This document shows positions 1 to 64,000 of a stretch of 64,000 bases of DNA, in pieces. Position 1 is the stretch's first letter; every line of letters begins with the position of its first letter. The translations under genes and the position numbers were made by a program. The stretch comes from Verrucomicrobiia bacterium (GTDB lineage Bacteria; Verrucomicrobiota; Verrucomicrobiia; Opitutales; Cerasicoccaceae). The stretch spans positions 1 through 64,000 of the forward strand of contig JAUIAM010000020.1 in assembly GCA_030425485.1 (NCBI GenBank). The letters run 5' to 3'. The notes below the pieces were generated by a model, which saw only the letters and a list, made by a program, of their open reading frames with translations, had not been told where the DNA came from and did no database searches.

Positions 1-152
1 TAGCCAAGTTCATTGAATAAGTTAATAGCCGCAAAATGGCACAAAAAACACAAAAGAGCATTAGGCATTGCCTAAGATAAAGCTCATATCTGAAGCTCTC
101 TGCGACTTTGCGTCTCTGCGGTGAAATCGTTTAGACAAGAACTAAGCTAACA
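1..152. repeat. Dispersed intergenic repeat, copy 1
   Basis: No gene is visible here. Read on the minus strand, the stretch carries TTAGCTTAGTTCTTGTCTAA, then a block of the form ACCGCAGAGACGCAAAG, then a TTTTGTG-type block, and ends in ATGAACTTGGCTA. The same ordered blocks occur in opposite orientation at 50721-50845, so these are two copies of one element about 50 kb apart. It has no coding capacity and no transposase nearby. It lies just downstream of the O-antigen-ligase gene. Confidence 0.6.
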
Positions 153-161
153 CGACACTAG

Positions 162-2051
162 CTACTTGAGGCGTTCTTCGGCCTCGGACAGAGCGGTCAG
201 CGTGGCCTCCGCACGTCCTTCATCACCCTGACGTTGATAGAGCGCGGCCAGTTTTTCCGCCGTAGGACGGTCATAGGGGCGTACGGCCAGCATCAGCTCG
301 TAGGTTTCCATCAGTTCATCGCCCAAGCCGAGTTGCTCATAGGCGATAACACGGTTCTGGTTGTTGCGCAGGTCATACGGGTGGTCTTTGGCCAGGGCCT
401 CCATCTGCTCCAGCGCGTGCACGGAGTTACCTTCAGAGAGATTTAGCGCCCCGTAGAACATACGCAGTTTCTGGTTGTGCGGCACAAGCTCCAGCGCCTC
501 CTTACACGTACGCTCAGCCATCAGCACGTCCCCACGCTCAAAGTAAGCCATTGCCTCGTACAACGCCTCCTGCCCCTGGACTTCGCGTACATAGCGTGTA
601 AAGCCAGCCCCGGCCAGAAGAGCAGCTAAGACCAGAACAAGCCCTCCCACCAATCGCCCGCCCGGAAGTTGCCAGGTGTAGTGCTTCATCGGAGCGAGCA
701 CGAAGATCGTCCCGGCCAGCAGGGCAAAGACAAAGCGCGGCAAGGGCCAGAAGAGCGGAGAGCTAAAAACGGCATTGACGCCCAAGGCCAGCAGGCTGGC
801 ACAGACCACGAGCGCCAAGCAGGCACGCGAAGCCTCCGGCACACGGATAGCCCGCCAGGATGCGTAGCCTAGTGACAGGCAAAAAAGCAGCACCGCCACC
901 ACCCCGGGAAGACCGTACTCAATGGCAAACTCAAGATACTCGTTGTGCAGATAACGCAGGTAGTAGCTATGCGTGTCGTATGGAGTGAGCACGACCGCAT
1001 TGGCATAGGGCGGAAAAGCGACCTGGAAGTTCCCCTCGCCTACGCCAAACGGACCACTATCACGCAGGAGCACGAGCGCATTACGCCACGTCCCGAGGCG
1101 TAAGCTTGCCGATTGATCGAAACCTCCATCCGCCGCATCTAGCAAGGCGTCACCAGAGGTGTCCAGCTTCTGGGCCAAGCTGACGTCTGCCAACGCGCGT
1201 CCAAACTCCCAACGAAAGCCCTCGGCGGTAAGGTTAGCCCCGAGGCAAAACAGCGCCACCCACAGCACCACGCCAACCCATTGAATACGTTTGCCCGAGG
1301 CAGAACCCGCCCCTTGACGTTTTCGGCACCAGTACATGCCTCCCAGCATAAAGCTGAGCGCTATCGCTGCTGCCAGCCAGGCAGCTCGTGTATAGGTGTG
1401 GAACAAGAAAATGGCCAGGACCAGCGAACATACCCAGGCCAATACGGCCAGGCTGCGGCGCGGTAAACAACAAGCTCCACCGATGGCCAGCGGCAAGGCC
1501 AGGACGGTAACTTGAGCGGCCACATTCTTGTTCACAAAGGTGCCACCGGGCCCGTTCACCATCCAGCCTGGCATCTGCCCTCCCCAGACCTGAGCTAGGC
1601 CCACGAGCGCATTTACCGTCACACCCAAGGTAAACCCGCCCAGCATGAGGATGAGATGCCGTGGCTGCAGACGCCCCGCTATGATAAAGTAAAAGAGCAA
1701 CAGCGTGGCAGTCCACTTCTGCACATGCAGCGAGGCCAGATGCTGATTATGGGCCCACAGCACGGAGACAGCCCCCATAAGCAGGAGAATGACCGGCAGA
1801 CATGTCCCCATCGAGAGTGGCAGCTTAAAGCGCGTAATGCGCCACAACGTCATGCCCGCACCGAGCAGCGCCACCAGAACAGACATCCCCACCAGGAGCA
1901 GCGACTCCTTGGGCAGATCGCTCACATGCGATATCCCCGGATAGAACACCAGCAGAGAGAGCCACAGCATCACTGCCAGATACCAAGAGGCAAATGCCGG
2001 TGCCCGCCAACAATCGTCGGGTCTTGGAGCGGCCTGCTTCTCTACCTGCAT
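162..2051 (-). CDS. O-antigen ligase/polymerase family membrane protein with C-terminal TPR repeats
   Basis: Polytopic inner-membrane protein of 629 residues. Around ten hydrophobic segments fill roughly residues 20-480. The large periplasmic loop carries the Wzy_C-type motif HNEYLEFAIEYGLPG near residue 370, typical of O-antigen ligases and polymerases that transfer or polymerise lipid-linked glycans. Residues about 490-629 are soluble and Ala/Glu/Leu-rich with TPR-like helices (AYFERGDVLMAERTCKEAL and following), a fusion common in Opitutae and exopolysaccharide loci. The start chosen is the ATG at 2051; a short cytosolic leader precedes the first membrane segment. No glycosyltransferases lie beside it, so the substrate is unknown. 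The family call is firm and the exact reaction is not. Confidence 0.8.
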   Translation of the reverse strand: MQVEKQAAPRPDDCWRAPAFASWYLAVMLWLSLLVFYPGISHVSDLPKESLLLVGMSVLVALLGAGMTLWRITRFKLPLSMGTCLPVILLLMGAVSVLWAHNQHLASLHVQKWTATLLLFYFIIAGRLQPRHLILMLGGFTLGVTVNALVGLAQVWGGQMPGWMVNGPGGTFVNKNVAAQVTVLALPLAIGGACCLPRRSLAVLAWVCSLVLAIFLFHTYTRAAWLAAAIALSFMLGGMYWCRKRQGAGSASGKRIQWVGVVLWVALFCLGANLTAEGFRWEFGRALADVSLAQKLDTSGDALLDAADGGFDQSASLRLGTWRNALVLLRDSGPFGVGEGNFQVAFPPYANAVVLTPYDTHSYYLRYLHNEYLEFAIEYGLPGVVAVLLFCLSLGYASWRAIRVPEASRACLALVVCASLLALGVNAVFSSPLFWPLPRFVFALLAGTIFVLAPMKHYTWQLPGGRLVGGLVLVLAALLAGAGFTRYVREVQGQEALYEAMAYFERGDVLMAERTCKEALELVPHNQKLRMFYGALNLSEGNSVHALEQMEALAKDHPYDLRNNQNRVIAYEQLGLGDELMETYELMLAVRPYDRPTAEKLAALYQRQGDEGRAEATLTALSEAEERLK

Positions 2052-2120
2052 GGCTTGGTGTTAAATCATCCACCCCAGAGTGCAAGATTGACTTTAGCAA
2101 AGCCCGAGATTCCGTCTAAC

Positions 2121-2726
2121 ATGATGTCCCCAAACGAAGTCAGCCTGAAGACCTGCTCTGGCCAGGAAGTTAGCCCCTATATTGATTCACTCACCCAGTT
2201 GCGCATCCGCGTCTTTCGCGAGTACCCCTACCTCTACCACGGCACAGAAGCCTACGAACGCAAGTATCTCGCGCGCTACGCCACCTGCCCTCGCTGCATC
2301 TTCGCACTGGCCATCGACAATAGCGAGGTGGTTGGAGTCTCCACCGGACTGCCCCTGGCCGACGAGTGCGAGGAGTTTCAACGCCCCTTTTTACAGGCTA
2401 ATATCCCCGTCAAGGACGTCTTCTACTTTGGCGAATCCGTTCTGCTACCGAACTATCGCGGCCAAGGCATCGGGCACCGTTTCTTTGATGAGCGCGAAGC
2501 CCATGCCCAGCGCATCGGCCCTTACCCGATTACGACTTTCTGCGCCGTGGAGCGTCCTGAAGATCACCCACTGCGGCCAGCGGACTATCGTCCGCATGAT
2601 GCCTTCTGGACCAAGCGTGGTTATACCCGGCAACCGCAGCTTCACACAAGTTTTAGCTGGCTGGACGTCGGGCAATCTCAGGAAACGGATAAGCCCATGG
2701 TCTACTGGACAAGGCAGTGGCAGTAG
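2121..2726 (+). CDS. GNAT family N-acetyltransferase
   Basis: Probably transfers an acetyl group from acetyl-CoA to an unidentified amine. The protein is 201 residues from the ATG at 2121; a reading frame without a stop extends upstream, but that part overlaps the divergent membrane-protein gene and does not look like protein. Motif A, the acetyl-CoA pyrophosphate loop, is visible as PNYRGQGIGHRFFDEREAHA, followed by a C-terminal half with FWTKRGYTR, typical of the GNAT fold. It is divergent from the O-antigen-ligase gene with about 70 bases between them. Nothing in the context indicates a substrate. Confidence 0.8.
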   Translation: MMSPNEVSLKTCSGQEVSPYIDSLTQLRIRVFREYPYLYHGTEAYERKYLARYATCPRCIFALAIDNSEVVGVSTGLPLADECEEFQRPFLQANIPVKDVFYFGESVLLPNYRGQGIGHRFFDEREAHAQRIGPYPITTFCAVERPEDHPLRPADYRPHDAFWTKRGYTRQPQLHTSFSWLDVGQSQETDKPMVYWTRQWQ

Positions 2727-2783
2727 CATAGGCCACCAAGACATGACCTTTATCGAATAGCTTATATATAATGCTATTGTCAT

Positions 2784-2815
2784 AAAAAAGACCGCAACCT
2801 CGAAAGGCTGCGGTC
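2784..2815 (-). terminator. Rho-independent terminator of the PEP-CTERM gene at 2841-3575
   Basis: On the minus strand a hairpin with 7-bp outer arms (GACCGCA/TGCGGTC) and an inner 3-bp extension around a short loop is followed by a run of six T residues. It lies 26 bases past the stop of the minus-strand PEP-CTERM gene. Confidence 0.8.
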
Positions 2816-2840
2816 TGCAAAAAGGCAATGTAGATTGAAA

Positions 2841-3575
2841 CTACTTGCGGCGACGGCGCAGGGCCACAAATGCCAGCGTAAGGACACCGGCCAGAGTAGC
2901 ATAAGCAGAAGGCTCCGGAACAGGTGTTTCGATCAACTCACCGTAGATCTGAATATTGTCCAGATTAAAGGTGCTACCAGCACCTGCATTGAAGGTGAAA
3001 GTAAAGCTCTGGGCAGCATTATCGATACCACTCAGAGCAGTACTAGATGTCTGCGTGACGTAAGTCATGCCAGCAGTGGTCGTCAAGGTGCTCGAATAAC
3101 CGGCATCACCCGTAAGCGCAATCGTGTCCGTGTTGCTCCCCAAAGGACTTGCGATAGATGCAGACAAGACAAGATCGAAGATTGAGCGACCAGCACCTAC
3201 GTCTACAGTGATGGAGAAGCTGCCGGTGGATACGCCGTTGAAATACTGGACAGCAGCAACTTCACTGGTGCTCAGCTGATTGGCAACAACACGGGTTACG
3301 ATGTCCAGATTCGTCGTGCCATTATTCCCGGGGCCAAAAAGAGAGCTCGCAGAAGCAAAGCTTATCGAAGAATAATCTCCAGCGTAAAAGTCATTTGAAC
3401 CATCAGGTGCCTTGATGATACCCGTTTGCGGAATATCGGTATAAGCAGACTCGAAAGTGTTACCATCGTAGTCATCGGATGTGCCGTTAAAATCATATGC
3501 AGCTAATAGTATAGCAGCATGTGACTGTGCAGCGAGCGCTAAGCCTAAAGCGGCCGTAATAAGTGTTTGTTTCAT
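2841..3575 (-). CDS. PEP-CTERM sorting domain-containing secreted protein
   Basis: Exported surface protein of 244 residues. An N-terminal signal peptide (MKQTLITAALGLALAAQSHA, cleavage near residue 20) is followed by a Ser/Thr/Gly-rich beta-sandwich-like body. The C-terminus has VPEPSAYATLAGVLTLAFVA plus an RRRRK tail, the PEP-CTERM signal that exosortases recognise for processing at the membrane. Shared signatures such as GSFSITVDVG and NLDNIQIYG match the neighbouring gene at 3723-4457, also 244 residues, so the two are tandem paralogues. Each has its own terminator, so they are probably separate transcripts. No exosortase gene is in the window. Function beyond surface sorting is unknown. 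Confidence 0.85.
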   Translation of the reverse strand: MKQTLITAALGLALAAQSHAAILLAAYDFNGTSDDYDGNTFESAYTDIPQTGIIKAPDGSNDFYAGDYSSISFASASSLFGPGNNGTTNLDIVTRVVANQLSTSEVAAVQYFNGVSTGSFSITVDVGAGRSIFDLVLSASIASPLGSNTDTIALTGDAGYSSTLTTTAGMTYVTQTSSTALSGIDNAAQSFTFTFNAGAGSTFNLDNIQIYGELIETPVPEPSAYATLAGVLTLAFVALRRRRK

Positions 3576-3675
3576 AGCGTTTATTTATGGAGATTAAAAA
3601 TACGGGTTATAATGTTAGTAGTAGCGATAAATAGAACATGAATCATACCTTAATTATCAACATGGTTGTTCTAGT

Positions 3676-3708
3676 AAAAATGGCACTGCCTGATGCACAG
3701 GCAGTGCC
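3676..3708 (-). terminator. Rho-independent terminator of the PEP-CTERM gene at 3723-4457
   Basis: A perfect 11-bp inverted repeat (GGCACTGCCTG / CAGGCAGTGCC) around a 5-base loop is followed on the minus strand by five T residues. It lies 15 bases past the stop of the upstream PEP-CTERM gene. Confidence 0.85.
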
Positions 3709-3722
3709 ACGCAAATCGAACA

Positions 3723-4457
3723 CTACTTACACATACGGCGACGTGCGGCCACAAAGCCGAGCACGAGCACGCCAGCGATAGCAGCGTATGTAGAAGGCTC
3801 AGGAACTACCGTTCCGTTGAGCTGAATATTATCAAGGTTGAGGCTGTCGAATCCTGACTCAGGACCAGTCAGCGTACCACGTATGACGAAGGCATTCAGC
3901 GCATTCTCCTCTCCGCTCAGAAAAGTAGAGGTTGAGAATGCACCATAGTCACTGCTGCTCGTGGTAATCGTCTGGTTATCATCAGTACCGATAATTTCCC
4001 AAGTGATACCTACCAGTTGGCTAAACGGGGCACTAGCAGCATAGCTGATCGTAAGATCGTAGACCGTACGGGCACCGCCCAAGTCTACATTGATCTCGAA
4101 GAAGCTGCCAGTAGAACCGAAAAACTGGAGGTTGCCAATAGGACTCTGACTGAGCGTATTGGTAAACAGACGTGAAGAGATCGTATCGTTAACACCTGCA
4201 GAATTGATGCTGCCATCAAAGATAGTGCCGTCCGTTACACCGGTTGTATTCAGCGTCACAAAGTTACCAGCCAGCAGGTCATTAAAAGTCTGCTCGGTGG
4301 AATTTGTATCGCTGGAGAGGTCCGAGAACGTGGATTCGATCGTCGCATTGTCAAGCACGCCAGGGAGATTGGTAAAGTCGAACGCACCAATCAACATCGC
4401 GTGGAGGTGAGCGCCCATCATCAGGGCGCCCACTGTCAGAATGAATTTCTTGCTCAT
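3723..4457 (-). CDS. PEP-CTERM sorting domain-containing secreted protein (tandem paralogue)
   Basis: Exported protein of 244 residues with a signal peptide (about residues 1-20), an all-beta, Thr/Ser-rich body and the C-terminal signal VPEPSTYAAIAGVLVLGFVA with an RRRMCK tail. GSFFEINVDLGGARTVYDL and NLDNIQLNG parallel motifs in the gene at 2841-3575, indicating a local duplication followed by strong divergence. The Cys in the basic tail is unusual for this signal. Probably anchored or released at the cell surface; no catalytic motif is seen. Confidence 0.85.
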   Translation of the reverse strand: MSKKFILTVGALMMGAHLHAMLIGAFDFTNLPGVLDNATIESTFSDLSSDTNSTEQTFNDLLAGNFVTLNTTGVTDGTIFDGSINSAGVNDTISSRLFTNTLSQSPIGNLQFFGSTGSFFEINVDLGGARTVYDLTISYAASAPFSQLVGITWEIIGTDDNQTITTSSSDYGAFSTSTFLSGEENALNAFVIRGTLTGPESGFDSLNLDNIQLNGTVVPEPSTYAAIAGVLVLGFVAARRRMCK

Positions 4458-4500
4458 AATTGAGTAAGGTAGTGAGGGGCTTGTCTAAGTGATTTTTAGC

Positions 4501-6120
4501 TTAGAGGTCGATGCCAGCACCGTTGTCAACCAGGATGCCGCGAACGTTCAGAGAGGTCCAGTTAGTGGTCCACAGAACGGAAGCAGGGCTGGATGGGAAC
4601 GCACCGACGTAGCTTACATTCTGGAAGAATGTAGAAGGCACGGGAACCATACCCGCCGGGTTGTTCAGCGTACCAACCGGGTTGATGCCCTTCTGGACGT
4701 TTTGCAGGTAAGGGAGAGGACCGTCGGCGTCAAAGATACCGAAGTTCGGGTTGGTGTTCGGACGGTTGCCGCTGGAAGAAGGCGTATTGTTCGCCAGGAT
4801 AGCAGCGGTCTCTTCCGAGTTGGTCAGAGCTTCCGGAGTGGTAGCAGGGACAGGAACACCTTCGTTGTAGGTATAGATGTCGTACCAGGTAGTGCCTGCG
4901 AGGCCGAGGTAGCCGCGATCGATCTGGTCGTAAGGCAGGTTGCTGAAGAACCCGTTGGTAAGACGGTTGAAGGTGTTGCCAGCGTACGTATTCTCGACCG
5001 TGAAGGGAGCGGAGTCGGTACCTGCGTGGTAGAAGACCGAGTTGTTGATCTGACCACCAAAGCCATGACGCATGTAGATAACGCGGTCGAGCTCGGTCGT
5101 GTCGTTACCGTCACCATCAACAACACCGAAAGCGGTCAGGTTGTAGATCGTCGGGTGAGAAACGGGAACAGCAAGGTAGTTAACGTTGTTACCTGCGTCC
5201 GTGCCGGAGTCGTCACCGTCGAGTTCGAGGAGGTGGTCAGAACCGTCCATGTTCTCGGCACCACCGTCAGCGATGATGAAGATGAACTGAGCCAGGCCGG
5301 TCCAGCCCTGGTCAACGTCGAGGCCGTCGTCGTCGAAGAAGGTGATGAGGATGTGGCTCATGTTAACCGTACCGCCGAAGATTTCGATACCGTCGTCACC
5401 GGAACCGGAGATTTCGACATGGTCAACCTGAGTACCAGCACCAACGCCACCAAGGGTCAGGCCCTGGAGCTCTTCGTCGAGCAGCGGAGTGTCGCCGGAG
5501 TTACGGATAGACACGTAGCTCAAGGAGCCAGAAGAGTCGTTCGGCAGATTGCCACCGTAAGTAACGAGCTCACCGTAGCCGGAACCAAGACCTTCGACCG
5601 TAGCTTCACCAGCGAGGCCGGTATCAGCCGTACCTGTGTTGATCGGAGCGTACCCGAGAAGGATAAGGGAACCCCAGAGGTTAGCAGAAGGATCTACCGG
5701 GTTGTTGAGCGGGTCAGAGTCAGCGATGTTGGCGTAAGGAGCGGTGGTGCGGTTACCGGATGCATCAGCAGCAGAGGTGAAGATGATCGGAGCACCAGCG
5801 GTACCTACAGCGTCAATAGCAGCGCCGCGAGATACGACAAGCGTTCCCGGAGCAAGGCCTGAACCACGGGGCTGGCCGTAGACGGTAACGCCTTCGCGGA
5901 TCGTCAGCGTCGAGCCAGCTTCCACGAAAGTGGTACCGTTGAGCACATACTCGGTATCGGAGTTATAGCCGTCGGGACCCAGGACGAGGTCGGAGCTGAT
6001 GACATAGGTCGGGCCAGCGTCATAGAGGCTGATCCCGGGCACATTCTCATCGAGAGTTGTGATGGCGCTGAGGCTGGAAGCCGCTGCGCACGTAGCGATA
6101 GCAAGTGCTAATTTTTTCAC
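4501..6120 (-). CDS. Secreted right-handed beta-helix protein associated with the TonB-dependent receptor
   Basis: Exported protein of 539 residues. The signal peptide (MKKLALAIATCAAASSLSA) is followed by a leader typical of a Bacteroidota/Verrucomicrobiota family that often sits beside TonB receptors: a stretch like STLTIREGVTVYG, then GTLVVSRGAAIDAVGTAGAP and IIFTSAAD. The middle is a repetitive parallel beta-helix with many Asp/Gly turns (DDDGLDVDQGW, HLLELDGDDSGTD), which could bind Ca2+. There is no PEP-CTERM or Por-type C-terminal signal. The gene lies 115 bases downstream of the receptor on the same strand, with an inverted repeat in the gap. It is inferred to be a periplasmic or surface partner of the receptor; the ligand is unknown. 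Confidence 0.7.
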   Translation of the reverse strand: MKKLALAIATCAAASSLSAITTLDENVPGISLYDAGPTYVISSDLVLGPDGYNSDTEYVLNGTTFVEAGSTLTIREGVTVYGQPRGSGLAPGTLVVSRGAAIDAVGTAGAPIIFTSAADASGNRTTAPYANIADSDPLNNPVDPSANLWGSLILLGYAPINTGTADTGLAGEATVEGLGSGYGELVTYGGNLPNDSSGSLSYVSIRNSGDTPLLDEELQGLTLGGVGAGTQVDHVEISGSGDDGIEIFGGTVNMSHILITFFDDDGLDVDQGWTGLAQFIFIIADGGAENMDGSDHLLELDGDDSGTDAGNNVNYLAVPVSHPTIYNLTAFGVVDGDGNDTTELDRVIYMRHGFGGQINNSVFYHAGTDSAPFTVENTYAGNTFNRLTNGFFSNLPYDQIDRGYLGLAGTTWYDIYTYNEGVPVPATTPEALTNSEETAAILANNTPSSSGNRPNTNPNFGIFDADGPLPYLQNVQKGINPVGTLNNPAGMVPVPSTFFQNVSYVGAFPSSPASVLWTTNWTSLNVRGILVDNGAGIDL

Positions 6121-6212
6121 AATTATGGAGTTTTATTATTGTTAGTTTGAGAAGGAGATTCCTGATAAGCCCTCATTATCTCGCAAAAAAAAGTCGTTCC
6201 CGTGGCGGTAGC

Positions 6213-6228
6213 GTTACAAACGCGTAAC
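6213..6228. promoter_or_regulatory. Palindrome GTTAC-N6-GTAAC upstream of the beta-helix gene
   Basis: Perfect 5-bp inverted repeat with a 6-base spacer, 93 bases upstream of the beta-helix start codon and 8 bases past the receptor stop. An identical-arm site with the same spacing occurs at 17191-17206, upstream of the TonB operon, which suggests an operator shared by the two transcripts. The TonB-operon copy argues against it being only a terminator stem. Confidence 0.4.
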
Positions 6229-6235
6229 AATAATG

Positions 6236-9200
6236 CTAGAAGGTCGCGGTAACGGAAAAACGCACGTCAACCCCAGCACGATAACTCATCCGCTGGTACT
6301 GCCCTTCCAAGGGCTCTCCTGCGTACTTAAGGCCTCGCTTCGTGTTCGTGATGTTTTTGAAAGCCATCCCAACCGTAACGTTATCCATATCGGGGTCAAA
6401 AAAACCAAGTGATTGCTGAACAATAACATCCAACTGGTAATACGCCTCAGTATACTCGTCCGCTGAATTACTAAAACCGGAACCAACGGTGGTAAGCACA
6501 TCACTTTGGGCAAAAACAGCCAGGGTGATGACAGTACCAGTATCCGGGTTGTCGTAGGAAATATCGGCGTTGGTAATCCATTCCGGCTGGTCAAACAACC
6601 GACGGCTGGTTGGGGGGCTATTGTTACCATATGGCGGGCCATCATACCCTACCCCGGGGCCAGAAACATTTGAGGGCTGGCCGGTAGCAGGATCAACACT
6701 CAGAATGTTAAAATAGCTACTGAATACGCTATCCGGGTAGGAGACACGCGCATTGATGTAGGCGGCATTTAAACCGATGGAGAAGTTCTCCAACTCATCA
6801 CCGAGGAACGAAAGGTCCGTACGAGCCTCAAACTCAAGTCCTTTCAGTTGTGCTTTACCGGGGTTATTAAAGAAAGTGATGAAGGGGCCAAGGTCTTCAT
6901 CCTGCAGGCGGATCTGCTCAATTGGGTTATTGATCGTCTTGTAGAAGGCGCCAAAAGCGATGTAGGCACCCGATTCAAACTCATAGGATAGGCCGATATC
7001 GTAGCTTACAGCCCTGCTCAGTTGAAGGTTTGAGTTACCCACAATGTAGTCATTCTGGACAGGATCATAGGTCATGATCGGTGTCAGCTCGCGAAATGAA
7101 GGCTGAGCAAAGGTCACATTTGCCCCACCCTTGATCGTCAATCCCTCAATGGGGTCGATCTTGAAGGTAGCCGCAGGCAGATAATTCGTCTGATCGATGA
7201 GCCCGCCCGCATCGGGGTTGGTAAAGTTGATAAGCTGACCATTGGTTAAATTCTGAGGCTGCGGACCGGAAGGGCGATAGTTGAGCACCTGGCGCAGTGT
7301 GCGCGTTCCACGACCGGGAATAAAGGCATCCGGATTGCCATTAGTGCTAAGCAATATTTTTTCCATACGCACCCCCCCGGTGACTTCAACCATATCCCAG
7401 CGATAGTTTCCGGTAATGTGGCCGGCGTTAATATTGCGATTATTCACGGCCACATTGGCATCGGCGTAGGACACAACGTTAGCCGGGTTGCTTGCGTCGA
7501 TATACTCGTCACCCGCGCCGGAGGGGGTATCGGCGGTACCGCCAGCTGTCACCGTTGTCCAGTACTGATAGGTCTGGCTTGTCTTACGTCCAGACTGATT
7601 GTGCAGATAGCCGCCACGGAATCCAATATCGTTTTCATCGTCCAACTCCCACTCGCGCGCAAAGTCGAGGCGGAAGGCATCCAGTTGCTCGGTAATATCA
7701 CGCCAAGTCTGAGTCAAGGGTAGCAGGCCGGCAGTGGTTTGAACAGGCAGAGTAATATAGTTGCCAGTATCGACGTCCTCAAAATAGGTGAAAACGCTTT
7801 GGTTAGGGGTGTTGCTGCTCGTGTAAACGTGCGTGTACCCCCAGGTAAACTCCAGCTCATCGATACCAATCAACTGGTGCTCGCCAAAGACCTGAAGTGC
7901 CCCCAGCTTTCGCTCTTCGTAATTCAGGACATCCTGATTCATCAACAAATTGCCAGGAGTGCCACCGAGGTTTCTTCCCACGAGGTTGAGCTCAGCCGGG
8001 GCTCTGCCATAGTCTGTCGTGACTCTGGAAATAACTGTGCCGTTGAAACTGATAGGAATGCCAGCAGCGTAGCCCGCTGGCATGTAGCCGTTGGATCGGC
8101 GCACTACCTGATCGATGGAGTTAAACGTCCCCAACGCCACAAAGCTGACCTTATTCAGCCCGTCCGGATCGAGGTCCATGGTCAAACCACCCATACCGGA
8201 GTAAAGCGTGTCAGCGACAGAGTTGGTGTAGTCGTAGTGCACACCACTGCCCAGGAGGTCTCCGGTATAATAGCCACCGGGAATAAAACCGGGGTCCAAG
8301 CCCGGAATGTTACCACTGCTATCGTAGGGACTCCCCGGAAAATTCGGCGGCGGCGTTCCCAGGATGCCATTATCGGTGTAATAGCGCTTCTGGTCAGTGC
8401 CTATCTGCGTGGTGTAGCTGGTGTCATAGGAAAAGGACATGATAAGCCCTACGTTGCGGTTCCACACCTCAAAGCTTTCACCAAAATTGACCCCCAGGCT
8501 GATACCGATCGGATTCGCCTTCTTCACACCGACAATTGCGGGCAGAATTTGCTTCTGCTGGGCGATGGCATCAGCACCGTTATCAGTGAATGTCGGACGA
8601 TCGTTCTGGTTCATCTCAAAGGGATTGGGATACAGGCCCTTTGAGGCCGGGTTTACCAGAAAGGTATCCAGCGCATTGGTATTGAAACGAAAGCCCGCCT
8701 TGAAGGACCCCTCAAACTCATCAGGGATAGCCTTGGTATTAAGATTAAAAGCAGCGCCAGTGGAATTGCTAGCGTTGTAGGGCAAGAAGGTTTTATTGCT
8801 GATCACATTGTCGATGATCGATGTCGGGAACAGGTCGAGCTGGAGCCCTTGCCGCACAGGGTCAGGGCTGGTAATAGGCAGCTCATTGAGGTAGGTGCTA
8901 TTGTAGCGGTCGCCCAGACCGCGAACGACCGCAAACTTCCCTTCAACCACCGTCACACCCGGCATCCGGTTGATAACGTCGGAGACATCCGTCGAGGCGT
9001 ATTTAGAAAAATCCTCGCTTGAAAGGAAGTCGATCGAGCCCGCATTTTCCTGACGAAAATCATTCAAGACATTATAGTCGTTTAACGCTTCTTCCGTGAT
9101 GATAAACTCATCCATGTCGAAGATATCAGCCGCCATGTCTGCCTGCTTCTCCTTCAGGGGGAAGTTCGCACGATTCGCCTTATCCGGGTAAACGACAAAT

Positions 9201-9694
9201 TTCCGCCACTCACCTTCGCGGTACCCTGCCTTGGTGAAGCGAATGCTGTAAACGCCCGAAGGGACATCAAGAAAACGATATTCGCCGTCACCATCCGTCA
9301 CGGATACCTTCTCCCGTGGGATCAGGCCCGCCTCTTCGCTCGCTTCTTCCTTAGGCCACTGGAGGATGACCGTTACCCCGGTAATGGTCTTACTGCTTTC
9401 TGAGTCAAAAACCTGCCCCACAACATTGCCCGTACCTGCGGGGATTTCATCGGGCACACTGCTGTCGTCCCCCTCAAAGACGACCTTATCGTTTGCACCA
9501 CCAAACAGCAAGGCGCTGTCATCGGTCCAGCTGTCATCGGCCGTACCTTCTGTTGAGCCCTCGGTCGCGCCATTGTCAGCCGGCTGGCCGTCTTCTTCGG
9601 CAAACGCATAGGCTGATGCGCAAAGCACCAACAGCGCTGTTACCCAGCAAACTCGCTGTCTATAGGTTAAAGTTAAAAGTGCCCAATGTATCAT
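6236..9694 (-). CDS. TonB-dependent outer-membrane receptor with N-terminal carboxypeptidase-regulatory-like domain
   Basis: Outer-membrane transporter of 1152 residues that would take up an unknown ligand using energy from the TonB system encoded upstream. A signal peptide covers about residues 1-32, followed by an acidic low-complexity linker to about 65. A CarboxypepD_reg-like beta-sandwich spans about 70-170 (GNVVGQVFDSES, SGVYSIRFTKAGY). Next come the FDMDEFIITEE segment and a plug domain of about 215-330 (DVINRMPGVTVVEGKFAVVRG, GLGDRYNSTYLNELP). The rest is a 22-strand-type barrel ending in aromatic Phe (VRFSVTATF). There is no SusD gene nearby, so it is not a standard SusCD pair. It is the last gene of the run of closely spaced genes from 17032, only 26 bases after the preceding stop. 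Confidence 0.9.
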   Translation of the reverse strand: MIHWALLTLTYRQRVCWVTALLVLCASAYAFAEEDGQPADNGATEGSTEGTADDSWTDDSALLFGGANDKVVFEGDDSSVPDEIPAGTGNVVGQVFDSESSKTITGVTVILQWPKEEASEEAGLIPREKVSVTDGDGEYRFLDVPSGVYSIRFTKAGYREGEWRKFVVYPDKANRANFPLKEKQADMAADIFDMDEFIITEEALNDYNVLNDFRQENAGSIDFLSSEDFSKYASTDVSDVINRMPGVTVVEGKFAVVRGLGDRYNSTYLNELPITSPDPVRQGLQLDLFPTSIIDNVISNKTFLPYNASNSTGAAFNLNTKAIPDEFEGSFKAGFRFNTNALDTFLVNPASKGLYPNPFEMNQNDRPTFTDNGADAIAQQKQILPAIVGVKKANPIGISLGVNFGESFEVWNRNVGLIMSFSYDTSYTTQIGTDQKRYYTDNGILGTPPPNFPGSPYDSSGNIPGLDPGFIPGGYYTGDLLGSGVHYDYTNSVADTLYSGMGGLTMDLDPDGLNKVSFVALGTFNSIDQVVRRSNGYMPAGYAAGIPISFNGTVISRVTTDYGRAPAELNLVGRNLGGTPGNLLMNQDVLNYEERKLGALQVFGEHQLIGIDELEFTWGYTHVYTSSNTPNQSVFTYFEDVDTGNYITLPVQTTAGLLPLTQTWRDITEQLDAFRLDFAREWELDDENDIGFRGGYLHNQSGRKTSQTYQYWTTVTAGGTADTPSGAGDEYIDASNPANVVSYADANVAVNNRNINAGHITGNYRWDMVEVTGGVRMEKILLSTNGNPDAFIPGRGTRTLRQVLNYRPSGPQPQNLTNGQLINFTNPDAGGLIDQTNYLPAATFKIDPIEGLTIKGGANVTFAQPSFRELTPIMTYDPVQNDYIVGNSNLQLSRAVSYDIGLSYEFESGAYIAFGAFYKTINNPIEQIRLQDEDLGPFITFFNNPGKAQLKGLEFEARTDLSFLGDELENFSIGLNAAYINARVSYPDSVFSSYFNILSVDPATGQPSNVSGPGVGYDGPPYGNNSPPTSRRLFDQPEWITNADISYDNPDTGTVITLAVFAQSDVLTTVGSGFSNSADEYTEAYYQLDVIVQQSLGFFDPDMDNVTVGMAFKNITNTKRGLKYAGEPLEGQYQRMSYRAGVDVRFSVTATF

Positions 9695-9720
9695 AGCGAT
9701 AATTCTTTAAAAAGTCAGCT

Positions 9721-10536
9721 CTAGTGGCTGAGGTTTTCCCTGTCATCGTACAGGTGCTTGCTTAAATCCTCATTGACCAAGGCGGCGACAGAGGCATTCA
9801 GCGACTCGATGTCCTGCAGTGCCGCTGCATCATATTCACGCAGGATGCGCCCGTTGCGGTCCACGATTACCATGGCCAGATCCTGCTGCGAGAAATCGTA
9901 CAGTTCACGATAGGGCATATTCACGGGCGGGATCAGCGTAGGCAGGCTTACCTCGTTGTCTTTAAAATAGGCCAAAAGCGTCATGTAATCTCGCTCTGAG
10001 GGTAGCAGGACCGGATGAATAACCGCTTCCTCGGTCTGGGGTGAGAAGGCTTCGAGACGCTCGATCAGGCTATCGCTGGCCTGCTCTCCCGGACTGCAAT
10101 GAACGAACGCCATATAATCCCAAGTGAAGACGGATTTATCCTCAATCACATGAAAGTTGATTTCCTTGAGCTTAAAGTACTTCGTGAACAGGTGAGCGTT
10201 GAGTACCATGCGATCATCCCAGCCCCCTTTACTGGAGAGCTGCTCATACTGCTCCACAAAGTCCGTTTGATCCAGCGCGAGGGCTTGCACACCGTAACGA
10301 CCAAAATCCACGAGCACCTTTCCACCCTCCACGCGCAAAAGTACCCCTTTGGTTCCCGCCTTTAATTCATGACGGCTTTCATGCTCGATCGGCACAGCTT
10401 CAACTAGCCTTACATGGGTAGGCCACCATTCAGAACGGAACTCAATCTGCTCGATCTCAGGGAAACCTTGCACACTGCCAACCCCTCCTAAAAGAAGCAT
10501 GAGCGTGAACGTGAAATAACGGGTAAATGAGTTCAT
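9721..10536 (-). CDS. Unrecognised secreted protein in the TonB operon (271 aa)
   Basis: Not recognised. A signal peptide (about residues 1-24) precedes a small beta-rich segment around 55-90 (TKGVLLRVEGGKVLVDFGRYG) that resembles an SH3-like barrel. A mixed domain at about 105-250 with SERDYMTLLAYF and LAMVIVDRNGRILREYD has a thioredoxin-like look but no CxxC motif. It lies between the 248-residue secreted protein and the receptor, with gaps of 24 and 26 bases, so it is very likely co-expressed with the TonB system. A periplasmic accessory role is inferred from position only. Confidence 0.6.
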   Translation of the reverse strand: MNSFTRYFTFTLMLLLGGVGSVQGFPEIEQIEFRSEWWPTHVRLVEAVPIEHESRHELKAGTKGVLLRVEGGKVLVDFGRYGVQALALDQTDFVEQYEQLSSKGGWDDRMVLNAHLFTKYFKLKEINFHVIEDKSVFTWDYMAFVHCSPGEQASDSLIERLEAFSPQTEEAVIHPVLLPSERDYMTLLAYFKDNEVSLPTLIPPVNMPYRELYDFSQQDLAMVIVDRNGRILREYDAAALQDIESLNASVAALVNEDLSKHLYDDRENLSH

Positions 10537-10560
10537 GGCTTATCGTTAGGGCATGTAAGG

Positions 10561-11307
10561 CTAGTTGCTCGCACCGGCCTTGCGGGCGGCAAGTTCTTCT
10601 CCCGTGAGGGCATTATTCACCTGTGGGAGTAATTTCGGACGGTCCGCACTCGGGCGGCTTGAAGCCATGTGCACACCCTCATAAGAGGCTTGTGCTGTAG
10701 GCTGCGGATTATACGTTCCATCGAGTCCCACGCCTTGAGGCAGGTTTCGCTGTATTTCCTGCTGTTGCTCATAGGTCAGCACGATATCCGGGATAGGCTC
10801 GGGCTTGGGCTTGCGGCTCACTTTGGGCAAAAATGCTGTCCGCATGGGCTCTTCTGCATTTTTACTGCCGGAACTGCTAACTACCAGCATGCTGCCGCGC
10901 TGTATGTCTAAGCCCGCCAAGTCATCCTGGTTCATTTCGAGCGTGTACTCAGCATGGTAGTATTCGACCGTGACTGATCGTCCGTCTGGCGTATGGGAAA
11001 GCACAGAAATATCGCCCGATCCGGCTTCGTCGCTTCTAAGCAGAATCCCTTCATTCGTCCCAATCATCTGGAGGGAGAATATCTGAACCTGCCCAAGGTC
11101 CATATAGCCATGATAGGTGTAGGGGATCGCTTTCTTCAGCGTGCTCGGAGGCGGAACAACGGGTTGGGCAGGTAGTTTCGCGTGGTAACCGGAAGGGAGA
11201 AAGGGCGAATCAGTAAGCAAGTTGCTACCGACCGCAGCCAAGGTCGTACCAGGCAGCAAAAACATAATGGCTGCAAGGCATACATGGGCTGTAGATGCGC
11301 AAATCAT
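10561..11307 (-). CDS. Unrecognised secreted or membrane-anchored protein in the TonB operon (248 aa)
   Basis: Not recognised. The N-terminal hydrophobic segment (about residues 5-25) is a signal peptide or anchor. A beta-rich domain at about 65-150 (YTYHGYMDLGQVQIFSLQ, GRSVTVEYYHAEYTLEM) loosely recalls the homology region of GspC-type secretion proteins. A Pro/Gln-rich, poorly ordered C-terminal tail follows. It lies 27 bases after the TPR gene. An adaptor role between inner-membrane and periplasmic parts is a guess from domain appearance and position. Confidence 0.55.
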   Translation of the reverse strand: MICASTAHVCLAAIMFLLPGTTLAAVGSNLLTDSPFLPSGYHAKLPAQPVVPPPSTLKKAIPYTYHGYMDLGQVQIFSLQMIGTNEGILLRSDEAGSGDISVLSHTPDGRSVTVEYYHAEYTLEMNQDDLAGLDIQRGSMLVVSSSGSKNAEEPMRTAFLPKVSRKPKPEPIPDIVLTYEQQQEIQRNLPQGVGLDGTYNPQPTAQASYEGVHMASSRPSADRPKLLPQVNNALTGEELAARKAGASN

Positions 11308-11334
11308 GAAGACGGTATTGAGCTGGTGCCCGCA

Positions 11335-12717
11335 TTAAGAAGCATTACGGGCTGCCCGCTCGACTTTGTCCAAGAAAGTTACGATGCGCGGGTCATCCTT
11401 ATAATTGAGTGATTCTTTGAGTAGTGGAACCGCCTCTGCGTAGCGCTTTTGTGCTACGAGCATACGTGCGTGCTCTACGAGTGCCGTAGCCTCGTAGCCT
11501 TCGATTTTAGCAGCCATTTCGTAATTGAATACAGCTTCCTCGATCTGGTCTTTTTTCTGATAAATTGACGCCAGCTCAAGCAGGGCATCGCCGTTCAAGG
11601 CATCCATAGTAATAATTTCTTCAAGCGTTGCGATGGCCTCGTCTATCTTACCCTGAGTACGTACCACCTTGGCCTGAAGCACCTTTACGGAGAGTTGCTG
11701 TTCCTTATCAATACCACTGTAGCTGCTTTCAATCACCTCAAGCATAGCCTGAGCACGCTCGTACTCCTGCAGTTGGACTAACATCTGGCCGATCCGCATG
11801 GCAGGCTCGAAGTACTGCCCGGCGCTATCCGTTTCGATCAACTCCCCATAGGTGCTAATCGCCAGGTCGTACATCTTCATATTCATGTAAATGTCGCCCA
11901 GCAGCTTAATGCTTGTTGGCTTGGCCTTGCCCATGCGGCGCAGAATTTCAAGATTCGCTACTGCGCGAGACGGTTGCCCCAAGCCGAGATAGGTATTTAC
12001 TTGCAACAGCCAGTATTGTGCGTTGTTGGGGTCTTCCTCTATCAATGACTGGAAAATGGCACTCGATTCTGCGTACTTCTCCATCCCGAGAAGCGAGCGG
12101 GCAAGCCCGAGCTTCCAGTCTTTAACCTTTGGCTGCTGCAGGATGGCTTCAGTATAAGCACTTTCGGCAGCGAGGTAATCACCGCGGTTCAAATAGATGT
12201 AGCCGAGCAAGCCATAAAGGCGTCCATCCTTTTCCCCCAATTCAATGGCCTCGTGGATGTGGTCTTGCGCCTGTTCGAGCTCTTGATCCTGAAGCAGCAC
12301 CAAGGCCAGGTTTTTGTGCGCACGTCGGTAGCTCGGGTACTTCTTGATCGCTTGCTGGTAGTACTGCTTGGCCTTATCCGTATCCTGGCTTTGCAGGTAT
12401 AAGTTGGCCAAAACAAAAATCATCGCTGCAGAAGAGTTCTCATTCACTTCGCTCTCCAGTCGCTGGGCCGCCGCACTCGGGCTGGTCTTAATCAGCTCGA
12501 TGACTTCACGGAAGACTTCAACCTCTTCCTTCGTGATCTTCGGCTCAGAGTCTTCCAGTGGAGGATAACTGCCAATGAAGGAATCGACAAAGGTCGGGTC
12601 GCTCCACTTGAGCTGCCACTGGCTTTCAAATTCAGAGCTCGGGTACTGCGCCTGGAGCGCTGCACTGCCGATGAGCAGGGTGATGATGAGAGCAAAGCTG
12701 CTTTTAATGACGTTCAT
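11335..12717 (-). CDS. Periplasmic TPR protein of the TonB system
   Basis: Exported protein of 460 residues. A signal peptide (MNVIKSSFALIITLLIGSAALQA) is followed by about nine to ten tetratricopeptide repeats from about residue 85 onwards (for example AIKKYPSYRRAHKNLALVLL, GRLYGLLGYIYLNRGDYLAA), a protein-protein interaction scaffold. A TPR gene directly after tonB is a known feature of DUF3450/TtpC-type TonB clusters in Vibrio and other gammaproteobacteria. The gap to tonB is 12 bases. It may link TonB or the ExbB coiled coil to the receptor; that is inference. Confidence 0.8.
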   Translation of the reverse strand: MNVIKSSFALIITLLIGSAALQAQYPSSEFESQWQLKWSDPTFVDSFIGSYPPLEDSEPKITKEEVEVFREVIELIKTSPSAAAQRLESEVNENSSAAMIFVLANLYLQSQDTDKAKQYYQQAIKKYPSYRRAHKNLALVLLQDQELEQAQDHIHEAIELGEKDGRLYGLLGYIYLNRGDYLAAESAYTEAILQQPKVKDWKLGLARSLLGMEKYAESSAIFQSLIEEDPNNAQYWLLQVNTYLGLGQPSRAVANLEILRRMGKAKPTSIKLLGDIYMNMKMYDLAISTYGELIETDSAGQYFEPAMRIGQMLVQLQEYERAQAMLEVIESSYSGIDKEQQLSVKVLQAKVVRTQGKIDEAIATLEEIITMDALNGDALLELASIYQKKDQIEEAVFNYEMAAKIEGYEATALVEHARMLVAQKRYAEAVPLLKESLNYKDDPRIVTFLDKVERAARNAS

Positions 12718-12729
12718 GGTAAGCGGTGT

Positions 12730-13389
12730 TTATTTAATGCGGAAAGGTAGCGGAATACGGACACGGGTTTTGACACTGCGGCCATTCTTGACGCCGGGCT
12801 CGAATTCCCATTGCGCAATCGCCTCTACGGCTGCTTCGCCGAACTCTGGGTGGGTGGCCGAGTGCACCTTGATGTCACGGACTTTGCCGTTTTCATCCAC
12901 AATGAAGATGAGGCGTACTTCTCCTTCTATATTTCTCTTTAAGTACTTCTTGGGGTACTTGGGGCGCACCTTTTTTACCGCGCGCGGCATCTGGTCAAGG
13001 TCACCCAGATCAAAGATGTCATCCATATTAAGGTCATCCTGATTGGCCGAAAAGCCAGGCATGGCAAAGTCACCCGTCAGGTCGCCGCCCATACCGGGGT
13101 TGAGCGCGAGGTCGAGCTGCTCAAGGGTGAGCTGCGGCGGCTCTTCCTCCAGCTCCGGCGGTTCCTCTTCCTCTTCTTCCTCGATGATCTCTTCTTCCTC
13201 GAACTCAAACTCCTCGGGTGGAGGGAGCGAAGCTTGCCGCACGTCGTAGGTTTCGGCCTGCTTGGTCACGTCGGCGATAAACTGCGTGATCGGTACCAGC
13301 AGGAAAACGAAAAACGTGAACAAGCAACCGAGCACAATGCTGAGGATCGCATTGCGACTGGCCGTAGGTGCTTGGTAAATCGTGGGCAT
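12730..13389 (-). CDS. tonB: TonB family energy transducer
   Basis: Transmits energy from the ExbB/ExbD motor across the periplasm to the outer-membrane receptor. It is 219 residues long. One N-terminal membrane anchor lies at about residues 14-38, followed by a short acidic Glu/Pro linker (about 50-85, with runs of Glu) instead of the long Pro-Lys rod of E. coli TonB. A C-terminal TonB domain covers about 135-219 with VRPKYPKKYLKRNIEGEV, DENGKVRDIKV and AIAQWEFEPGVKNGRSVKTR. The short linker is typical of the TonB2 type and fits a system in which an extra periplasmic part (TPR or coiled coil) helps bridge the gap. It sits 18 bases after the second exbD. Confidence 0.9.
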   Translation of the reverse strand: MPTIYQAPTASRNAILSIVLGCLFTFFVFLLVPITQFIADVTKQAETYDVRQASLPPPEEFEFEEEEIIEEEEEEEPPELEEEPPQLTLEQLDLALNPGMGGDLTGDFAMPGFSANQDDLNMDDIFDLGDLDQMPRAVKKVRPKYPKKYLKRNIEGEVRLIFIVDENGKVRDIKVHSATHPEFGEAAVEAIAQWEFEPGVKNGRSVKTRVRIPLPFRIK

Positions 13390-13407
13390 CGGATAGTGTC
13401 CTGAAAA

Positions 13408-13809
13408 TTATTCCTGGCTGGAAAAAGCGATACGGGTGGCACCAGCCAGCTTGGCCTCGGTCACGACCTTGTCGAAGAGCCCGGTGTCCGCGTTGGCATC
13501 GGCCTGGATGTTGATCGGCACGTCTCCCTTGGCCAGGTCCTTGCGCACCTGAGGGGCGACGCCGCCCACGCCGATTTCCTTACCGCCGTAGATGACTTTG
13601 TTCTCAGCGGTGATGGCGATCTGCACGCTGTTTTTGTCCAGCTTGTCGTAAGTGACGATACGCGGCTTGGTGACCTCCACGCCTGTCTCTTCCACGAAGA
13701 CCGTCGTCACGATGAAGAAGATGAGCAGGATGAAGATACAGTCGATCATCGGGGAGAGATTGATCTCCATCTCCTCGTCTTTTTCGGCTGATATGGTCGG
13801 GCGTGGCAT
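13408..13809 (-). CDS. exbD: ExbD/TolR family biopolymer transport protein (second of pair)
   Basis: Subunit of the proton-driven ExbB-ExbD motor, 133 residues. It has the usual short cytosolic N-terminus, a single membrane helix (about residues 19-40) starting with the conserved proton-carrying Asp in NLSPMIDCIFILLIFFIVTT, and a periplasmic domain. The helix is nearly identical to that of the neighbouring ExbD at 13816-14226, whereas the periplasmic domains differ. The overall design suggests a heterodimer of two ExbD paralogues. The gap to the preceding gene is 6 bases. Confidence 0.9.
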   Translation of the reverse strand: MPRPTISAEKDEEMEINLSPMIDCIFILLIFFIVTTVFVEETGVEVTKPRIVTYDKLDKNSVQIAITAENKVIYGGKEIGVGGVAPQVRKDLAKGDVPINIQADANADTGLFDKVVTEAKLAGATRIAFSSQE

Positions 13810-13815
13810 GGGAAA

Positions 13816-14226
13816 TTAGTTCGTGGTGGTGTAGGAAAGGCCCTGCGCTCCCGCGTCGGTGGCGATGGCCCAGACGCTGGCAAAAACGCCGTGACTGGAG
13901 TCCTTGTGCGCGGTGATGGAAACGGGAATTTCGCGGTCACGGGCAATGGCGGTCTTCACCTTCTGGGCCAGCGCGGTGAGGTCGATTTCGCTGCCGTCGA
14001 GCATGACCTTGTCCGCCTTGGTAATCTCGATGGTCACGCGCTCCTTGTCCTCGTTGAGGTTGGAAGCCGATGAGGCGTCCGGCTTATTCACCTGCAAGCC
14101 GACTTCCTCGACAAAGACTGTCGTCACGATAAAGAAGATGAGTAGGATGAAGATACAGTCGATCATCGGCGAAAGCTCGATCTCGGGCGTTCCTTCATCT
14201 TCCTGGAATCTGCTGCGTACGGACAT
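13816..14226 (-). CDS. exbD: ExbD/TolR family biopolymer transport protein (first of pair)
   Basis: 136-residue ExbD with the motif ELSPMIDCIFILLIFFIVTT at about residues 17-36; the Asp is the conserved protonatable residue. A periplasmic domain follows. It is paralogous to the next gene, with closely matching membrane helices. It starts 2 bases after the short exbB gene, which indicates translational coupling. Confidence 0.9.
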   Translation of the reverse strand: MSVRSRFQEDEGTPEIELSPMIDCIFILLIFFIVTTVFVEEVGLQVNKPDASSASNLNEDKERVTIEITKADKVMLDGSEIDLTALAQKVKTAIARDREIPVSITAHKDSSHGVFASVWAIATDAGAQGLSYTTTN

Positions 14227-14228
14227 GG

Positions 14229-14822
14229 CTATTCAGCTTTGAGTTGGGAAAGGGTCATGCTTTCGAGACGCGCAATGTGAGCCTCGATTGCGTGGCGTTT
14301 GCGGCGGATAATCATGACGAAGAACACACCGGGGAGCGCGATGGTCAGCCCCGTCTGCGTGGTGATGAGCGCCTTGCGGATACCATCTGCCACCATCTCG
14401 GCCGTATCGGCACCGCCGCCCTCGGACAGCGCGGAGAAGGTAAGCAACATCCCAATAACCGTACCGAGCAGTCCGACCATTGGCGCACAGGCCACCAGCG
14501 ATGAGATGAACACCGTGCGGCGCTCGATCATCCCGATCATGCCCATGCGTACCTCATCGAAGCGGTTGCGTATCTGCTTCTGCGTCTGCTTTCCTCCGGT
14601 AACGTAGCGGATGATCTCCCCTACCCGGCCCTCGGCCTCCTCGGGGTTGAGCACCCAAGCCGGCCACTGCTGCAAATCTGCTGACCCGATGTTGGTCTTA
14701 TTCAGATAAAGCAAGGTCTGAATGGCCAGCGAGTAGAGCATGACCGAGAGCAGCGCCAGCGGATACATGACCCAACCGCCGTTGCCCCAAATGGTCAGAA
14801 TTTCCTGGAAGTTGAACTCCAT
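14229..14822 (-). CDS. exbB: MotA/TolQ/ExbB proton channel family protein (short form)
   Basis: Inner-membrane channel subunit of the ExbB/ExbD motor, 197 residues. Three membrane segments are visible: about residues 16-37 (GWVMYPLALLSVMLYSLAIQ), 105-130 (SSLVACAPMVGLLGTVIGML) and 150-172 (TTQTGLTIALPGVFFVMII). The MVGLLGTVIGMLLTF motif is diagnostic of the MotA/TolQ/ExbB family. It is the conventional ExbB partner in a cluster that also has a longer, TtpC-like ExbB. Confidence 0.9.
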   Translation of the reverse strand: MEFNFQEILTIWGNGGWVMYPLALLSVMLYSLAIQTLLYLNKTNIGSADLQQWPAWVLNPEEAEGRVGEIIRYVTGGKQTQKQIRNRFDEVRMGMIGMIERRTVFISSLVACAPMVGLLGTVIGMLLTFSALSEGGGADTAEMVADGIRKALITTQTGLTIALPGVFFVMIIRRKRHAIEAHIARLESMTLSQLKAE

Positions 14823-14846
14823 AAATCGTGCGCCTTACTCAAACAA

Positions 14847-16241
14847 TTACTTCATCGTGCTGATGCCGTTGACGTAGCCCACGGCGGACTCCTCCATCGT
14901 GGCGAGCTTGCGCTTGGCGTAGCGCGAGAGCATGCCGTGAAGGATGAGCACCGGGATGGCCACCGTCAGACCGAGCTCAGTCGTGACCAGCGCCTCGGAG
15001 ATACCCGTCGAGAGCGAGCGGGCGTCACCTGTGCCGAAAATCGTGATGAGGTTAAAGGTCTTTATCATACCGATAACCGTACCAAGCAGACCGAGCAACG
15101 GCGCAGCAGCAGCCGTAATGGCAAGGAAGGGCAGAAAACGCTCCAGACGCGGACGCGCCTTGAGGATGCGCTCGAACATGATTTCTTCAATCACGCCGCG
15201 CTTGTCCTCATAGTGGGTAACCCCTTGCACAAGCATCTCGCCCGCTTCGCCCTTCACCTCGCGGGCACGCTCAAGTGCCGCCTCGGGCTTACCATCGGCC
15301 AGCAGGTCAAGCGTGTCCTGCACGTCCTTGGGCTTACACTCGGCAAAGCCACCGATCTCCACCATCTTGAACAAGCCGAGCAAGACGGCAATCACGCCAA
15401 GGCTGAGGATGACGTAACCGACAATCTGCCCCTTCTGGATGTGCTCGAAGTAGCTCTCGCGTTGCTTCTCAATCATGATGGCTTTGCCCTCGGAAGCATC
15501 GGCAGGGAACGCGCCCTGACCGGATTCGGCCAGCTCCACCAAACCGGGAGTAAAGGATGCCGGGAGCGAAACAACAACCGGATCGGCCACATTGATGCGG
15601 TCCTCGATCAAACCGACTGCGGTTCCGTCCTTGCTGACAAAGAAGAGCGAAGGCCCGATGGCAATAAACGTACCCTCCTTGAGCACACTTTCCGAGGAAA
15701 GCGCGCTGCCGGAGAAGCTGAAGCCCCCGAGCTGGTCATCAAGGCGATCCAGTGCCATGTCCACAACAGCCACCTGCCGCTGCAAACGCTCGGACTCGTC
15801 GATGTTCACGTCTGCCGGAGCATTCTTGGCCGCGTCTAGCACTTGGCCAAATTTCTGTCGCTCGCTGACCGCCATCTGCGAGTTGAGGTTGTTCACGTAC
15901 TCGACCAGACGGTCGGAGATGTATTTGTTAATATCCTCAAGCGACTTCACCTGCTTGCGCAGGTCGTCCAGCGCAATTGTGCGGCTGTCGCGGACCTTGA
16001 GCAGGCGCTCGGCCTCGCGAGTCTTTTGCAGCACTTGCTTCTCGAGCTCGTTGATTTCCTTGGAAAGCGGGATTTTCTCCTCGGCTATCTTGGCCCGTAT
16101 ATCGGCCAATTCCTTGAGCGAGGCCTGAAGCTGGCTGTCAACATCGGTGCTGACGGAGTTAAAGTCCTGCGCTCGCAGGCCGGTGCTCATAAGCAGCACA
16201 GCGGCAAGGCAGGCAGAGAACAGCTTGATTTGGTTAAACAT
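14847..16241 (-). CDS. ttpC: TtpC-like long ExbB: coiled-coil periplasmic domain fused to a MotA/TolQ/ExbB channel domain
   Basis: 464 residues. A signal peptide (about residues 1-24) is followed by a long coiled coil (about 28-125, with stretches such as EINELEKQVLQKTREAERLL), a periplasmic beta domain (about 180-250), and a C-terminal ExbB-type channel domain with membrane segments near 268-290, 375-400 and 420-440 (APLLGLLGTVIGMIKTF). This fusion is the architecture of TtpC from the Vibrio TonB2 system, where the long ExbB is needed for TonB2-dependent uptake and is not replaced by the short ExbB. The gene symbol is given by analogy of architecture and gene order. Confidence 0.85.
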   Translation of the reverse strand: MFNQIKLFSACLAAVLLMSTGLRAQDFNSVSTDVDSQLQASLKELADIRAKIAEEKIPLSKEINELEKQVLQKTREAERLLKVRDSRTIALDDLRKQVKSLEDINKYISDRLVEYVNNLNSQMAVSERQKFGQVLDAAKNAPADVNIDESERLQRQVAVVDMALDRLDDQLGGFSFSGSALSSESVLKEGTFIAIGPSLFFVSKDGTAVGLIEDRINVADPVVVSLPASFTPGLVELAESGQGAFPADASEGKAIMIEKQRESYFEHIQKGQIVGYVILSLGVIAVLLGLFKMVEIGGFAECKPKDVQDTLDLLADGKPEAALERAREVKGEAGEMLVQGVTHYEDKRGVIEEIMFERILKARPRLERFLPFLAITAAAAPLLGLLGTVIGMIKTFNLITIFGTGDARSLSTGISEALVTTELGLTVAIPVLILHGMLSRYAKRKLATMEESAVGYVNGISTMK

Positions 16242-16261
16242 AGCAGTGTTCAGTTAAAAAA

Positions 16262-17032
16262 TTATTGGAGTTTGGCGGGCATCTCGATGAACGAGATTTC
16301 GTCCTCCGTCCCTTCCTTGATGTTGCGCAGTGTGTTCAGGCCGGGAGCAAGCTGGTTGTCTGTGCTGAATTCCCAGCCCTCCTGGCCAAGACTGCCGACA
16401 CCGGCATAGGCACCCGTGCTGTCCACCCAGTAGGCGGCACCCAGGCCCCAGTACAGTTGCCAGACCTGACGGGCTTCGTCGCCCTGCCCCTCAATCTTCT
16501 CGGTCGAACTAAAGAGGTGGATGCTGCGGTTAAAACGCTCGGCCTGGCCGAGGATACCCAGCACGGTCACGAGGCGGTCCGAGAGACTGACGCGGGCTTT
16601 GGCCGGATCTTTCGGAATCTGCACGATGTAGGGCTCCAGCTTACTGCGGAGCGGCTTGGGAAATTGCGGTACCAGCGCGAGGAGCTTCACTTCAAGCTGG
16701 CGGATGCTGTCAGTCATCGATGCCTCGGCGCGCTTGAACTCAACACGGTTCAGCAGAAGCTGGTCGCGCTCCTTGTCTGCCTCGGTGGAATCGCCTTCGA
16801 GCTCGGCGATTTTTTCCTCCAGCATGGCGAGCTCGTCCTCAAGCAGCTTGCGCGTATCCTCAAGGATTTCTTTTTCGACCGCCCAGTCGTTCTTCTGCTC
16901 AGAGATCAGTTGTTGGGTTTCGACCCACTTATCGAGCTTGGACTTCGTAGCGGTGACGTCCGTGTCTGCCTGCGCGAAAACCATACCTGCGGCAAGGCTT
17001 AGCGCGGTGAATAGCAAAGGCTTTAACTTCAT
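16262..17032 (-). CDS. DUF3450 family periplasmic coiled-coil protein
   Basis: First gene of the TonB operon. 256 residues with a signal peptide (about 1-22) and a long coiled coil (about 28-120, rich in Glu, Lys and Leu). A C-terminal domain has GLGAAYWVDSTGAYAGVG and GWEFSTDNQLAPGLNTL, characteristic of DUF3450. In Vibrio-type clusters this gene precedes ttpC, and its coiled coil resembles the N-terminal part of TtpC, so the two may pair. Molecular role unknown. The 379-base region upstream should hold the operon promoter. Confidence 0.85.
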   Translation of the reverse strand: MKLKPLLFTALSLAAGMVFAQADTDVTATKSKLDKWVETQQLISEQKNDWAVEKEILEDTRKLLEDELAMLEEKIAELEGDSTEADKERDQLLLNRVEFKRAEASMTDSIRQLEVKLLALVPQFPKPLRSKLEPYIVQIPKDPAKARVSLSDRLVTVLGILGQAERFNRSIHLFSSTEKIEGQGDEARQVWQLYWGLGAAYWVDSTGAYAGVGSLGQEGWEFSTDNQLAPGLNTLRNIKEGTEDEISFIEMPAKLQ

Positions 17033-17411
17033 AGCGAGAATTGGTTGAAGACAAAGCCGTCTAATCAGCAGAAATACCCCACCTTGACTAGAACTCTAGT
17101 GTTAAACTTATGTCACAAACACCAGCAAACACCCTCTCCATCGCTGTAACATAACGGAAACAACCGTTGACCAACAAAGGCTTGCATATTGTTACGAAAA
17201 GGTAACGAGCAACTCACAACTGCCCACGCAACGGCAGACAGATTTTTTTAACCCAAATGACAAGGGCGTGATTTTCTCAAAAAATCACTACAGAGCCGGA
17301 CAAAAATCCTGCTGAAATACCCCTTCGGCGCGGGTAAACCGCACCCGGTTTAACGCGAGATGTTATAGCCGCAGCTGTGTAATCTGCGGACAGAACATTT
17401 CTTTATAGACG
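17033..17411. promoter_or_regulatory. 379-base intergenic region with several small palindromes, probable control region of the TonB operon
   Basis: No gene is visible. Three short perfect inverted repeats stand out: ACTAGA-AC-TCTAGT at 17087-17100, AACGG-N6-CCGTT at 17153-17168 and GTTAC-N6-GTAAC at 17191-17206. The last has the same arms and spacing as the site at 6213-6228. I could not assign a convincing -35/-10 pair on the minus strand. The region also separates the operon from the 473-residue gene upstream. Confidence 0.45.
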
Positions 17412-18833
17412 CTAGACGCGCTTGCTGGGGAGCATGGCCGCATCGCGCATGCCGTGGATAATTTTCTTGTCCGCTGGGCAGAAGGTCGCAAGCACGGCAT
17501 CGAGCGATACCTTATCCCCCTTGACTAAATAGTACGGGCACAGACGCAAGCGGCCCTCCATCTGGTAAACTTCGCCACTCTCGGCATAGACCGGGTGCTT
17601 TATCCGCATCGGCTTGTGGTACTCCTGTAGTACGTGCAGAGTAGACTCCGCCATCTCGACGGCATTGGAGATGCCCTCTTGCCAGTCGGCCTTGGACACA
17701 TCGCTGCCGAGCACGACACTGCGCGCGCCCCAGGCCAGCTCGTGAAAGCCGCTGGCCTTGATAATCAGGTTGCGCTCTTTCTGTGTGGCCTCGCCCAGCT
17801 CTTCCCAACGTCGGATGGGCTTCGCCTGGGCAAAGGGCGCATCGAGCACGGCATTGGGCGGCAGCTCTACCGGGTCCATGATCCACGAGCGCGGAACGAT
17901 CTTCTTCAACGTGCGGTAGCTGCGCTTGGGCAGCGCCTCGCGCCAGTAGTCGTCCAGCACGTGGTGATGGAGAAGCGCGAGGTTGAGCTTCTCCTCCTGA
18001 AAAGCCTTCATGGCAGGCGTCACAACAACATCCCCACTCTCGGCCGCCTCAAGGATGTATTGGGCAGTCGATACATTACCCAAATCAAAGAGCTCGAAGA
18101 AGCGGTAAATAATATCGACCGGCTCGGGGTTACCGTCGACGTTGACGCAGAGGGTCTTGCCCAGCGGCATGATGTCGTCGGGATGGTAAACGTAGACACG
18201 GCGGTTGTCCGCGCGCAGGCAATCGGCCAGGTACTCGAACTCCGGGCGGTAGGTGTCTGCCTCGTCGCTGACCACAATCGCGATGAGCGGGTTGGGCTTG
18301 TCGGGAGTCGTCGCGGCAATGCTCGCATAAAAGGCTTCGCGCGCGCCGATGCTGCCTCCAATAATTCCGGCCTCGTCGCCACCGTAGAGCCCGTTGAGAA
18401 AATCCGTCAGGCCAAGACCACCGGGCACGGAGTCCATCTCCGTCATGGCAAAGCCGTCCTCGGTCAAGAGCAGGTCCGGGCGGATGAGGTGGGGCAACTG
18501 ATTGCGGAAGCGGTCGTGCCGCCCATGCTCGATGACGCGCATCGGCTTGCCCCGGTCGAGGTAGTCAGCCACCCAGGGGGCCACGAGCTCTTTGTTGCGC
18601 AGGAGGTTCTTCCCCTGCCAGGAGCGGCGGTAGAGGTTGTCCAGCGCGAGGTAGAAATCGTGGCAGGCCTGCCCGATCTGCTCCAGTTCGCGCACCTGGT
18701 TTTCCGACAGCGGCCAGGCCTCGGGCGAGAGGCGCCAGGTTTTGTCTTCAAAGAGGGGCTGTTCGCCCAGAGCGGTCTTGATATCTTCGTATGCGAGCGG
18801 AGGCATGCATTCTAAGCAATGCGCTTTCGGCAA
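17412..18833 (-). CDS. Conserved hypothetical protein, possibly ATP-grasp-like
   Basis: 473-residue soluble protein without signal peptide or membrane segments. The layout recalls circularly permuted ATP-grasp or glutathionylspermidine-synthase-like enzymes: an N-terminal helical part, TEMDSVPGGLGLTDFLNGLYGG near residue 130-150, a Rossmann-like middle (PLIAIVVSDEADTYRPEFEYL), and a C-terminal half with NLIIKASGFHELAWGARSVVLG that could hold a nucleotide-binding Lys. The family call is tentative; no biosynthetic neighbours suggest a substrate. The gene is probably monocistronic, starting at the ATG at 18833. A shorter start is possible because the N-terminal residues look poorly conserved. 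Confidence 0.5.
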   Translation of the reverse strand: MPKAHCLECMPPLAYEDIKTALGEQPLFEDKTWRLSPEAWPLSENQVRELEQIGQACHDFYLALDNLYRRSWQGKNLLRNKELVAPWVADYLDRGKPMRVIEHGRHDRFRNQLPHLIRPDLLLTEDGFAMTEMDSVPGGLGLTDFLNGLYGGDEAGIIGGSIGAREAFYASIAATTPDKPNPLIAIVVSDEADTYRPEFEYLADCLRADNRRVYVYHPDDIMPLGKTLCVNVDGNPEPVDIIYRFFELFDLGNVSTAQYILEAAESGDVVVTPAMKAFQEEKLNLALLHHHVLDDYWREALPKRSYRTLKKIVPRSWIMDPVELPPNAVLDAPFAQAKPIRRWEELGEATQKERNLIIKASGFHELAWGARSVVLGSDVSKADWQEGISNAVEMAESTLHVLQEYHKPMRIKHPVYAESGEVYQMEGRLRLCPYYLVKGDKVSLDAVLATFCPADKKIIHGMRDAAMLPSKRV

Positions 18834-18880
18834 ACCGTCCAGCAGAAAAGCCAGTTTCCTGAAAATGGGCAGCGGGAAGG

Positions 18881-19600
18881 CTACTCCTTGATGGCGTACT
18901 CGAGCGTCACGGCGAGCTTGATGACCTTGTCAATGGTCTCCGTATCGTACATGCCATAGCTGCTGGTCTCGGTGGAGTTCTCTTTCGTAATCTGGATTAC
19001 CCCCTGGCGGGCGGAGATAAGCGGCCCCAAGGCCTCACCCGAGCTCTCGGCCATGAGGCGAGCCCGTTCCTTACCGTTCATGGTGGCCACCTCGACCAAC
19101 TTGAGCTTGGTCTCATCCAGGTCGGAAACAAAGAAGGACGGCCCATCGACGTAAATCGTGATCCCCTCCGCATTGAGATCGTAGAGCGCGCGGCCAAGCG
19201 TTTCCAGCGCATCGACATCGGAGGTCGTCACGCGCACCCAACGCGAGGCGACGTAGTAGTCTACGATATTCGTACGCTTGCCCTCGGCATTGAGCTTGTT
19301 GACTTCGCCCATGCTGCTGGGCAGTTCGACCAGCTCGAAGTCCCCGCCCAGCGAATCCGCGATAAGCGACTTGACCCGCTCCAGCGTTTCCCCCGCCTTC
19401 TGGTAGGCCTCGGCATTGCTTGCTCCCGTCGAGCTCACCCCGGTTTTGATGCTCCCGGCATCGGCCCGGATGGGTAACTCCGCATAGCCCTTTACCGCGA
19501 TGGGCTCGGCATGACGAATCGTCACCCAGGGTTTTGCCACAATTAACGCTGAGCCCAAGAGAGCCAGCACAGCCAGAGCCGCCACAACATACACTTTCAT
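18881..19600 (-). CDS. SIMPL domain (DUF541) protein
   Basis: 239 residues with an N-terminal membrane anchor or signal (about residues 3-22) and a SIMPL/DUF541 domain. Recognisable parts are IAVKGYAELPIRADAGSIKTGV at the start of the domain, YYVASRWVRVTTSDVDALETLG in the middle and TMNGKERARLMAESSGEALGPL near the end. Members are periplasmic or surface proteins of uncertain function, some linked to oxidative-stress resistance. It stands alone, with repeats upstream. Confidence 0.85.
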   Translation of the reverse strand: MKVYVVAALAVLALLGSALIVAKPWVTIRHAEPIAVKGYAELPIRADAGSIKTGVSSTGASNAEAYQKAGETLERVKSLIADSLGGDFELVELPSSMGEVNKLNAEGKRTNIVDYYVASRWVRVTTSDVDALETLGRALYDLNAEGITIYVDGPSFFVSDLDETKLKLVEVATMNGKERARLMAESSGEALGPLISARQGVIQITKENSTETSSYGMYDTETIDKVIKLAVTLEYAIKE

Positions 19601-19946
19601 CCTGCAAATCCGTTCGTTAAAGGTTCAGTACGATAGAGACCAAACCCGCGGATTCGTTGAATAATTGTGCGAATTAGTTATTCACCGCAAACGGGACAAA
19701 GACGCGATGCGCAGCAGGCGGAGGCAGGACGCCGTCCAGCTAGTGCCCTGTTACCGAAATGCTTGCTATAAATCTTGGGGGCTATGCGCCCCCAACCCCC
19801 GCAGCAGGCATAGCCTGCACTTTCGATGCTACTACATCGCGTCTGGGATTAACGGCCTTCAGCGATGCTGAAGGCCGTTAATCCCAGAGGAGCATCCAAA
19901 CTGGGTTGCACCCCAAACTTATGCGAGAAACTTAGCTCAAGGTACA
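19601..19946. repeat. Intergenic region with interspersed palindromic repeats and a 22-bp perfect hairpin
   Basis: No gene is visible. From 19842 to 19888 there is a perfect inverted repeat with 22-bp arms (arm begins TCTGGGATTAACGGCC) around a 3-base GAT loop. Just before it, about 29 bases at 19803-19832 (GCAGGCATAGCCTGCAC and on) recur in inverted orientation near 56964-56993. The hairpin has no T run on either side, so it is not a classic terminator. It may belong to a REP-like mobile repeat family. Confidence 0.6.
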
Positions 19947-20537
19947 CTAGTCACTTTGCACCACGGCACGCACGCGGAAGAAGCGGTTCTCCGTGGACGA
20001 GGAGTAGGTGCCGGGCACGGCCTGCGTCCAGGTAACGAGGTCTGCGCTGGACTCGAGGATGATCTCCACCGGGCCGCTGGCATCCGTCGGGATGACCACG
20101 CTGCTGGTCGGCACGAGATTTTCGTCCGCGTCATCACCTTCGATCAGGAATACAACGCGAACGGTTTCCTCCTCTTCTGAACCGGAATAAGCATTGTATC
20201 TAAGGCGTGCTTCAACCGGTCCCTGGTAGGTTGTACCAATGCTGACCGAAGTACCACCACCAAGGGCATTGTCAGCTAACATGGGGTACCACTCACCCTC
20301 TGGGCTAAAACGCAGCTCCAAGCCAAAAGTCCAACTGCCACTGACTCCGCCTAATGGCGAGGAAACGGGGATACTCGCGACCGGGGTGATGGACTCCCCT
20401 GCCCCAACGGTGATCGGGCTCGACGTATCAGGGTCAGAGGCAGGCAGTGTCTCCACCATCTCGATATGACGTGAGGCAGCAGAAACAAGCTGAAGGGAGG
20501 AAAAGAGGGCGAGGATGGCGATGAGGTTGCGTTTCAT
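19947..20537 (-). CDS. Small exported protein of unknown function
   Basis: 196 residues with a clear signal peptide (MKRNLIAILALFSSLQLVSA) and a Ser/Thr/Val-rich, all-beta body. The last 50 residues (VEIILESSADLVTWTQAVPG to TENRFFRVRAVV) resemble the short fibronectin-like SSxxLxxW / FFRVR motif seen at the ends of many Verrucomicrobia and Planctomycetes secreted proteins. No PEP-CTERM signal. Monocistronic, downstream of prfB on the same strand with a 42-base gap, so read-through is possible. Confidence 0.65.
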   Translation of the reverse strand: MKRNLIAILALFSSLQLVSAASRHIEMVETLPASDPDTSSPITVGAGESITPVASIPVSSPLGGVSGSWTFGLELRFSPEGEWYPMLADNALGGGTSVSIGTTYQGPVEARLRYNAYSGSEEEETVRVVFLIEGDDADENLVPTSSVVIPTDASGPVEIILESSADLVTWTQAVPGTYSSSTENRFFRVRAVVQSD

Positions 20538-20579
20538 AAAATAATACTAATACACAACCAGAACCACTCACCAAGCGTA

Positions 20580-21726
20580 TTATTCCTCCATCTTGATGTC
20601 CTTATTGCGCGAGGTGGGACAACCGGCGCGGAGCCAGGCGTGGATGAAGCCGTCGAGCTCACCATCTTGCACGGCCTGGATGTTTCCGGTCTCCACGCCT
20701 GTGCGCAGGTCCTTGACCATCTGGTAGGGCTGGAAAACGTAGCTGCGGATTTGGTTACCCCAGCCGATTTCGCCCTTTTCGCCATAAAACTTCTCCATCT
20801 CGGAACGTTTCTTGTCCTGCTCGTACTCGTAGAGGCGGCTCTTGAGCTGCTTCATGGCACTGGCCTTGTTCTTAGTCTGCGAACGGTCGTTCTGGCACTG
20901 CACCACGATGTTCGTCGGCAGGTGGGTAATGCGCACGGCGGAGTCGGTCTTGTTGACGTGTTGCCCGCCCTTGCCGCTGGAGCGGTAGGTGTCGATGCGC
21001 AGGTCGTCGTCGTTGACCTCCACGTCGATGTCATCCTCGACCTCGGCGATAACATCTACCGAGCAAAACGAAGTGTGGCGGCGCTTGTTCGAGTCAAAGG
21101 GGCTGATGCGGACCAGGCGGTGCACACCGCGCTCGGCCTTGGCATAACCGTAGGCATAGGGGCCGACGATACGCAGGCTCGCGCTGGAGATGCCGGCTTC
21201 TTCGCCGGGACTGATGTCGAGGATTTCCACCGTAAAGCCACTGCGCTCGGCCCAGCGGGTGTACTGGCGCAGGAGCATGTCCGCCCAATCGCAGGACTCT
21301 GTGCCTCCGGCTCCGGCATGAACCGAGAGGATGGCCACATTGCTGTCCATTGGGCCGCTGAGAAAGGACTGAATTTCGATCGCGTCGAGTTCCTTGAGCA
21401 TGGTCTTGACCGTAGACTCGAGCTCGGCCAAAAACTCCGGCCCGTCCTCGTCGTCGGCCTCGTCAACAAGCTCGGCCATGGCCTGCATATCGCCGACCTT
21501 GGCCTTAAATTCGACGATGCCCTTAATCGTGCCCTTGAGCTGGTTGGACTCGCCGATGACTTTCTGCGCCGCCTCCTGGCTGTCCCAGAAGGAGGGCTGC
21601 GACATCACCTCTTCGAGTTCGGCAATGCGCTTCTGCTTCGCCTCGACGTCAAAGATACCTCCAGAGATATCCTGCACGCTTGGCGATTTCTTCGATGTGT
21701 GAACGCAGTTCGGGTTCGATGGTCAT
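20580..21726 (-). CDS. prfB: Peptide chain release factor 2, expressed by programmed +1 frameshift
   Basis: Releases nascent protein at UAA/UGA stops on the ribosome. The tripeptide determinant SPF ([15 protein letters not shown]) and the catalytic GGQ ([11 protein letters not shown]) are present. The main frame alone would start at an internal ATG at 21677, but an upstream ATG at 21726 opens a 25-codon leader that ends in CTT TGA C, preceded by GGAGG. This is the classic RF2 autoregulatory site, with the UGA at codon 26 as in E. coli. After the shift, translation continues at GAC (21650) to give about 381 residues. Low RF2 favours frameshifting and raises RF2 synthesis. The translation is therefore a joined one, and a simple open-frame call truncates the N-terminus. 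Confidence 0.93.
21646..21665 (-). promoter_or_regulatory. Programmed +1 ribosomal frameshift site of prfB
   Basis: On the minus strand the sequence reads GGAGGTATCTTTGAC: an internal Shine-Dalgarno-like GGAGG three bases before CTT, then the in-frame TGA stop at 21651-21649, then C. Slippage of the Leu-tRNA from CTT to TTT moves the ribosome into the frame of the catalytic domains. Confidence 0.92.
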
Positions 21727-21824
21727 GGGAAAAGGTTAGTTTAACAAGAGAAAGCAGCGTATGCTGAGAGCAATCGCTGTAGACTATAATCTTGGTCGCT
21801 TTGCAGTGTCTTGAAAGGGTTAAA

Positions 21825-23339
21825 TTACAACTCGTAGCTATCGACGCGCTTCTTGAGCGTGGCGCGGGTGATGCCGAGCATGCCGGCAGCCTTGGCCTGA
21901 TTGCCCTCTGTCTGGGCCAGGGCGCGGCGAATCATCTCCTTTTCCACCTCGTGGAGAATGTCCTTCGGGTTGCGCTCGCTGGCGGTGGAAAAGACCATGT
22001 CAAAGGCCTCCTCGACGCCGAGCGTCGGCGTGTCGTCGATGATGATTTTCTCCTCGGGTGCATCGGCTGCGGGCTTGGCTTCCGGCGCGGCCTCGGGCTT
22101 CTCCTCAGTGGTGGCGGGCTGATTAAAGGGTGAAGGCGTGGGCGCGGCTTTGTCCCCCACGGCCATGACAATTTCCGTCGGGAGATCTTTCTTCAGTATC
22201 GTATCCCCCTGGGCGATCACGGCGCTGCGGAACATCACATTCTCCAGTTCGCGGACATTGCCAGGCCACTTGTGGGTCTGGAGGATAGCCATCGCGTCGG
22301 GCGAGACGCGGGAGGCCCGCGCCTTCCCCTCCTTGACCAGCCGCTGGAGCATGAACTCGACCAGCAGCGGGATGTCCTCCAGGCGGTCGCGGAGCCCAGG
22401 CAGGCGAATGCGGAAAACGTTGAGCCGGTAGTAAAGGTCTTCGCGGAAGCTGGCGTCCTTGATCATTTCCTCAAGGTTCTTGTTCGTGGCCGCGATGAGG
22501 CGCACGTCTACCTTGATCGTGTCCGTGCCGCCGACGCGCTGGATCTCGCCCTCCTGCAGGGCGCGGAGGATCTTGGTCTGGGTCGGGGGCGACATGTCGC
22601 CAATTTCATCGAGGAAGATCGTACCGCCGTCGCAGAGCTCGAACTTGCCCTTACGCTGCCCGGTCGCCCCAGTGAAGGAGCCCTTTTCGTGGCCGAAAAG
22701 CTCGCTCTCGATCAGGTTCTCGGGGATGGCCGCACAGTTGACCGCGATAAAGGGCTTACTGCTGCGGTGGCTGTGCTGAAAAATGCAACGCGCCACGAGC
22801 TCTTTACCCGTGCCGCTCTCCCCGGTAATCATCACGGTGGCGTCGCTGGCTGCGACCTGCCCAATAATTTTCAATACCTCCTGCATGGGCTCGGAACTGC
22901 CAACCAGTCCCTCCTTGTAGTCCTCGCTGTTGAGGATGGGAGCCGTGCCCTTGGCCTCCTGATTGATGTCCTCGTAGGCCATGACCGCTTTTTCGATCAG
23001 GTTGAGGATTTTCTGCATATCAAAGGGCTTGATGATGTAGTCAAAGGCGCCGAACTTCATCGCCTCAATGGCAGTCTGGGCCGTGCCAAAGGCCGTCATG
23101 AGGATGACCATCGAGCCCGGCGCAGTGTGGCGCAGGTGCTGGAGGGTCTCGATGCCACTCATGCCGCCCATGCGGTTGTCCAGCAGGATAACGGTAGGCT
23201 TGGCCTGCTTGGCCACCTTGAGCCCCTCCTCGCCGCTGTCGGCGGTGACGACCTCGTAGTCGCGGGCGGAAAGAATACGCTCAAGCGTGTACCTGACCTC
23301 GGTGTCATCGTCGATGACCAATACAACTGGACTTTTCAT
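21825..23339 (-). CDS. Sigma-54-dependent response regulator, NtrC family
   Basis: Transcription activator of 504 residues. A receiver domain (about 1-120) has the acidic pocket DDD at 10-12, phospho-acceptor Asp54 and conserved Lys104. The AAA+ domain (about 145-380) has Walker A GESGTGKE at 173-180, Walker [13 protein letters not shown], and GSFTGA at 220-225 in place of the usual GAFTGA loop that contacts sigma-54. An Ala/Pro/Glu-rich linker leads to a C-terminal Fis-type helix-turn-helix (about 455-504, [19 protein letters not shown]). No histidine kinase is adjacent, so the partner is elsewhere. The Ser in the loop is a tolerated variant in some family members, so sigma-54 contact is probably kept. 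Confidence 0.92.
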
Positions 23340-23527
23340 GAAGAGAGGAGATGCTTGTGGGCGAATGGCCGCTTGTTAAGCCCAAATTTCGGGCCCTACG
23401 CGTAATCTTACCCCGGACAAAACACATTTTTGTGCGCGAAAAGGCCCAGAAAGCTCCAGAGCGGAGATTGACCCCGCCGCCTGCCTTTTATTAAACTGCA
23501 TGGCGCATTAACCGATAAAAAATACGC

Positions 23528-24493
23528 ATGCGTCGCTGGTCTATCACCCTGTTTCGACTTTTCGGCATCCGACTGGAGGTCCATGCCTCGTTTTTGCTGT
23601 TGCTGGCGGTGGTGGTATGGTGGGGCTACGATGCCCGCGGCCAGGAAGGCATGCTGGCCGCTCTGGTCTACACAGGGCTGGTCTTTGCCTCCATCCTCCT
23701 GCATGAGTACGGACACTGCTTCGCGGCCCGGCGCTATGGGGTAAAAATCCCCCGCATCCTCATGATGCCCATCGGCGGCATGGCCCAGTTTAGCCACATC
23801 CCGCGCGAGCCTGCCCGCGAACTGATTATCACCCTGGCCGGCCCGGTGGTGAACTTCATCATCGCGGGAGTGATCTACCTCTTCATCGGCCTGCCTCCGA
23901 TGTGGAACTTCTACCAGCCCTTTGCCCTGGAGCCGCGCCAAGTGCTCATCATGCTCATGCTGTGGAATCTTGCCATGGGCCTGTTTAACCTGCTGCCGAT
24001 CTTTCCCATGGACGGAGGCCGCATCCTGCGTGCTCTGCTCGCCATCCGCTACGACTACCTGACAGCGACGACCTTTGCCGTCCATACGGGCAAAGTGCTG
24101 GCCATCGTGGGCATCTTGCTCTCGATCTTCTATCTGCAAAGCCCGCTGACCATGTTTCTGTTCGCCTTCATCATCGTCGGCGGTGAAATGGAGTTTAGGC
24201 AGGTGCGCGTCGTGGAAGCCTACGCCGGGCTCTGCATCGGTGACGTCACCCACCCTGCCAGTGTAGAGACAGTCTTTCCCCTGCCCCGCCAGACACCCGT
24301 CCTGCAGGCCACTTGGCCGCTGGAGTTTTATGCTCCGCTCTTCGAGGCTCAAGAGGACGAAACCTACCCGGTTTTCCTCGGCGAGGAGTTCATCGGAGTG
24401 GTCAAAACCCAGACCTTTGCCGATACCCTGCTCTACGCCCAAAGCCGCCGCAAGGCCTTGAAGCGAGCCAATCTCCCGCCTTGGGGGCGTTAG
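23528..24493 (+). CDS. Site-2 protease family (M50) intramembrane metalloprotease
   Basis: 321-residue polytopic protease that cuts substrates within the membrane. Zinc-binding HEYGH (in LLHEYGHCFAARRYGV, about residue 58) and the second metal motif NLLPIFPMDGGRILRALLA (about 155-170) are intact. About five or six membrane segments fill residues 15-220. The C-terminal 90 residues are soluble and do not show clear CBS repeats. It is divergent from the response-regulator gene, with 188 bases between them; a regulatory link is possible but not shown. Confidence 0.88.
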   Translation: MRRWSITLFRLFGIRLEVHASFLLLLAVVVWWGYDARGQEGMLAALVYTGLVFASILLHEYGHCFAARRYGVKIPRILMMPIGGMAQFSHIPREPARELIITLAGPVVNFIIAGVIYLFIGLPPMWNFYQPFALEPRQVLIMLMLWNLAMGLFNLLPIFPMDGGRILRALLAIRYDYLTATTFAVHTGKVLAIVGILLSIFYLQSPLTMFLFAFIIVGGEMEFRQVRVVEAYAGLCIGDVTHPASVETVFPLPRQTPVLQATWPLEFYAPLFEAQEDETYPVFLGEEFIGVVKTQTFADTLLYAQSRRKALKRANLPPWGR

Positions 24494-24577
24494 TACGCGT
24501 TTGGTCACGGTAGTGGCAACACCCAGCTTCGCACATAACCGTTGCCATGCTCGGGCGGAGTCATAACGTGTCAGCTC

Positions 24578-25114
24578 ATGACCGCTATTCGGCAACTTTC
24601 CTCCCCTGAGATACACGCTGCCCTCTCTGACTTGACCGCGCAACTGGCTGCAAGCTGCAACGACGCTAAACCGCTCGTTGTCATCGGCATTGCCAACGGC
24701 GGCATCCCCTTTGCTCGAAAGATCGCGGCAGGTCTCGGCGAAACACTCGGACGCGAAGTCCCCGTCGGCACGGTGGACATCACCCTCCACCGGGACGACC
24801 TCCTCAGCAACCCTATCCCGGAAGAGAAACCCCGCACCAGCCTGCCCTTTGCCATCGACGGCGCGACGATCATCCTGGCCGACGACGTTATCCAGTCCGG
24901 GCGCACCATCCGCGCCGCCCTCAATGAGATTTTTGACCTCGGGCGGCCCGACCGGGTGCTCCTCACCGTGCTGGCTGACCGCGGCCTGCGCAAGCTCCCC
25001 ATCCAGCCGGACTTTACCGGGCTCAGCCTGGACACCACAGAAGCCCAAAAGGTAAAAGTTAGCCTCGACACCGAGAACCCTGAAAAAGACACTCTGGAAA
25101 TTCTGCACCTATGA
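24578..25114 (+). CDS. pyrR: PyrR-type uracil phosphoribosyltransferase / pyrimidine regulator
   Basis: 178 residues from the ATG at 24578; an in-frame ATG at 24542 would add residues unlike the family. The PRPP-binding loop is visible as ILADDVIQSGRTIRAAL (about residues 100-116), and the N-terminal LSSPEIHAALSDLTAQL fits PyrR. In Bacillus PyrR is an RNA-binding attenuator; in Pseudomonas pyrR heads a pyrR-pyrB-pyrC' operon. I see no PyrR-type RNA binding loop in the 84 bases upstream. It overlaps pyrB by ATGA, so the two are translationally coupled. Confidence 0.88.
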   Translation: MTAIRQLSSPEIHAALSDLTAQLAASCNDAKPLVVIGIANGGIPFARKIAAGLGETLGREVPVGTVDITLHRDDLLSNPIPEEKPRTSLPFAIDGATIILADDVIQSGRTIRAALNEIFDLGRPDRVLLTVLADRGLRKLPIQPDFTGLSLDTTEAQKVKVSLDTENPEKDTLEILHL

Positions 25115-26061
25115 CGGCACCCCAAGACTGGCACCGCAAAGACCTTATCGCGATCGAGGACCTTTCCCGCGATGAGTTGGAAACCATTTTTCACTGGGCC
25201 GAGCGCTACAAGCCCACTCTCGGACGCACCAACAAGAAGCTGCACACGCTCAACGGTGTGACCGTGGTCAACCTGTTCATGGAGCCGAGCACCCGCACCC
25301 GTGTGGCCTTCGAGATCGCTGCCATGCGCCTCTCGGCAGACGTTATCACCGTGATGGGTGACGCCTCCAGTCTGGTCAAGGGCGAGACCCTGCGCGACAC
25401 CGCCCGCAACATCCAGGCCCTCAACGCGGACATGATTATCATGCGGCACTCCGCCGCGGGCTCCGCCAAGTACCTCTCCGAAGTCATCGACATCCCCGTG
25501 GTCAACGCCGGAGACGGTGCCCACGAGCACCCCACGCAAGCCCTGCTCGACGCCTTCACCCTGCGCGAACGCCTCGGCCACGACCTCACCGGCAAGCGCA
25601 TCACCATCCTCGGGGACATCCTCTTCAGCCGCGTGGCCCGCTCCAACATTCACTGCCTGAAAAAGCTCGGCGCGGAAGTTACTCTCGCAGGCCCGGCCAC
25701 TCTCGTGCCCCGCGGCTTTGAGAAGTTCGGCGTGCGTGTGTGCCACAACCTCCAGGCCGCCCTCGACGGCGCGGATGCTGTCATGCTTTTACGGATACAG
25801 CACGAGCGCCAGACCTCGACCCACTTCCCCTCTCTCGGCGAGTACACCAGCATGTTTGGCCTTAATGAAAAACGCGCCTCGTGGCTCAAGCCGGACGCGA
25901 TCATCATGCACCCGGGACCGATTAACCGCGGCGTGGAGCTCGACTCCGCCCTGGCCGACTCGGGCCGCTCCGTCATCCTCGATCAGGTCACCAATGGCAT
26001 CGCCGTGCGTATGGCCGTGCTCCACCTCTGCTACACGACTCTGACTGCCCAAGCCTCATGA
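25111..26061 (+). CDS. pyrB: Aspartate carbamoyltransferase catalytic subunit
   Basis: Joins carbamoyl phosphate and L-aspartate to make N-carbamoyl-L-aspartate, the committed step of pyrimidine synthesis. 316 residues. Active-site motifs are intact: carbamoyl-phosphate loop STRTRVAFE, the mobile-loop Lys in LVKGETLRDT, HPTQALLDAFT, and MHPGPINRGVELDS near the C-terminus. No pyrI regulatory-chain gene is adjacent. The overlapping partner is a probably non-catalytic dihydroorotase, so the enzyme may be of the Pseudomonas-like PyrB-PyrC' class. Confidence 0.95.
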   Translation: MTAPQDWHRKDLIAIEDLSRDELETIFHWAERYKPTLGRTNKKLHTLNGVTVVNLFMEPSTRTRVAFEIAAMRLSADVITVMGDASSLVKGETLRDTARNIQALNADMIIMRHSAAGSAKYLSEVIDIPVVNAGDGAHEHPTQALLDAFTLRERLGHDLTGKRITILGDILFSRVARSNIHCLKKLGAEVTLAGPATLVPRGFEKFGVRVCHNLQAALDGADAVMLLRIQHERQTSTHFPSLGEYTSMFGLNEKRASWLKPDAIIMHPGPINRGVELDSALADSGRSVILDQVTNGIAVRMAVLHLCYTTLTAQAS

Positions 26062-27335
26062 GCCAGCTACTTGTCATCACCGGCGGGCGCATCATCGACC
26101 CGGCCAACCAACGCGACGAAGTCGGCGATCTTTACGTGCGCGACGGCGTGATCGCCAGCGAATTTAGCGACGAGGAGCGCGAGCAAGCCGAGACGTTTAA
26201 CGCCAGCGGACTCATCGTCAGCCCCGGCTTTGTCGACCTGCACACCCACCTGCGCGAGCCCGGCGACTCTCATAAGGAGACCATCGCCTCGGGCTCCAAG
26301 GCCGCCGCTGCCGGAGGCTTTACCAGCATCGTCTGCATGCCCAACACCAAGCCCCCGGCTGACAACGCGGGCACCATCCAGTTTATCAAAGAGCGCATCG
26401 AGCGCGACGCCGTGGTCAATGTCTTTCCCACGGGCTGCCTGACCATGGGGCGTGAAGGCAAGAAACTCGCCCCTACCGGGTCGCTCAAGGAAGCGGGCAT
26501 CGTCGCCGTGACCGACGGTGGCCACTGCATCCAGCACAACGAGATCATGCGACGCGCCCTGGAGTACGCGGCCATGTTTGGGCTCGTCGTGCTCGACCAC
26601 TGCGAGGACGCCGCCATGACCGAGACAGGCGTTATGCACGAGGGCGAATGGTCGCTCAAGCTCGGCCTGCGGGGTAAGTCCAGCGCGGCGGAGTGCATCA
26701 TGGTCGCGCGCGATATTATCCTGGCCGAGCACACCGGAGGCCGCATCCACATCCAGCAGGTGTCCTCCGCCAGCAGTGTGGAGATGCTGCGCCGGGCCAA
26801 GGAGCGCGGTGTGTCCGTGACGGCAGAAGTCACGCCCCAGCACCTGGCCCTGACCGATGCCGACCTGAAAGCCTACGATACGAATCTCAAAACCGTACCG
26901 CCCCTGCGGGCCGAGGCCGACCGCCAGTCGCTCATCACCGCGCTGGCCGACGGCACTATCGACGCCATTGCCACGGCTCACGCGCCGCACACCGTGACGG
27001 AGAAGGACTGCGAGTTTGACTACGCTCCCTTTGGCATGGTCAGCCTGGAGACCACGCTATCGGTCTGCCTGGAGTCTCTCATCCGCTCCGAACATATGGA
27101 CCTATCCGCCATGCTGGCCTGCCTGACGCACAAACCCGCCTCCGTGATCGGCCTGAAAAAAGGCACGCTCTCGACCGGCGCTGATGCGGACATCACCATT
27201 TTTGACCCCGAGGCCGAGTGGAAAGTCGAGCGCGAGTCCCTGCAGAGCCTTTCGCGCAACTCACCCTGGCTGGGACATACGCTGCGCGGGCAGGTCAAGG
27301 CGACCTTCGTTGGCGGGCGCAAAGTGCACGGTTAA
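26058..27335 (+). CDS. pyrC: Dihydroorotase-like protein, probably non-catalytic PyrC' subunit of aspartate carbamoyltransferase
   Basis: 425 residues of the type I dihydroorotase fold. HTHLREPG (His62, His64), MPNTKP and the metal-ligand His181 (LDHCED) are kept. Three other residues that bind metal or catalyse in this family are changed: the second Asp of TDDG is Gly154 (TDGG), the His of HIQHVS is Gln234 (HIQQVS), and the Asp of TDHAPH is Ala307 (TAHAPH). In Pseudomonas a dihydroorotase homologue with lost active-site residues, PyrC', is encoded directly after pyrB and serves as an assembly partner. The same order and ATGA overlap are seen here. A working pyrC is then expected elsewhere in the genome. 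Residual activity cannot be excluded from sequence. Confidence 0.85.
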   Translation: MSQLLVITGGRIIDPANQRDEVGDLYVRDGVIASEFSDEEREQAETFNASGLIVSPGFVDLHTHLREPGDSHKETIASGSKAAAAGGFTSIVCMPNTKPPADNAGTIQFIKERIERDAVVNVFPTGCLTMGREGKKLAPTGSLKEAGIVAVTDGGHCIQHNEIMRRALEYAAMFGLVVLDHCEDAAMTETGVMHEGEWSLKLGLRGKSSAAECIMVARDIILAEHTGGRIHIQQVSSASSVEMLRRAKERGVSVTAEVTPQHLALTDADLKAYDTNLKTVPPLRAEADRQSLITALADGTIDAIATAHAPHTVTEKDCEFDYAPFGMVSLETTLSVCLESLIRSEHMDLSAMLACLTHKPASVIGLKKGTLSTGADADITIFDPEAEWKVERESLQSLSRNSPWLGHTLRGQVKATFVGGRKVHG

Positions 27336-27344
27336 CTCACTGGC

Positions 27345-28187
27345 ATGACACTCCCCGAACTGTTTATCGGCCTGTATAGTGTCGCGCTGCTGCTGGCAGG
27401 CATCACCTGCCTGATCCTGGATGCTCGCCGTAGTGGAAAATCCGATACGCCCAACTTGCAGGCGTGGAACGTAAAAGTGGGCGACTTCCTTATCCTGTAC
27501 GTCCTCACCTTCGCCGTTCAGTTCTTTGCCGCTGGCGCGGTAACCAGGACACTTCAGCAGCTAGGCTATGACGAAGCCAGCATCGCGCTGTTTACACTAC
27601 CCACCCTGGCCCTCCAGCTCGCACCCTTGCTGGTGGTTATCCTGGCCCTCAAGTTCTACCCGCAGCAGTACCCCGCTAACTTCAACTCGCGCCGCATGCA
27701 AGGGAGCGAGGCCCTGAAGCTGGGCATGTTCTTTTTCCTCAGCTCAATCCCCATCATGGCTGTGGTTTCCCTAAGCTGGGAGGCCCTGTTGCAGCTCCTC
27801 ATAGATTACGGTTGGGACATCAAACTGCCGGTGCAGGAGGTCGTCTCCATCTTTGCCGAGCAGGACTCCCCGCTCGTGATCGCCGTGATGATATTCATGA
27901 TCGTTGTCATGGCGCCGCTGGTTGAGGAGATCCTCTTTCGCGGCATGCTCTATCGTTTTTTCAAAGGACGCATGGGCAACCTTGTCGCCCTGACCTTCAG
28001 CTCACTCTTTTTCGCACTCCTGCACGCAAACTTGCTCAAGCTCATACCGCTGTTTCTGCTCGGCATGCTGCTCGGTCGTGCCTATGAAAAGAGCGGGTCC
28101 TTGCTCGTACCCATTTTCATGCATGCGTTTTTCAACCTCAGCACCGTGCTCGTCCTGCTCATCACGCCGGAAGCACTGAAGATGTAA
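27345..28187 (+). CDS. CPBP family intramembrane glutamic endopeptidase
   Basis: 280-residue polytopic protein with about seven or eight membrane segments. The CPBP/Abi signature is complete: EEILFRGMLYR (about residue 196), FALLHANL and the final PIFMHAFFN. Such Rce1-like proteases cleave membrane or prenylated substrates, or act in protein maturation; the substrate is unknown here. It starts 9 bases after the pyrC-like gene and 5 bases before thiL, so it is probably part of the same operon. Confidence 0.88.
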   Translation: MTLPELFIGLYSVALLLAGITCLILDARRSGKSDTPNLQAWNVKVGDFLILYVLTFAVQFFAAGAVTRTLQQLGYDEASIALFTLPTLALQLAPLLVVILALKFYPQQYPANFNSRRMQGSEALKLGMFFFLSSIPIMAVVSLSWEALLQLLIDYGWDIKLPVQEVVSIFAEQDSPLVIAVMIFMIVVMAPLVEEILFRGMLYRFFKGRMGNLVALTFSSLFFALLHANLLKLIPLFLLGMLLGRAYEKSGSLLVPIFMHAFFNLSTVLVLLITPEALKM

Positions 28188-28192
28188 GTGAC

Positions 28193-29176
28193 GTGTCCCC
28201 CTTTACCGATAATCCTGCCGAAAGCCTGGCCGCCCTGGGTGAAGTCGAGCTGATTTCCCGCATACGCGACTGGCTGGGTGCCGCTAACCCGCCCGCTCCG
28301 GCAGGTATTGGCGATGACTGCGCCGTGCTGCCTGACTCCCCCGTGCCGAACCTCGTCACGGTCGATCCGGTCGTCTATGGGCGACACTTCGACGATGCTA
28401 CCCCGCCCGCTCTGGCCGGGGCCAAACTCATCAAACGCAACCTGAGCGACATCGCCGCCATGGGTGGGCAACCGACCAGCGGGGTGCTAGCCCTCGCAGC
28501 CGGGTCCAATGTATCGCTCGTCTGGCTGGAGGCGTTTATCCGCGGCTTGGCCGGAACTTGTATCGAGTTTTCCACGACAATCGTGGGCGGCGATATTGCC
28601 GAATTACCCGCCGGACAATTCGTCGGCACACTCACCCTGCTTGGCCACGCAGAACGCAAGCTCCTGCGCACAGGCACGCAACTTGGCGACCGCATCCTTG
28701 TCACAGGAGCACTCGGCGGCAGCATCGCCAGCAAACACCTCGACTTTACGCCCCGCATTGCTGAAGGACTCTGGCTCGCCGGGCGAAGCGAAGTCACTGC
28801 CATGATGGACCTGACAGACGGCCTGGCCAAAGACCTCCCAGCCATGTTGACCGCAGGCACCTGTGCAATGCTTGAAACGGCAAGCATCCCGATCGCACCC
28901 GCCGCCGAGGACTTGGCCACGCATTCTGGTAAGCCCGCGGCAGAGCACGCCTTTTGCGACGGCGAAGACTACGAGCTGCTTTTTATGGTCAAAGGCGATG
29001 CGAACCTCGACGCACTGCTGGCCGACTGGATAGAAACTTTTACCACGCCGCTATGTTGTATTGGAAAAATCGATACAGTAAAGCAAGCCAGCCAAAACAG
29101 AAGACTCATCAACACTGCATCGGGCGAACTCCTCTACCCCGACGGCGGCTACCAGCACCTGAAGCGCCATGACTGA
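28193..29176 (+). CDS. thiL: Thiamine-monophosphate kinase
   Basis: Phosphorylates thiamine monophosphate to thiamine diphosphate with ATP. 327 residues. N-terminal IGDDCAVLP, KRNLSDIAAMGGQPTSGVL and the central MDLTDGLAKDLPAML match ThiL, as does GEDYELLF near the C-terminus. It uses a GTG start at 28193; no in-frame ATG fits. It overlaps tsaE by 8 bases, suggesting coupling. Confidence 0.93.
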   Translation: MSPFTDNPAESLAALGEVELISRIRDWLGAANPPAPAGIGDDCAVLPDSPVPNLVTVDPVVYGRHFDDATPPALAGAKLIKRNLSDIAAMGGQPTSGVLALAAGSNVSLVWLEAFIRGLAGTCIEFSTTIVGGDIAELPAGQFVGTLTLLGHAERKLLRTGTQLGDRILVTGALGGSIASKHLDFTPRIAEGLWLAGRSEVTAMMDLTDGLAKDLPAMLTAGTCAMLETASIPIAPAAEDLATHSGKPAAEHAFCDGEDYELLFMVKGDANLDALLADWIETFTTPLCCIGKIDTVKQASQNRRLINTASGELLYPDGGYQHLKRHD

Positions 29177-29624
29177 ATCCGCAGGCATACTGGAGCGACT
29201 GCGGGCGGGCGTGCAGACGCAAAGCTGCGAGGAGACCCGCGCCCTGGCCCGGGAGCTCGCGGTAGAGCTACCCGAGAACTCCGTGCTGGCCATGCAGGGT
29301 GACCTCGGAGCCGGAAAGACGACCTTCGTCGGTGGACTGGCCGAGGCACTCGGAATCAAGCAGGCGGTGACCAGCCCGACTTACAACCTGTACAACCTGT
29401 ACGCAGGCAGGCGTCAGCTCGTGCATATCGACGCCTATCGACTGGAGGACCATGACCAGGCCAACAGCTTGATGCTGGAGGATGTCCTGCAGGAGCCGTG
29501 GCTCATGGTGGTGGAATGGCCGGAGCGCTTCCCCCCGGCTTGGCTAAAGCACGCGCAGTGGCTGCGACTGAGCTTTGTCGATGAGCAGACGCGTCACTTG
29601 CAGCTCGAAGCTGGCAAAAGCTAA
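29169..29624 (+). CDS. tsaE: tRNA threonylcarbamoyladenosine synthesis ATPase TsaE
   Basis: ATPase of the TsaBDE complex that makes t6A37 on ANN-decoding tRNAs. 151 residues. Walker A is GDLGAGKT (about 44-51); SPTYNLYNLY, HIDAYRLED and VVEWPERF complete the family signature. It overlaps the end of thiL by 8 bases, and its stop shares CTAA with the stop of the convergent 606-residue gene. Confidence 0.93.
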   Translation: MTESAGILERLRAGVQTQSCEETRALARELAVELPENSVLAMQGDLGAGKTTFVGGLAEALGIKQAVTSPTYNLYNLYAGRRQLVHIDAYRLEDHDQANSLMLEDVLQEPWLMVVEWPERFPPAWLKHAQWLRLSFVDEQTRHLQLEAGKS

Positions 29625-31441
29625 ACCGACTTGGATTCGGATTGAGCCTTTTCGTCGGACTCCGTTTCAGCGGTTTCTTTGGCCTCGGGCTCAACTGTGG
29701 GTGGCTCTTCCTTTTCAGTTGAGGGCTCAGCAGCAACGATCGGGGCCGGTGGAGTCGGCGCGGCGAGCTTGGGTTCGTCAGCAGGCTTCTCCGCTTCCGG
29801 CGCAGGCTCAGCAGTCGCTTCGGGTGCAGCTTCCGCGGGTGCCTCCGGCTCGGCCTTTTCGGGCTTGGCGGAAACTTCCGGTGCGGGCGGATTGGCAAAG
29901 AGGCGACCATCGGCAAATTCCGTGACGTAGCCTTCGACAACGAGCCAGCGCAGGTCGGCCAGCAGTTGACTGACTTGCTTGTCCTCCTCGCTGAACTGCG
30001 CAGCCTCGACCTTGGGCTGAGGTGCGGGCGCAGGAGCAGGCCCGGTGGATACAGGCTCCTCTTGCTCGGCCAGACGCGATTTTTCATGCGCCTCTACGAT
30101 CTTGGCTGCTTCCTCTTCGGGCACCTTCTCGATGGCGGGTGCCTTCTCTGGAGGAGGCGTTGGCGCCGGGCTGGCGATGGAGATACCGAGGAATTTCTCC
30201 GGCAGTTGGGAGACGTTGATGTACTGATGGTTCTCGATGAAATCGATGAGTTCCTGCAGGGACTCGGAGAAAACCGTGCCGCCACTGCGGAAGGAGCGCT
30301 TGACCGCGCAGACGTAGGAGACGCCCTTGGAGCCGCGCTTGTAGATGGTGAACTTCATACGGCGCAGGCGACCGCGCAGGTTGTTGGCCGTATCGAGCGG
30401 GAAGCGCTGCTGCTTGTCGAGCATGGCCTTGATCGACTTGGCGATGGGGCCGTCGGGCAGGGCCTCAAGCGATTTACCGGAAATGCGGACCTGCTCTGCA
30501 TCGCGCACAACCTCGCTGCGGCGCTTGGAGAGGAGGAAGTGGCGGGCGGCCTCAATGCCATCGAGGTACTCGGGCTCACCCTCGCGCGGAGAGATGACTT
30601 TGTAGCGGATGACACGGGACATCTGCTTCAACCACTCGTCGATGATTTCCTGCTCCTTGACCGCCTCGATCTTCTGCGTGAAACGCTCGAATGACATATC
30701 GGGCAGGCGCGCGGCATGGTGGTCGGCAAGAAGGGACTGGTAGCGGTGATAGTTCGGGGGCCCAAGGAGAACCCCCGTGACGCCGCACTTATTGATCATC
30801 TGAAAGCTGCCCTTGGGCGGGTCGATCTCGACCTCTTCCGTGGTGAAAAACTTGTCCAGGTGCGCCTGCATGATGTGGCTCATGGCGGACTCCTCCGTCT
30901 CAAATGGCAAACCATCGGGAACGGAGAGGGTAAAGCGATCGGTGACACCGGGGGCACCGGCCAGAGGCTTCACCACGACGACGAAACGGTCGGGCTTGCT
31001 CAGGATGAGACGGGCGAGCTCAAACAGCTCGTAGGTGCGGCAGGAAGCCTTGATCGCGTGGCACAGGGCCTTGAAGGGAATATCCTCCGGGTAGAAGAGG
31101 GCCTCGACCACGGGCTCAAACTCTTCGTGCTGGGGAGCAGCGGAGCGGCGGTCACGGCGGCGGTCATCGCCGCGCGGAGGGCGTCCACCGGCATCGTTGC
31201 CAGCATCATGCCTCGAACGCTCGGGGCGGCGGTCTGGTCTGCGGTCACGGCCTTTGCCCTGCCCTGCCCCGTCTCGGCGCCCGGCGCCACGGCGTCCGCC
31301 ATCGCGAGACTCGCGGAAGTTTGTGGTGATGGATTTACCACTGCTCCAGTCCGGGCCGAAGCTCAGGGCTTGGAGTTCACTTAGGTCGATAGCGGAGGAC
31401 TGCTTAGCGTCCTTGCCGGAGTTTGTAGCGTCAGATGACAT
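29621..31441 (-). CDS. Arg/Gly-rich protein with conserved core and Ala/Glu/Pro tail, unknown function
   Basis: 606-residue soluble protein not assigned to a known function. Residues about 45-100 are rich in Arg, Gly and Asp (GGRRGAGRRDGAGQGKGRDR), an RGG-like region often linked to RNA binding. A compact core spans about 108-420 (FEPVVEALFYPEDIPFKALC, GVTGVLLGPPNYHRYQSLLA, YKRGSKGVSYVCAVKRSFRS). The last 190 residues are low-complexity, Ala/Glu/Pro-rich and probably disordered. No membrane segment. Monocistronic, facing away from the tRNA gene. A role in RNA handling is speculative. Confidence 0.75.
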   Translation of the reverse strand: MSSDATNSGKDAKQSSAIDLSELQALSFGPDWSSGKSITTNFRESRDGGRRGAGRRDGAGQGKGRDRRPDRRPERSRHDAGNDAGGRPPRGDDRRRDRRSAAPQHEEFEPVVEALFYPEDIPFKALCHAIKASCRTYELFELARLILSKPDRFVVVVKPLAGAPGVTDRFTLSVPDGLPFETEESAMSHIMQAHLDKFFTTEEVEIDPPKGSFQMINKCGVTGVLLGPPNYHRYQSLLADHHAARLPDMSFERFTQKIEAVKEQEIIDEWLKQMSRVIRYKVISPREGEPEYLDGIEAARHFLLSKRRSEVVRDAEQVRISGKSLEALPDGPIAKSIKAMLDKQQRFPLDTANNLRGRLRRMKFTIYKRGSKGVSYVCAVKRSFRSGGTVFSESLQELIDFIENHQYINVSQLPEKFLGISIASPAPTPPPEKAPAIEKVPEEEAAKIVEAHEKSRLAEQEEPVSTGPAPAPAPQPKVEAAQFSEEDKQVSQLLADLRWLVVEGYVTEFADGRLFANPPAPEVSAKPEKAEPEAPAEAAPEATAEPAPEAEKPADEPKLAAPTPPAPIVAAEPSTEKEEPPTVEPEAKETAETESDEKAQSESKSV

Positions 31442-31657
31442 GTTCCGTAGCGGAATAAAGTGGAAAAGAGAGGTGAGTAGCTAGCGCGATAACGAGAGTA
31501 ATAAACTTGAGAGTGCTGTTCTATGAGTGTTTCTACCCGCAATGCAACTACGCAATTTCGGGCGATACACGGTAATACGCAGGTTTAGTGCCAGTATCAG
31601 CCCGATTGATGGGCTCCGTTAGAAGAAACGTGGAAATTATCCCAAGGGTGAATATTT

Positions 31658-31686
31658 TTGTTGCACCGACCCGGCTGAGGCATACT
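31658..31686 (+). promoter_or_regulatory. Weak candidate promoter of tRNA-Leu
   Basis: TTGTTG at 31658-31663 and CATACT at 31681-31686 are 17 bases apart and would start transcription about 20 bases before the tRNA. Each hexamer matches the consensus only partly. Positions fit, but the assignment is tentative. Confidence 0.3.
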
Positions 31687-31715
31687 TTCATGCGTTTTCC
31701 TACATTGGAAATCAT

Positions 31716-31801
31716 GCTCAGGTGGTGGAATTGGTAGACACGCTATCTTGAGGGGGTAGTGCCCTAGTGGTGTGCGGGTTCGAGTCCCGCCCTGAGCACC
31801 A
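31716..31801 (+). tRNA. tRNA-Leu (anticodon GAG)
   Basis: 86-base tRNA with acceptor stem GCTCAGG/CCTGAGC, encoded CCA end, and the D-arm block GTGGAATTGGTAGACACG typical of bacterial tRNA-Leu. The anticodon loop is CTTGAGG, giving GAG. A long variable arm follows, then the T arm with GGTTCGAGTCCC. Reads CUC and CUU leucine codons. A strong terminator follows 8 bases later. Confidence 0.95.
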
Positions 31802-31808
31802 TTTTTTT

Positions 31809-31834
31809 AAAGCCCGCAGATGCGGGCTTTTTTT
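31809..31834 (+). terminator. Rho-independent terminator of tRNA-Leu
   Basis: AAAGCCCGC/GCGGGCTTT form a perfect 9-bp stem with a 4-base AGAT loop, ending in seven T residues, directly downstream of the tRNA. Confidence 0.92.
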
Positions 31835-31868
31835 ATGCCCCAAAGTCAGCACTCGACCGACCGGAGCA

Positions 31869-31898
31869 ATAAAAATGCCCTTCGTAGTGAAGGGCATT
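31869..31898 (-). terminator. Rho-independent terminator of the dioxygenase gene
   Basis: AATGCCCTTC and GAAGGGCATT form a 10-bp stem with a 5-base loop; on the minus strand a T run follows. It lies about 24 bases past the stop of the phytanoyl-CoA dioxygenase gene. Confidence 0.88.
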
Positions 31899-31921
31899 GA
31901 GAGGCGGAAGTGATGACGGGC

Positions 31922-32752
31922 TCAATGGTAGCCGACAGGCTGCCAGCCATCACCACAGGGACCACCAGCCGTTTCCCTAACGCTGGAGATGACCTCACCT
32001 GTGCGGTTGTAAAGCGGATGGTAGAACTTGGCGAGTTGCTCGGTGGCCTCATCGACGTAGTGGCCGATAAAGGTACGGCGAGAGCGGTCTTTCGTCCTGT
32101 TCGGCCCGGAGCCGTGAATAAAGCTGCCGTTAAAAAACAGCGTCTGCCCGCGCTTCACCTCGATGGGAACAGGCCTTGCACCGCGGGGGAACTTGTCGAT
32201 GTGCGTGTCGCCGTAGTCCTTCCAGGCCTTGATCTCTGCCCTGTCCTTCTTGGGGCACAGGATGTCAAGGTGCTGGGTCTTGGGCGCGCCCCAGAGGCAG
32301 CCGTTCTCGACGGTCGAGTCGTCGATCGGTGTCCAGGCCGCAACACAGGTAGCGGGCGCTGCGTTGAGAAAGAAATTATCCTGATGCATGGCCTGACCAC
32401 GCGTACCGGGCGGCTTATAGTAGTACATGGTCTGCACCCCGAGCGGCTCCTTGCCCTGCATGAGCCCCTTAAGCACATCGAGCACAGGTGGGTGGAGCAT
32501 CCACTGACGCGCACAGAGGTGCTTCTGATGCGGGTGGATATAGCGTACCTGCGCCTTGGTTTTATCGACTGAGTCGAATGTCTGGCCCGGGATGAGCTCA
32601 CCACCAGAAGCACGATACTGCTCAAAAAAAGATTCGATTTCCTGCAACATAACTTCAGGAAAAAGACCGTCGACGATGCAGTATCCCTGCGCGTCAAAAT
32701 CCGCTTTGTACGCGGGCAGGTATGGTTCATTTTTCTTTTTTGTATCGATCAT
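31922..32752 (-). CDS. Phytanoyl-CoA dioxygenase (PhyH) family protein
   Basis: Fe(II)/2-oxoglutarate-dependent oxygenase of 276 residues. The iron-binding HxD is seen in AMHQDNFFLNA and the distal His in GSFIHGSGPNRTKD; the 2-oxoglutarate-binding Arg is in SRRTFIGHYV. Many PhyH proteins of Verrucomicrobia and Planctomycetes hydroxylate unknown small molecules; the substrate cannot be read from sequence. It is divergent from an AraC-family regulator with about 90 bases between starts, a usual arrangement for a regulator and its target. Confidence 0.88.
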   Translation of the reverse strand: MIDTKKKNEPYLPAYKADFDAQGYCIVDGLFPEVMLQEIESFFEQYRASGGELIPGQTFDSVDKTKAQVRYIHPHQKHLCARQWMLHPPVLDVLKGLMQGKEPLGVQTMYYYKPPGTRGQAMHQDNFFLNAAPATCVAAWTPIDDSTVENGCLWGAPKTQHLDILCPKKDRAEIKAWKDYGDTHIDKFPRGARPVPIEVKRGQTLFFNGSFIHGSGPNRTKDRSRRTFIGHYVDEATEQLAKFYHPLYNRTGEVISSVRETAGGPCGDGWQPVGYH

Positions 32753-32844
32753 AGGAGAGAATTTGAATTAGGCTTAAAGTGTATCTTATTTCAGCCAAAT
32801 ACAGCAATAGACAGACCTGCTATTTAAATATAATATTCCGCTTA

Positions 32845-33657
32845 ATGAAGCGAGCCATCACCCCCCATACCCCCACGACAAAGCTTGTGGCCGATACCTA
32901 CTCCATGGGCGTGGAGTACCGCAATTATCGCCCCCGTGGCAGTGGTGACTGCCTGTTGATCTATACCACAGCTGGCGCGGGACGGATCGAAACGCGGCAC
33001 CGCGTTTACCGACTCGCCCCCGGGCAAGCCCTCCTCTATCACCCGAAAGCCTATCAGGACTACAGCACTGATCCTGAAGTCGGGCACTGGCAGTTGAGTT
33101 GGTCACACTTTGCGCTGCCTGCGGCTTGGCAAGACCTCGTTGACTGGCCACCGTGGGAGCGCGGCACGGGTCACCTGGATCTGGGGGGAAGCGCCTTGCA
33201 AGCACAGTGCGAGGATGCCCTGCACGAGATGGTACAGTGGTTTACAATCCCGCAGGCTCATTCCCTGGCTCAAAATGCACTGCACAGGTTTCTGCTGCTA
33301 TGCCAACACCACCAGCAGCGCCCGGAGCAACGGCCACAAGTGGATGCGCGTATCACCAAGGCCATGCACTACCTGCGGGAAAATTTGTCCGAGGCACACA
33401 GCGTAGGCGCACTGGCGCGTTACGTGGGCTTGTCAGAATCACGCCTGAGTCACCTGTTTAAAGCAACCACGGGCGAGACTGTGCAGTCATTCCTCGACGG
33501 TGAGCGCATGCGTCGCGCACGCAATCTATTGCGCTACTCCAGCTTGCGTATTGGAGAAATCGCCACCCGGATAGGTTACGAGAACGGCTACTATTTCAGC
33601 ACACGCTTTAAACACCACCACGGGCTGAGCCCCCGTGCCTACCGGGAGAAAACCTAA
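32845..33657 (+). CDS. AraC family transcriptional regulator
   Basis: 270 residues from the ATG at 32845; an upstream ATG at 32779 would add a poor leader that enters the divergent promoter region. The N-terminal half is a cupin-like ligand domain (YRLAPGQALLYHPKAYQDY). The C-terminal 100 residues hold two helix-turn-helices (VGALARYVGLSESRLSHLFK and IGEIATRIGYENGYYFSTRF) plus the closing GLSPRAYR. It probably controls the divergent PhyH gene in response to a small molecule or sugar. Its stop shares CTAA with the convergent PEP-CTERM gene. Confidence 0.9.
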   Translation: MKRAITPHTPTTKLVADTYSMGVEYRNYRPRGSGDCLLIYTTAGAGRIETRHRVYRLAPGQALLYHPKAYQDYSTDPEVGHWQLSWSHFALPAAWQDLVDWPPWERGTGHLDLGGSALQAQCEDALHEMVQWFTIPQAHSLAQNALHRFLLLCQHHQQRPEQRPQVDARITKAMHYLRENLSEAHSVGALARYVGLSESRLSHLFKATTGETVQSFLDGERMRRARNLLRYSSLRIGEIATRIGYENGYYFSTRFKHHHGLSPRAYREKT

Positions 33658-34433
33658 ACGCAGCGCGTACGGCGGCCTGCCAGCAGAATCGCTCCAGCGA
33701 TAGCGCCAAAGGCCAAGCCGTAGGAAGGCTCGGGCACGGAGGAGATGTTGATATTATCGACCGTAAAGTCGACTTCGCCGGCTGAACCTTCAACATGAAA
33801 AAGCAGTTTACCGTACTGTCCATTGATAAAGACGTTGGGGTCGATGGCAAGGTCACTGGCCGAGCCGGTTTCCTGTACAACGCCAGCGGCATTGACGCGT
33901 GAGACAGTAACGCCGTAGGTTTTAGCCACCGGATCGATGTCCAGCACGACGAGGTAGGGAGTGTCAAACTCCAGATCGATGTTCAGATCGACAAAGGAGC
34001 TGCCGTAGTCACTGGCCGTCCAGGCAATATCGCCAGCACCATCATTGCCATTGAGGCGAAGCTGCCCGGCGTTGGCCCCGTAGTCGCCATTGGAAATGCT
34101 GAAGTTGCCACTGGCAGGAATATCTACCCCAAAGTTTAGCTCAAGGTACATCGACATAGTGTAGGCCTCCAGCAGATTGAGGCCAGCGGTGTTGTTCTTG
34201 AACTCACGGTAGGCCTCCTGGCTGTCCGTAGAGCCACCGGTACCGGCCTGAAAGCCGCCCAGTGACTCATCCAAAAAGGTAGGCGCATCGCCCTGATAGC
34301 CCGGGGCAACCCAGCTTGAGTTCCAGTCTGAGGTGTCCTCGCCGACCTCAAAGGTTTGAGATAACTGAACGATCCCGTGGAGCGGGGCAATCGCCGCAAG
34401 GGCAATGGTAACAATAGCAGCAGTAGATTTCAT
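33654..34433 (-). CDS. PEP-CTERM sorting domain-containing secreted protein
   Basis: 259 residues with a signal peptide (about 1-20), a beta-sandwich-like body that may belong to the lectin/glucanase-like fold (LEAYTMSMYLELNFG, DIDPVAKTYGVTVS), and the C-terminal signal SVPEPSYGLAFGAIAGAIL with an RRTRCV tail. As in the gene at 3723, a Cys occurs in the basic tail. Surface-exposed; a carbohydrate-binding role is only suggested by its fold-like pattern. Confidence 0.85.
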   Translation of the reverse strand: MKSTAAIVTIALAAIAPLHGIVQLSQTFEVGEDTSDWNSSWVAPGYQGDAPTFLDESLGGFQAGTGGSTDSQEAYREFKNNTAGLNLLEAYTMSMYLELNFGVDIPASGNFSISNGDYGANAGQLRLNGNDGAGDIAWTASDYGSSFVDLNIDLEFDTPYLVVLDIDPVAKTYGVTVSRVNAAGVVQETGSASDLAIDPNVFINGQYGKLLFHVEGSAGEVDFTVDNINISSVPEPSYGLAFGAIAGAILLAGRRTRCV

Positions 34434-34584
34434 AATAGAAAAGAATAGATTTACTAATCAAGAGGTCAATCATAAACGCTAATCCGGGACTGGTAAGCAA
34501 TGCGCCGGGAGGCCCGCTAGTCAGAATCCCCAAAATGCCTTGCATGACGCGACGGCAAGGGCATGACTGTTAGGGTAATACGCG

Positions 34585-35499
34585 ATGACACCCGCCCTGC
34601 GCCAGCTTCTGCCCACCCAGTGGGACCTTCCCCAGCCTGACCAAAACTGGTACAGAAATCCCACGCTCAAGGACTCACTCGCGGTCTGCCAGGAGACGAC
34701 ACGCCATCACGCGACCAGCTTTTACTTCAGTTCCTTTCCACTCTCCCGGGAGAAGAAGTGCGCGGCCTACGCCGTCTATGCCTTTTGCCGCTGGGTGGAC
34801 GACAAGATAGACGAGGCCCCCGACCCGGAAAACATCGACCCGGCCAGCGTCTCAGCCGAGCTGGACAAGCTGCTCTCCGGGCAAAGTGCCCTGCCCTTTG
34901 CCCCCGCTTTCGCCGAAGTCACGCGCCAGTACGGCATCCCGAGAACGTTCTACGACGACCTGATCAAAGGCTGCTGCATGGACCTGCGCCCGGTCATCAT
35001 CGAGACCTACGAGGAACTGGAGGTATACTGCTACTATGTGGCCTCTGTCGTGGGACTCATCATGAGCAAGATTTTTGGCCTCAAGAGCCTTGAAGGTGTA
35101 GACCGCGCAGTCGAGATGGGCATCGCCATGCAGTTGACCAACATCCTGCGCGACGTGCGCGAGGACTTCGAGATCGGGCGCATCTATCTGCCCAAGGAGG
35201 AGCTGGCCCGCTTTGGCACCGGCCCGGAGTGCATCGCGGCCCGCCGTGTGGGCGACCCCAAGTGGACCGCGTTCATGCAGTTTCAAGTCGCCCGGGCCAA
35301 AGAAACCTATGCCAAGGCCGAGCCGGGGCTAAAGCTCCTGGCCGGGGACGGCTCGCGCCTGTGCGCCCGCATGATGGGACGCGTCTACGGCGGCATCCTT
35401 GACGAGATCATCCGCCACGACTACGACGTGCTGACCGAGCGCCGCTACGTGCCCTTTACCCGGAAGCTGCGAATCGCCCTGAGGGCCGTCTGGAGGTGA
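34585..35499 (+). CDS. Squalene/phytoene synthase family protein
   Basis: Head-to-head prenyl synthase of 304 residues that joins two FPP or GGPP molecules. Both Asp-rich motifs are intact: FCRWVDDKIDEAPD (about 73-86) and LTNILRDVREDFEIGRIYLP (about 190-210). YVASVVGLIMSKIFG lies between them. A CrtI-like oxidoreductase lies 0.7 kb away on the other strand and a polyprenyl synthase about 15 kb away, so a carotenoid product is possible, but a squalene/hopanoid role is equally open. Confidence 0.88.
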   Translation: MTPALRQLLPTQWDLPQPDQNWYRNPTLKDSLAVCQETTRHHATSFYFSSFPLSREKKCAAYAVYAFCRWVDDKIDEAPDPENIDPASVSAELDKLLSGQSALPFAPAFAEVTRQYGIPRTFYDDLIKGCCMDLRPVIIETYEELEVYCYYVASVVGLIMSKIFGLKSLEGVDRAVEMGIAMQLTNILRDVREDFEIGRIYLPKEELARFGTGPECIAARRVGDPKWTAFMQFQVARAKETYAKAEPGLKLLAGDGSRLCARMMGRVYGGILDEIIRHDYDVLTERRYVPFTRKLRIALRAVWR

Positions 35500-35546
35500 G
35501 TGCGAGTTGGCTGGCTATAGGTGTGGGGTTGGTCAGTTTTTTTAAA

Positions 35547-35622
35547 AACCACAGAGGACACGGAGAGCACAGAGTTTTTTGCTTTGAACCGCAAAGGACG
35601 CTAAGCGCGCAGAGGTTTTAAC
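35547..35622. repeat. Dispersed repeat arm, left of the 123-residue membrane protein gene
   Basis: Contains ACCACAGAGGACACGGAGAG followed by an ACCGCAAAGGACGCTAAG block. The same two blocks occur in inverted order at 36075-36179, so the gene at 35625-35996 is bracketed by inverted copies. Such blocks recur at several intergenic sites here (near 95-135, 50745-50775, 53391-53457). Confidence 0.6.
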
Positions 35623-35624
35623 AG

Positions 35625-35996
35625 CTAGGAAGTGTGCTTGGGCTTTAGCAAGAGGCTCAGAGTAAGACTGACCATGAGTATGATAGCACTTAATACTGAA
35701 GCTAGAAACAGGGGGAGTATCGCATCTGATAAGTAAGACATCAGCGAGCCATACTCTATGTTGCTCATCAGCGTTTGCGCTTCGCTAAAGCGAAGAATCC
35801 TGCCTGAGGAAAAAATGACACCTGTTAAAAACATCAGGCTCGCAGTAATACAGAGATCCCGCACGGCAAGCTTACGTCTGTTACCGTCAGGCTTTGATAG
35901 CGCAACCGCTATTGTGAGATAGACCGCATAAGCGAACAACAGTGCTACGAGCGCACAGAAAAAAGCGTTTGTTCGGTCTAGTATCACTTCAATCAT
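35625..35996 (-). CDS. Small membrane protein of unknown function
   Basis: 123 residues with three or four hydrophobic segments (about 10-32, 45-65 and 90-115). Not recognised. Codon use and base composition are visibly more AT-rich than the neighbours. Inverted repeats flank it on both sides, so it may have been acquired together with them. No motif suggests a function. Confidence 0.5.
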   Translation of the reverse strand: MIEVILDRTNAFFCALVALLFAYAVYLTIAVALSKPDGNRRKLAVRDLCITASLMFLTGVIFSSGRILRFSEAQTLMSNIEYGSLMSYLSDAILPLFLASVLSAIILMVSLTLSLLLKPKHTS

Positions 35997-36074
35997 GCCA
36001 CATTAAGATAGTGCTATCTGTAGTATCGGTGCAATCCGTGGTTTAAATTAGAAAAACTCTTTCCCGCTCTTCCT

Positions 36075-36179
36075 GTTAAACCCCTCTCTTTGCGCCCTTC
36101 GCGTGCTTTGCGGTAAATAAAATGTGCTTTTCAGCTATAAAAAACCTCTGTGCTCTCCGTGGCCTCTGTGGTTAAAAAC
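36075..36179. repeat. Dispersed repeat arm, right of the 123-residue membrane protein gene
   Basis: Inverted counterpart of 35547-35622: a CTCTTTGCGCCCTTCGCG-type block followed by CCTCTGTGCTCTCCGTGGCC. It lies between the small membrane protein and the phytoene-desaturase-like gene. The remaining intergenic bases show no gene. Confidence 0.6.
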
Positions 36180-36209
36180 AAAAACCTCAAGCGACCCCAT
36201 ACGCTTTCC

Positions 36210-37793
36210 CTACTTCCACTTTTTGCGTTCCTTGAGCATGACTTTGGCTGTGTTGTGGCCGGAGGCGCCCCAGACGCCGCCGCCGGGGTGGGTGCTAGAG
36301 CCGGTCAGGTAGAGGCCCTTGATCGCGGGGACTTTGTAGTTGGAGAGCTCGGGCATGGGGCGGAAGGTGAACATCTGGTCGATGGACATCTCCAGGTGCA
36401 TGACGTTGCCTCGGTGCATGCCGTGCAGACGCTCGATCTGGAGCGGGGTCTGGATGTAGCGGTCCAGCACTTTCGCGCTGGTGCCGGGGGCGTAGGCGTC
36501 CACGGCGGCGAGGAGCTTGTCCGCCTCGCGCTCGGCAATGTCGTCCCAGTGTTCGCCGTTGCGGAGCTCGTAGGGGTGATACTGGCCCCAGACGAACATG
36601 GTGTGCTTGCCCTCGGGGGCGATGGAGGGGTCGAGGCTGGAAAAGGTCATCACGAGCGGGATGGGGTTTTCCGGCGGATGGCCTTTTAAATAATCGCCGT
36701 AGGCGGCATCGAGGGCTTCGCGAGAGGGGCAGAGCAACTGCAGGCCACGGTGGCCGGGGCAAACGCCGCGCTCGTCAAAGGTCTCACCGGGGTACTCGGG
36801 CAGGCCGCTCATGGCGCAGCGGACGATCATGCCGAAGCCGTTGCCAATGCGGAGCTGGGCCGTGCGGGTGCGGATGTCGTCCGGCAGGTCCGGGGCATCC
36901 GCGAGGAGGGTTTCCACCGTGGTTTTGATGTGGCAGGCAGCGACGACGGCGCGAGCCTCATGGACGTCGCCATTTTCCAACTCGACTCCCCTCGCCCGGC
37001 CCTTGCCATCGGTCAGGATTCTGGCCACGGGGGCGTCTTCAAAGACTTCGCCGCCATCGGCAATGACGCGTCGCTTAAGGGCCTGCGTGAGCGCGCCGCT
37101 GCCGCCCTTGGCCCGCTTCATCCCGCTCTGGTGGTACATGGCGTGCCAACCGGCGAAGTCCCCGCTGGCGGCCTCGGAGGGCGGCGGGCCGGACTGCGCG
37201 GCGAGCCAGATGATAGCCGTGCGCAGGGCTTCGTGCTCGAAGGTTTCCAGCACGAGCTGTCCGTAGGGGGCAAGGAGTTGGCGGACCATGTTGGTGCGGT
37301 TCTGCCCCTTAAGGGATTTACCAAACATGGTCTTGGCAAAATTCATGGGCGTGGGCTGTTTGAGGAAGACCTCGAAAACGGCCTCATTGAGCTCGCCCCA
37401 GGCTTTGACAAAGTTGCGGTAGGCCTCGGCGTCACGCGGACTGATGGCGGCGATGGAGGCGCAGGTTTTTTCCACGTCCTTGTAAAAACAGAGCGCGCGC
37501 CCGGAGCCGTCGTTGAGGGGATAGTAGCCCCAGGGGTCCATCTCCAGATACTCCAGGCCGTGCTTCTCCAGCTCGAGGTCGGCGATGACGGGCGTCTGGT
37601 GAATCATGATGTGGGCGCTGCTGCCGACATCGATCTTGTAGCCGGGGATGAGGTCGTCCTGCGTGCAAACGGCACCGCCCACGATGGGCCGACGCTCGAA
37701 AACGGCCACCTTGTGCCCCGCTTGCGCGAGGTAGGCGGCGGTTATCATTCCATTGTGCCCCGAGCCGACAACGGCCACGTCGTAGTTTGCCAT
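36210..37793 (-). CDS. Phytoene desaturase family NAD(P)/FAD-dependent oxidoreductase (CrtI/PYROXD2-like)
   Basis: 527 residues from the ATG at 37793; an upstream in-frame ATG at 37829 adds a poor leader. The N-terminal dinucleotide fold is AVVGSGHNGMITAAYLAQAG with VFERRPIVGGAV. The C-terminal CrtI-type FAD motif is GLYLTGSSTHPGGGVWGASG. Members desaturate carotenes or act on other polyenes; many are PYROXD2-like with unknown substrate. Nearby phytoene/squalene synthase (opposite strand) is compatible with carotenoid work, but they are not an operon. Confidence 0.88.
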   Translation of the reverse strand: MANYDVAVVGSGHNGMITAAYLAQAGHKVAVFERRPIVGGAVCTQDDLIPGYKIDVGSSAHIMIHQTPVIADLELEKHGLEYLEMDPWGYYPLNDGSGRALCFYKDVEKTCASIAAISPRDAEAYRNFVKAWGELNEAVFEVFLKQPTPMNFAKTMFGKSLKGQNRTNMVRQLLAPYGQLVLETFEHEALRTAIIWLAAQSGPPPSEAASGDFAGWHAMYHQSGMKRAKGGSGALTQALKRRVIADGGEVFEDAPVARILTDGKGRARGVELENGDVHEARAVVAACHIKTTVETLLADAPDLPDDIRTRTAQLRIGNGFGMIVRCAMSGLPEYPGETFDERGVCPGHRGLQLLCPSREALDAAYGDYLKGHPPENPIPLVMTFSSLDPSIAPEGKHTMFVWGQYHPYELRNGEHWDDIAEREADKLLAAVDAYAPGTSAKVLDRYIQTPLQIERLHGMHRGNVMHLEMSIDQMFTFRPMPELSNYKVPAIKGLYLTGSSTHPGGGVWGASGHNTAKVMLKERKKWK

Positions 37794-37847
37794 GGGCCTA
37801 GTCTTGGCAGTCCGCGTCCGCCCGGGCAACCCGATTTCGAGCGAAGT

Positions 37848-39434
37848 TTAGAACTGCTCGTTCTGGCGCATATCGAGCTCGTTGACCAAGACCATAAGCT
37901 CGCGCATGGTGACCGTGGGCACGTCGAGTTGCAGGCTCATGCGGCCGTCTGCGATGTCCACATGGTAGCTTGCCAGTGGGAGGTCCTGCGCCTCAAGCTC
38001 CTTAAGCGATAGCTGCAAGGAGGGCGACTGGGTGTTGTCGTAGCTACGCATGCTTTCAACCATGACAGACTTGAGGTCAAAATAGGCCAGATAAGCCATA
38101 CCGGGTTCTAACGTGAGCCGCTGTGAAAGCGCAAAAGATATTGGCTGTTTAGCCTCCACGGCGGCAACGGTCGCCCCCAGAAGCTCGGGTTGGTTGGCCA
38201 GCACCATCCAGCCGTTAACGATGGCCCGGTCGAGCGGCTTGTAGTCACCGATCGAGGCCAGGGAATTACCCGCTGTGATGTTCCCCATAGCGCTGGACAG
38301 ATCGGCACTGGAGGTATCACCATGCTTGGATTGCGCACCGGCCTCGTTCATGGACTTAGCCAGTTCGTCAATAGGCAAGCCGTTGAGCAGCGCGGGCAGG
38401 GTCTCATCCAGCATCGTGTCAAGCACGGCGGCGTAGGGGTCTTCCGTCCATGACCCACCATAGACAATGACCATATCCGAGCCGTCGGCGTCCACACTGG
38501 TGCCATAGGCTCCGGTGCCGTCCCAACCCGCGAAAAGGGTGTCCCACTCAGACATGAACTTGGCAAAGCTGGCCCGTGCCTCCGGTTCGAGTGCAGGCTG
38601 AACGCGCTTGGAAACAACGTCGAAGTACGTGCGCACGGCCTCCGGGTCGACCCGAAAGATGGCGCCCGCTGAGGTCAAGGCCGACACGTAGTCGGCAGCG
38701 GGAACGGGGCCTCCAACGGGCATGGAGAGAAGCTCTGCCTCGGGCGTGCCGGGTGTGGCGTCAAACTCAAGCGCATAGGTAAAGGTCTCGCTGCCAAAGG
38801 TCACCCCGACGGTCATTTTTTCAACACCGTTGATAAATTCAAAGGCCGCATCGAACGCGGCCTGCTCTTCAGCAGTGGAGTCGCTGGACGAGAGTTGATC
38901 GCGCAGGCCACGGATCTGGTCGGAGCTCGTGATGACCTCCAGCTCGAAGTCGTAGCGCCGCTTTTGACGCACCGCAGCCAGGACCTCGGCAGGGTCTGCA
39001 CGTTGCAGGAGGGACAGTGCCATCGAGTCCGGAGCAAATGCCGTCCAGTCGCCGAAAGTGCTCATGGCCAGCCCCGCATCCTGGAGGTTGCTGGTGAACT
39101 TACTGCCGGGCTCAACCTTCAAGAGCAGCACATAGGCGCTCTCCACACGGTCTGATTCAAAGAGCAGCACGGCGGCATTTTCGCTGCGAGAAACGCCGGG
39201 AAAAGTCGGATAACCGTAGGGACCAGCGGCAAACATGAGCAAAAACTGCAGCGACTGGTCGGCATTGAGCGCATAGCTGATGGCGTTAACCTTGCTCGAA
39301 AGCTCCGATGGCGGGGGCGTTCGCAGGATGGCCATCGGCTTGACGCCGTATGCAGCGGAGCCCAGAACCAGAGCGCCTAAGAGCATCACAGCGACAGATT
39401 TACGCCAAGGGTGAATAAGCTTTGCCAAAAACAT
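37848..39434 (-). CDS. Exported protein of unknown function (528 aa)
   Basis: 528 residues from the ATG at 39434; an upstream in-frame start at 39650 would place 72 odd residues before the signal peptide and overlap the divergent gene. The N-terminus MFLAKLIHPWRKSVAVMLLG and following hydrophobic stretch (to about residue 30) is a signal or anchor. The rest is a long mixed alpha/beta body with no recognised motif (for example FLLMFAAGPYGYPTFPG, LEPGMAYLAYFDLKSVMVES). It is divergent from the polyketide operon. Function unknown. Confidence 0.65.
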   Translation of the reverse strand: MFLAKLIHPWRKSVAVMLLGALVLGSAAYGVKPMAILRTPPPSELSSKVNAISYALNADQSLQFLLMFAAGPYGYPTFPGVSRSENAAVLLFESDRVESAYVLLLKVEPGSKFTSNLQDAGLAMSTFGDWTAFAPDSMALSLLQRADPAEVLAAVRQKRRYDFELEVITSSDQIRGLRDQLSSSDSTAEEQAAFDAAFEFINGVEKMTVGVTFGSETFTYALEFDATPGTPEAELLSMPVGGPVPAADYVSALTSAGAIFRVDPEAVRTYFDVVSKRVQPALEPEARASFAKFMSEWDTLFAGWDGTGAYGTSVDADGSDMVIVYGGSWTEDPYAAVLDTMLDETLPALLNGLPIDELAKSMNEAGAQSKHGDTSSADLSSAMGNITAGNSLASIGDYKPLDRAIVNGWMVLANQPELLGATVAAVEAKQPISFALSQRLTLEPGMAYLAYFDLKSVMVESMRSYDNTQSPSLQLSLKELEAQDLPLASYHVDIADGRMSLQLDVPTVTMRELMVLVNELDMRQNEQF

Positions 39435-39543
39435 AGGTTGTGAATAGATAGTGCGCTTTATCGTGACAATGGCTAAATCCTTGAGGCACTTTTGGCAAGT
39501 TAGCACAAAACCCGCTCGTTTTCGCCCGGCGACACGACATTTC

Positions 39544-40218
39544 ATGAGACCTATGCATGCGCGTGTAATTAGACCCGAAATCCTCGACTCCCTGCCCGAG
39601 GGGCACCCTGACGCGGTTCGCAACCGCAAGGACATCTTCCTGCTGGGCAAGCTCAGTGGTAACTACCGCCATGCGGTCAGGCTACTGAGAGAGCATCACC
39701 AGCCCGGCGACCGGATTCTCGAAATCGGCGCTGGCACGGGCGAACTGGGCAAAGTTATCGGGCGCAAAACCCGACGCCTCGCAACTGGGCTCGACTACAC
39801 CGGGCTCGATCTGTGGCAACGTCCGCACATCTGGCCGCAGGGCTGGAACTGGTGGCAGGGCGACCTGCTGGACTTCGACGGGTACTCCGACTACAATGTG
39901 CTTATGGGTAACTTCATCCTGCACCAGTTCGATAACCCCACCCTGAGCAGCTTGTTCGAGCGCATTCGCAAGCACTACCGCCTGATTATTTTCTGCGAAA
40001 CCGCCCGCCATCTGCTCCACGTGTGGCAGTTGCGGCTGGCCTACCTGCTCGGCATCAACTACGTCACCCGCCACGATGGCAAGGCAAGCATTGAGGCAGG
40101 CTTCAAGGCCCAGGAGCTGCCGTCCATCCTCGGTCTCCAAAACGATAACTGGACCGTCAAGGATGGCACAACCTGCATGGGCTGCTACTGGATGGTGGCC
40201 CGACAAAACGGGGTATGA
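39544..40218 (+). CDS. Class I SAM-dependent methyltransferase of the type III polyketide synthase operon
   Basis: 224 residues from the ATG at 39544. An earlier ATG at 39451 would leave only 16 bases to the divergent gene, and one at 39553 is also possible. The SAM-binding motif I is ILEIGAGTGELGKVIG; motif NVLMGNFILHQF follows where the catalytic region usually lies. It overlaps the flavoprotein gene by ATGA. By analogy with srsB of Streptomyces griseus, which methylates alkylresorcinols, it may O- or C-methylate the polyketide. The exact site is unknown. Confidence 0.75.
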   Translation: MRPMHARVIRPEILDSLPEGHPDAVRNRKDIFLLGKLSGNYRHAVRLLREHHQPGDRILEIGAGTGELGKVIGRKTRRLATGLDYTGLDLWQRPHIWPQGWNWWQGDLLDFDGYSDYNVLMGNFILHQFDNPTLSSLFERIRKHYRLIIFCETARHLLHVWQLRLAYLLGINYVTRHDGKASIEAGFKAQELPSILGLQNDNWTVKDGTTCMGCYWMVARQNGV

Positions 40219-41234
40219 GTCAGACGGTGACCATCGTGGGCGGAGGCCTGGCCGGTCTATCCCTCGGGATCGGCCTTCGCAGGCGGGGTGCGGACGTCAT
40301 CCTCCATGAAGCCGCTTGCTACCCGCGGCACCGCGTCTGCGGAGAGTTCATCTGTGGGCTAAGGCCCGAAACCACCGCCATCCTGGGCATTTCCGACCTG
40401 CTGGAAGACGCCATCCCCTGCCAGGTCACAGGCTGGTACCATAAGGGTCGCCACGCCTGGCGCAAACAGTTGAAACGCCCCGCGCTGGGGATTTCCCGCT
40501 ACAGACTCGACCTGCGGCTGGCTGAACGTTTTCAAGCGCTCGGCGGCACCCTGCTGGAGCATTCGCGGGTGCCCTATGAGCAAGATGCCCCGGGAACGGT
40601 CTGGACCACCGGCCGCCGCGCCGAACAGTCCGACTGGATGGGCTTGAAGTTTCACTGTACGGGCATCGAGCTGGAGCACGATCTGGAACTGCATGTGGGC
40701 GATAGCGGCTACATGGGCATCTCCAAAATCGAGGACGGACGCGTCAACGTATGCGGACTATTTCGCAAAAGAGAGGGGCTTTCTGCCCGCAAGGAAGAGC
40801 TCCCGCTGGCCTATTTGAGAGCTTCCCGGCTTGACAATCTGGCCGCCAAGGTGGATTCAAGCTGTTTGGACTCAAGCTCAGTCGTGGGTATTTCGCATCT
40901 AACATATCGCTGGAAATCAGCATCTAAAGGCCGCCTGGCGCTGGGCGACCAGTACATGCTGATCCCGCCATTTACCGGAAATGGCATGGCGATGGCCTTA
41001 CAGGGAGCGGCTTTGGCCATCGAGCCCCTCTTCGCCTACTCACAGGGAAAACAGGACTGGGCACACACGCTAAAGCACGTTCAGGTGGGACTTCGACGCA
41101 CTTTTCGTCGCCGACTGGCTGTTTCACGTTGTATCCATCCGCTCATTTTCCATCGTAAGGGGCAACCTATCCTCTCCACCGCTAACCGCTGCGGCTTGCT
41201 TCCCTTTAACTTTCTGTTCAACCTGACACATTGA
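40215..41234 (+). CDS. FAD-dependent oxidoreductase/hydroxylase of the type III polyketide synthase operon
   Basis: 339 residues with an N-terminal FAD-binding fold (VTIVGGGLAGLSLGIGLRRRG), a conserved Arg-Val-Cys-Gly segment (PRHRVCGEFICG) and the second FAD motif GRLALGDQYMLIPPFTGNGM. This layout is typical of flavin hydroxylases and geranylgeranyl-reductase-like proteins. It overlaps the gene before it by ATGA and the synthase gene by TGATG. It may oxidise the aromatic product of the synthase; srsC of S. griseus plays such a part. The reductase alternative cannot be excluded. Confidence 0.8.
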   Translation: MSQTVTIVGGGLAGLSLGIGLRRRGADVILHEAACYPRHRVCGEFICGLRPETTAILGISDLLEDAIPCQVTGWYHKGRHAWRKQLKRPALGISRYRLDLRLAERFQALGGTLLEHSRVPYEQDAPGTVWTTGRRAEQSDWMGLKFHCTGIELEHDLELHVGDSGYMGISKIEDGRVNVCGLFRKREGLSARKEELPLAYLRASRLDNLAAKVDSSCLDSSSVVGISHLTYRWKSASKGRLALGDQYMLIPPFTGNGMAMALQGAALAIEPLFAYSQGKQDWAHTLKHVQVGLRRTFRRRLAVSRCIHPLIFHRKGQPILSTANRCGLLPFNFLFNLTH

Positions 41235-42274
41235 TGTATCTTCAATCACTCGCCAACCGCGTCCCTTCCGCAGCATACACCCAGCAAGAAACCTGGGAAA
41301 TGCTACAGCAAGCAGATCCGTTCCATGGGCTTCTCGACCGTTCCAAGTACATTTTAGAGAAGATCCTGATTGGCGGTGCCAGCGGCATCGAAAAACGTCA
41401 CTTCTGTGTGCCGGACGTTCAGAACGTCTTCAAGCGCAACGCTGAGCAACTGAATCAGGACTTCGAGCGCGAGGCCCCCATCCTGGCCGAAGCCGCCTTG
41501 GGTGACGCCCTGGAAAAGGCTCAGTTGAAGCCGGATGAGCTCGATGCCATCGTCCTGTGTACCTGCACGGGCTACCTCTGCCCCGGCGTGACCAGCTATG
41601 TGGCTGAGCGCATGGGCATGCGGCGCGATATTTTCCTGCAAGACATCGTGGGCCTGGGCTGCGGCGCGGCCGTCCCCTCCCTCCGTGCCGCCGAGGGCCT
41701 CGTAGCGGCCAACCCCGGCATGAAGGTCGCCGTGGTCGCGGTTGAGGTCTGCTCCGCAGCCTTTTACATCGACGACGATCCCGGCGTCCTTGTCTCGCTC
41801 TGCCTCTTTGGTGACGGCGCCTCGGCCAGCATCTGGTCCGATAAGCCCGGCCCCACCGGCCTGCGCACCAAGGGCTTTGACACCATCCACATCCCCGAGG
41901 ACCGCGAGCTGCTCCGCTTCGTCAACCGCGACGGCAAGCTCCGCAACAAGCTCGACCTGACCGTGCCGCAAAAGGCCGCCATCGCCGTGGACAAGCTTTT
42001 CTCCCGTCAGGACAAGGGCACCATCGAGCAGGTGCTCTCCCATGCTGGCGGGCGCGATGTGCTCGTGGCCGTCTCCGGCGCTGTTAAGGACTATACCCTG
42101 AGCGAGTCCGAAGTCGTCCTGAAGAATTACGGCAACATGAGCAGCCCCTCCGTCCTCTTCGCTCTCGACGGCTACCTGAACGAGGGCATCGACGGGAAGC
42201 TCGACAACAAGGACCTCTGGCTGACCAGCTTTGGCGCGGGCTTTGCCGCCCACAGCTTCAAGCTCGGCCTGTAG
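41234..42274 (+). CDS. Type III polyketide synthase (chalcone/alkylresorcinol synthase-like)
   Basis: Condenses an acyl-CoA starter with malonyl-CoA units and cyclises the product. 346 residues from the ATG at 41234. The catalytic Cys-His-Asn triad is intact: Cys143 (VGLGCGAAVPSLR), His270 (VLSHAGGR) and Asn301 (NYGNMSSPSVLF). The C-terminus SFGAGFAAHSFKLGL matches the GFGPGxxxE region in position but ends differently. It closes a three-gene operon with a methyltransferase and a flavoprotein, which predicts a methylated, oxidised polyketide, possibly a phenolic lipid or quinone. Confidence 0.9.
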   Translation: MYLQSLANRVPSAAYTQQETWEMLQQADPFHGLLDRSKYILEKILIGGASGIEKRHFCVPDVQNVFKRNAEQLNQDFEREAPILAEAALGDALEKAQLKPDELDAIVLCTCTGYLCPGVTSYVAERMGMRRDIFLQDIVGLGCGAAVPSLRAAEGLVAANPGMKVAVVAVEVCSAAFYIDDDPGVLVSLCLFGDGASASIWSDKPGPTGLRTKGFDTIHIPEDRELLRFVNRDGKLRNKLDLTVPQKAAIAVDKLFSRQDKGTIEQVLSHAGGRDVLVAVSGAVKDYTLSESEVVLKNYGNMSSPSVLFALDGYLNEGIDGKLDNKDLWLTSFGAGFAAHSFKLGL

Positions 42275-42297
42275 CCCCGGCACATCCGAGAGCGAAG

Positions 42298-42314
42298 TGC
42301 CCTCCGGGCATTTT
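42298..42314 (+). terminator. Weak candidate terminator of the polyketide operon
   Basis: TGCCC/GGGCA with a 3-base loop followed by TTTT, about 24 bases past the synthase stop. The 5-bp stem is short, so this is tentative. Confidence 0.35.
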
Positions 42315-42414
42315 AAGGTTTGAGCAGGTCCAGCCAAAACCTAGTATACGTATTCTGTGACGACTAAGGATGCTGCCAGATGGCGGCACCTCTCACCTCA
42401 AACCACAGATACTC

Positions 42415-42759
42415 ATGACTGAAAACAACGCACGCATCTGGGACATGCTCTGCCATCTGACGGCCTTGGCTGGCTTGATCGGCATACCATTCGGTAACCT
42501 TCTTGGACCACTCATTGTTTGGCTAATCAAGAAAAACGAGATGCCTAGCGTAGATGCACACGGCAAGGAGTCTCTGAATTTCCAGATATCCATGACCCTT
42601 TACGTATTAGTTTCCATTGCGTTGATCTTCGTAGGCATCGGTATTTTGTTACTCATCGCGCTCGGGGTTGCTAACCTGATCCTGATCATCATCGCAGCGT
42701 TCAAGGCGAGCAATGGCACGCCCTATCAGTACCCCCTTACCATCCGATTCCTTAAATGA
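42415..42759 (+). CDS. DUF4870 domain membrane protein
   Basis: 114 residues from the ATG at 42415, which opens TENNARIWDMLCHLTALAG, the usual start of this family. Three membrane segments follow, with HGKESLNFQISM between the first two and a closing Pro/Tyr-rich tail (YQYPLTIRFLK). Function unknown. It overlaps hisI by ATGA. An in-frame ATG at 42370 is less likely as start. Confidence 0.85.
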   Translation: MTENNARIWDMLCHLTALAGLIGIPFGNLLGPLIVWLIKKNEMPSVDAHGKESLNFQISMTLYVLVSIALIFVGIGILLLIALGVANLILIIIAAFKASNGTPYQYPLTIRFLK

Positions 42760-43175
42760 GCAAGCAACTGGAAGAAGGCTCTACCCTTTCACTGGATTTC
42801 ACCAAGTTGGCCAAAGTCGCCGCCTGCGGTGAAGACTTGATCCCCGCTGTCGCACAGGACGCCGACACGGGCGAAGTCCTCATCCTCGGCTATGCCAACG
42901 CCCTCGCGCTGGAGACCGCGCGCAAGGAAGGCATGGCAACCTTTTGGAGCAGTTCGCGCAACGAGCTGTGGATCAAAGGCAAGACCTCGGGTGATTTCCT
43001 CAAAATCGTGGAGATCCGCATCAACTGCGAGCAGAACTCCCTGCTCTATCTGGTCAAGCCGCAGGGCAAGGGTGCCTGCCACACCAAGGACAGCACCCAA
43101 ACCGCTCGCAGCGGGTGCTACTACCGCAGATTGGAGGCGGATGGCTCGCTGAGCTTCGTCGAGGGCAAGGCATAA
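42756..43175 (+). CDS. hisI: Phosphoribosyl-AMP cyclohydrolase
   Basis: Opens the adenine ring of PR-AMP in histidine synthesis (third step). 139 residues with no HisE fusion. FWSSSRNELWIKGKTSGD and ACHT are characteristic, and the three zinc cysteines are present (Cys91, Cys108, Cys121). The usual metal-binding DCDxD is NCEQN (residues 90-94), so the Mg2+ ligands differ from the classic enzyme. I believe related HisI proteins with a similar NCE motif exist, but cannot confirm it here. Confidence 0.88.
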   Translation: MSKQLEEGSTLSLDFTKLAKVAACGEDLIPAVAQDADTGEVLILGYANALALETARKEGMATFWSSSRNELWIKGKTSGDFLKIVEIRINCEQNSLLYLVKPQGKGACHTKDSTQTARSGCYYRRLEADGSLSFVEGKA

Positions 43176-43200
43176 GGCGTTAACCAGAACAGACGAGCGC

Positions 43201-44661
43201 ATGGCCACGATCAGTCAAACGGCAAAAAAAACGTCCGACGGCTCGCGTGGCGCCGGCTGCTTTCTCATCCTTTTCGGCGGCTTTTTTGCCGCGATGGGTG
43301 GCTTCGGCCTCTACTCCATTCTCAATGGCACCGCCACGGGAGAGACGGGCGTCGGCGGCATGCTTATCGCCGGCGTGTTCATGCTCATCGGGCTGGGCAT
43401 TGTCTTTGGTGGCTTCTATGCCCTCACCAGCGCCGGACGCACCTCAAAGCTGGCCCGGCAGTATCCCGGCCAACCCTGGATGCACCGCAAGAACTGGGCC
43501 AGTGGACGCATAAAGGACAGCAACCTCGGCACGGCCATTGCCATCTCCATCTTTGCCCTGATCTGGAACGGCATCTCGTGGACAGCCGTCATCGGCCTCA
43601 TCAGCGAGGGAACGCTGGAAAAAGAACCCGCCGCCTACTTCGTCTTTTTGTTCCCGCTCATCGGGCTGGGCATAATTTGGGGTGCGGTCTACCAGATCAT
43701 TCGCTATCGCAAGTTTGGCTCCTCCGTGTTTGAGCTGGCGGAGATACCGGGCGTCATTGGCGGAAACCTCGGCGGTCTCGTCCTGACCAAAGTCAACCTG
43801 CAACCCGCCTCTGGCTTTCACCTTACCCTGCGCTGTATCCACAAGTGGACCACCGGAAGCGGTAAGAACAGCTCGACCCACCGCGAAACACTCTGGGAGA
43901 GCGAACAGGTGCTAAAGGAGGAGGCCATGCCGGAGGACACCACCCGTAGCGCCCTGCCCGTGCTCTTCTTTATCCCCTACACCTGCCGTGAAACCGAGCG
44001 CATCAGCAGCCGGGCAGAAATCTACTGGGAGCTGGAGGCCAAGGCCGACCTGCCCGGAGCTGACTACAAGGCCACCTTTATCGTACCCGTTTTTAAAACC
44101 GAGGCCAGCAATCCCGACGCCACCGCAGAGAGCAGCCAGGCCAAGCTCGACAACACCGAAAACGCGCCCCTGCCCGCGCTTTCTGAAATAAAAGGCCTGA
44201 ACGTGCGCGGGGACTTCTCCGGCGGCGAGCTGCTTGAGTTCCGCTCCGGGCGCAACTTCCTCTTTCTCCTCATTCCGGTCATGATCGGGAGCGGCTTTAC
44301 CGTGGGCGGCGTCTTCATGTTCACCGCCGGAGACATGCCCTTCATCTTTCCCCTCGCCTTTGCCGGCATCGGCTCGATCGTCACCCTCGCCTGCCTCGCC
44401 TCCCTCTTTACCGCCACCCGCATCCTGCTCTTCAAGGACCGCATCGAGGTCCACAAGCGCACCCTTGGGCGGAGCAAAACCCAAGTCGCACGCCGCGATC
44501 AGATCGAGCGCATCGACGCCAAGCAGGGCATGTCATCGGGCAACGTCGTTTTCTACAACATCGAGATTTACACCCAGGCGGGCGAACGCATTGACGCCCC
44601 AACCCTCATCAAGGGCCGCCGCCACGCCGACGCCCTCATCGCCTATCTTCAAAAATCATGA
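43201..44661 (+). CDS. Membrane protein of unknown function (486 aa)
   Basis: Four N-terminal membrane segments (about residues 20-45, 50-72, 105-130 and 140-165), a soluble middle of about 180-315, two more membrane segments (about 355-380 and 385-405), and a C-terminal PH-like beta domain (ILLFKDRIEVHKRTLGRSKT). It resembles DUF3592-type proteins but is not assigned. It overlaps the DUF5069 gene by ATGA, so the two are probably co-translated. Confidence 0.7.
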   Translation: MATISQTAKKTSDGSRGAGCFLILFGGFFAAMGGFGLYSILNGTATGETGVGGMLIAGVFMLIGLGIVFGGFYALTSAGRTSKLARQYPGQPWMHRKNWASGRIKDSNLGTAIAISIFALIWNGISWTAVIGLISEGTLEKEPAAYFVFLFPLIGLGIIWGAVYQIIRYRKFGSSVFELAEIPGVIGGNLGGLVLTKVNLQPASGFHLTLRCIHKWTTGSGKNSSTHRETLWESEQVLKEEAMPEDTTRSALPVLFFIPYTCRETERISSRAEIYWELEAKADLPGADYKATFIVPVFKTEASNPDATAESSQAKLDNTENAPLPALSEIKGLNVRGDFSGGELLEFRSGRNFLFLLIPVMIGSGFTVGGVFMFTAGDMPFIFPLAFAGIGSIVTLACLASLFTATRILLFKDRIEVHKRTLGRSKTQVARRDQIERIDAKQGMSSGNVVFYNIEIYTQAGERIDAPTLIKGRRHADALIAYLQKS

Positions 44662-45074
44662 GCCAAGTCCCCATCCCACCCACCGTTGAAACCAAAGGCA
44701 TGCTCTACTTTGCCCGCATGCTGGATAAAATCCGCAAGCACGCCAGCGGCGAGCTACGCGAGGACTTCACCCCGCGCCTGGGCCAGGGCTTTGACGGCAT
44801 GTGCACGGCCTACCTCCACGTCGCCTACCCCGCCCTCGTTGAGCGTACCCTCGCCGGCGGCAGCGACGAAGAGATTCTCGACTGGTGCATTGAACAAGGG
44901 CGCGGCACCCCACTGAACGCAGTCGAGCTCCTCGTCTGGAACACCTGCCTGACCAATGCCGGCATCCGCGATTTCGCCAGCGAGCCACTCGCCCACTACA
45001 AGGCCGAAGCCGGCCTGGCCGACCGCGACGACATCGACACCATTTTCGCTTTCATGGCCATCGACGAGCGGTGA
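44658..45074 (+). CDS. DUF5069 domain protein
   Basis: 138-residue soluble protein, typical of Verrucomicrobia and Planctomycetes. The N-terminal FARMLDKIRKHASGELREDF, then LGQGFDGMCTAYLHVAY and the Trp-rich DWCIEQGRGTPLNAVELLVWN, match the family. Function unknown. It ends the run of plus-strand genes before a repeat-rich gap. Confidence 0.8.
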   Translation: MSQVPIPPTVETKGMLYFARMLDKIRKHASGELREDFTPRLGQGFDGMCTAYLHVAYPALVERTLAGGSDEEILDWCIEQGRGTPLNAVELLVWNTCLTNAGIRDFASEPLAHYKAEAGLADRDDIDTIFAFMAIDER

Positions 45075-45093
45075 GCCACCGCTGGCAATGGCA

Positions 45094-45265
45094 GGGCATA
45101 GCCCTGCACCCGTGATGCTCTGCATCACCCTTTTTATGTCGGCTGGCTGGTACGAATTGGACAAACCAAAGCCACCTGAAAGCCTTTAGTTCTTTAGTGC
45201 AAATTTGGGGCATAGCCCTGCACCCGTGACGCTCACGCATCACGCTATTTGTGTCGGCTGGATAG
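45094..45265. repeat. Two copies of a ~57-base intergenic repeat
   Basis: The gap between DUF5069 and fumC (45075-45425) holds no gene. Copy A starts at 45094 and copy B at 45207; both share GGGCATAGCCCTGCACCCGTGA, a variable palindromic part (GATGCTC..GCATCAC) and a closing TGTCGGCTGG. Each copy has internal dyad symmetry, as in REP-like elements. Confidence 0.6.
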
Positions 45266-45344
45266 CGGGGTTGAACAGACCTGTTGCTCTTGCGCCTCTG
45301 CGGTTTAAACAGCGCCTTCACATCAAAAGCTGTAGCAGTCCCAA

Positions 45345-45381
45345 ACAAAAAGGCTGCTCCGGTCGGTCCGGAACAGCCTTT
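45345..45381 (-). terminator. Rho-independent terminator of fumC
   Basis: AAAGGCTG(C/T)TCCGG and its complement form a long stem with one mismatch around a 4-base loop, followed on the minus strand by a TTTTT run. It lies about 45 bases past the fumC stop. Confidence 0.85.
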
Positions 45382-45425
45382 GAAATATTCGCCATCGCAC
45401 GCCGCTTCGTGCGGGGTGCTGGTGG

Positions 45426-46811
45426 TTAAGCCTTGGGGTAGATCATGTTTTTCGGGTCGAGGGCCTTCTCCATGGTCGCTTCGTCCATCAGGCCTTCTTC
45501 GAGCAGGACCTCCTTCAAGGTCTTGTTTTCGGCGTGGGCCTTCTTGGCCACCTTGGCGGCGTTGTCGTAGCCGATGTAGGGATTGAGCGCGGTGACGAGC
45601 ATCAGGGAGCGCTCGACCAGTTCGCGGCAACGGGCCTCGTTGGCCTCGATACCCTTTACGCAACGATCGGCAAAGGTGACGGCGGCGTTGCTCAAGGCTT
45701 CGACGGAATCGTGCAGCGCGTAGGCAATGGTCGGGATGGTCACGTTCAGCTCGAAGTGACCGTCGCGGCCACAGATGGCCACCATGTTGCCCATACCGAT
45801 GACGTAGTTGCTGACCTGCACCATCATCTCGCTCATGACGGGGTTGACCTTACCCGGCATGATGGAAGAGCCCGGCTGGGTCGGCGGCAGGTTGATCTCG
45901 CCCAGGCCGCTGCGGGGGCCACTGCCGAGCAGGCGAATGTCGTTGGCTACCTTGGCAAAGCTGGAGGCGATGGTGACGAGCAGGCCGGCAACTTCGACCG
46001 CGTCGTCGCGTCCACCCTGAGCTTCAAAGTGGTTGTCTGCCTCGCGGAAACCGATGCCCGTCTTGTCGCGGAGCACTTCACAGACCTTACCCGGAAATTC
46101 CGGGTGGCAGTTGATGCCCGTGCCCACGGCTGTACCGCCGATGGCCAGCTCTTCGAGGCGGTCGACTGCCTCTTCGGCGCGAACAACTGACTTCTGGAGT
46201 TGCGCGGCGTAGCCGGAAAACTCCTGCCCGAGGGACAGTGGCGTGGCGTCCATCAGGTGCGTACGACCAATCTTGATGATGTCCTGAAAGGCTTCGGCCT
46301 TGGCATGAAGCTCGTCGTGTAGGTACTTGAGCGCGGGGACGAGCTTTTCCTTAATCGCCACGGCCACGCTGACGTGCAGCACGGTCGGCACGATGTCATT
46401 GGAAGACTGGCCCATGTTGACGTCGTCGTTGGGATGGATCGGGTCTTTGGAGCCGATCGGCTTGTCTACGTACTGGCACACGCGGTTCGAAACGACCTCG
46501 TTCAGGTTCATGTTCGAAGAGGTACCACTGCCCGTCTGAAAAATATCCACCGGGAAGTGCTCCGAAAGCTTCCCGTCAACGACCTCCTGACAAGCCCGCT
46601 TGATAAGCTCCGCTTTTTCAGCGGAAAGGCGACCGAGCTTTTCGTTCGCGTCGGCACACGCCCACTTCACCAGCCCCAGACCGCGGATAAAGCCTTCCGG
46701 CATGCGGTGGCCGCTGATGGGAAAATTCATCACTGCGCGCTGGGTTGACGCGCCGTAGAGGGCCGTTTCCGGCACCTCCATCTGGCCCATGGAGTCTTTT
46801 TCAATTCTCAT
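45426..46811 (-). CDS. fumC: Class II fumarate hydratase
   Basis: Converts fumarate to L-malate in the TCA cycle. 461 residues, the usual length. Superfamily motifs are intact: QTGSGTSSNMNLNEV, VNMGQSSND, AVGTGINCHP and the signature GSSIMPGKVNPVMSEM. Class II enzymes need no iron-sulphur cluster. Aspartate ammonia-lyase is the close alternative, but SSND in place of STND and overall sequence favour fumarase. Monocistronic, with its own terminator. Confidence 0.93.
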   Translation of the reverse strand: MRIEKDSMGQMEVPETALYGASTQRAVMNFPISGHRMPEGFIRGLGLVKWACADANEKLGRLSAEKAELIKRACQEVVDGKLSEHFPVDIFQTGSGTSSNMNLNEVVSNRVCQYVDKPIGSKDPIHPNDDVNMGQSSNDIVPTVLHVSVAVAIKEKLVPALKYLHDELHAKAEAFQDIIKIGRTHLMDATPLSLGQEFSGYAAQLQKSVVRAEEAVDRLEELAIGGTAVGTGINCHPEFPGKVCEVLRDKTGIGFREADNHFEAQGGRDDAVEVAGLLVTIASSFAKVANDIRLLGSGPRSGLGEINLPPTQPGSSIMPGKVNPVMSEMMVQVSNYVIGMGNMVAICGRDGHFELNVTIPTIAYALHDSVEALSNAAVTFADRCVKGIEANEARCRELVERSLMLVTALNPYIGYDNAAKVAKKAHAENKTLKEVLLEEGLMDEATMEKALDPKNMIYPKA

Positions 46812-47034
46812 AAGAAGCCGTAATCTAAGACAGGCTTATGGCTCACTTTCAATCAAAAGCGTATGCCCGTCTAAGTATTAGCACACTTGCAGCCAGTCAT
46901 TAGCCAACAACACCTCTCCCAGAATGCAGTAGCAATGACTAAAGACAGTGTAATCCCGTCCGATGAGGTTTCAGTGATTGCATTTAACCTGCAATTAACC
47001 TATGTAATAAAATTGTTAAACGCCTAACGCCACT

Positions 47035-47982
47035 ATGGAAAGTAAGCTCCCCGCCTGCACGCCGCAAATCATCTTCAACATCGAGGAAGAGGTGCGCCTG
47101 AACCGCGAGGTCGCCAAGGCCAAGGGCAGCATCCAGAAAATGAAGCAGGAGCTGCTGGAGCTCAAGGCGTCCTACACCCTGAAGGAGCGCGTGGGCCTGT
47201 CTGCCGAAAGCCTCCAGCAAAAGCATACCCGCGAGCGGGAGCTGGAGCAAACCATCGAGCGAAAGATCAGCTCCATCCGCGAGCGGGCCGAGCAGTGGAA
47301 GCAAATTCAGCAGCAGACCGAACGCCTGTTGGAAAAATTCCTCAGCGACAGCGACACGCAGTTCAAGCTCAGCGCCAAGCTCAAGGTCTTCTTTCGCGAC
47401 TTGCGCAAGCGCCTCGGGGAGTTTCACCACGACATCATCGAGTACCGCAAATCACTCGGGCAGGCCCGCGCCGCCATGTGCGCCCAGTACGATCGCCAGA
47501 CCAAGCTTTTCCACCATAATGCGCTGCAACGCTTTGAGGAAGCCGCCATTCGCGGCAACCAGGTGGACGAAGCGATCAAGCTCTTTAACCGCATGGCAGA
47601 TGGCTATGCCGACCAGGTGCACCAGACTTTTCTCGAAGATGTAGCCCTGCCCCGCTTGACCAAGCTCTACGCCAAGCAAAACGTCTACACCATCCGCCAG
47701 CAGGAGATTGCCAAAGCCCATCAGCAGATCGACCAGATCATTGATAAGCTGGAGCAGCTCTACCAGGAAGAAGTCCCCATCCTCGACCAGCAGATCCAGG
47801 CAGCCGACACCGAGCACGACGAGATCACCACGCGCTACGTCGAACGCTACTGGGAACGCCTGCGCGAGTGCATCTGGGCCGACCTTCAGCGCGGCATCAG
47901 CCACATGCCCGGCAAGGGCCAGGGTAAGCTCAAGCTAAAGCCTCGCCCCGCGCAACGCGACGTCGAGCAGGCTACGGCGTAG
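47035..47982 (+). CDS. Coiled-coil protein of unknown function
   Basis: 315-residue soluble protein, mostly helical. Long heptad stretches at about 15-95 (LELKASYTLKERVG, RERELEQTIERKISSIRERA) and about 225-275 (AHQQIDQIIDKLEQLYQEEV), basic at both ends. No signal peptide and no catalytic motif. It converges on the HtrA-like gene and overlaps its end by 11 bases. Function unknown. Confidence 0.7.
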   Translation: MESKLPACTPQIIFNIEEEVRLNREVAKAKGSIQKMKQELLELKASYTLKERVGLSAESLQQKHTRERELEQTIERKISSIRERAEQWKQIQQQTERLLEKFLSDSDTQFKLSAKLKVFFRDLRKRLGEFHHDIIEYRKSLGQARAAMCAQYDRQTKLFHHNALQRFEEAAIRGNQVDEAIKLFNRMADGYADQVHQTFLEDVALPRLTKLYAKQNVYTIRQQEIAKAHQQIDQIIDKLEQLYQEEVPILDQQIQAADTEHDEITTRYVERYWERLRECIWADLQRGISHMPGKGQGKLKLKPRPAQRDVEQATA

Positions 47983-49162
47983 GCTGAACCTTGACCGCAG
48001 CTTCGCCCGTCTCATCTGCATCGGCGGGTTTGGCATCGCCCTTGGCCAGTTGCTCAGGAGTCTTAGTCGCAGCCTCATCCGTCGTTACTGAGGCGGGCGG
48101 AAAACTTTTCGCTTCTTCATCGGCAGGCGTCATCGCCTGCGCAGTAGAAGCAGCGGGCGCCTCATTGACGGAAACTTCCTCCGGGCCGGGGACGCTGGGC
48201 CCTACGGGCGGCATGGCCGTGGGCGGTGCTTCGCGGGCACCGGGCTTCAGGCTGAGCTCGACTTCCTCCTCGCCGCGCCGGATCAACACAGTGACGAACT
48301 CACCCGGGCGCTGATAGAAGGTCGCAATGCGCAGGTCGGCGTCGGTTTTGACCGGAAAGTCGCCCAGCTTGAGAATGATGTCACCGACCTGGACCCCGCC
48401 CTTGGCCGCCGGACCGTTTTCGATCAGGTCTTCCACCTCGACCCAAGGGCCATCGTTGAGGTTGGACTTCTGCCGCGTCTGAAAGCCGAAGTAGGCGTAG
48501 GTGACTTTGCCGGAAAAGAGGATGTCGTCGCGGATGCGCTGGATGGCACGCGCCGGGAGGATAAAGGATGACCCCAGCTCTGGCAGGGAAACGATAATCA
48601 TGCCCACGAGCGAGCCGTTGATGTCAAAGACGGGGGCACCGCCTTCGCCGCCCGTTGAGGGGATGTCCGAACGCAGGTAAATCGTGGGCAACACGCGGTC
48701 GCCGTAGTTGGTGTTCCAGCCCGTGACGAGCCCAAGCGACGGGCCGGGGTCTTGCCCCATCTCACAGGACAAGCCAACCAGAAACGAGCCCACGGGCGGT
48801 GTCTCGGGCGAGTCCGTAAAGCGCAGGAAGTGAAAATCCGACGGCAGGGCAAAGACCTTGATGATGGAGACATTCGTCAGCGGATCACTGCCCACATGCT
48901 CGGCGGTATAGGCAATCCCCTTGCTCTCGACCCAGATACGGTCAGCGCCGTAGGTCACATTCGTGTTGGTGAGGATGTGGCCTTCTTTGCTAATGTAGAA
49001 ACCAGTACCGATGAACAGTACGGTTTTGCCGTCCTCGGACTTATTTTCAAAGGCCGCATAGACCTTGACCACCGCTTTTTCGTTGCTGCGGTAGATGTCA
49101 ATGACGCGCTTTTGCAGCTCGCCGGGGCCGTTGTCGGCGCTCAGGCCGTGCGCACTAAGCAA
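47972..49162 (-). CDS. HtrA-like serine protease fold with PDZ domain, catalytic triad lost; N-terminus interrupted at a homopolymer
   Basis: 396 residues as read from a TTG at 49162. A trypsin-like fold (about 30-215) is followed by a PDZ domain (about 215-305) and a Pro/Ala-rich tail. The family motifs are altered at every catalytic site: LTNTNV (Asn68 for His), GSDPLTNVSIIKV (Asn97 for Asp) and GGEGGAP (Gly174 for Ser), so it is probably not a protease. The true start is probably the GTG at 49212, which opens MNPCLLFSRSLLSLVFF, a signal peptide in another frame. It reaches the body frame only if the 9-T run (49161-49169 on the minus strand) has one extra base. It follows a sigma / anti-sigma pair, suggesting a periplasmic stress-sensing role. 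Confidence 0.8.
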   Translation of the reverse strand: MLSAHGLSADNGPGELQKRVIDIYRSNEKAVVKVYAAFENKSEDGKTVLFIGTGFYISKEGHILTNTNVTYGADRIWVESKGIAYTAEHVGSDPLTNVSIIKVFALPSDFHFLRFTDSPETPPVGSFLVGLSCEMGQDPGPSLGLVTGWNTNYGDRVLPTIYLRSDIPSTGGEGGAPVFDINGSLVGMIIVSLPELGSSFILPARAIQRIRDDILFSGKVTYAYFGFQTRQKSNLNDGPWVEVEDLIENGPAAKGGVQVGDIILKLGDFPVKTDADLRIATFYQRPGEFVTVLIRRGEEEVELSLKPGAREAPPTAMPPVGPSVPGPEEVSVNEAPAASTAQAMTPADEEAKSFPPASVTTDEAATKTPEQLAKGDAKPADADETGEAAVKVQPTP

Positions 49163-49215
49163 AAAAAAACCAGAGACAACAGGCTCCGGGAAAAGAGGAG
49201 GCAGGGGTTCACAGA

Positions 49216-49773
49216 TTAGTAGATGCTGGTGCCGACAGGGGTACCGGACACGGCGGAGTTAGTGTACATGGAGCCGTCCACATAGCGGACATGCTGGCTG
49301 GTGTTGGCAGGCATCGGGCGCGTGGCTGCGACCAGGGTAACATTGCTCCCCTGGGTGGACTGGTTCTCAAACTGTCCGACGACAAAGGTGGTTTCGTGTC
49401 CGCTCTGGGGGGCGAAGTCCTCCGCCATGCCCGCCATGGGAACGGAAGGCGTGGCGCTGACCGGAGTGGCAAAAGCGTACTCCGTCACGACCGTGCTATC
49501 CCCCTGAAAGAAGCTGGGGGAATGGTCGAGGGCCATAGCAACCACGAAGGTGGCCGCAGCAGTCAAGGGCAGAGCCGGTATGAGGCGGCTGCCAAAGCTC
49601 TTGAGGAAACGTACTGGCCACGGTGCAGGCTTGGCCAGCACTTGCCAGGATTTCTGGTGGAGTTCGCGGTCAAAGCGCTCCCAGAATGCCTGATCGGGCT
49701 TTTCTGAGCGCTTGAGTTCGAGTAAATTCTCAACGGTCACGCGGGGGCGTGGTGTGGATTCCTTTTCCGGCAT
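49216..49773 (-). CDS. Probable anti-sigma factor, single-pass membrane protein
   Basis: 185 residues. A charged cytosolic N-terminus (about 1-55) is followed by one membrane helix (about 63-83, LIPALPLTAAATFVVAMAL) and a Ser/Thr/Gly-rich periplasmic part. No recognised zinc motif of the ZAS family. It starts 17 bases after the ECF sigma gene, the usual place for a cognate anti-sigma factor, and that call rests on position and topology only. It ends 3 bases before the GTG start of the HtrA-like gene. Confidence 0.6.
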   Translation of the reverse strand: MPEKESTPRPRVTVENLLELKRSEKPDQAFWERFDRELHQKSWQVLAKPAPWPVRFLKSFGSRLIPALPLTAAATFVVAMALDHSPSFFQGDSTVVTEYAFATPVSATPSVPMAGMAEDFAPQSGHETTFVVGQFENQSTQGSNVTLVAATRPMPANTSQHVRYVDGSMYTNSAVSGTPVGTSIY

Positions 49774-49790
49774 GATATGTCTGTTAGCAA

Positions 49791-50426
49791 CTACTGTTCC
49801 AGATATTCACGTAAAGTATTTTGAAGCTGCTGCTTGGCGTAGTGAAGTCGGGAGCGGACGGTTCCTTCCGAGGTCTTGGTGATCTCGGCAATCTCCTGAT
49901 GGCTCAACCCCTCAATTTCAAAAAGCACAACAACAGTCCTATGTTTAAGAGACAACTTTTGCAGCGCCTCGTTCAATTTTTCCTGTAATTCGCGCATCAG
50001 GGCGGGCTTATCCGTCTGGGTCTTGGCCGCCAAATGCTCCAAAATGTCCGAGCTGTGCACCTCCTCGTTGATGTTCTCGAGGTTGATGAAGCGCTTCATG
50101 CGCATCTTTTTCAGGTGCGTGAGCGTGTTGTTGACTGCGATGCGGTACAGCCAGGTAAAGAAGGAGGACTTACCCCGAAAGAGGTTGATGGAGCGAAAGG
50201 CCTTGATGAAAGCTTCCTGAGTCAGGTCGTTGGCGTCTTCCCGGTTCCCGGTGAGGTTATAAATCACCCCGTAGAGGCGTTCCCGGTACTTCACGACCAG
50301 CTTGTCGTAGGCCCGCACATCGCCGCTCTGCACCTGCTTGACGATGACCATATCGGCATCCGCCTCTGCTGAACGAATCGTAGCAGAGGGAGCTAATGTC
50401 TGCGATATGGCATTAGTTTCAGGCAT
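49791..50426 (-). CDS. ECF subfamily RNA polymerase sigma factor (RpoE-like)
   Basis: 211 residues with region 2 (YDKLVVKYRERLYGVIYNLT, DANDLTQEAFIKAFRSI, FFTWLYRIAVNNTLTHLKK) and region 4 (LSLKHRTVVVLFEIEGLSHQ, EIAEITKTSEGTVRSRLHYA). A GGAGAAG ribosome-binding site precedes the ATG at 50426. It heads an operon with a probable anti-sigma protein and an inactive HtrA-like protein, an arrangement like sigmaE-RseA-MucD envelope-stress systems. I found no clear ECF -35 site of the GGAAC type upstream. Confidence 0.92.
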   Translation of the reverse strand: MPETNAISQTLAPSATIRSAEADADMVIVKQVQSGDVRAYDKLVVKYRERLYGVIYNLTGNREDANDLTQEAFIKAFRSINLFRGKSSFFTWLYRIAVNNTLTHLKKMRMKRFINLENINEEVHSSDILEHLAAKTQTDKPALMRELQEKLNEALQKLSLKHRTVVVLFEIEGLSHQEIAEITKTSEGTVRSRLHYAKQQLQNTLREYLEQ

Positions 50427-50510
50427 TTAAGTCTTCTCCAGTCTAGGCGTGACAGCCCATTTGGCAAGCGTAAGCTACAGGCAAGATCGGACGGATTTCG
50501 CCCCGATTTA

Positions 50511-50714
50511 ATGATGACCGAGAAAGAGCGACAGAGCTGGCTGGAGGAAACAGCAGAGCGCAAGGCCGACTTTGAGGACATGGCCCGCAAAGCCCCACCC
50601 CGCCCACCGATGACGCCACAGGAGTATATAACCTTTCTGACCAACTACCACCGCGCATTTGGCCACATGATGAAACCTCGTCCCCCAATCCAGGGAACCA
50701 AGTTTCTGCTCTAG
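50511..50714 (+). CDS. Small conserved-looking protein of unknown function (66-67 aa)
   Basis: Starts at ATG 50511 or 50514 and ends at 50714, divergent from the sigma gene by 84 bases. The sequence is charged and Pro-rich (ARKAPPRPPMTPQEYITFL) without a membrane segment. The frame does not clash with other genes and lies in a sensible position, so it is probably real, but no family is recognised. Confidence 0.5.
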   Translation: MMTEKERQSWLEETAERKADFEDMARKAPPRPPMTPQEYITFLTNYHRAFGHMMKPRPPIQGTKFLL

Positions 50715-50720
50715 GTGTCC

Positions 50721-50845
50721 TGTTAGCTTAGTTCTTGTCTAAGCGATTTCACCGCAGAGACGTAAAGGCGCAGAGCTACTCGGCCACCCCATAGGCATTT
50801 TGTGTCTTTTGTGCCTAGCTGTATTTTATAATGAATTTGGCTAGC
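50721..50845. repeat. Dispersed intergenic repeat, copy 2
   Basis: Carries TTAGCTTAGTTCTTGTCTAA, the CACCGCAGAGACG block, a TTTTGTGTCTTTTGTGCC block and ATGAATTTGGCTAG in the same order as the reverse complement of 1-152. The two copies differ at scattered positions. No gene lies here. Confidence 0.6.
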
Positions 50846-50872
50846 TGCACCCCAGGTCGTTGGGCGTCCCCC

Positions 50873-51889
50873 CTACCCAATGGCGAGCTTTTCGCACTGG
50901 TAGCGCACGAAGGCCAGCAGTTCGAGCAGCTTCTTGGACGGAGGCAGGTCGGCGTAGGGCGCGAGCGTTTCCTCAGCCGCCTTCAGCTCCTGCTCAAAGC
51001 TGGTGCTGACCTCGGCGATAACGGCGTAGTCCTTCATCTGCTCGACGAGGTGCTTGGGCGTCAGCTCGCCCCGGCGGATACGCGAGAGAAAGAACTTGCG
51101 CTCACCGCGAGGGAGGCGTTGCAGCAGGACGAGCACCGGCAGGGTAAACTTACCGCTGGCCAGGTCCGTGCCGAGGGTCTTGCCGATCTTGTCCTCGTCG
51201 CCGAGGTAGTCGGCCAGATCATCAAAAATCTGGTAGGCAATGCCCAGGTGGCGGCTGTACTTGCTCACCGCTTCGACGTAGGGCTTTTCGTAGCCCGCAA
51301 GCGATGCGCCCAAGCTAGCCGAGACGGCAAAGAGTTCGGCGGTCTTCAGGTCAATGACGCGGAAGTAGTCCTCCAGCGAAAAATCCGGGTTACCCCGCTC
51401 AAAGGTCTGGCGAATCTCCCCGGCGCAGACCTTGCGCGTGGAGTGCGAGACCGCGCGGCAGACTTCCACCGTGGGGAACTCAGCGGCCATCTTCAGGGCT
51501 TGCGAAAAAAGTGCGTCCCCCAGGAGCACGGCGGCAGCCGAGCCGTAACGCGCACTGACGGTGTCCGTGTTGTGGCGCAGGGTGGCGTCGTCGAGGATGT
51601 CGTCGTGGATGAGCGTAGCCAGGTGGGTCATCTCGACCACGGCAGCGGCGCGGACGAGGTCGTCGCTGACCGACCCGTCCTTCCACCCGCCAAAAAAGAC
51701 GAGCAGGGGGCGCAGGCGCTTACCCTGATTTTTCAGGCTGTAGCGCACGAGGTCGCGAATGTCGCTCTCGAACTGCTCGACCTGATTATCGAGAAAGGCA
51801 TTGAGCGCCTGGAGTTGCGGAAGCACGGGCCGGACGATGTCGTCGAAGGCCGGCGTGCGGGGCGGTTGGCTGTCTTGGGCGCTTAACAT
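50873..51889 (-). CDS. Polyprenyl diphosphate synthase (E-type isoprenyl synthase)
   Basis: Chain-elongating prenyl synthase of 338 residues that adds isopentenyl diphosphate units, probably for quinone side chains or a carotenoid/lipid precursor. Both Asp-rich motifs are present: LIHDDILDDATLRHN (about 92-107) and YQIFDDLADYLGDEDKIGKT (about 215-235). The residues before the first DDxxD that set chain length are not decisive to my eye. Monocistronic, beside a plus-strand CPBP gene. Confidence 0.9.
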   Translation of the reverse strand: MLSAQDSQPPRTPAFDDIVRPVLPQLQALNAFLDNQVEQFESDIRDLVRYSLKNQGKRLRPLLVFFGGWKDGSVSDDLVRAAAVVEMTHLATLIHDDILDDATLRHNTDTVSARYGSAAAVLLGDALFSQALKMAAEFPTVEVCRAVSHSTRKVCAGEIRQTFERGNPDFSLEDYFRVIDLKTAELFAVSASLGASLAGYEKPYVEAVSKYSRHLGIAYQIFDDLADYLGDEDKIGKTLGTDLASGKFTLPVLVLLQRLPRGERKFFLSRIRRGELTPKHLVEQMKDYAVIAEVSTSFEQELKAAEETLAPYADLPPSKKLLELLAFVRYQCEKLAIG

Positions 51890-52060
51890 GACTTTACAGT
51901 TGCGAAATGGCTCAGATATGGGGAAAAACCTGAGTTTGTTGAACCTGTCAATATAACATCCACTAATGACACTTTGTCAAAAACTGCTCGCTTTGAGCGC
52001 AGGGTCAGCAATTAAGCTAATCCCATCCGTTAATTTCCCTTATCAAAAAACTTTCGCGCC

Positions 52061-52903
52061 ATGAACGAATACGATGACGCCAACGGCGGCAATATCGCCA
52101 CCTCCAGCAGTTCGAGCCCCCTCCCCGCCCAGCCGGAAAACGCGAACCAGCCCGCTGCCGATGAAGTGATGACAGAGGAAAGCGCGACCGAGGCCACCGC
52201 CACCACGACCGAGGCCGAACCGCTGCCCGAGGAGGAGGACAACAAGAGCGATATGCAGAGCGACCCGCTCATGATCTTCGTCATGTTCGGGGCCAGCCTG
52301 TTTATCTTCAAAATGTGGCTGGAGGACTTTTTCAACGCGCGCAAGGGCAACCCCCACCCCAAGGCCTTCCCCGGTGCGGTGGCCTGCCCCCCGATGGGCG
52401 TCATCATCGCCGTCGTGGGCACACTCATCCTCGTGCTGGTCGAAACAGGCGGCGAGTACGCCCTGGGAGTTTCTGCCGAGCAGAGCGACATCACCTGGCT
52501 CTTCCTGCTCTCCATGATCGCGGCGGCCTTCATCGAGGAGCTGATTTTCCGCGGCTATCTCGTCGTCCAGAACAAGGGCAAAAAGATGCTCATCGGCAGC
52601 ATCGTTCTGTTCTCCTTTCTCTTCGCCATCCTCCACCCCTTCATGTGGGATCTGGAGCTGCCGAGCGATGCCTCCGGCGGCGCAGGCCGCTTCTGGCGCG
52701 GGGAGTGGACCTTCGACTTCGGTGTAAAGGCGTGGTTCAGCACGATTCTGGTCTTCGCCAACTCGCTCTGGTTCTATGCCGTGCGTTTCTACTCCTACAA
52801 CCCGCAGCGCTCACTCATCCCCTGCATGGCGGCACACTTCGCCAGCAACATCGGCGTCTTTGTCATCAAGCTCATGCAGGGCCACGTTGTAGGCGTGTGG
52901 TAG
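52061..52903 (+). CDS. CPBP family intramembrane glutamic endopeptidase
   Basis: 280 residues. The first 65 are Ala/Glu/Thr-rich and probably disordered in the cytosol. Membrane segments follow from about residue 70. The CPBP signature is present: AAAFIEELIFRGYL (about 165-178), FAILHPFM and MAAHFASNIGVF. It is a second, independent CPBP gene in this window; the acidic extension is not found in the one at 27345. Confidence 0.85.
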   Translation: MNEYDDANGGNIATSSSSSPLPAQPENANQPAADEVMTEESATEATATTTEAEPLPEEEDNKSDMQSDPLMIFVMFGASLFIFKMWLEDFFNARKGNPHPKAFPGAVACPPMGVIIAVVGTLILVLVETGGEYALGVSAEQSDITWLFLLSMIAAAFIEELIFRGYLVVQNKGKKMLIGSIVLFSFLFAILHPFMWDLELPSDASGGAGRFWRGEWTFDFGVKAWFSTILVFANSLWFYAVRFYSYNPQRSLIPCMAAHFASNIGVFVIKLMQGHVVGVW

Positions 52904-52916
52904 GCATTGGCAGCGA

Positions 52917-53186
52917 CTATTTTGCCAAATCACTCAACGTACTAGGTTCACGTGCAAAAAAGAAAGCTGCACCACTGGTAAGCGAAGCTATCTGTGGATC
53001 TCTATACGTTTCATCTTTTTCCTCAAGAAGTTGCTGCCAACGACTATGTATATCCCGCCATGGCAATTTTGATATTCTTTGGATACCATACCAATGATAC
53101 ATCTCACCCCATGAAATGAGAGTTGTTCCTCTAGAGTAGAGCTCATCCAAACGAGCCCACAGTTGATCTTCATGTCTTTTAATCAT
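52917..53186 (-). CDS. Small hypothetical protein (89 aa) in an AT-rich stretch
   Basis: Starts at ATG 53186. Helical, Trp-rich (LISWGEMYHWYGIQRISKLP), soluble, and not recognised. Base composition is clearly more AT-rich than the genes around it, which suggests acquisition. It converges on the CPBP gene with a 13-base gap. No RBS-like sequence is obvious, so it could also be a chance frame. Confidence 0.4.
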   Translation of the reverse strand: MIKRHEDQLWARLDELYSRGTTLISWGEMYHWYGIQRISKLPWRDIHSRWQQLLEEKDETYRDPQIASLTSGAAFFFAREPSTLSDLAK

Positions 53187-53256
53187 GCCTAAATTAATAG
53201 CATCCTAAACAAATAGCGTCAACCTATTTTTTTAATGCATTCTTATTTTTTTAATC

Positions 53257-53415
53257 ATGAATAATCCTTCCCTAGAAATCGATTCTCTATCGAGTGGCTA
53301 TGAAATTGTACATCGCGTCGATGTATTAGGCATAAATCCTAATAGCAGCAATATCTCGCACGGAGACATAGGGGCACGGATATTTGGATTTCACGCAAAG
53401 CCGCCAAGGCGCTAA
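53257..53415 (+). CDS. Possible small protein (52 aa) running into a repeat
   Basis: ATG at 53257, 52 codons, MNNPSLEIDSLSSGYEIVHR and on, ending in KPPRRR within the dispersed repeat at 53391. The upstream sequence is very AT-rich. It may be the remnant of a gene cut by repeat insertion, or no gene at all. The rest of 53187-53577 has no other gene. Confidence 0.25.
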   Translation: MNNPSLEIDSLSSGYEIVHRVDVLGINPNSSNISHGDIGARIFGFHAKPPRR

Positions 53416-53457
53416 GTAACGGTTAGGAGTGCTTTGCGTCTTGGCGGCTTTGCGTGA
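53391..53457. repeat. Inverted repeat with 18-bp perfect arms
   Basis: TCACGCAAAGCCGCCAAG at 53391-53408 is repeated inverted at 53440-53457; the arms continue with mismatches to about 26 bases around a 15-base loop. The arms belong to the same GCAAAG-block family as those near 35590 and 36100. No T run follows on either strand. Confidence 0.65.
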
Positions 53458-53577
53458 GAATAATTAAGCTAAAAACCTCCGTACCCCATGACTCCGTGTG
53501 AGCTAAAAGGATTGATGCGACTTTAATCCCCCTTCCCGCTTGCCTTTCGGGCGCGGGCGGTTTCACCTTGAACGCTT

Positions 53578-55599
53578 ATGCCTGAAACCGATTTTGCCCG
53601 CAACCGTCTCGGCGACGAAAACAGCCTCTACCTACGCCAGCACAAGGACAACCCTGTGCACTGGCAGCCTTGGGGCCCCGAAGCCTTTGCCGAAGCCCAG
53701 CGGCGGAACGTCCCCGTCATCGTCTCCATCGGCTACAGTTCGTGCCACTGGTGCCACGTGATGGAGCACGAGTCCTTCGAAGACGCCTACATCGCCGACC
53801 TCATGAACCGCCACTTTGTTTGCATCAAGGTGGACCGCGAGGAGCGACCGGACGTCGATCAGGTCTACATGGAGGCCGTGCAGATGATCGCCGGACGCGG
53901 CGGTTGGCCCCTGAACGCTTTCTGCTTTCCGGACGGGCGCCCCTTCTTCGGTGGCACGTACTTTCCCTCCGAGGACAAGGGGCACGGCATCGTCCCCTGG
54001 CCGCAGCTCATCATGCGCATCTCGGACTATTTTCATAAAAACCCGGCCGAGCTGGAGGAAAACGCCGACAACATCGTCAAAAACCTCACCCACGCCAACA
54101 CCCCCATGGGCGCCGATGGTCAGGCCCTGCAAAACGCCGACCTCCTCACCGCGGCCAAAGGCATCGTCTCCCAGCACGATGACGAATGGGGCGGCTTTGG
54201 CGACGCGCCGAAGTTCCCGCCCTCGATGACACTCGACTTCCTGCTTGCCATCCGCGCGACCGAAGCCGCCGAGCGACGCCCCGACTTTGCCCAGCAGCTC
54301 GACGAGGTCATCCAGACCACCCTCAGCGCCATGGCCCGCGGTGGCCTCTTCGACCAGATCGGCGGCGGCTTTTCCCGCTACAGCGTGGACAAGCACTGGA
54401 TCATCCCCCACTTCGAAAAGATGCTCTATGACAACGGCCTCCTGCTCGATATCTATAGCAAGGGCTGGCAGCGCTTTCCCAATCCGCTCTACACCGCCGT
54501 GGTCACGGAAACCATCGGCTGGCTGGAGCGAGAGATGATCTCCCCGGACGGCGCGTTCTACGCCTCGCTCGATGCCGACACCGAGGGCTCCGAGGGTAGG
54601 ACCTACGTGTGGACGCCGGACGAAATAAACGCCCTCCTCGGCGAAGAAGAGGGCAAGGCCTTTTGCGAAGCCTACCTCATTACCTCCAAGGGCAACTTCG
54701 AGCACGGCACTTCCAACCCCGCCTTTGCCGATGGCTCGCTCGACGTGCGGGAAAAGCTGGCCCCGGCCCGCGAAAAGCTCCTCGCCGTCCGCAACGCACG
54801 CCCCCAGCCCGGCAAGGACACCAAGATCCTCCTGGCCTGGAACGCGCTCGCCATCCGCGGGCTTGTCACCGCCGCGGTGGCCTTTGACCGCAAGGACTGG
54901 TACGCCACCGCCCGCAAGGCCGCTGACTTCCTCTGGGACAACCTCCGCTCCGAAAACGGCCGCTTTCACAGCGTGTACTACGAAGGCGTGGGGGCAAAAG
55001 TCGCGGCCAACCTCGACGACCTCGCCTGGTACACCGAGGCCAATCTGGCGCTTGCCACCTGGGGCGACTGGTACGAGCCCGGCACAGCCCAGCGTTACAC
55101 CGAGCGCGCGGAAGCCATCATGGCCGAGGTCTTCGCTCACTTCCGCGACGAGCGCGAAGCCGGTTTTTACTTTACCTCCAAGGACGGCGAAGAGCTCATC
55201 AGCCGCAAAAAAGCGTGGTTCGACAACGCTACCCCGGCGGGCAACTCTTCGCTCCTGCACAGCCTGAGCGCACTCTACACCTTGTCAGGAAAATCTGAAT
55301 ACAAGACCGAGCTGGAGGAAATGCGCAAGTGCTACCCCGGCCTGACCGAGCGCGCCCCGAGCGCCGTCTCGCACGCCCTCTCCGCCTACACCGCGGACGC
55401 GATGGGCGTGGCCGTGATCAAGGTCAAGGGCACAACGGACCTCACCGCGCTGCATGCCGCGCTGACCAACCGCCCGTGGCGCAGGGTATTCGTCCAGCTC
55501 ACAGACGACCCAGCCCAGCCCGACGGCTACCAGCTCTGCATCGGTACCCAGTGCCAGGCGCCGACCAGTGACCTCGAAGCGCTGGCTGAAATGGTCTAG
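53578..55599 (+). CDS. Thioredoxin domain protein of the DUF255/YyaL (Spermatogenesis-associated 20-like) family
   Basis: 673 residues, the normal length. An N-terminal thioredoxin-like domain carries the CxxC motif in [20 protein letters not shown] (about 50-70), followed by [11 protein letters not shown] and [12 protein letters not shown]. The rest is an (alpha/alpha)6-barrel-like domain ([35 protein letters not shown]). The physiological role is unknown; a thiol-linked or carbohydrate-related function has been suggested for the family. Monocistronic; its stop shares CTAG with the convergent PEP-CTERM gene. Confidence 0.92.
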
Positions 55600-56198
55600 C
55601 TCCGGCTGCGCAGCGCGAGTGCCAGCCCAAGCAGTGCGAGAACACCCGCAGTGTGTCCGGGCTCGGGCACTACGCTAACGTCGTATGCGCTGTAGTCCTG
55701 ACGCAGCAGATTCAGCGAGGAGTCGTCCAGCGTGATGTTGAGCGGCAAAAAGCCTGCGGGCGGATCGCTCAGGAAGGTCAGCCCGGTGTAGGTGCCACCC
55801 GACACGGTGATGGTGTCCCCCGTCTGCACGCTGGTGCTGTTGGTATCAAACTCCAGCAGCAGGGCTTTGGCCGGGCGGGCGTTGAGCGCGTTCTGGAAAT
55901 AGTGAATGTGGTTGGAGCTATCTGCGTGTGTAACGGAGCCCGCGAAGGCCAGCGAAAGGCCAGCGTACGCGCTGCTCTCGAAAGCACCGGGGTCGGCGGC
56001 GAAGTCTGTCTCAAGGCTGACGAAGGCGACAGTCGCCTGCGTGGTAAAGTCGCTATTGGCCTCAAAAGCCAAATCGCGGTCTAGCACCAGCGTGCCCTCA
56101 CCAAGCGCGTTAATGGTCAAAGAGCCCACGACGATCGCCCCGGCCTGGGGCAGCGCGGCGAACATGAGCAGTGTAGGTAGTAGCGTCCATTTTAGCAT
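55596..56198 (-). CDS. PEP-CTERM sorting domain-containing secreted protein
   Basis: 200 residues with a signal peptide (about 1-21), an Asp/Ser/Thr-rich beta body, and a C-terminal signal [20 protein letters not shown] with a short LRSRS tail. Gly replaces the usual Ser after PEP. The exosortase is not in this window. Probably exported and processed at the cell surface; function unknown. Confidence 0.8.
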
Positions 56199-56344
56199 AG
56201 GGCCGGAAGCTAGGCAGGCCCGCGACGGGGCGTCAACCCTCCCCTTTCTCCGTGGGCGGGAACGCTTTGTTCAAGAGGGATCGGGCATGACGAAAGAGCG
56301 GATTTGCTTCGACAACACCGCCTAACACAATTAGCGTTTGAGGT

Positions 56345-56692
56345 ATGCCTTACCTCAATATCCAGACCAACCTCACGATCGAGAACGAAGCCGAACTCGA
56401 GACCCTGCTTCAAAAATCCTCCTCCCTCACGGCCGAACTCCTGGGCAAGCCCGAAGAGTTTATGATGGTCGCGCTCAAGGACGAGGTGCCCATGCTTTTT
56501 GCCGGTTCCTCCGAGCCCACCGCCTACCTCGAACTCAAGTCCATCGGCCTCAATCCCGACAAAACCAAAGAGCTCTCCAAAGCCCTCTGCGAACTGATTG
56601 AAACCCAGCTCGAAATCCCCAGCGCCCGCATCTACGTGAAATTCAACGACGCCCAGCGCTCCATGTGGGGCTGGAAAGGCGACACCTTTTAA
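56345..56692 (+). CDS. Macrophage migration inhibitory factor/tautomerase family protein
   Basis: 115 residues. Starts MPYLNIQTNL so the catalytic Pro2 is in place for tautomerase activity once Met is removed. The body has VALKDEVPMLFAGSSEPTAY and the closing MWGWKGDTF, typical of the MIF branch. It may tautomerise phenylpyruvate-like keto acids; true substrate unknown. Monocistronic. Confidence 0.88.
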   Translation: MPYLNIQTNLTIENEAELETLLQKSSSLTAELLGKPEEFMMVALKDEVPMLFAGSSEPTAYLELKSIGLNPDKTKELSKALCELIETQLEIPSARIYVKFNDAQRSMWGWKGDTF

Positions 56693-57022
56693 GCGCGGGT
56701 GGCACCCGCTGGCATTGAGGGGCTTTCGCCCCTACGGCGCGTTGCACCTATCCCCACCATGCCACTCATGCATTGTCTACTGGCATTTAGGGGCGATGCG
56801 TCTTCCCCCAACTCTTGAGGCTTTGCTCTAAAATAGCTGGTCCAGCCGGACCTCCCGATAGTAGCTGCACCTGGTATTAAGAGATGTTGGCGACTCAGTT
56901 TTGATGCTGTCAGCGAATGGTTATTTTGCCGTCCGGGCAAAGAACCATTCGCATGACGATGCGTAGCATCGAAAGTGCAGGCTATGCCTGCCGCGGGTCT
57001 GGGCTGCGCAAGCCCGGAAAAA
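56693..57022. repeat. Repeat-bearing intergenic region between the tautomerase gene and argH
   Basis: No gene is visible in these 330 bases. The left part has palindromic blocks (GCGGGTGGCACCCGC, GGGGCTTTCGCCCC). At 56964-56993 about 29 bases (starting GTAGCATCGAAAGTGC) match 19803-19832 in inverted orientation. The region seems to be a landing place for interspersed repeats. Confidence 0.5.
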
Positions 57023-58414
57023 CTACAGAAACGCCGCGATGCGCGCCTTGATCAGCTCGGGGCCGGGCATGCCGGGTTGTTGGCGCAGGCGGGCGGCGCG
57101 CTCGAGGTCAAAGACCTCCGTCCAGTCCTCGGCAAAGGCTGCGTTGACGGCCTGCACGTCGGCGTAGGGAAGCTCGTTGAGCGGGACGCCCTGCTTCTCG
57201 GCCATGCCGACGAGGGCACCGACGGCGTGGTGGGCGTCGCGGAAAGCCACGCCCTTGGCCACGAGGTAGTCGGCCAGGTCGGTGGCGAGCAGGAGCGGGT
57301 CGCTGACCGCGGCGGCGCACTTGGCCGGGTTGACCGTCATCCCGGCGAGCGTGCCCGTGAGCACTTGCAGGGAAATGGCCAGCGTGTCGAAGCTATCGAA
57401 GACGGGCGGCTTGTCCTCTTGGAGGTCGCGGTTGTAGGTCAGCGGTAAGCCCTTGCACAGCGTGAGCAGGGTTTGCAGGTTGCCCTGGAGGCGGGCGGCC
57501 TTGCCCCGGAGCAGCTCGAGCGCGTCAGGGTTTTTCTTCTGCGGCATGAGGCTGGAGCCCGTGGTGAAAGCGTCGCTAAAGGTGACGAAGCCGAACTCCG
57601 CACTGTTCCAGAGGATGCCGTCCTCGCCTACGCGGGAGAGGTGAACCCCGCAGGTGGCGCAGGCGGCGGCAAAGGAGATGAAGACGTCACGGTCGGCCAC
57701 GGCGTCCATGCTGTTGGCAGTAATGCGGGGCTGGCCCTCGGCGTCAACAAAGCCCAACTCGCGGGCCACAAATGCGCGGTCGATGGGCAGCGTGCTCCCG
57801 GCCAGTGCGCCGGAACCGAGGGGGCAGACATTGGCCTCATCGGCCACGCGGGCAAAGCGTTCAAGGTCGCGTTTAAACATTTCGGCCCAAGCCAGGAGGT
57901 GGTGCGCCATGCTCACGGGCTGGGCGCGCTGGAGGTGGGTGTAGCCGGGGATGATGATGTCCTGCGCGGCTTCGGCCTGCGCCACGATGGTCTTGATGAG
58001 CGCGGTGAGGTGTCCGCTGATCCGGCAGCAGGCATCCTTGAAAAAGAGGCGCATGTCGGTAGCGACCAGATCGTTTCGGCTGCGAGCGGCGTGAAGCTTG
58101 GCCCCGGCAGGCGTCTTTTTCGTAAGCGCCTGTTCGAGGTTCATGTGGATGTCCTCGCAGGCGATGTCCAGTTCCAGCTTGCCCGCTTCGAAATCCTCCA
58201 ACACAGCGTCGAGCCCGCTGCGGATGGCGTCGCGATCCTCCTCGGAGATGAGGCCGATGTGGGCGAGCATGGAGGCGTGGGCCTTGCCCACGAGCACGTC
58301 GTACGGCGCCAGTCGCCAGTCAAAGGAGATCGATTCGCCGAAGGCGAGCATGAGCTTGTCCGGGCCTTCGCTAAAGCGTCCGCCCCAGGTGGCTTGTTTA
58401 CCGTCGTTTGCCAT
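57023..58414 (-). CDS. argH: Argininosuccinate lyase
   Basis: Cleaves argininosuccinate to arginine and fumarate. 463 residues. [14 protein letters not shown] at the N-terminus, [27 protein letters not shown] and the signature [16 protein letters not shown] are all intact. It is followed on the same strand, in the direction of transcription, by the gap holding repeats. No argG is beside it. Confidence 0.96.
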
Positions 58415-58440
58415 GAAAAGTGTGGTCGGAGTTGTGGGTC

Positions 58441-58845
58441 TTACTGTCTGCCGATGAGTTGGTCAATCCACTGGACGGAGACGCCCAGCAGGCCAAGCAG
58501 GAAGACGATAACAATCGGGAAAATGATCTGAAAGATGAGTGTGAAGAGGTAGGTCACGATGGCCTTGCCCAGCGGGACGTCAAAGACCGAGCCAATGATG
58601 AAGACCGTGGCCACGATCCCGAGTATCCCGGCCAGCGACCCCAAGCCCGGCACGAGCGCATGACCGCCCCCACCGAGGAGCGCGTAGACCAGCCACGAAA
58701 GCAGCAGGATGAGCAAGGCACGGCCCATCGTGTTTTTGTGTTGGGGCACCCCGGCCAGGCTAGCCCCCAGCCGCAGGAAAAACGTGGCGAAGAAAAGAAA
58801 GAGGAAGATCAGCGCAACCGAGATCAGCAATTCGGTGAGGTTCAT
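58441..58845 (-). CDS. Membrane protein of unknown function (134 aa)
   Basis: 134 residues from the ATG at 58845, where hydrophobic [20 protein letters not shown] begins; an in-frame ATG at 58917 adds an unlikely leader that overlaps the terminator. Four membrane segments. Ends 26 bases before argH and could be co-transcribed. Not recognised. Confidence 0.6.
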
Positions 58846-58879
58846 AGCGCCATCTTTCCGCCCTGTGCACTCCAGGCAA

Positions 58880-58915
58880 TAAAAAAGCCGAGGCCCCACG
58901 CGGGAACCTCGGCTC
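58880..58915 (-). terminator. Rho-independent terminator of the PEP-CTERM gene at 58938
   Basis: AGCCGAGG/CCTCGGCT, an 8-bp stem with a GC-rich loop, is followed on the minus strand by TTTTTT. It lies about 23 bases past the stop. Confidence 0.85.
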
Positions 58916-58937
58916 AAAGAGTGCTTTGGCGAAACAA

Positions 58938-59495
58938 CTAAGCCTTGCGACGACGGCGCAGCCCAACAAAGGCCAGCGCGAGCACGCCCACGAGGGCTGC
59001 CGCCGTTGACGGCTCGGGAATAGTGCCAGCAACGACATCAAGGCTGCCCCAGCCTGTGCCATATACTAGAGGTAAGGCTGAACCTACACTACCCTCCAGG
59101 ACAGTGATGGCATCAGGATCCCAATCTGCATAGCTGAGATAGGCTCCAGAGCCGTTACCTGAGGCCTCCGTAAAGATACCATCGGTCTCAATGAAAAAAG
59201 CATACCCAACCTCTTGAACCCGAAAGCTCACATTAAGGAAACTATCCCCGGAGACATTGGTCGAAACAAGCGCCGAATCGGTATCAAATTCAGTTTGAAG
59301 GCCGGATGAGGGACTCAATAACCAGTAAACCAGATTGGATTCTGCCATATCGAGCGTACCCGTGGCAGTGCCAGTTACGAATACTGCCTTATTGGTCGTG
59401 TCCACATTGAGCGAGAGTGCAGCTTGTGCGCTGGACAGCGCGGTAATGGCTGCGATGGATGCGATGGATGCGAGTAGTGTTTTCAGCTTAGTCAT
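58938..59495 (-). CDS. PEP-CTERM sorting domain-containing secreted protein
   Basis: 185 residues with a signal peptide (about 1-26), a beta-rich body and a C-terminal IPEPSTAAALVGVLALAFVG signal with an RRRRKA tail. It follows the standard pattern of the Opitutae signal more closely than the gene at 55596. Monocistronic with its own terminator. Function unknown. Confidence 0.85.
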   Translation of the reverse strand: MTKLKTLLASIASIAAITALSSAQAALSLNVDTTNKAVFVTGTATGTLDMAESNLVYWLLSPSSGLQTEFDTDSALVSTNVSGDSFLNVSFRVQEVGYAFFIETDGIFTEASGNGSGAYLSYADWDPDAITVLEGSVGSALPLVYGTGWGSLDVVAGTIPEPSTAAALVGVLALAFVGLRRRRKA

Positions 59496-59622
59496 AGTTC
59501 AGAGAAGTTAGAGGCGTAAGTAGTTTATTTTGGCATACTTGGGTGAAGCGATACCCCATAGTGCGTATTACAGGCAATACTCCAGCATGAGGTCAAAGCT
59601 TTACGCCACGAAATGAGCAAAA

Positions 59623-60060
59623 TCATTCTTCCAGGGCGAAGTTCACGTGCACGACGCCCGCCGCGGCGCAGGCGTCCATCACCTTGACCACGCTCTGGTG
59701 AGCGGTCTCGTCTGCCGGGGCCAGGGTGACGCGGGCCTCGACCTTATTGGCCGCACTGGTCTGGGCGTAGCGGGTGAGCATGGCGGTCAGCTCCCGGTAG
59801 TGCGGGGCCTCCGGCGCGTCGTAGGCATAGTCGTTGACCACCACCTGGCCGTCGGCCCGGATTTCGATAATCTGCTCGTCGGGAATTTCCAACGGGGCGG
59901 CCTGCTCCACCCTTCCCGGCAGCTCAAAGGACAGATCCGCCTCCTGTTTTTCCAAGGTCGCGGAGACCATGAAGTAAATCAGCAGCAGGAAAACGATGTC
60001 GATCATGGGCGCGAGGGGGATGCCCGCACGCTCGTCCGGCTTTTTTCTCAGGCGCACCAT
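59623..60060 (-). CDS. ExbD/TolR family protein (orphan pair, second gene)
   Basis: 145 residues. Membrane helix with the proton-carrying Asp in IPLAPMIDIVFLLLIYFMVS (about 16-36), then a periplasmic domain. It starts 2 bases after the gene at 60063, so the two are coupled, but there is no ExbB/MotA gene beside them. It must use an ExbB encoded elsewhere, perhaps one in the 6-17 kb cluster. Confidence 0.85.
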   Translation of the reverse strand: MVRLRKKPDERAGIPLAPMIDIVFLLLIYFMVSATLEKQEADLSFELPGRVEQAAPLEIPDEQIIEIRADGQVVVNDYAYDAPEAPHYRELTAMLTRYAQTSAANKVEARVTLAPADETAHQSVVKVMDACAAAGVVHVNFALEE

Positions 60061-60062
60061 GG

Positions 60063-60467
60063 CTAATCGAGCTGATGGGTGGCGAAAATGATGTCGTGGA
60101 TACCCGCTTCCGCTGCGAGCTTGAGCACCACGCGCACCTCGCTAAAGGGCGTGTCGCGGTGGGCACGGAGGTTCAGGCCGAGCCCATCAGCGTAGGCTTC
60201 ACGGAGCAGCTTGGCCAAGGCGGATGGGACGAGTTGCTGTTCGCCCAAGAACACGCTTCCGTCCGGCTCCAGGGTGAGTGTGATGCGCTCCGCCGTATCC
60301 TCGGGCACCTGACTCTGAGCTGATCCCGCCAACTCGACCTCACGGGGATTATTGGCGCGGACGAAGGTCCCGGCAAAGAGGAAGAACACGAGCAGGAGAA
60401 ACACCATGTCGATCATCGGTGCCATGGGGAAGTCGGTCTCGGGTCGCTCGTGCCTGCGCAGTCTCAC
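60063..60467 (-). CDS. ExbD/TolR family protein (orphan pair, first gene)
   Basis: 134 residues from a GTG at 60467 that opens VRLRRHERPETDFPMAPMID, the normal start for this family; an in-frame ATG at 60521 adds an atypical leader. The membrane helix is FPMAPMIDMVFLLLVFFLFA. Divergent from the CtaG-like gene. Paired with another ExbD but without ExbB. Confidence 0.85.
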   Translation of the reverse strand: MRLRRHERPETDFPMAPMIDMVFLLLVFFLFAGTFVRANNPREVELAGSAQSQVPEDTAERITLTLEPDGSVFLGEQQLVPSALAKLLREAYADGLGLNLRAHRDTPFSEVRVVLKLAAEAGIHDIIFATHQLD

Positions 60468-60550
60468 AGCACCGATCAAAACACCCGCCGCGGCACGAGT
60501 CAATATAGGCTGTGTATGCAAACCTCCTCAAAGTCGCATACTCGGGCCTT

Positions 60551-60582
60551 GCGATTCTCCTTCTCAGGGAGAAAAGAATCGC
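60551..60582 (+). promoter_or_regulatory. Hairpin in the leader of the CtaG-like gene
   Basis: GCGATTCT and AGAATCGC form a perfect 8-bp stem with an inner TCTCC/GGAGA stem, ending about 15 bases before the ATG at 60598. It could affect expression; no T run makes it a terminator. Weak evidence. Confidence 0.3.
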
Positions 60583-60597
60583 CTAGGTTGTGTCACC

Positions 60598-61428
60598 ATG
60601 CCCGTCCCCCTGCATTGGCATACCGAACCCCTGCTTCTCGTGCTCATCATCGGCACGGGCTGGGCTTACGCGTTGCTGACTGGTCCGCTGCGGGCAAAGT
60701 TTTTTCCCGGGCAAAGCCTTTCAGGACGCAAGCCGGTGTGCTTTTACGCCGGGTTGCTGATTGCCTACCTCACGGTAGGTTCGCCCCTGGACCAGCTCGG
60801 GGAGGACTTCCTCTTCAGCGCCCACATGGTGCAGCACATGCTGCTGGTTTACGCCATCCCGCCGCTCCTGCTCTATGGCACGCCCTCCTGGCTGGCCGAT
60901 GCCACCCTCGGCTGGGCTCCCCTGCGAAAGGTCTGGCGGGTGCTCAGCCACCCGGTCTTTGCCGGGCTGCTCTTTACCTTTCTGTACACCGTATGGCACG
61001 TGCCCGATGCCTACGAGCTGGCCCTGCGGGAAAAGTGGGCCCACGTGCTGGAGCACTGGATGATGTTTGGCCCCGCCCTGCTCATGTGGTGGGCCATCCT
61101 CAGCCCTTCAAAGCTGCTGCCCTCCATTAGCTACGGCTCGCGCATGCTCTATATCTTTGTCCTCATGGTCGGGCAGCTCCCGGTCTTTGCCTTCCTCACC
61201 CTGTCTGACGCCGTGCTCTACCCGACCTATGAATTCGCACCCCGCATTTTCGACATCGACCCGCTGCAGGACCAGATTCTCGGTGGACTTATTATGAAGA
61301 TCACCAACATGGTGGTTTCGCTCCTCGTGCTGGGGATCAGCTTCTACCGCTGGTACGAAAAAGATAATAGGGTTAGCCCCCGGAGGGAGAAAGTATCCTT
61401 GGCATCGGGACAGAAGCCTGCATCTTAG
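60598..61428 (+). CDS. ctaG: Cytochrome c oxidase assembly protein, Caa3/CtaG family
   Basis: 276 residues from the ATG at 60598. Seven to eight membrane segments, with His-containing FSAHMVQHMLLVYAIPPLLL and TVWHVPDAYELALREKWAHV typical of the CtaG_Caa3 family linked to copper insertion into caa3-type oxidases. No oxidase subunit genes are adjacent. The SLC13 gene starts 17 bases downstream. Confidence 0.85.
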   Translation: MPVPLHWHTEPLLLVLIIGTGWAYALLTGPLRAKFFPGQSLSGRKPVCFYAGLLIAYLTVGSPLDQLGEDFLFSAHMVQHMLLVYAIPPLLLYGTPSWLADATLGWAPLRKVWRVLSHPVFAGLLFTFLYTVWHVPDAYELALREKWAHVLEHWMMFGPALLMWWAILSPSKLLPSISYGSRMLYIFVLMVGQLPVFAFLTLSDAVLYPTYEFAPRIFDIDPLQDQILGGLIMKITNMVVSLLVLGISFYRWYEKDNRVSPRREKVSLASGQKPAS

Positions 61429-61445
61429 GCGGATTATTTTATACC

Positions 61446-63260
61446 ATGAGTTGGGAAATTATTGTCGTATTGGTCATCCTGGTGGCCGCCCTGACCAGTT
61501 TTATGCTGGAAAAACTCCCGGTCGATGTGACGGCCTTCGGGATCTTTGGGCTGCTCCTGGTCGTCAGCATGGTCGGGCAGTCCGACAAGTGGCCTGACTC
61601 GGCACAACTGGCCAGCGTGTTTGCCAACCCCGCCCCGCTGACCATTGCCGCGATGTTCATCATCTCGCTGGCCCTGGAAAAGTGCGGTGCGATTGAGATC
61701 CTGGCCCAAAAGCTGGGCAGACTGACCAGCCTGCCCTATGCCGTGTTTGTCGCCGTGCTGGCCATCGGCGTAGGCGGAGCTTCGGCCTTTGTAAACAATA
61801 CGCCTATCGTGGTGGTGTTTATGCCCGTGGTGATCTCCCTCGCCCGCAAGATGAACACACCGGCTTCCAAGCTGCTCATCCCGCTCTCTTATGTCTCGAT
61901 CTTTGGCGGCATGTGCACGCTCATGGGCACGAGCACGAACATCCTCATGAGCGGGATCATCAAGTCTTTCAACATGCCTGCGCTGGGTATGTTTGAACTG
62001 GCCGCAGTCGGCCTGCCACTCATGGTCCTGGGGACCGCCTACCTGGCCTTTTTTGGGAAAAAAGTCCTGCCCGAACGCGAAACCCTGACCGCCATCCTCT
62101 CCGAAGAAGAACGCAAGGAGTACATCACCGAAGCCTACGTCAAAAAGGGCTCAGAGCTGGACGGAAAGAGCTTCGCCGACTCCGGGCTCAAGCGCGCCCG
62201 GGGCGTGCGCCTGCTCGAAGTCATCCGCGATGGCGTCGCCCTCTCCGGCGACCTGCGCCAGTGCGTGCTCCACTCCGGTGACCGCCTCGTCCTTTCCTGC
62301 CGCCCAAACGCCATCGCTCAGGCCCGCGAGTCCGCAGGGATCGACTTCGCGATGGAGCGCGGACTGGACCTCGAACCCATCGCCGCGCACGAAGGAGCCA
62401 TTGTCGAGGGCGTCATCGGCCCCATGTCCACCATCGTGGGTAAAACCATCCGCGAGATTAACTTCCGCCAGCGTTACCGCATGGTCATCATCGCCGTTCA
62501 CCGCCGCGGACGCAACCTGCGCGAGAAACTCGAAACCCTGCCCCTGGAGTTCGGCGACACCCTGCTCATGATGGGGACGGACAAAGCCATCGAAAACCTC
62601 CACAACACCGACGACATCATCCTGCTCGACCGCCCCCAGATACCGGCCCAAAACATGCGCCGCCGCATGCCGCTGGTGCTTGGGGTTATTGCCGGGATGA
62701 TCGGTATGGTCACCTTTGCCGGGGTGCCGATCTTCAGCATGGCCATCATCGCGGTCGCCATCCTTTTTGTCACTGGCACTGTTAAACCCAAGGACGCCTA
62801 CTCCTCCATCGAGTGGCGTATCCTCGTCTTGATTTATAGCATGCTGGGGCTGGGCCTTGCCCTGGAAACCTCCGGCGCGACCGAGCTCGCTTCCCGGCAA
62901 CTCCTGCACCTCGCAGAACTGTTTCCCGCCAGTTCCCGCCCCCTTTTCATGCTGGCGGTCATTTATCTGGTGACAAGCATCCTGACCGAGCTCCTCTCCA
63001 ACAACGCTACCGTGGTGCTTATGGCCCCCATCGCCCTGGGTATTAGCCAAATGCTGGGCATTGATCCGCGACCGATGATTATTGCCACCTGCGTGGCTGC
63101 ATCGGCCAGCTTTGCCACCCCCATCGGCTACCAGACCAACACCTACGTCTACGGCGTAGGCGGGTACCGCTTCGGCGACTTCGTCAAGGTGGGCATCCCG
63201 CTAAACGTGCTCTACTTCATCGGCAGCATGGTCATCATCCCGCTCTTCTGGCACTTCTAA
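61446..63260 (+). CDS. SLC13 family permease with TrkA-C domains
   Basis: 604-residue inner-membrane transporter. N-terminal half of about six membrane segments with ASAFVNNTPIVVVFMPVVIS and MGTSTNILMSG, then two RCK_C/TrkA-C domains (about 215-385, GDRLVLSCRPNAI, LLMMGTDKAIENL), then a second membrane half with ELLSNNATVVLMAPIALG and FATPIGYQTNTYVYG. This layout is that of the CitT/ArsB-like sodium-coupled anion or sulphate carriers; ligand unknown. Confidence 0.9.
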   Translation: MSWEIIVVLVILVAALTSFMLEKLPVDVTAFGIFGLLLVVSMVGQSDKWPDSAQLASVFANPAPLTIAAMFIISLALEKCGAIEILAQKLGRLTSLPYAVFVAVLAIGVGGASAFVNNTPIVVVFMPVVISLARKMNTPASKLLIPLSYVSIFGGMCTLMGTSTNILMSGIIKSFNMPALGMFELAAVGLPLMVLGTAYLAFFGKKVLPERETLTAILSEEERKEYITEAYVKKGSELDGKSFADSGLKRARGVRLLEVIRDGVALSGDLRQCVLHSGDRLVLSCRPNAIAQARESAGIDFAMERGLDLEPIAAHEGAIVEGVIGPMSTIVGKTIREINFRQRYRMVIIAVHRRGRNLREKLETLPLEFGDTLLMMGTDKAIENLHNTDDIILLDRPQIPAQNMRRRMPLVLGVIAGMIGMVTFAGVPIFSMAIIAVAILFVTGTVKPKDAYSSIEWRILVLIYSMLGLGLALETSGATELASRQLLHLAELFPASSRPLFMLAVIYLVTSILTELLSNNATVVLMAPIALGISQMLGIDPRPMIIATCVAASASFATPIGYQTNTYVYGVGGYRFGDFVKVGIPLNVLYFIGSMVIIPLFWHF

Positions 63261-63302
63261 AAAAATCGGCTGGTCTGCTTTAATTTGCTAAACTGACCAG
63301 CC
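63259..63302 (-). terminator. Terminator of the small membrane protein gene at 63280
   Basis: GGCTGGTC/GACCAGCC, a perfect 8-bp stem with a 19-base loop, overlaps the end of the minus-strand gene and is followed on the minus strand by a TTTTTTT run. It also lies just past the stop of the SLC13 gene. Confidence 0.65.
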
Positions 63303-63759
63303 CGCTCAGGCCGATAACAAACCCCACCAGCGCGCCGTAGATCACGTGGGCCAGCGCATGGGCAAAGGCCACCGGGATACTGGCCTGCTTAAACTCCTCC
63401 AGCGGGTGGGACTCTGCCACCAGCACAATCAGGCAGATGGAAAACAGAATCCCGTGAAGAAGTCCGATGAGCAGGCCAAACAACAGGCATGACAAGACGC
63501 CGGGCTGGCCGATCGCCATCAGGGCCCAGGCATAAAACATGCCGAAAAAAATCCCGGTTAACACGTGAATCAACACGCCCACTTCGACCGCACGGTGGCG
63601 CGAACGCGTGAGCAGACTACCAAGCGCGACCACCATGGGCACACGCACGACACCGGCGCGGGTCAGCAAGGCAAGAAAACCGGTCAGCCCGGCCGTCCCG
63701 ACCATGCCCGCCAGCACCGCGAAGAACAGAAACTGAATAATGAGGTTCGCTTCAGGCAT
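63280..63759 (-). CDS. Membrane protein of unknown function (159 aa)
   Basis: 159 residues from the ATG at 63759; an in-frame ATG at 63843 would overlap the divergent gene. Four hydrophobic segments (about 8-30, 58-78, 85-110 and 130-155). Gly/Leu/Val-rich with HRAVEVGVLIHVLTGIFFGM. Not recognised. Convergent with the SLC13 gene. Confidence 0.65.
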   Translation of the reverse strand: MPEANLIIQFLFFAVLAGMVGTAGLTGFLALLTRAGVVRVPMVVALGSLLTRSRHRAVEVGVLIHVLTGIFFGMFYAWALMAIGQPGVLSCLLFGLLIGLLHGILFSICLIVLVAESHPLEEFKQASIPVAFAHALAHVIYGALVGFVIGLSGLVSLAN

Positions 63760-63821
63760 GAACTTATTATACTTACCGGGGTTGTAATTAGCAAATCGAA
63801 CTCGCAATCTCTCTCCCACGC

Positions 63822-64000
63822 ATGAAACGCGCCCTCCTTGCACTCTGCCTTATCGGTGCCCTTGGCCTGAGTATCTGGTTCGCCTGGTCACTGGGACGAC
63901 GCAGCCAGTCCTCGCCGCAAGCCACAGTCAGCCCCCTCACTCCGCTGGCCAGCCATGAGCGCGCGACCAAGCCACGCCTGAACCCCGGCAGCTTACAGGA
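63822..64000 (+). CDS. Partial gene at the right edge: exported or membrane-anchored protein
   Basis: ATG at 63822 opens MKRALLALCLIGALGLSIWF, a signal peptide or anchor, then a Ser/Pro-rich linker (about 30-59), and runs off the window without a stop. Divergent from the 159-residue membrane protein gene. Too short to identify. Confidence 0.6.
   Translation, partial: MKRALLALCLIGALGLSIWFAWSLGRRSQSSPQATVSPLTPLASHERATKPRLNPGSLQ

What the first reader, a model, noticed from the sequence alone, without database searches (positions are those of the whole stretch)
6236..17032. Ten-gene TonB system with its own receptor and two unknown periplasmic parts
Ten minus-strand genes run from DUF3450 to a 1152-residue receptor with gaps of 2-27 bases, so one long transcript is likely. 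The order DUF3450 - long ExbB (TtpC-like) - short ExbB - ExbD - ExbD - TonB - TPR resembles the Vibrio TonB2/TtpC system (established for that family). The cluster here adds two unrecognised secreted proteins and, directly after them, a TonB-dependent receptor. A dedicated machine-plus-receptor set is unusual because TonB systems usually serve many receptors.
Basis: partly seen in the sequence, partly recalled or inferred. Interest (0 to 1): 0.8.

Follow-up and report, generated by a model that had tools for sequence, protein, structure and literature searches.

The report
Phosphate-starvation TonB import operon
This bacterium carries one long gene set that builds an energy-driven outer-membrane pump together with its only pump-driven receptor, and shared promoter signals and neighbouring genes indicate that the set is switched on when phosphate runs out, which points to scavenging of phosphorus compounds rather than iron.

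Summary
The ten-gene run is real, co-directional, with gaps of 2-27 bases. The receptor is the only TonB-dependent receptor found in this 3.8 Mb, 98% complete genome, so a dedicated set is expected here.

All ten family genomes examined keep motor, receptor and ElpS-like gene together; eight also keep both 'unknown' genes. Related sets recur in other Opitutales families and other phyla. The unknowns are not featureless: 10561-11307 carries a GspC-HR/PilP-like domain; 9721-10536 is a beta domain plus a thioredoxin fold without CxxC.

The main new result is function. Receptor/ElpS-like pairs lie beside pst, porin O/P or phoBR genes in many genomes. A Pho-box-like direct repeat found at pstS promoters also sits before DUF3450 and the ElpS-like gene here and in held-out relatives (16 of 21 top hits in 4.3% of the sequence). 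Relatives in Flavobacterium and Caulobacter are induced by phosphate starvation.

Best reading: a Pho-controlled phosphorus-import operon with its own TtpC-class TonB motor, a new variant of a known kind. Substrate and adaptor roles are inferred.

The parts
16262..17032 (-). DUF3450 protein (TtpB-like), secreted coiled coil
   Evidence: Pfam PF11932 2.9e-21; first gene of the unit in relatives
14847..16241 (-). Long ExbB (TtpC-like) with signal peptide, periplasmic coiled coil and MotA_ExbB domain
   Evidence: PF01618 2.1e-28
14229..14822 (-). Short ExbB
   Evidence: PF01618 4.2e-22
13816..14226 (-). ExbD 1
   Evidence: PF02472 9.6e-27
13408..13809 (-). ExbD 2
   Evidence: PF02472 1.4e-24
12730..13389 (-). 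TonB, the only strong TonB_C match in the genome
   Evidence: PF03544 1.6e-18; own-genome search
11335..12717 (-). TPR protein (TtpD-like), secreted
   Evidence: TPR families; position as ttpD in PMC6957404
10561..11307 (-). Unknown A: secreted; beta domain (about residues 60-126) with GspC-HR/PilP-like fold, then a disordered tail
   Evidence: Model pLDDT above 90 over most of residues 61-120; the 8 best matches in pdb_via are GspC or PilP, 3oss_C Z 7.8, rmsd 2.0, 62 aligned; sequence profile's best chain is GspC 2lnv, E 0.28
9721..10536 (-). Unknown B: secreted; N-terminal beta domain plus thioredoxin/TlpA fold without CxxC
   Evidence: Model mean pLDDT 85.5; 4fyu_A Z 13.0, rmsd 3.5, 130 aligned; no CxxC at the active-site position in 12 relatives
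6236..9694 (-). TonB-dependent receptor: CarboxypepD_reg (91-180), TonB-box-like motif (about 188-199), Plug (215-297), barrel; the only one found in the genome
4501..6120 (-). ElpS-like secreted protein (presumed right-handed beta-helix) with invariant acidic clusters
   Evidence: Alignment A3; same-strand receptor within 600 bp in 59 of 76 loci; ElpS/FII literature
3723..4457 (-). Small PEP-CTERM protein, last gene before the terminator
   Evidence: PF07589 8.6e-5; conserved beside the ElpS-like gene
2841..3575 (-). Second, related PEP-CTERM protein, probably a separate transcript
   Evidence: own terminator at 2816-2789
17191..17208 (-). Pho-box-like direct repeat TCGTTACCTTTTCGTAAC upstream of DUF3450
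   Evidence: an overlapping site scores above all 139 controls with the motif learnt only from pstS promoters
17099..17116 (-). Conserved promoter element GTGACATAAGTTTAACAC, Pho-box-like, with a matching element in seven relatives
6213..6230 (-). Pho-box-like repeat TTGTTACGCGTTTGTAAC between receptor and ElpS-like gene
3680..3710 (-). Intrinsic terminator, 13-pair stem plus T tail, end of the unit

Best explanation
A phosphate-starvation (PhoB-type) operon for taking up a phosphorus-containing ligand across the outer membrane. A TtpC-class motor (DUF3450, long ExbB, short ExbB, two ExbD, TonB, TPR) uses the proton gradient to drive the genome's single TonB-dependent receptor. The co-regulated ElpS-like beta-helix protein, and perhaps the PEP-CTERM protein, act at or outside the cell surface to capture or present the phosphorus source. 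The two accessory proteins (a GspC/PilP-like domain, and a beta domain joined to a redox-dead thioredoxin fold) are periplasmic adaptors between motor and receptor, or holders of the incoming ligand. Shown here: gene content, conserved association with the receptor/ElpS-like pair and with pst/phoBR genes, shared Pho-box-like promoter repeats, predicted folds of the accessory proteins. Inferred: import direction, substrate, adaptor roles, single transcript.
For: Synteny: all ten family genomes examined keep motor, receptor and ElpS-like gene together. In G049 the set is contiguous with porin O/P, PstS and PstC, in G033 (L042) with porin O/P and PstS, and in G010 a PhoB/PhoR-like pair follows. 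Other phyla: of 80 ElpS-like loci chosen without regard to phosphate, 8 hold a PstS and about 15 a PhoR-like kinase, mostly next to a PhoB-like regulator; L123 is PhoB-PhoR...receptor-ElpS-like-PstC-PstA-PstB-PhoU. Promoters: a motif from DUF3450 promoters finds pstS promoters, also in genomes where unknown B was not found; a motif learnt only from pstS promoters of 20 other genomes ranks this DUF3450 promoter above all 139 controls, DUF3450 set p=1.3e-5, ElpS-like set p=2.7e-4; in held-out loci 16 of 21 top hits fall in cluster or pst promoters, 4.3% of the sequence. Experiments on relatives: F. johnsoniae TBDT Fjoh_0545 and FII Fjoh_0546 beside phoBR are induced on Pi depletion (fold change listed as 8.0 and 9.9), the TBDTs reported as Pi-depletion-specific (PMC8115612); Caulobacter ElpS is made on phosphate starvation beside receptor CC0171 (PMC2996285). 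No Fur-consensus match in the window.
Against: No expression or uptake data for this lineage. No pst or pho gene was recognised near the cluster in the loci of the window's own genus. The Pho box is defined here by comparison, not by footprinting. The six pst training sites of one motif were partly picked because they resembled the cluster motif; the 20-genome motif avoids this but is weaker and does not single out every relative. Mann-Whitney p values ignore relatedness of genomes. In Caulobacter CC0171 was expressed in rich and poor media alike, and its deletion did not stop ElpS production (PMC2996285).
Confidence: 0.72

Rival explanations
1. [quoted passage not shown] the GspC-like protein would help couple cargo and channel.
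For: The receptor has the Oar-type CarboxypepD_reg + Plug architecture (PMC6434023). Caulobacter ElpS reaches the surface independently of its T2SS by an unknown route while encoded beside a TBDR (PMC2996285). The ElpS-like gene is adjacent to the receptor in most genomes. Unknown A resembles a secretion-system component.
Against: Gene adjacency is equally expected for a surface ligand-binding partner, as in SusC/SusD. The one TBDT shown to be needed for secretion serves a protease, which is not a cargo of this kind. CC0171 deletion did not stop production of ElpS-3Flag, though surface display in that mutant was not described in the passages read.
Confidence: 0.13
2. An iron or siderophore TonB2-type system that happens to carry its own receptor.
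For: Motor order as in the Fur-regulated Vibrio TonB2 operon (PMC6957404).
Against: Association with pst, phoBR and porin O/P; Pho-box-like promoters; no Fur-consensus match in the window; no siderophore-receptor family reaches its cut-off.
Confidence: 0.05
3. A carbohydrate (polysaccharide) uptake system; the beta-helix protein binds glycans and the phosphate link is secondary, for example phosphorylated glycans.
For: FI/FII were modelled as polygalacturonase-like (PMC8115612); the T. turnerae TonB2 system supports growth on cellulose (PMC10734418).
Against: No glycoside hydrolase was recognised among the cluster genes; promoters share the pst motif; the F. johnsoniae TBDTs were reported as induced by Pi depletion only.
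Confidence: 0.1

Closest known systems
Vibrio TonB2/TonB3 systems (ttpB-ttpC-exbB-exbD-tonB-ttpD; PMC6957404)
   Same: Same motor gene order with DUF3450/TtpB, long ExbB/TtpC and TPR/TtpD; TonB3 also has a receptor gene in the operon.
   Different: Two ExbD; receptor near the end, followed by ElpS-like and PEP-CTERM genes; two extra periplasmic proteins; Pho-box-like rather than Fur promoter; TonB3 function unknown in Vibrio (PMC10734418).
Caulobacter ElpS (CC0170) and TBDR CC0171 (PMC2996285)
   Same: Adjacent receptor and extracellular ElpS-type protein linked to phosphate starvation; L140 (Hyphomonadaceae) shows the Caulobacter-like order ElpS-like, TBDR, GspD, GspE.
   Different: Here no lipobox, no type II secretion genes in the cluster, a dedicated TonB motor instead, extra genes.
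Flavobacterium johnsoniae PUSIV: TBDT Fjoh_0545 and lipoprotein FII Fjoh_0546 beside phoBR (PMC8115612)
   Same: Receptor with a beta-helix (pectin-lyase-fold) partner, induced on Pi depletion.
   Different: No motor genes reported in that cluster; a lipoprotein; phoBR adjacent, which is not so in this window.
Myxococcus Oar/PopC with its Ton system (PMC6434023)
   Same: CarboxypepD_reg receptor with a dedicated Ton system.
   Different: Secretes a protease; no ElpS-like or PEP-CTERM partner mentioned in the passages read.
Stenotrophomonas TBDR-pTFP module (PMC13217887)
   Same: A receptor paired with a periplasmic thioredoxin-fold protein, also reported from Opitutales.
   Different: pTFP has a CxxC (CAPC) and an MntR-controlled promoter; unknown B lacks CxxC and has an extra N-terminal beta domain.

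Membership tests
TtpC-class (Vibrio TonB2/TonB3-type) TonB system | Gene order DUF3450/TtpB - long ExbB/TtpC - ExbB - ExbD - TonB - TPR/TtpD | tested here: met
   the only difference is a second ExbD
TtpC-class (Vibrio TonB2/TonB3-type) TonB system | Receptor encoded in the operon (TonB3 only) | tested here: met
   receptor after the motor genes, not at the beginning
Vibrio TonB2 iron system | Fur-controlled promoter | tested here: inconclusive
   no match to the Fur consensus within 3 mismatches; Fur sites of this phylum unknown
Vibrio TonB2 iron system | Supports uptake of several siderophores | not testable with these tools
   only one receptor was found in the genome
Pho regulon | Promoter element shared with pstS | tested here: met
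Pho regulon | Induction on phosphate limitation through PhoB | not testable with these tools
   PhoB-like regulators exist in the genome, best 242.5 bits, below the curated cut-off
ElpS (Caulobacter CC0170) lipoprotein | Next to a TonB-dependent receptor of the same family | tested here: met
   gap 115 bp; same-strand receptor within 600 bp in 59 of 76 loci
ElpS (Caulobacter CC0170) lipoprotein | Lipoprotein signal (lipobox) | tested here: not met
   N-terminus MKKLALAIATCAAASSLSAITT read by eye as an ordinary signal peptide; so called ElpS-like, not ElpS
ElpS (Caulobacter CC0170) lipoprotein | Sequence relationship to ElpS itself | tested here: inconclusive
   ElpS sequence not at hand; relatives with Caulobacter-like synteny found (L140)
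GspC-HR/PilP domain (unknown A) | HR/PilP fold | tested here: met
   best 8 rows, Z 7.8 to 5.5, on a predicted model; sequence support weak, E 0.28
GspC-HR/PilP domain (unknown A) | Partner secretin in the same locus | tested here: not met
   no secretin among the genes of the cluster
Thioredoxin/TlpA oxidoreductase (unknown B) | Thioredoxin fold | tested here: met
   4fyu_A Z 13.0, rmsd 3.5, 130 aligned
Thioredoxin/TlpA oxidoreductase (unknown B) | CxxC active site | tested here: not met
   absent at the active-site position in all 12 aligned proteins; the single CxxC, in L043, lies in the N-terminal signal region
Oar-type secretion TBDT | CarboxypepD_reg extension plus Plug | tested here: met
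Oar-type secretion TBDT | Required for export of a protein | not testable with these tools
   needs a deletion mutant

The most novel reading that the evidence does not exclude
A TonB motor that, under phosphate starvation, drives outer-membrane secretion or surface display of an ElpS-like beta-helix protein and a PEP-CTERM protein through a dedicated receptor, with a GspC/PilP-like protein as coupling part: a Ton-powered secretion route that would also explain how ElpS-type proteins cross the outer membrane.
Probability: 0.12. Interest if true: 0.85.

Novelty: new variant of a known kind. Interest (0 to 1): 0.62.

Why it matters
TtpC-class TonB operons that carry their own receptor have no known function (TonB3 in Vibrio), and the widespread ElpS/receptor pair has no known mechanism. 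Here the two are one promoter-linked unit under Pho-box-like control, so both become testable questions about phosphorus scavenging. One paper search for Verrucomicrobiota, phosphate starvation, PhoB and TonB-dependent receptors together found nothing. The two accessory proteins are new candidate parts between a TonB motor and a receptor.

Tried and rejected
Iron hypothesis: Fur consensus scan, no match. E. coli-type Pho-box consensus CTGTCAT-N4-CTGTCAT on single promoters: not significant for the window's own promoter (p 0.095), replaced by comparative motifs. First guess of pst promoters in genus g1 (upstream of the gene before pstS) showed nothing; the element lies between that gene and pstS. 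PDB profile search with the ElpS-like alignment: no match; Pfam and NCBIfam: no match. Phycosocius locus L152 thought to carry type II secretion genes: it carries type IV secretion genes; only L140 keeps the Caulobacter-like order. Weak 'PstB' hits at 1e-18 to 1e-22 in the census are generic ABC ATPases and are not counted.
Full report
Observation. Ten minus-strand genes run from 17032 to 6236 with gaps of 2-27 bases. Pfam identifies DUF3450, a long and a short ExbB, two ExbD, TonB, TPR repeats and a receptor with CarboxypepD_reg and Plug domains; two proteins hit nothing significant. A promoter/terminator scan shows no strong terminator inside the run; the first strong minus-strand one is at 3710-3680, behind two more co-directional genes: 4501-6120 (gap 115) and 3723-4457 (gap 43).

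Genome context. The draft genome (3.81 Mb, 98.2% complete) has one Plug-domain protein and one match to the receptor profile, both this receptor, and one strong TonB_C protein. Ten ExbD genes exist, so other ExbB/D motors are present, but this is the only evident TonB-receptor pair. A dedicated machine is therefore what this genome must have.

Conservation. In the same genus and a second genus (seven relatives) the order DUF3450 to TPR, unknown A, unknown B, receptor, ElpS-like, PEP-CTERM is kept; in one of them DUF3450 was masked in the gene list by an overlapping frame and read directly. In the second genus unknown A is assigned by position and alignment rather than by a significant pairwise match. 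Two further genera of the family have motor, receptor and ElpS-like gene without the two unknowns. In another family of the order (G049, G112, G033) the genes are split into facing groups and gain a LolA-like gene; G049 continues into porin O/P, PstS and PstC. Loci from other phyla also join parts of the motor with the receptor/ElpS-like pair, for example L109, L110, L113, L134 and L147. Unknown B was found in 12 of 132 genomes of the order with the single sequence.

The two unknowns. Unknown B models well (mean pLDDT 85.5): an N-terminal beta domain and a thioredoxin/TlpA fold, best chain Z 13.0. No CxxC is present at the active-site position in the 12 aligned proteins, so a redox role is unlikely. 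Unknown A has one confident beta domain; the eight best structural matches are GspC-HR or PilP, Z 7.8 to 5.5, then a drop to 4.8. The sequence profile independently ranks GspC first, though at E 0.28. The resemblance is of fold; it does not show a secretin partner.

The ElpS-like protein. It has no Pfam or NCBIfam match, but its family is widespread; in 59 of 76 loci a same-strand receptor lies within 600 bp. Invariant acidic residues (for example D242, D243, E246, D264, D265, D268, D270, E299, D301) suggest a metal site (inference). The paper on F. johnsoniae lists a receptor and a pectin-lyase-fold lipoprotein (Fjoh_0545, Fjoh_0546) beside phoBR, induced on phosphate depletion (PMC8115612), and relates such lipoproteins to Caulobacter ElpS, which sits beside receptor CC0171 (PMC2996285). 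L140 keeps the Caulobacter-like order. The window protein lacks a lipobox, so it is called ElpS-like only.

Phosphate link by neighbourhood. Of 80 loci fetched by the ElpS-like profile alone, 8 hold a PstS, and PhoR-like kinases, mostly beside PhoB-like regulators, appear in about 15. Selected assignments were confirmed with NCBIfam and Pfam: PstS above cut-off in L076, L098 and L042, PstC and PstB above cut-off in L123, PhoU, porin O/P. Two Bacteroidota regulators tested have a PhoB family as best match but below the curated cut-off.

Phosphate link by promoters. Upstream of DUF3450 in this family lies a direct repeat of GTAAC-like half-sites with an 11-base period, the spacing of Pho boxes. 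A matrix from four such sites finds pstS promoters as best or near-best hits, including in G083 and G117, where unknown B was not found. A matrix from six pst sites scores all nine DUF3450 promoters above every control that is not itself a pstS promoter, and recovers pstS promoters of this genus that were not used in training. These two site sets were partly chosen by eye. An unsupervised motif from the pstS upstream regions of 20 other genomes gives the same repeat, mixed with A+T-rich noise; with it the window's DUF3450 promoter scores above all 139 controls, DUF3450 promoters as a set p=1.3e-5 and ElpS-like promoters p=2.7e-4. In seven loci fetched afterwards, 16 of 21 top hits of the six-site matrix fall in cluster or pst/pho promoter zones that make up 4.3% of the sequence; the unsupervised matrix gives 9 of 21. 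Binomial and rank p values treat related genomes as independent and are only guides; the zones were listed by hand from the gene map.

Function. The simplest account is a PhoB-controlled operon that imports a phosphorus compound through its own receptor, driven by a TtpC-class motor. Regulation is the best supported part; import direction, substrate and adaptor roles are inferred. Secretion of the ElpS-like protein through the receptor, as reported for Oar and PopC (PMC6434023), is the main rival and would be more novel. The genome has three exosortase-family genes above cut-off, so the PEP-CTERM protein could be processed.

Novelty. Parts are known: TtpC-class motors (PMC6957404), the ElpS/receptor pair (PMC2996285, PMC8115612). 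The joined unit, its Pho-box-like control and the two accessory proteins appear undescribed in the papers searched; most subscription journals are not in that library. It is filed as a new variant of a known kind.

Noticed in passing
window 59629-60446: A second pair of adjacent ExbD genes on the minus strand in the same window, without a TonB match near it in the genome search.
   Followed up: no
L228 (6951-7715), L229 (7364-8128), L042 (7618-8388), L098 (16919-17671): A LolA-like secreted protein of about 254 aa (weak PF17131 match in L042) sits in the unit in other Opitutales families and is absent from the loci of the window's own genus.
   Followed up: partly
L191 6842-6870 and L190 6934-6951: Strong Pho-box-like repeats upstream of a second operon that ends in another PstS-like protein in genus g2.
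   Followed up: no
L042 3-1025: Another receptor-like C-terminal fragment (not checked by profile) directly upstream of the motor genes in that relative.
   Followed up: no
L152 16603-20513: Type IV secretion genes (VirB4-like, TrbL/VirB6-like) directly downstream of an ElpS-like/receptor pair in Candidatus Phycosocius.
   Followed up: partly
L232 7461-14559: Two tandem receptors of this family precede the ElpS-like gene, each with its own Pho-box-like site.
   Followed up: no

Follow-up and report, generated by a model that had tools for sequence, protein, structure and literature searches.

Envelope-stress signalling in proteobacteria is understood as a protease cascade, and the locus described here raises the question of what an HtrA protein stripped of its catalytic triad could do beside an ECF sigma factor. 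It lies in a stretch of 64,000 nucleotides from a Verrucomicrobiia bacterium (the window), and the HtrA-like protein has the following features.

47972..49162, minus strand: main frame of the pseudo-HtrA, with the end of a signal peptide, a trypsin-like pseudo-protease domain, a PDZ domain and a P/A/E-rich tail
48959..48961, minus strand: Asn68 in place of the catalytic His, by residue alignment
48872..48874, minus strand: Asn97 in place of the catalytic Asp, by residue alignment
48641..48643, minus strand: Gly174 in place of the catalytic Ser (GEGGAP where HtrA has GNSGGP)
48245..48490, minus strand: PDZ domain, residues 225-306 (PDZ_2, 4e-10)
48482..48493, minus strand: PDZ carboxylate-binding loop YFGF, residues 224-227, by loop comparison across the class

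The open reading frame is located where an earlier note on this DNA had placed it (47972-49162, minus strand). That note had described an HtrA plan and PDZ domain kept around a wholly replaced triad, and both parts of the description hold. Pfam matched Trypsin_2 (PF13365, residues 52-188, E 5.6e-14) and PDZ_2 (PF13180, residues 225-306, E 4e-10), each above its cut-off, and the best solved-structure relatives by sequence are DegP-like and MucD (HtrA) proteins, with MucD the second-best match. Residue-by-residue alignment to MucD/DegP-type chains puts Asn68, Asn97 and Gly174 on the His, Asp and Ser positions, whereas H, D and S are retained at the equivalent alignment columns in the scoreable other HtrA-type matches of this genome. 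Because the trypsin-plus-PDZ plan is present and the His-Asp-Ser triad is not, the product is, as judged from its sequence, an HtrA homologue and pseudoprotease, not an HtrA protease. In an AlphaFold structure prediction built from six close sequences, the PDZ domain is the sole part with good confidence; its nearest structural matches are HtrA PDZ domains (Z 15-16), and peptide-bound DegS and AlgW rank near the top. We claim nothing from the modelled protease half, since its pLDDT is under 50 and its fold too poor to judge.

The earlier note had suggested looking for the same substitutions in the sigma operons of Opitutae, and they proved to be a family trait reaching far beyond that group. 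In the window's family (that of Cerasicoccus), the pseudo-HtrA occurs in 9 of 10 genomes, the window genome included, at 59-100% identity; one genome of this family (G004, genus g2) is without both the pseudo-HtrA and a close sigma-factor orthologue. Among 286 sampled genomes of the class, 130 have a clear family member (E 1e-65 or better), which is a lower bound because the Akkermansia-like family f9 holds diverged homologues seen by profile. In all four f9 genomes examined (L180, L174, L175 and L177), a much diverged homologue occupies the equivalent operon place; these were recognised by profile at E 8e-23 to 4e-36, and Pfam matches only the PDZ domain in the two that were scanned. Given this more decayed copy in an Akkermansia-like family, the question of function may bear on gut symbionts.

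Neighbourhoods were fetched for 60 members from many families, and the query was located in 59 of them at first pass. Of these 59, 58 have an ECF sigma gene on the upstream side, separated from the pseudo-HtrA gene by a single small gene, and the sixtieth neighbourhood (L088) has the identical arrangement of sigma gene, small gene and pseudo-HtrA. A member from another class of the phylum also adjoins a sigma gene. As a rule the pseudo-HtrA is single-copy per genome. Among the 60 operon-linked proteins in the alignment, the column of the catalytic His holds S, N, T, A, L, G, E, D, M or Y and never His, the Asp column holds N, G, S or R and never Asp, and the Ser column is Ser in only four.

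Those four members with Ser at the Ser column are what could suggest that the protein still cuts by way of other residues. His and Asp are gone from every aligned member, however, and in the 57-row core alignment invariance is confined to columns of G, F and P and to a single PDZ Asp. A search of that alignment for an alternative active site turned up neither a conserved His or Ser nor a conserved Cys or Lys. We therefore regard residual proteolysis as highly improbable. In a maximum-likelihood tree, one branch separates 62 pseudo-HtrAs from 25 triad-intact HtrAs of the phylum with a support of 100/100, and it is present in 100% of bootstrap trees. The simplest reading of the tree is a single early loss of the triad that has probably been retained ever since. 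The idea of a decaying pseudogene was rejected, as the domain plan, the operon and the open frame are all retained over the class.

The two genes that precede the pseudo-HtrA define its setting.

49791..50426, minus strand: ECF sigma factor gene, 211 aa, the first gene of the module (PF04542, 1.6e-17; PF08281, 4.9e-15)
49216..49773, minus strand: candidate anti-sigma factor gene, 185 aa, with a cytoplasmic N-terminal motif, one predicted TM segment, a periplasmic part and the C-terminus ...VGTSIY
49219..49221, minus strand: last anti-sigma codon (Tyr), the proposed PDZ ligand; F/Y in 59/59 orthologues

The sigma protein has the ECF plan by Pfam, with regions 2 and 4 within a short protein of 211 aa, and its gene (PF04542 and PF08281) stands two genes upstream of the pseudo-HtrA, which bears out the ECF sigma setting proposed earlier. 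The window's anti-sigma candidate has no Pfam match, including none to a zinc-binding anti-sigma domain, and its predicted structure model is poor over the whole length. We nevertheless treat the middle gene as encoding a membrane anti-sigma factor, because the orthologue L070 carries zf-HC2 (PF13490), an HxxxCxxC zinc motif is present in 7 of 58 orthologues, and nearly all orthologues have one strongly hydrophobic segment, which in the window protein sits mid-protein. In two genomes of family f10 (L100 and L107), the N-terminal LLxxKRxERP motif of the anti-sigma protein is present in duplicate. Gene order and homology across the class indicate that sigma factor, membrane anti-sigma factor and pseudo-HtrA are a conserved operon. 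A shared promoter was sought upstream of the family's sigma genes and none was seen.

Two other genes adjoin this module. Upstream of the sigma gene is a polyprenyl synthase gene (window positions 50873-51889), a homologue of which is also upstream in many neighbourhoods of the class. Convergent with the pseudo-HtrA gene, and overlapping its end by 11 bases, is a gene for a coiled-coil-like protein of 315 aa with no family known (47035-47982).

The genome encodes an RseP-type M50 protease, and it also encodes genuine, triad-intact HtrAs elsewhere, outside the sigma operon. A second M50 (site-2-like) protease gene is found in the window at 23678-24079. The MucB_RseB fold (PF03888) was found neither in the genome nor in the pseudo-HtrA. 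Since the RseP-type protease is present and MucB_RseB is absent, the place of RseB appears to be free. The operon resembles RpoE-RseA-RseB (AlgU-MucA-MucB) in combining a sigma factor, a membrane anti-sigma factor and a third, presumably non-cutting, periplasmic protein, and the RseP-type protease is a further likeness; it differs in that the third protein is an HtrA pseudoprotease instead of a MucB_RseB-fold protein, and in the invariant aromatic C-terminus of its anti-sigma factor. The pseudo-HtrA may thus work like RseB without being of the RseB family.

Other HtrA proteins of sigma pathways offer partial parallels. Like DegS and AlgW, the pseudo-HtrA combines a trypsin-like domain with a single PDZ domain, which belongs to a type known to bind aromatic C-termini, and it is linked to an ECF sigma pathway. 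In contrast to them, it lacks the triad, so that no proteolysis is expected, it has a cleavable-looking signal peptide instead of a lasting N-terminal anchor, and its gene is inside the sigma operon itself. The last property is shared with MucD, an HtrA protein encoded in the sigma/anti-sigma operon algT-mucABCD, but MucD has proteolytic activity and two PDZ domains, whereas the pseudo-HtrA has lost the triad and has one.

The anti-sigma factors provide the most specific clue to what the retained PDZ domain might bind. Their last residue is Phe in 45 and Tyr in 14 of the 59 operons, and hence aromatic in every one. As controls, the sigma factors of the same operons end in F/Y in 1 of 59 cases and the pseudo-HtrAs themselves in 0 of 60. 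Entropy at the last anti-sigma position is 0.77 bits, compared with 2.7 or more at the 14 preceding positions. The PDZ carboxylate loop (GWVGV or equivalent) is retained across the class, except in four genomes of the Opitutaceae-like family f3. The PDZ domains of DegS and AlgW are known to bind aromatic C-termini, on outer-membrane proteins and MucE (PMC8545111). Given the invariant F/Y tail and the retained loop, the pseudo-HtrA PDZ domain may hold the tail of its own anti-sigma factor as a built-in mimic of outer-membrane-protein C-termini. The earlier note's suggestion of a sensor, or of a protein that binds the anti-sigma factor and leaves it uncut, agrees with both features.

Exceptions to the pairing of loop and tail point both ways. 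In the Akkermansia-like (f9) genome with a decayed PDZ loop, the anti-sigma tail is Met, and in three f32 genomes, where a sigma orthologue is present and no pseudo-HtrA is seen beside the anti-sigma gene, the tails are FSR, NQQ and VEY. On the other hand, ten f3 loci (L164-L173) are without a pseudo-HtrA and their anti-sigma factors still end in Phe (10/10); these loci have a sigma orthologue of about 55-64% identity and longer anti-sigma factors, of 268-301 aa. The four f3 genomes that have a pseudo-HtrA with an altered PDZ loop have the Phe tail nonetheless. Further, the residue at -3 of the anti-sigma factors is not the strict aromatic of a YxF motif. The Phe tails in f3 loci without a pseudo-HtrA imply that the tail has, or had, another possible reader, which weakens the docking reading, and we consider PDZ docking of the anti-sigma tail to stand at about even odds. 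A fumarase-like ORF is the next gene in 5 of the 10 f3 loci.

We hypothesize, at roughly balanced chances, that the third protein of this Verrucomicrobiota ECF sigma/anti-sigma system, the exported HtrA pseudoprotease, serves in the periplasm as a brake and sensor in the manner of RseB. The anti-sigma factor in the inner membrane would hold the sigma factor, while its aromatic C-terminus would fill the PDZ groove of the pseudo-HtrA. Without cutting, the pseudo-HtrA would shield the anti-sigma factor from the genuine site-1 protease. Misfolded outer-membrane proteins with similar aromatic tails could compete for the groove, and the freed anti-sigma factor would then be cleaved by a true HtrA and subsequently by RseP, releasing the sigma factor. 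This competition model is open to direct testing with short peptides. If correct, a system spread across the Verrucomicrobiota would have kept the HtrA shape and dropped the cutting, and sensing would be separated from proteolysis.

The f3 loci also bear on a different role, that of a general periplasmic holdase or chaperone under sigma control, with the tail being read by another PDZ protein (a genuine HtrA or RseP). HtrAs mutated in the active site, such as DegP, still act as chaperones, and the f3 anti-sigma factors keep the Phe tail without an adjacent pseudo-HtrA, as this role would allow. However, the strict class-wide linkage to sigma and anti-sigma genes, usually with one copy per genome, exceeds what a mere regulon member would need, and the tail is not conserved in the three f32 genomes without a pseudo-HtrA beside the anti-sigma gene (FSR, NQQ, VEY). 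A holdase role is rather doubtful on this evidence.

It is also conceivable, though unlikely, that the pseudo-HtrA is an allosteric partner that activates or oligomerises with a genuine HtrA and so promotes cleavage of the anti-sigma factor, as MamO does for MamE. MamO of magnetotactic bacteria is likewise an HtrA homologue that has lost catalysis and been repurposed, and this pseudoprotease is required for MamE-dependent proteolysis without a triad of its own (PMC4794232). Triad-intact HtrAs that could be such partners exist in the genome, but they are encoded outside the operon. MamO differs, moreover, in keeping His and Asp, having Thr for Ser, binding metals and lacking a sigma link, whereas the pseudo-HtrA family has lost all three triad positions across a class.

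The brake-and-sensor reading requires export of the pseudo-HtrA, and the 5' end of its gene in the window is split between two frames.

49210..49212, minus strand: likely GTG start of the pseudo-HtrA, in frame +1 relative to the main ORF, 3 bases past the anti-sigma stop
49141..49212, minus strand: short frame that encodes the signal peptide's first half (VNPCLLFSRSLLSLVFFCLVRTA) and ends at a stop beyond the T run
49161..49169, minus strand: T9 run within the hydrophobic core of the signal peptide, the proposed slippage or -1 frameshift site

This frame break makes an artefact of the TTG at 49162, the start codon implied by the coordinates of the earlier note. The true N-terminus is most likely the GTG at 49212, in the other frame, which would join the main ORF at the T9 run (49169-49161); the window's split signal peptide then consists of VNPCLLFSRSLLSLVFF joined to LLSAHGLSADNG. 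An exact T9 is found at the homologous place in the signal-peptide core in 7 of the 9 operon-bearing genomes of the window's family, out of frame in all seven. In these genomes frame +1 supplies a start codon, the N-region and the opening half of the hydrophobic core, and the main frame supplies the remaining half with the AxA-like end. In 7/7, reading the opening half in frame +1 gives a higher hydrophobicity than frame 0 would, and in 6/7 a TGA or TAG at the T run ends frame +1. A main-frame ATG upstream of the conserved core is absent from the seven, except in one species (L050); some have a TTG at or near the run, and L052 has no start codon whatever. Since two named strains, Cerasicoccus frondis NBRC 105381 and C. 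arenae KCTC 12870, are among the seven and the run lengths agree exactly, an assembly error is unlikely.

With the signal peptide divided over two frames at the T9 run, export of the pseudo-HtrA would need transcriptional slippage or -1 frameshifting. The identical protein would result whether RNA polymerase inserts one U or the ribosome shifts by -1 on U UUU UUU, and we tentatively favour slippage as the joining mode. One mark of programmed slippage is a slippery run that is conserved between several species and connects two frames, and sequence comparison shows such a run in these seven genomes. The whole 3.81 Mb genome has just five sites of T runs of nine or longer, and selection against slippage is evident at runs of nine in many bacterial genomes (PMC1088944). 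A precedent for a slippage-dependent product is mxiE, where one U inserted at a T run joins two frames (PMC1088944). The T run here would likewise join two frames into a longer product, but it is inside the signal peptide of an envelope protein and its slippage is a prediction.

In four genomes of a different family, f14 (L122, L125, L128 and L095), the signal-peptide T run of the same gene is a T10 in frame in three and a T9 out of frame in one, which may point to more than one origin of the tract. These lengths would also fit plain length variation in f14, and in this they agree with the view that the run varies as a hypermutable phase-variation (on/off) tract, or reflects a sequencing error, instead of being a site of programmed recoding. 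Random errors or switching would be expected to give a mix, whereas the seven runs in the window's family all have the exact length T9 and none is in frame, which makes this view quite unlikely. The amount of exported pseudo-HtrA in the window bacterium and its near relatives could be set by slippage at the T9 run within the signal-peptide codons. The combined proposal, that a class-wide pseudoprotease PDZ reads the outer-membrane-protein-mimicking tail of its own anti-sigma factor and is outcompeted by misfolded tails, with export gated by T9 slippage in one family, is tentative. If true, the split signal peptide would be a rare case of recoding that decides whether a sensor exits the cytoplasm.

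The kind of system described, with a sigma factor, an anti-sigma factor and a periplasmic modulator, is already known. The searchable literature, which misses most subscription papers and apparently also the large ECF reclassification papers, yielded no account of pseudo-HtrAs within ECF operons and none of such systems in Akkermansia or Verrucomicrobia. As far as that literature goes, a pseudoprotease as the modulator, a ligand-like anti-sigma tail and a split signal peptide appear undescribed.
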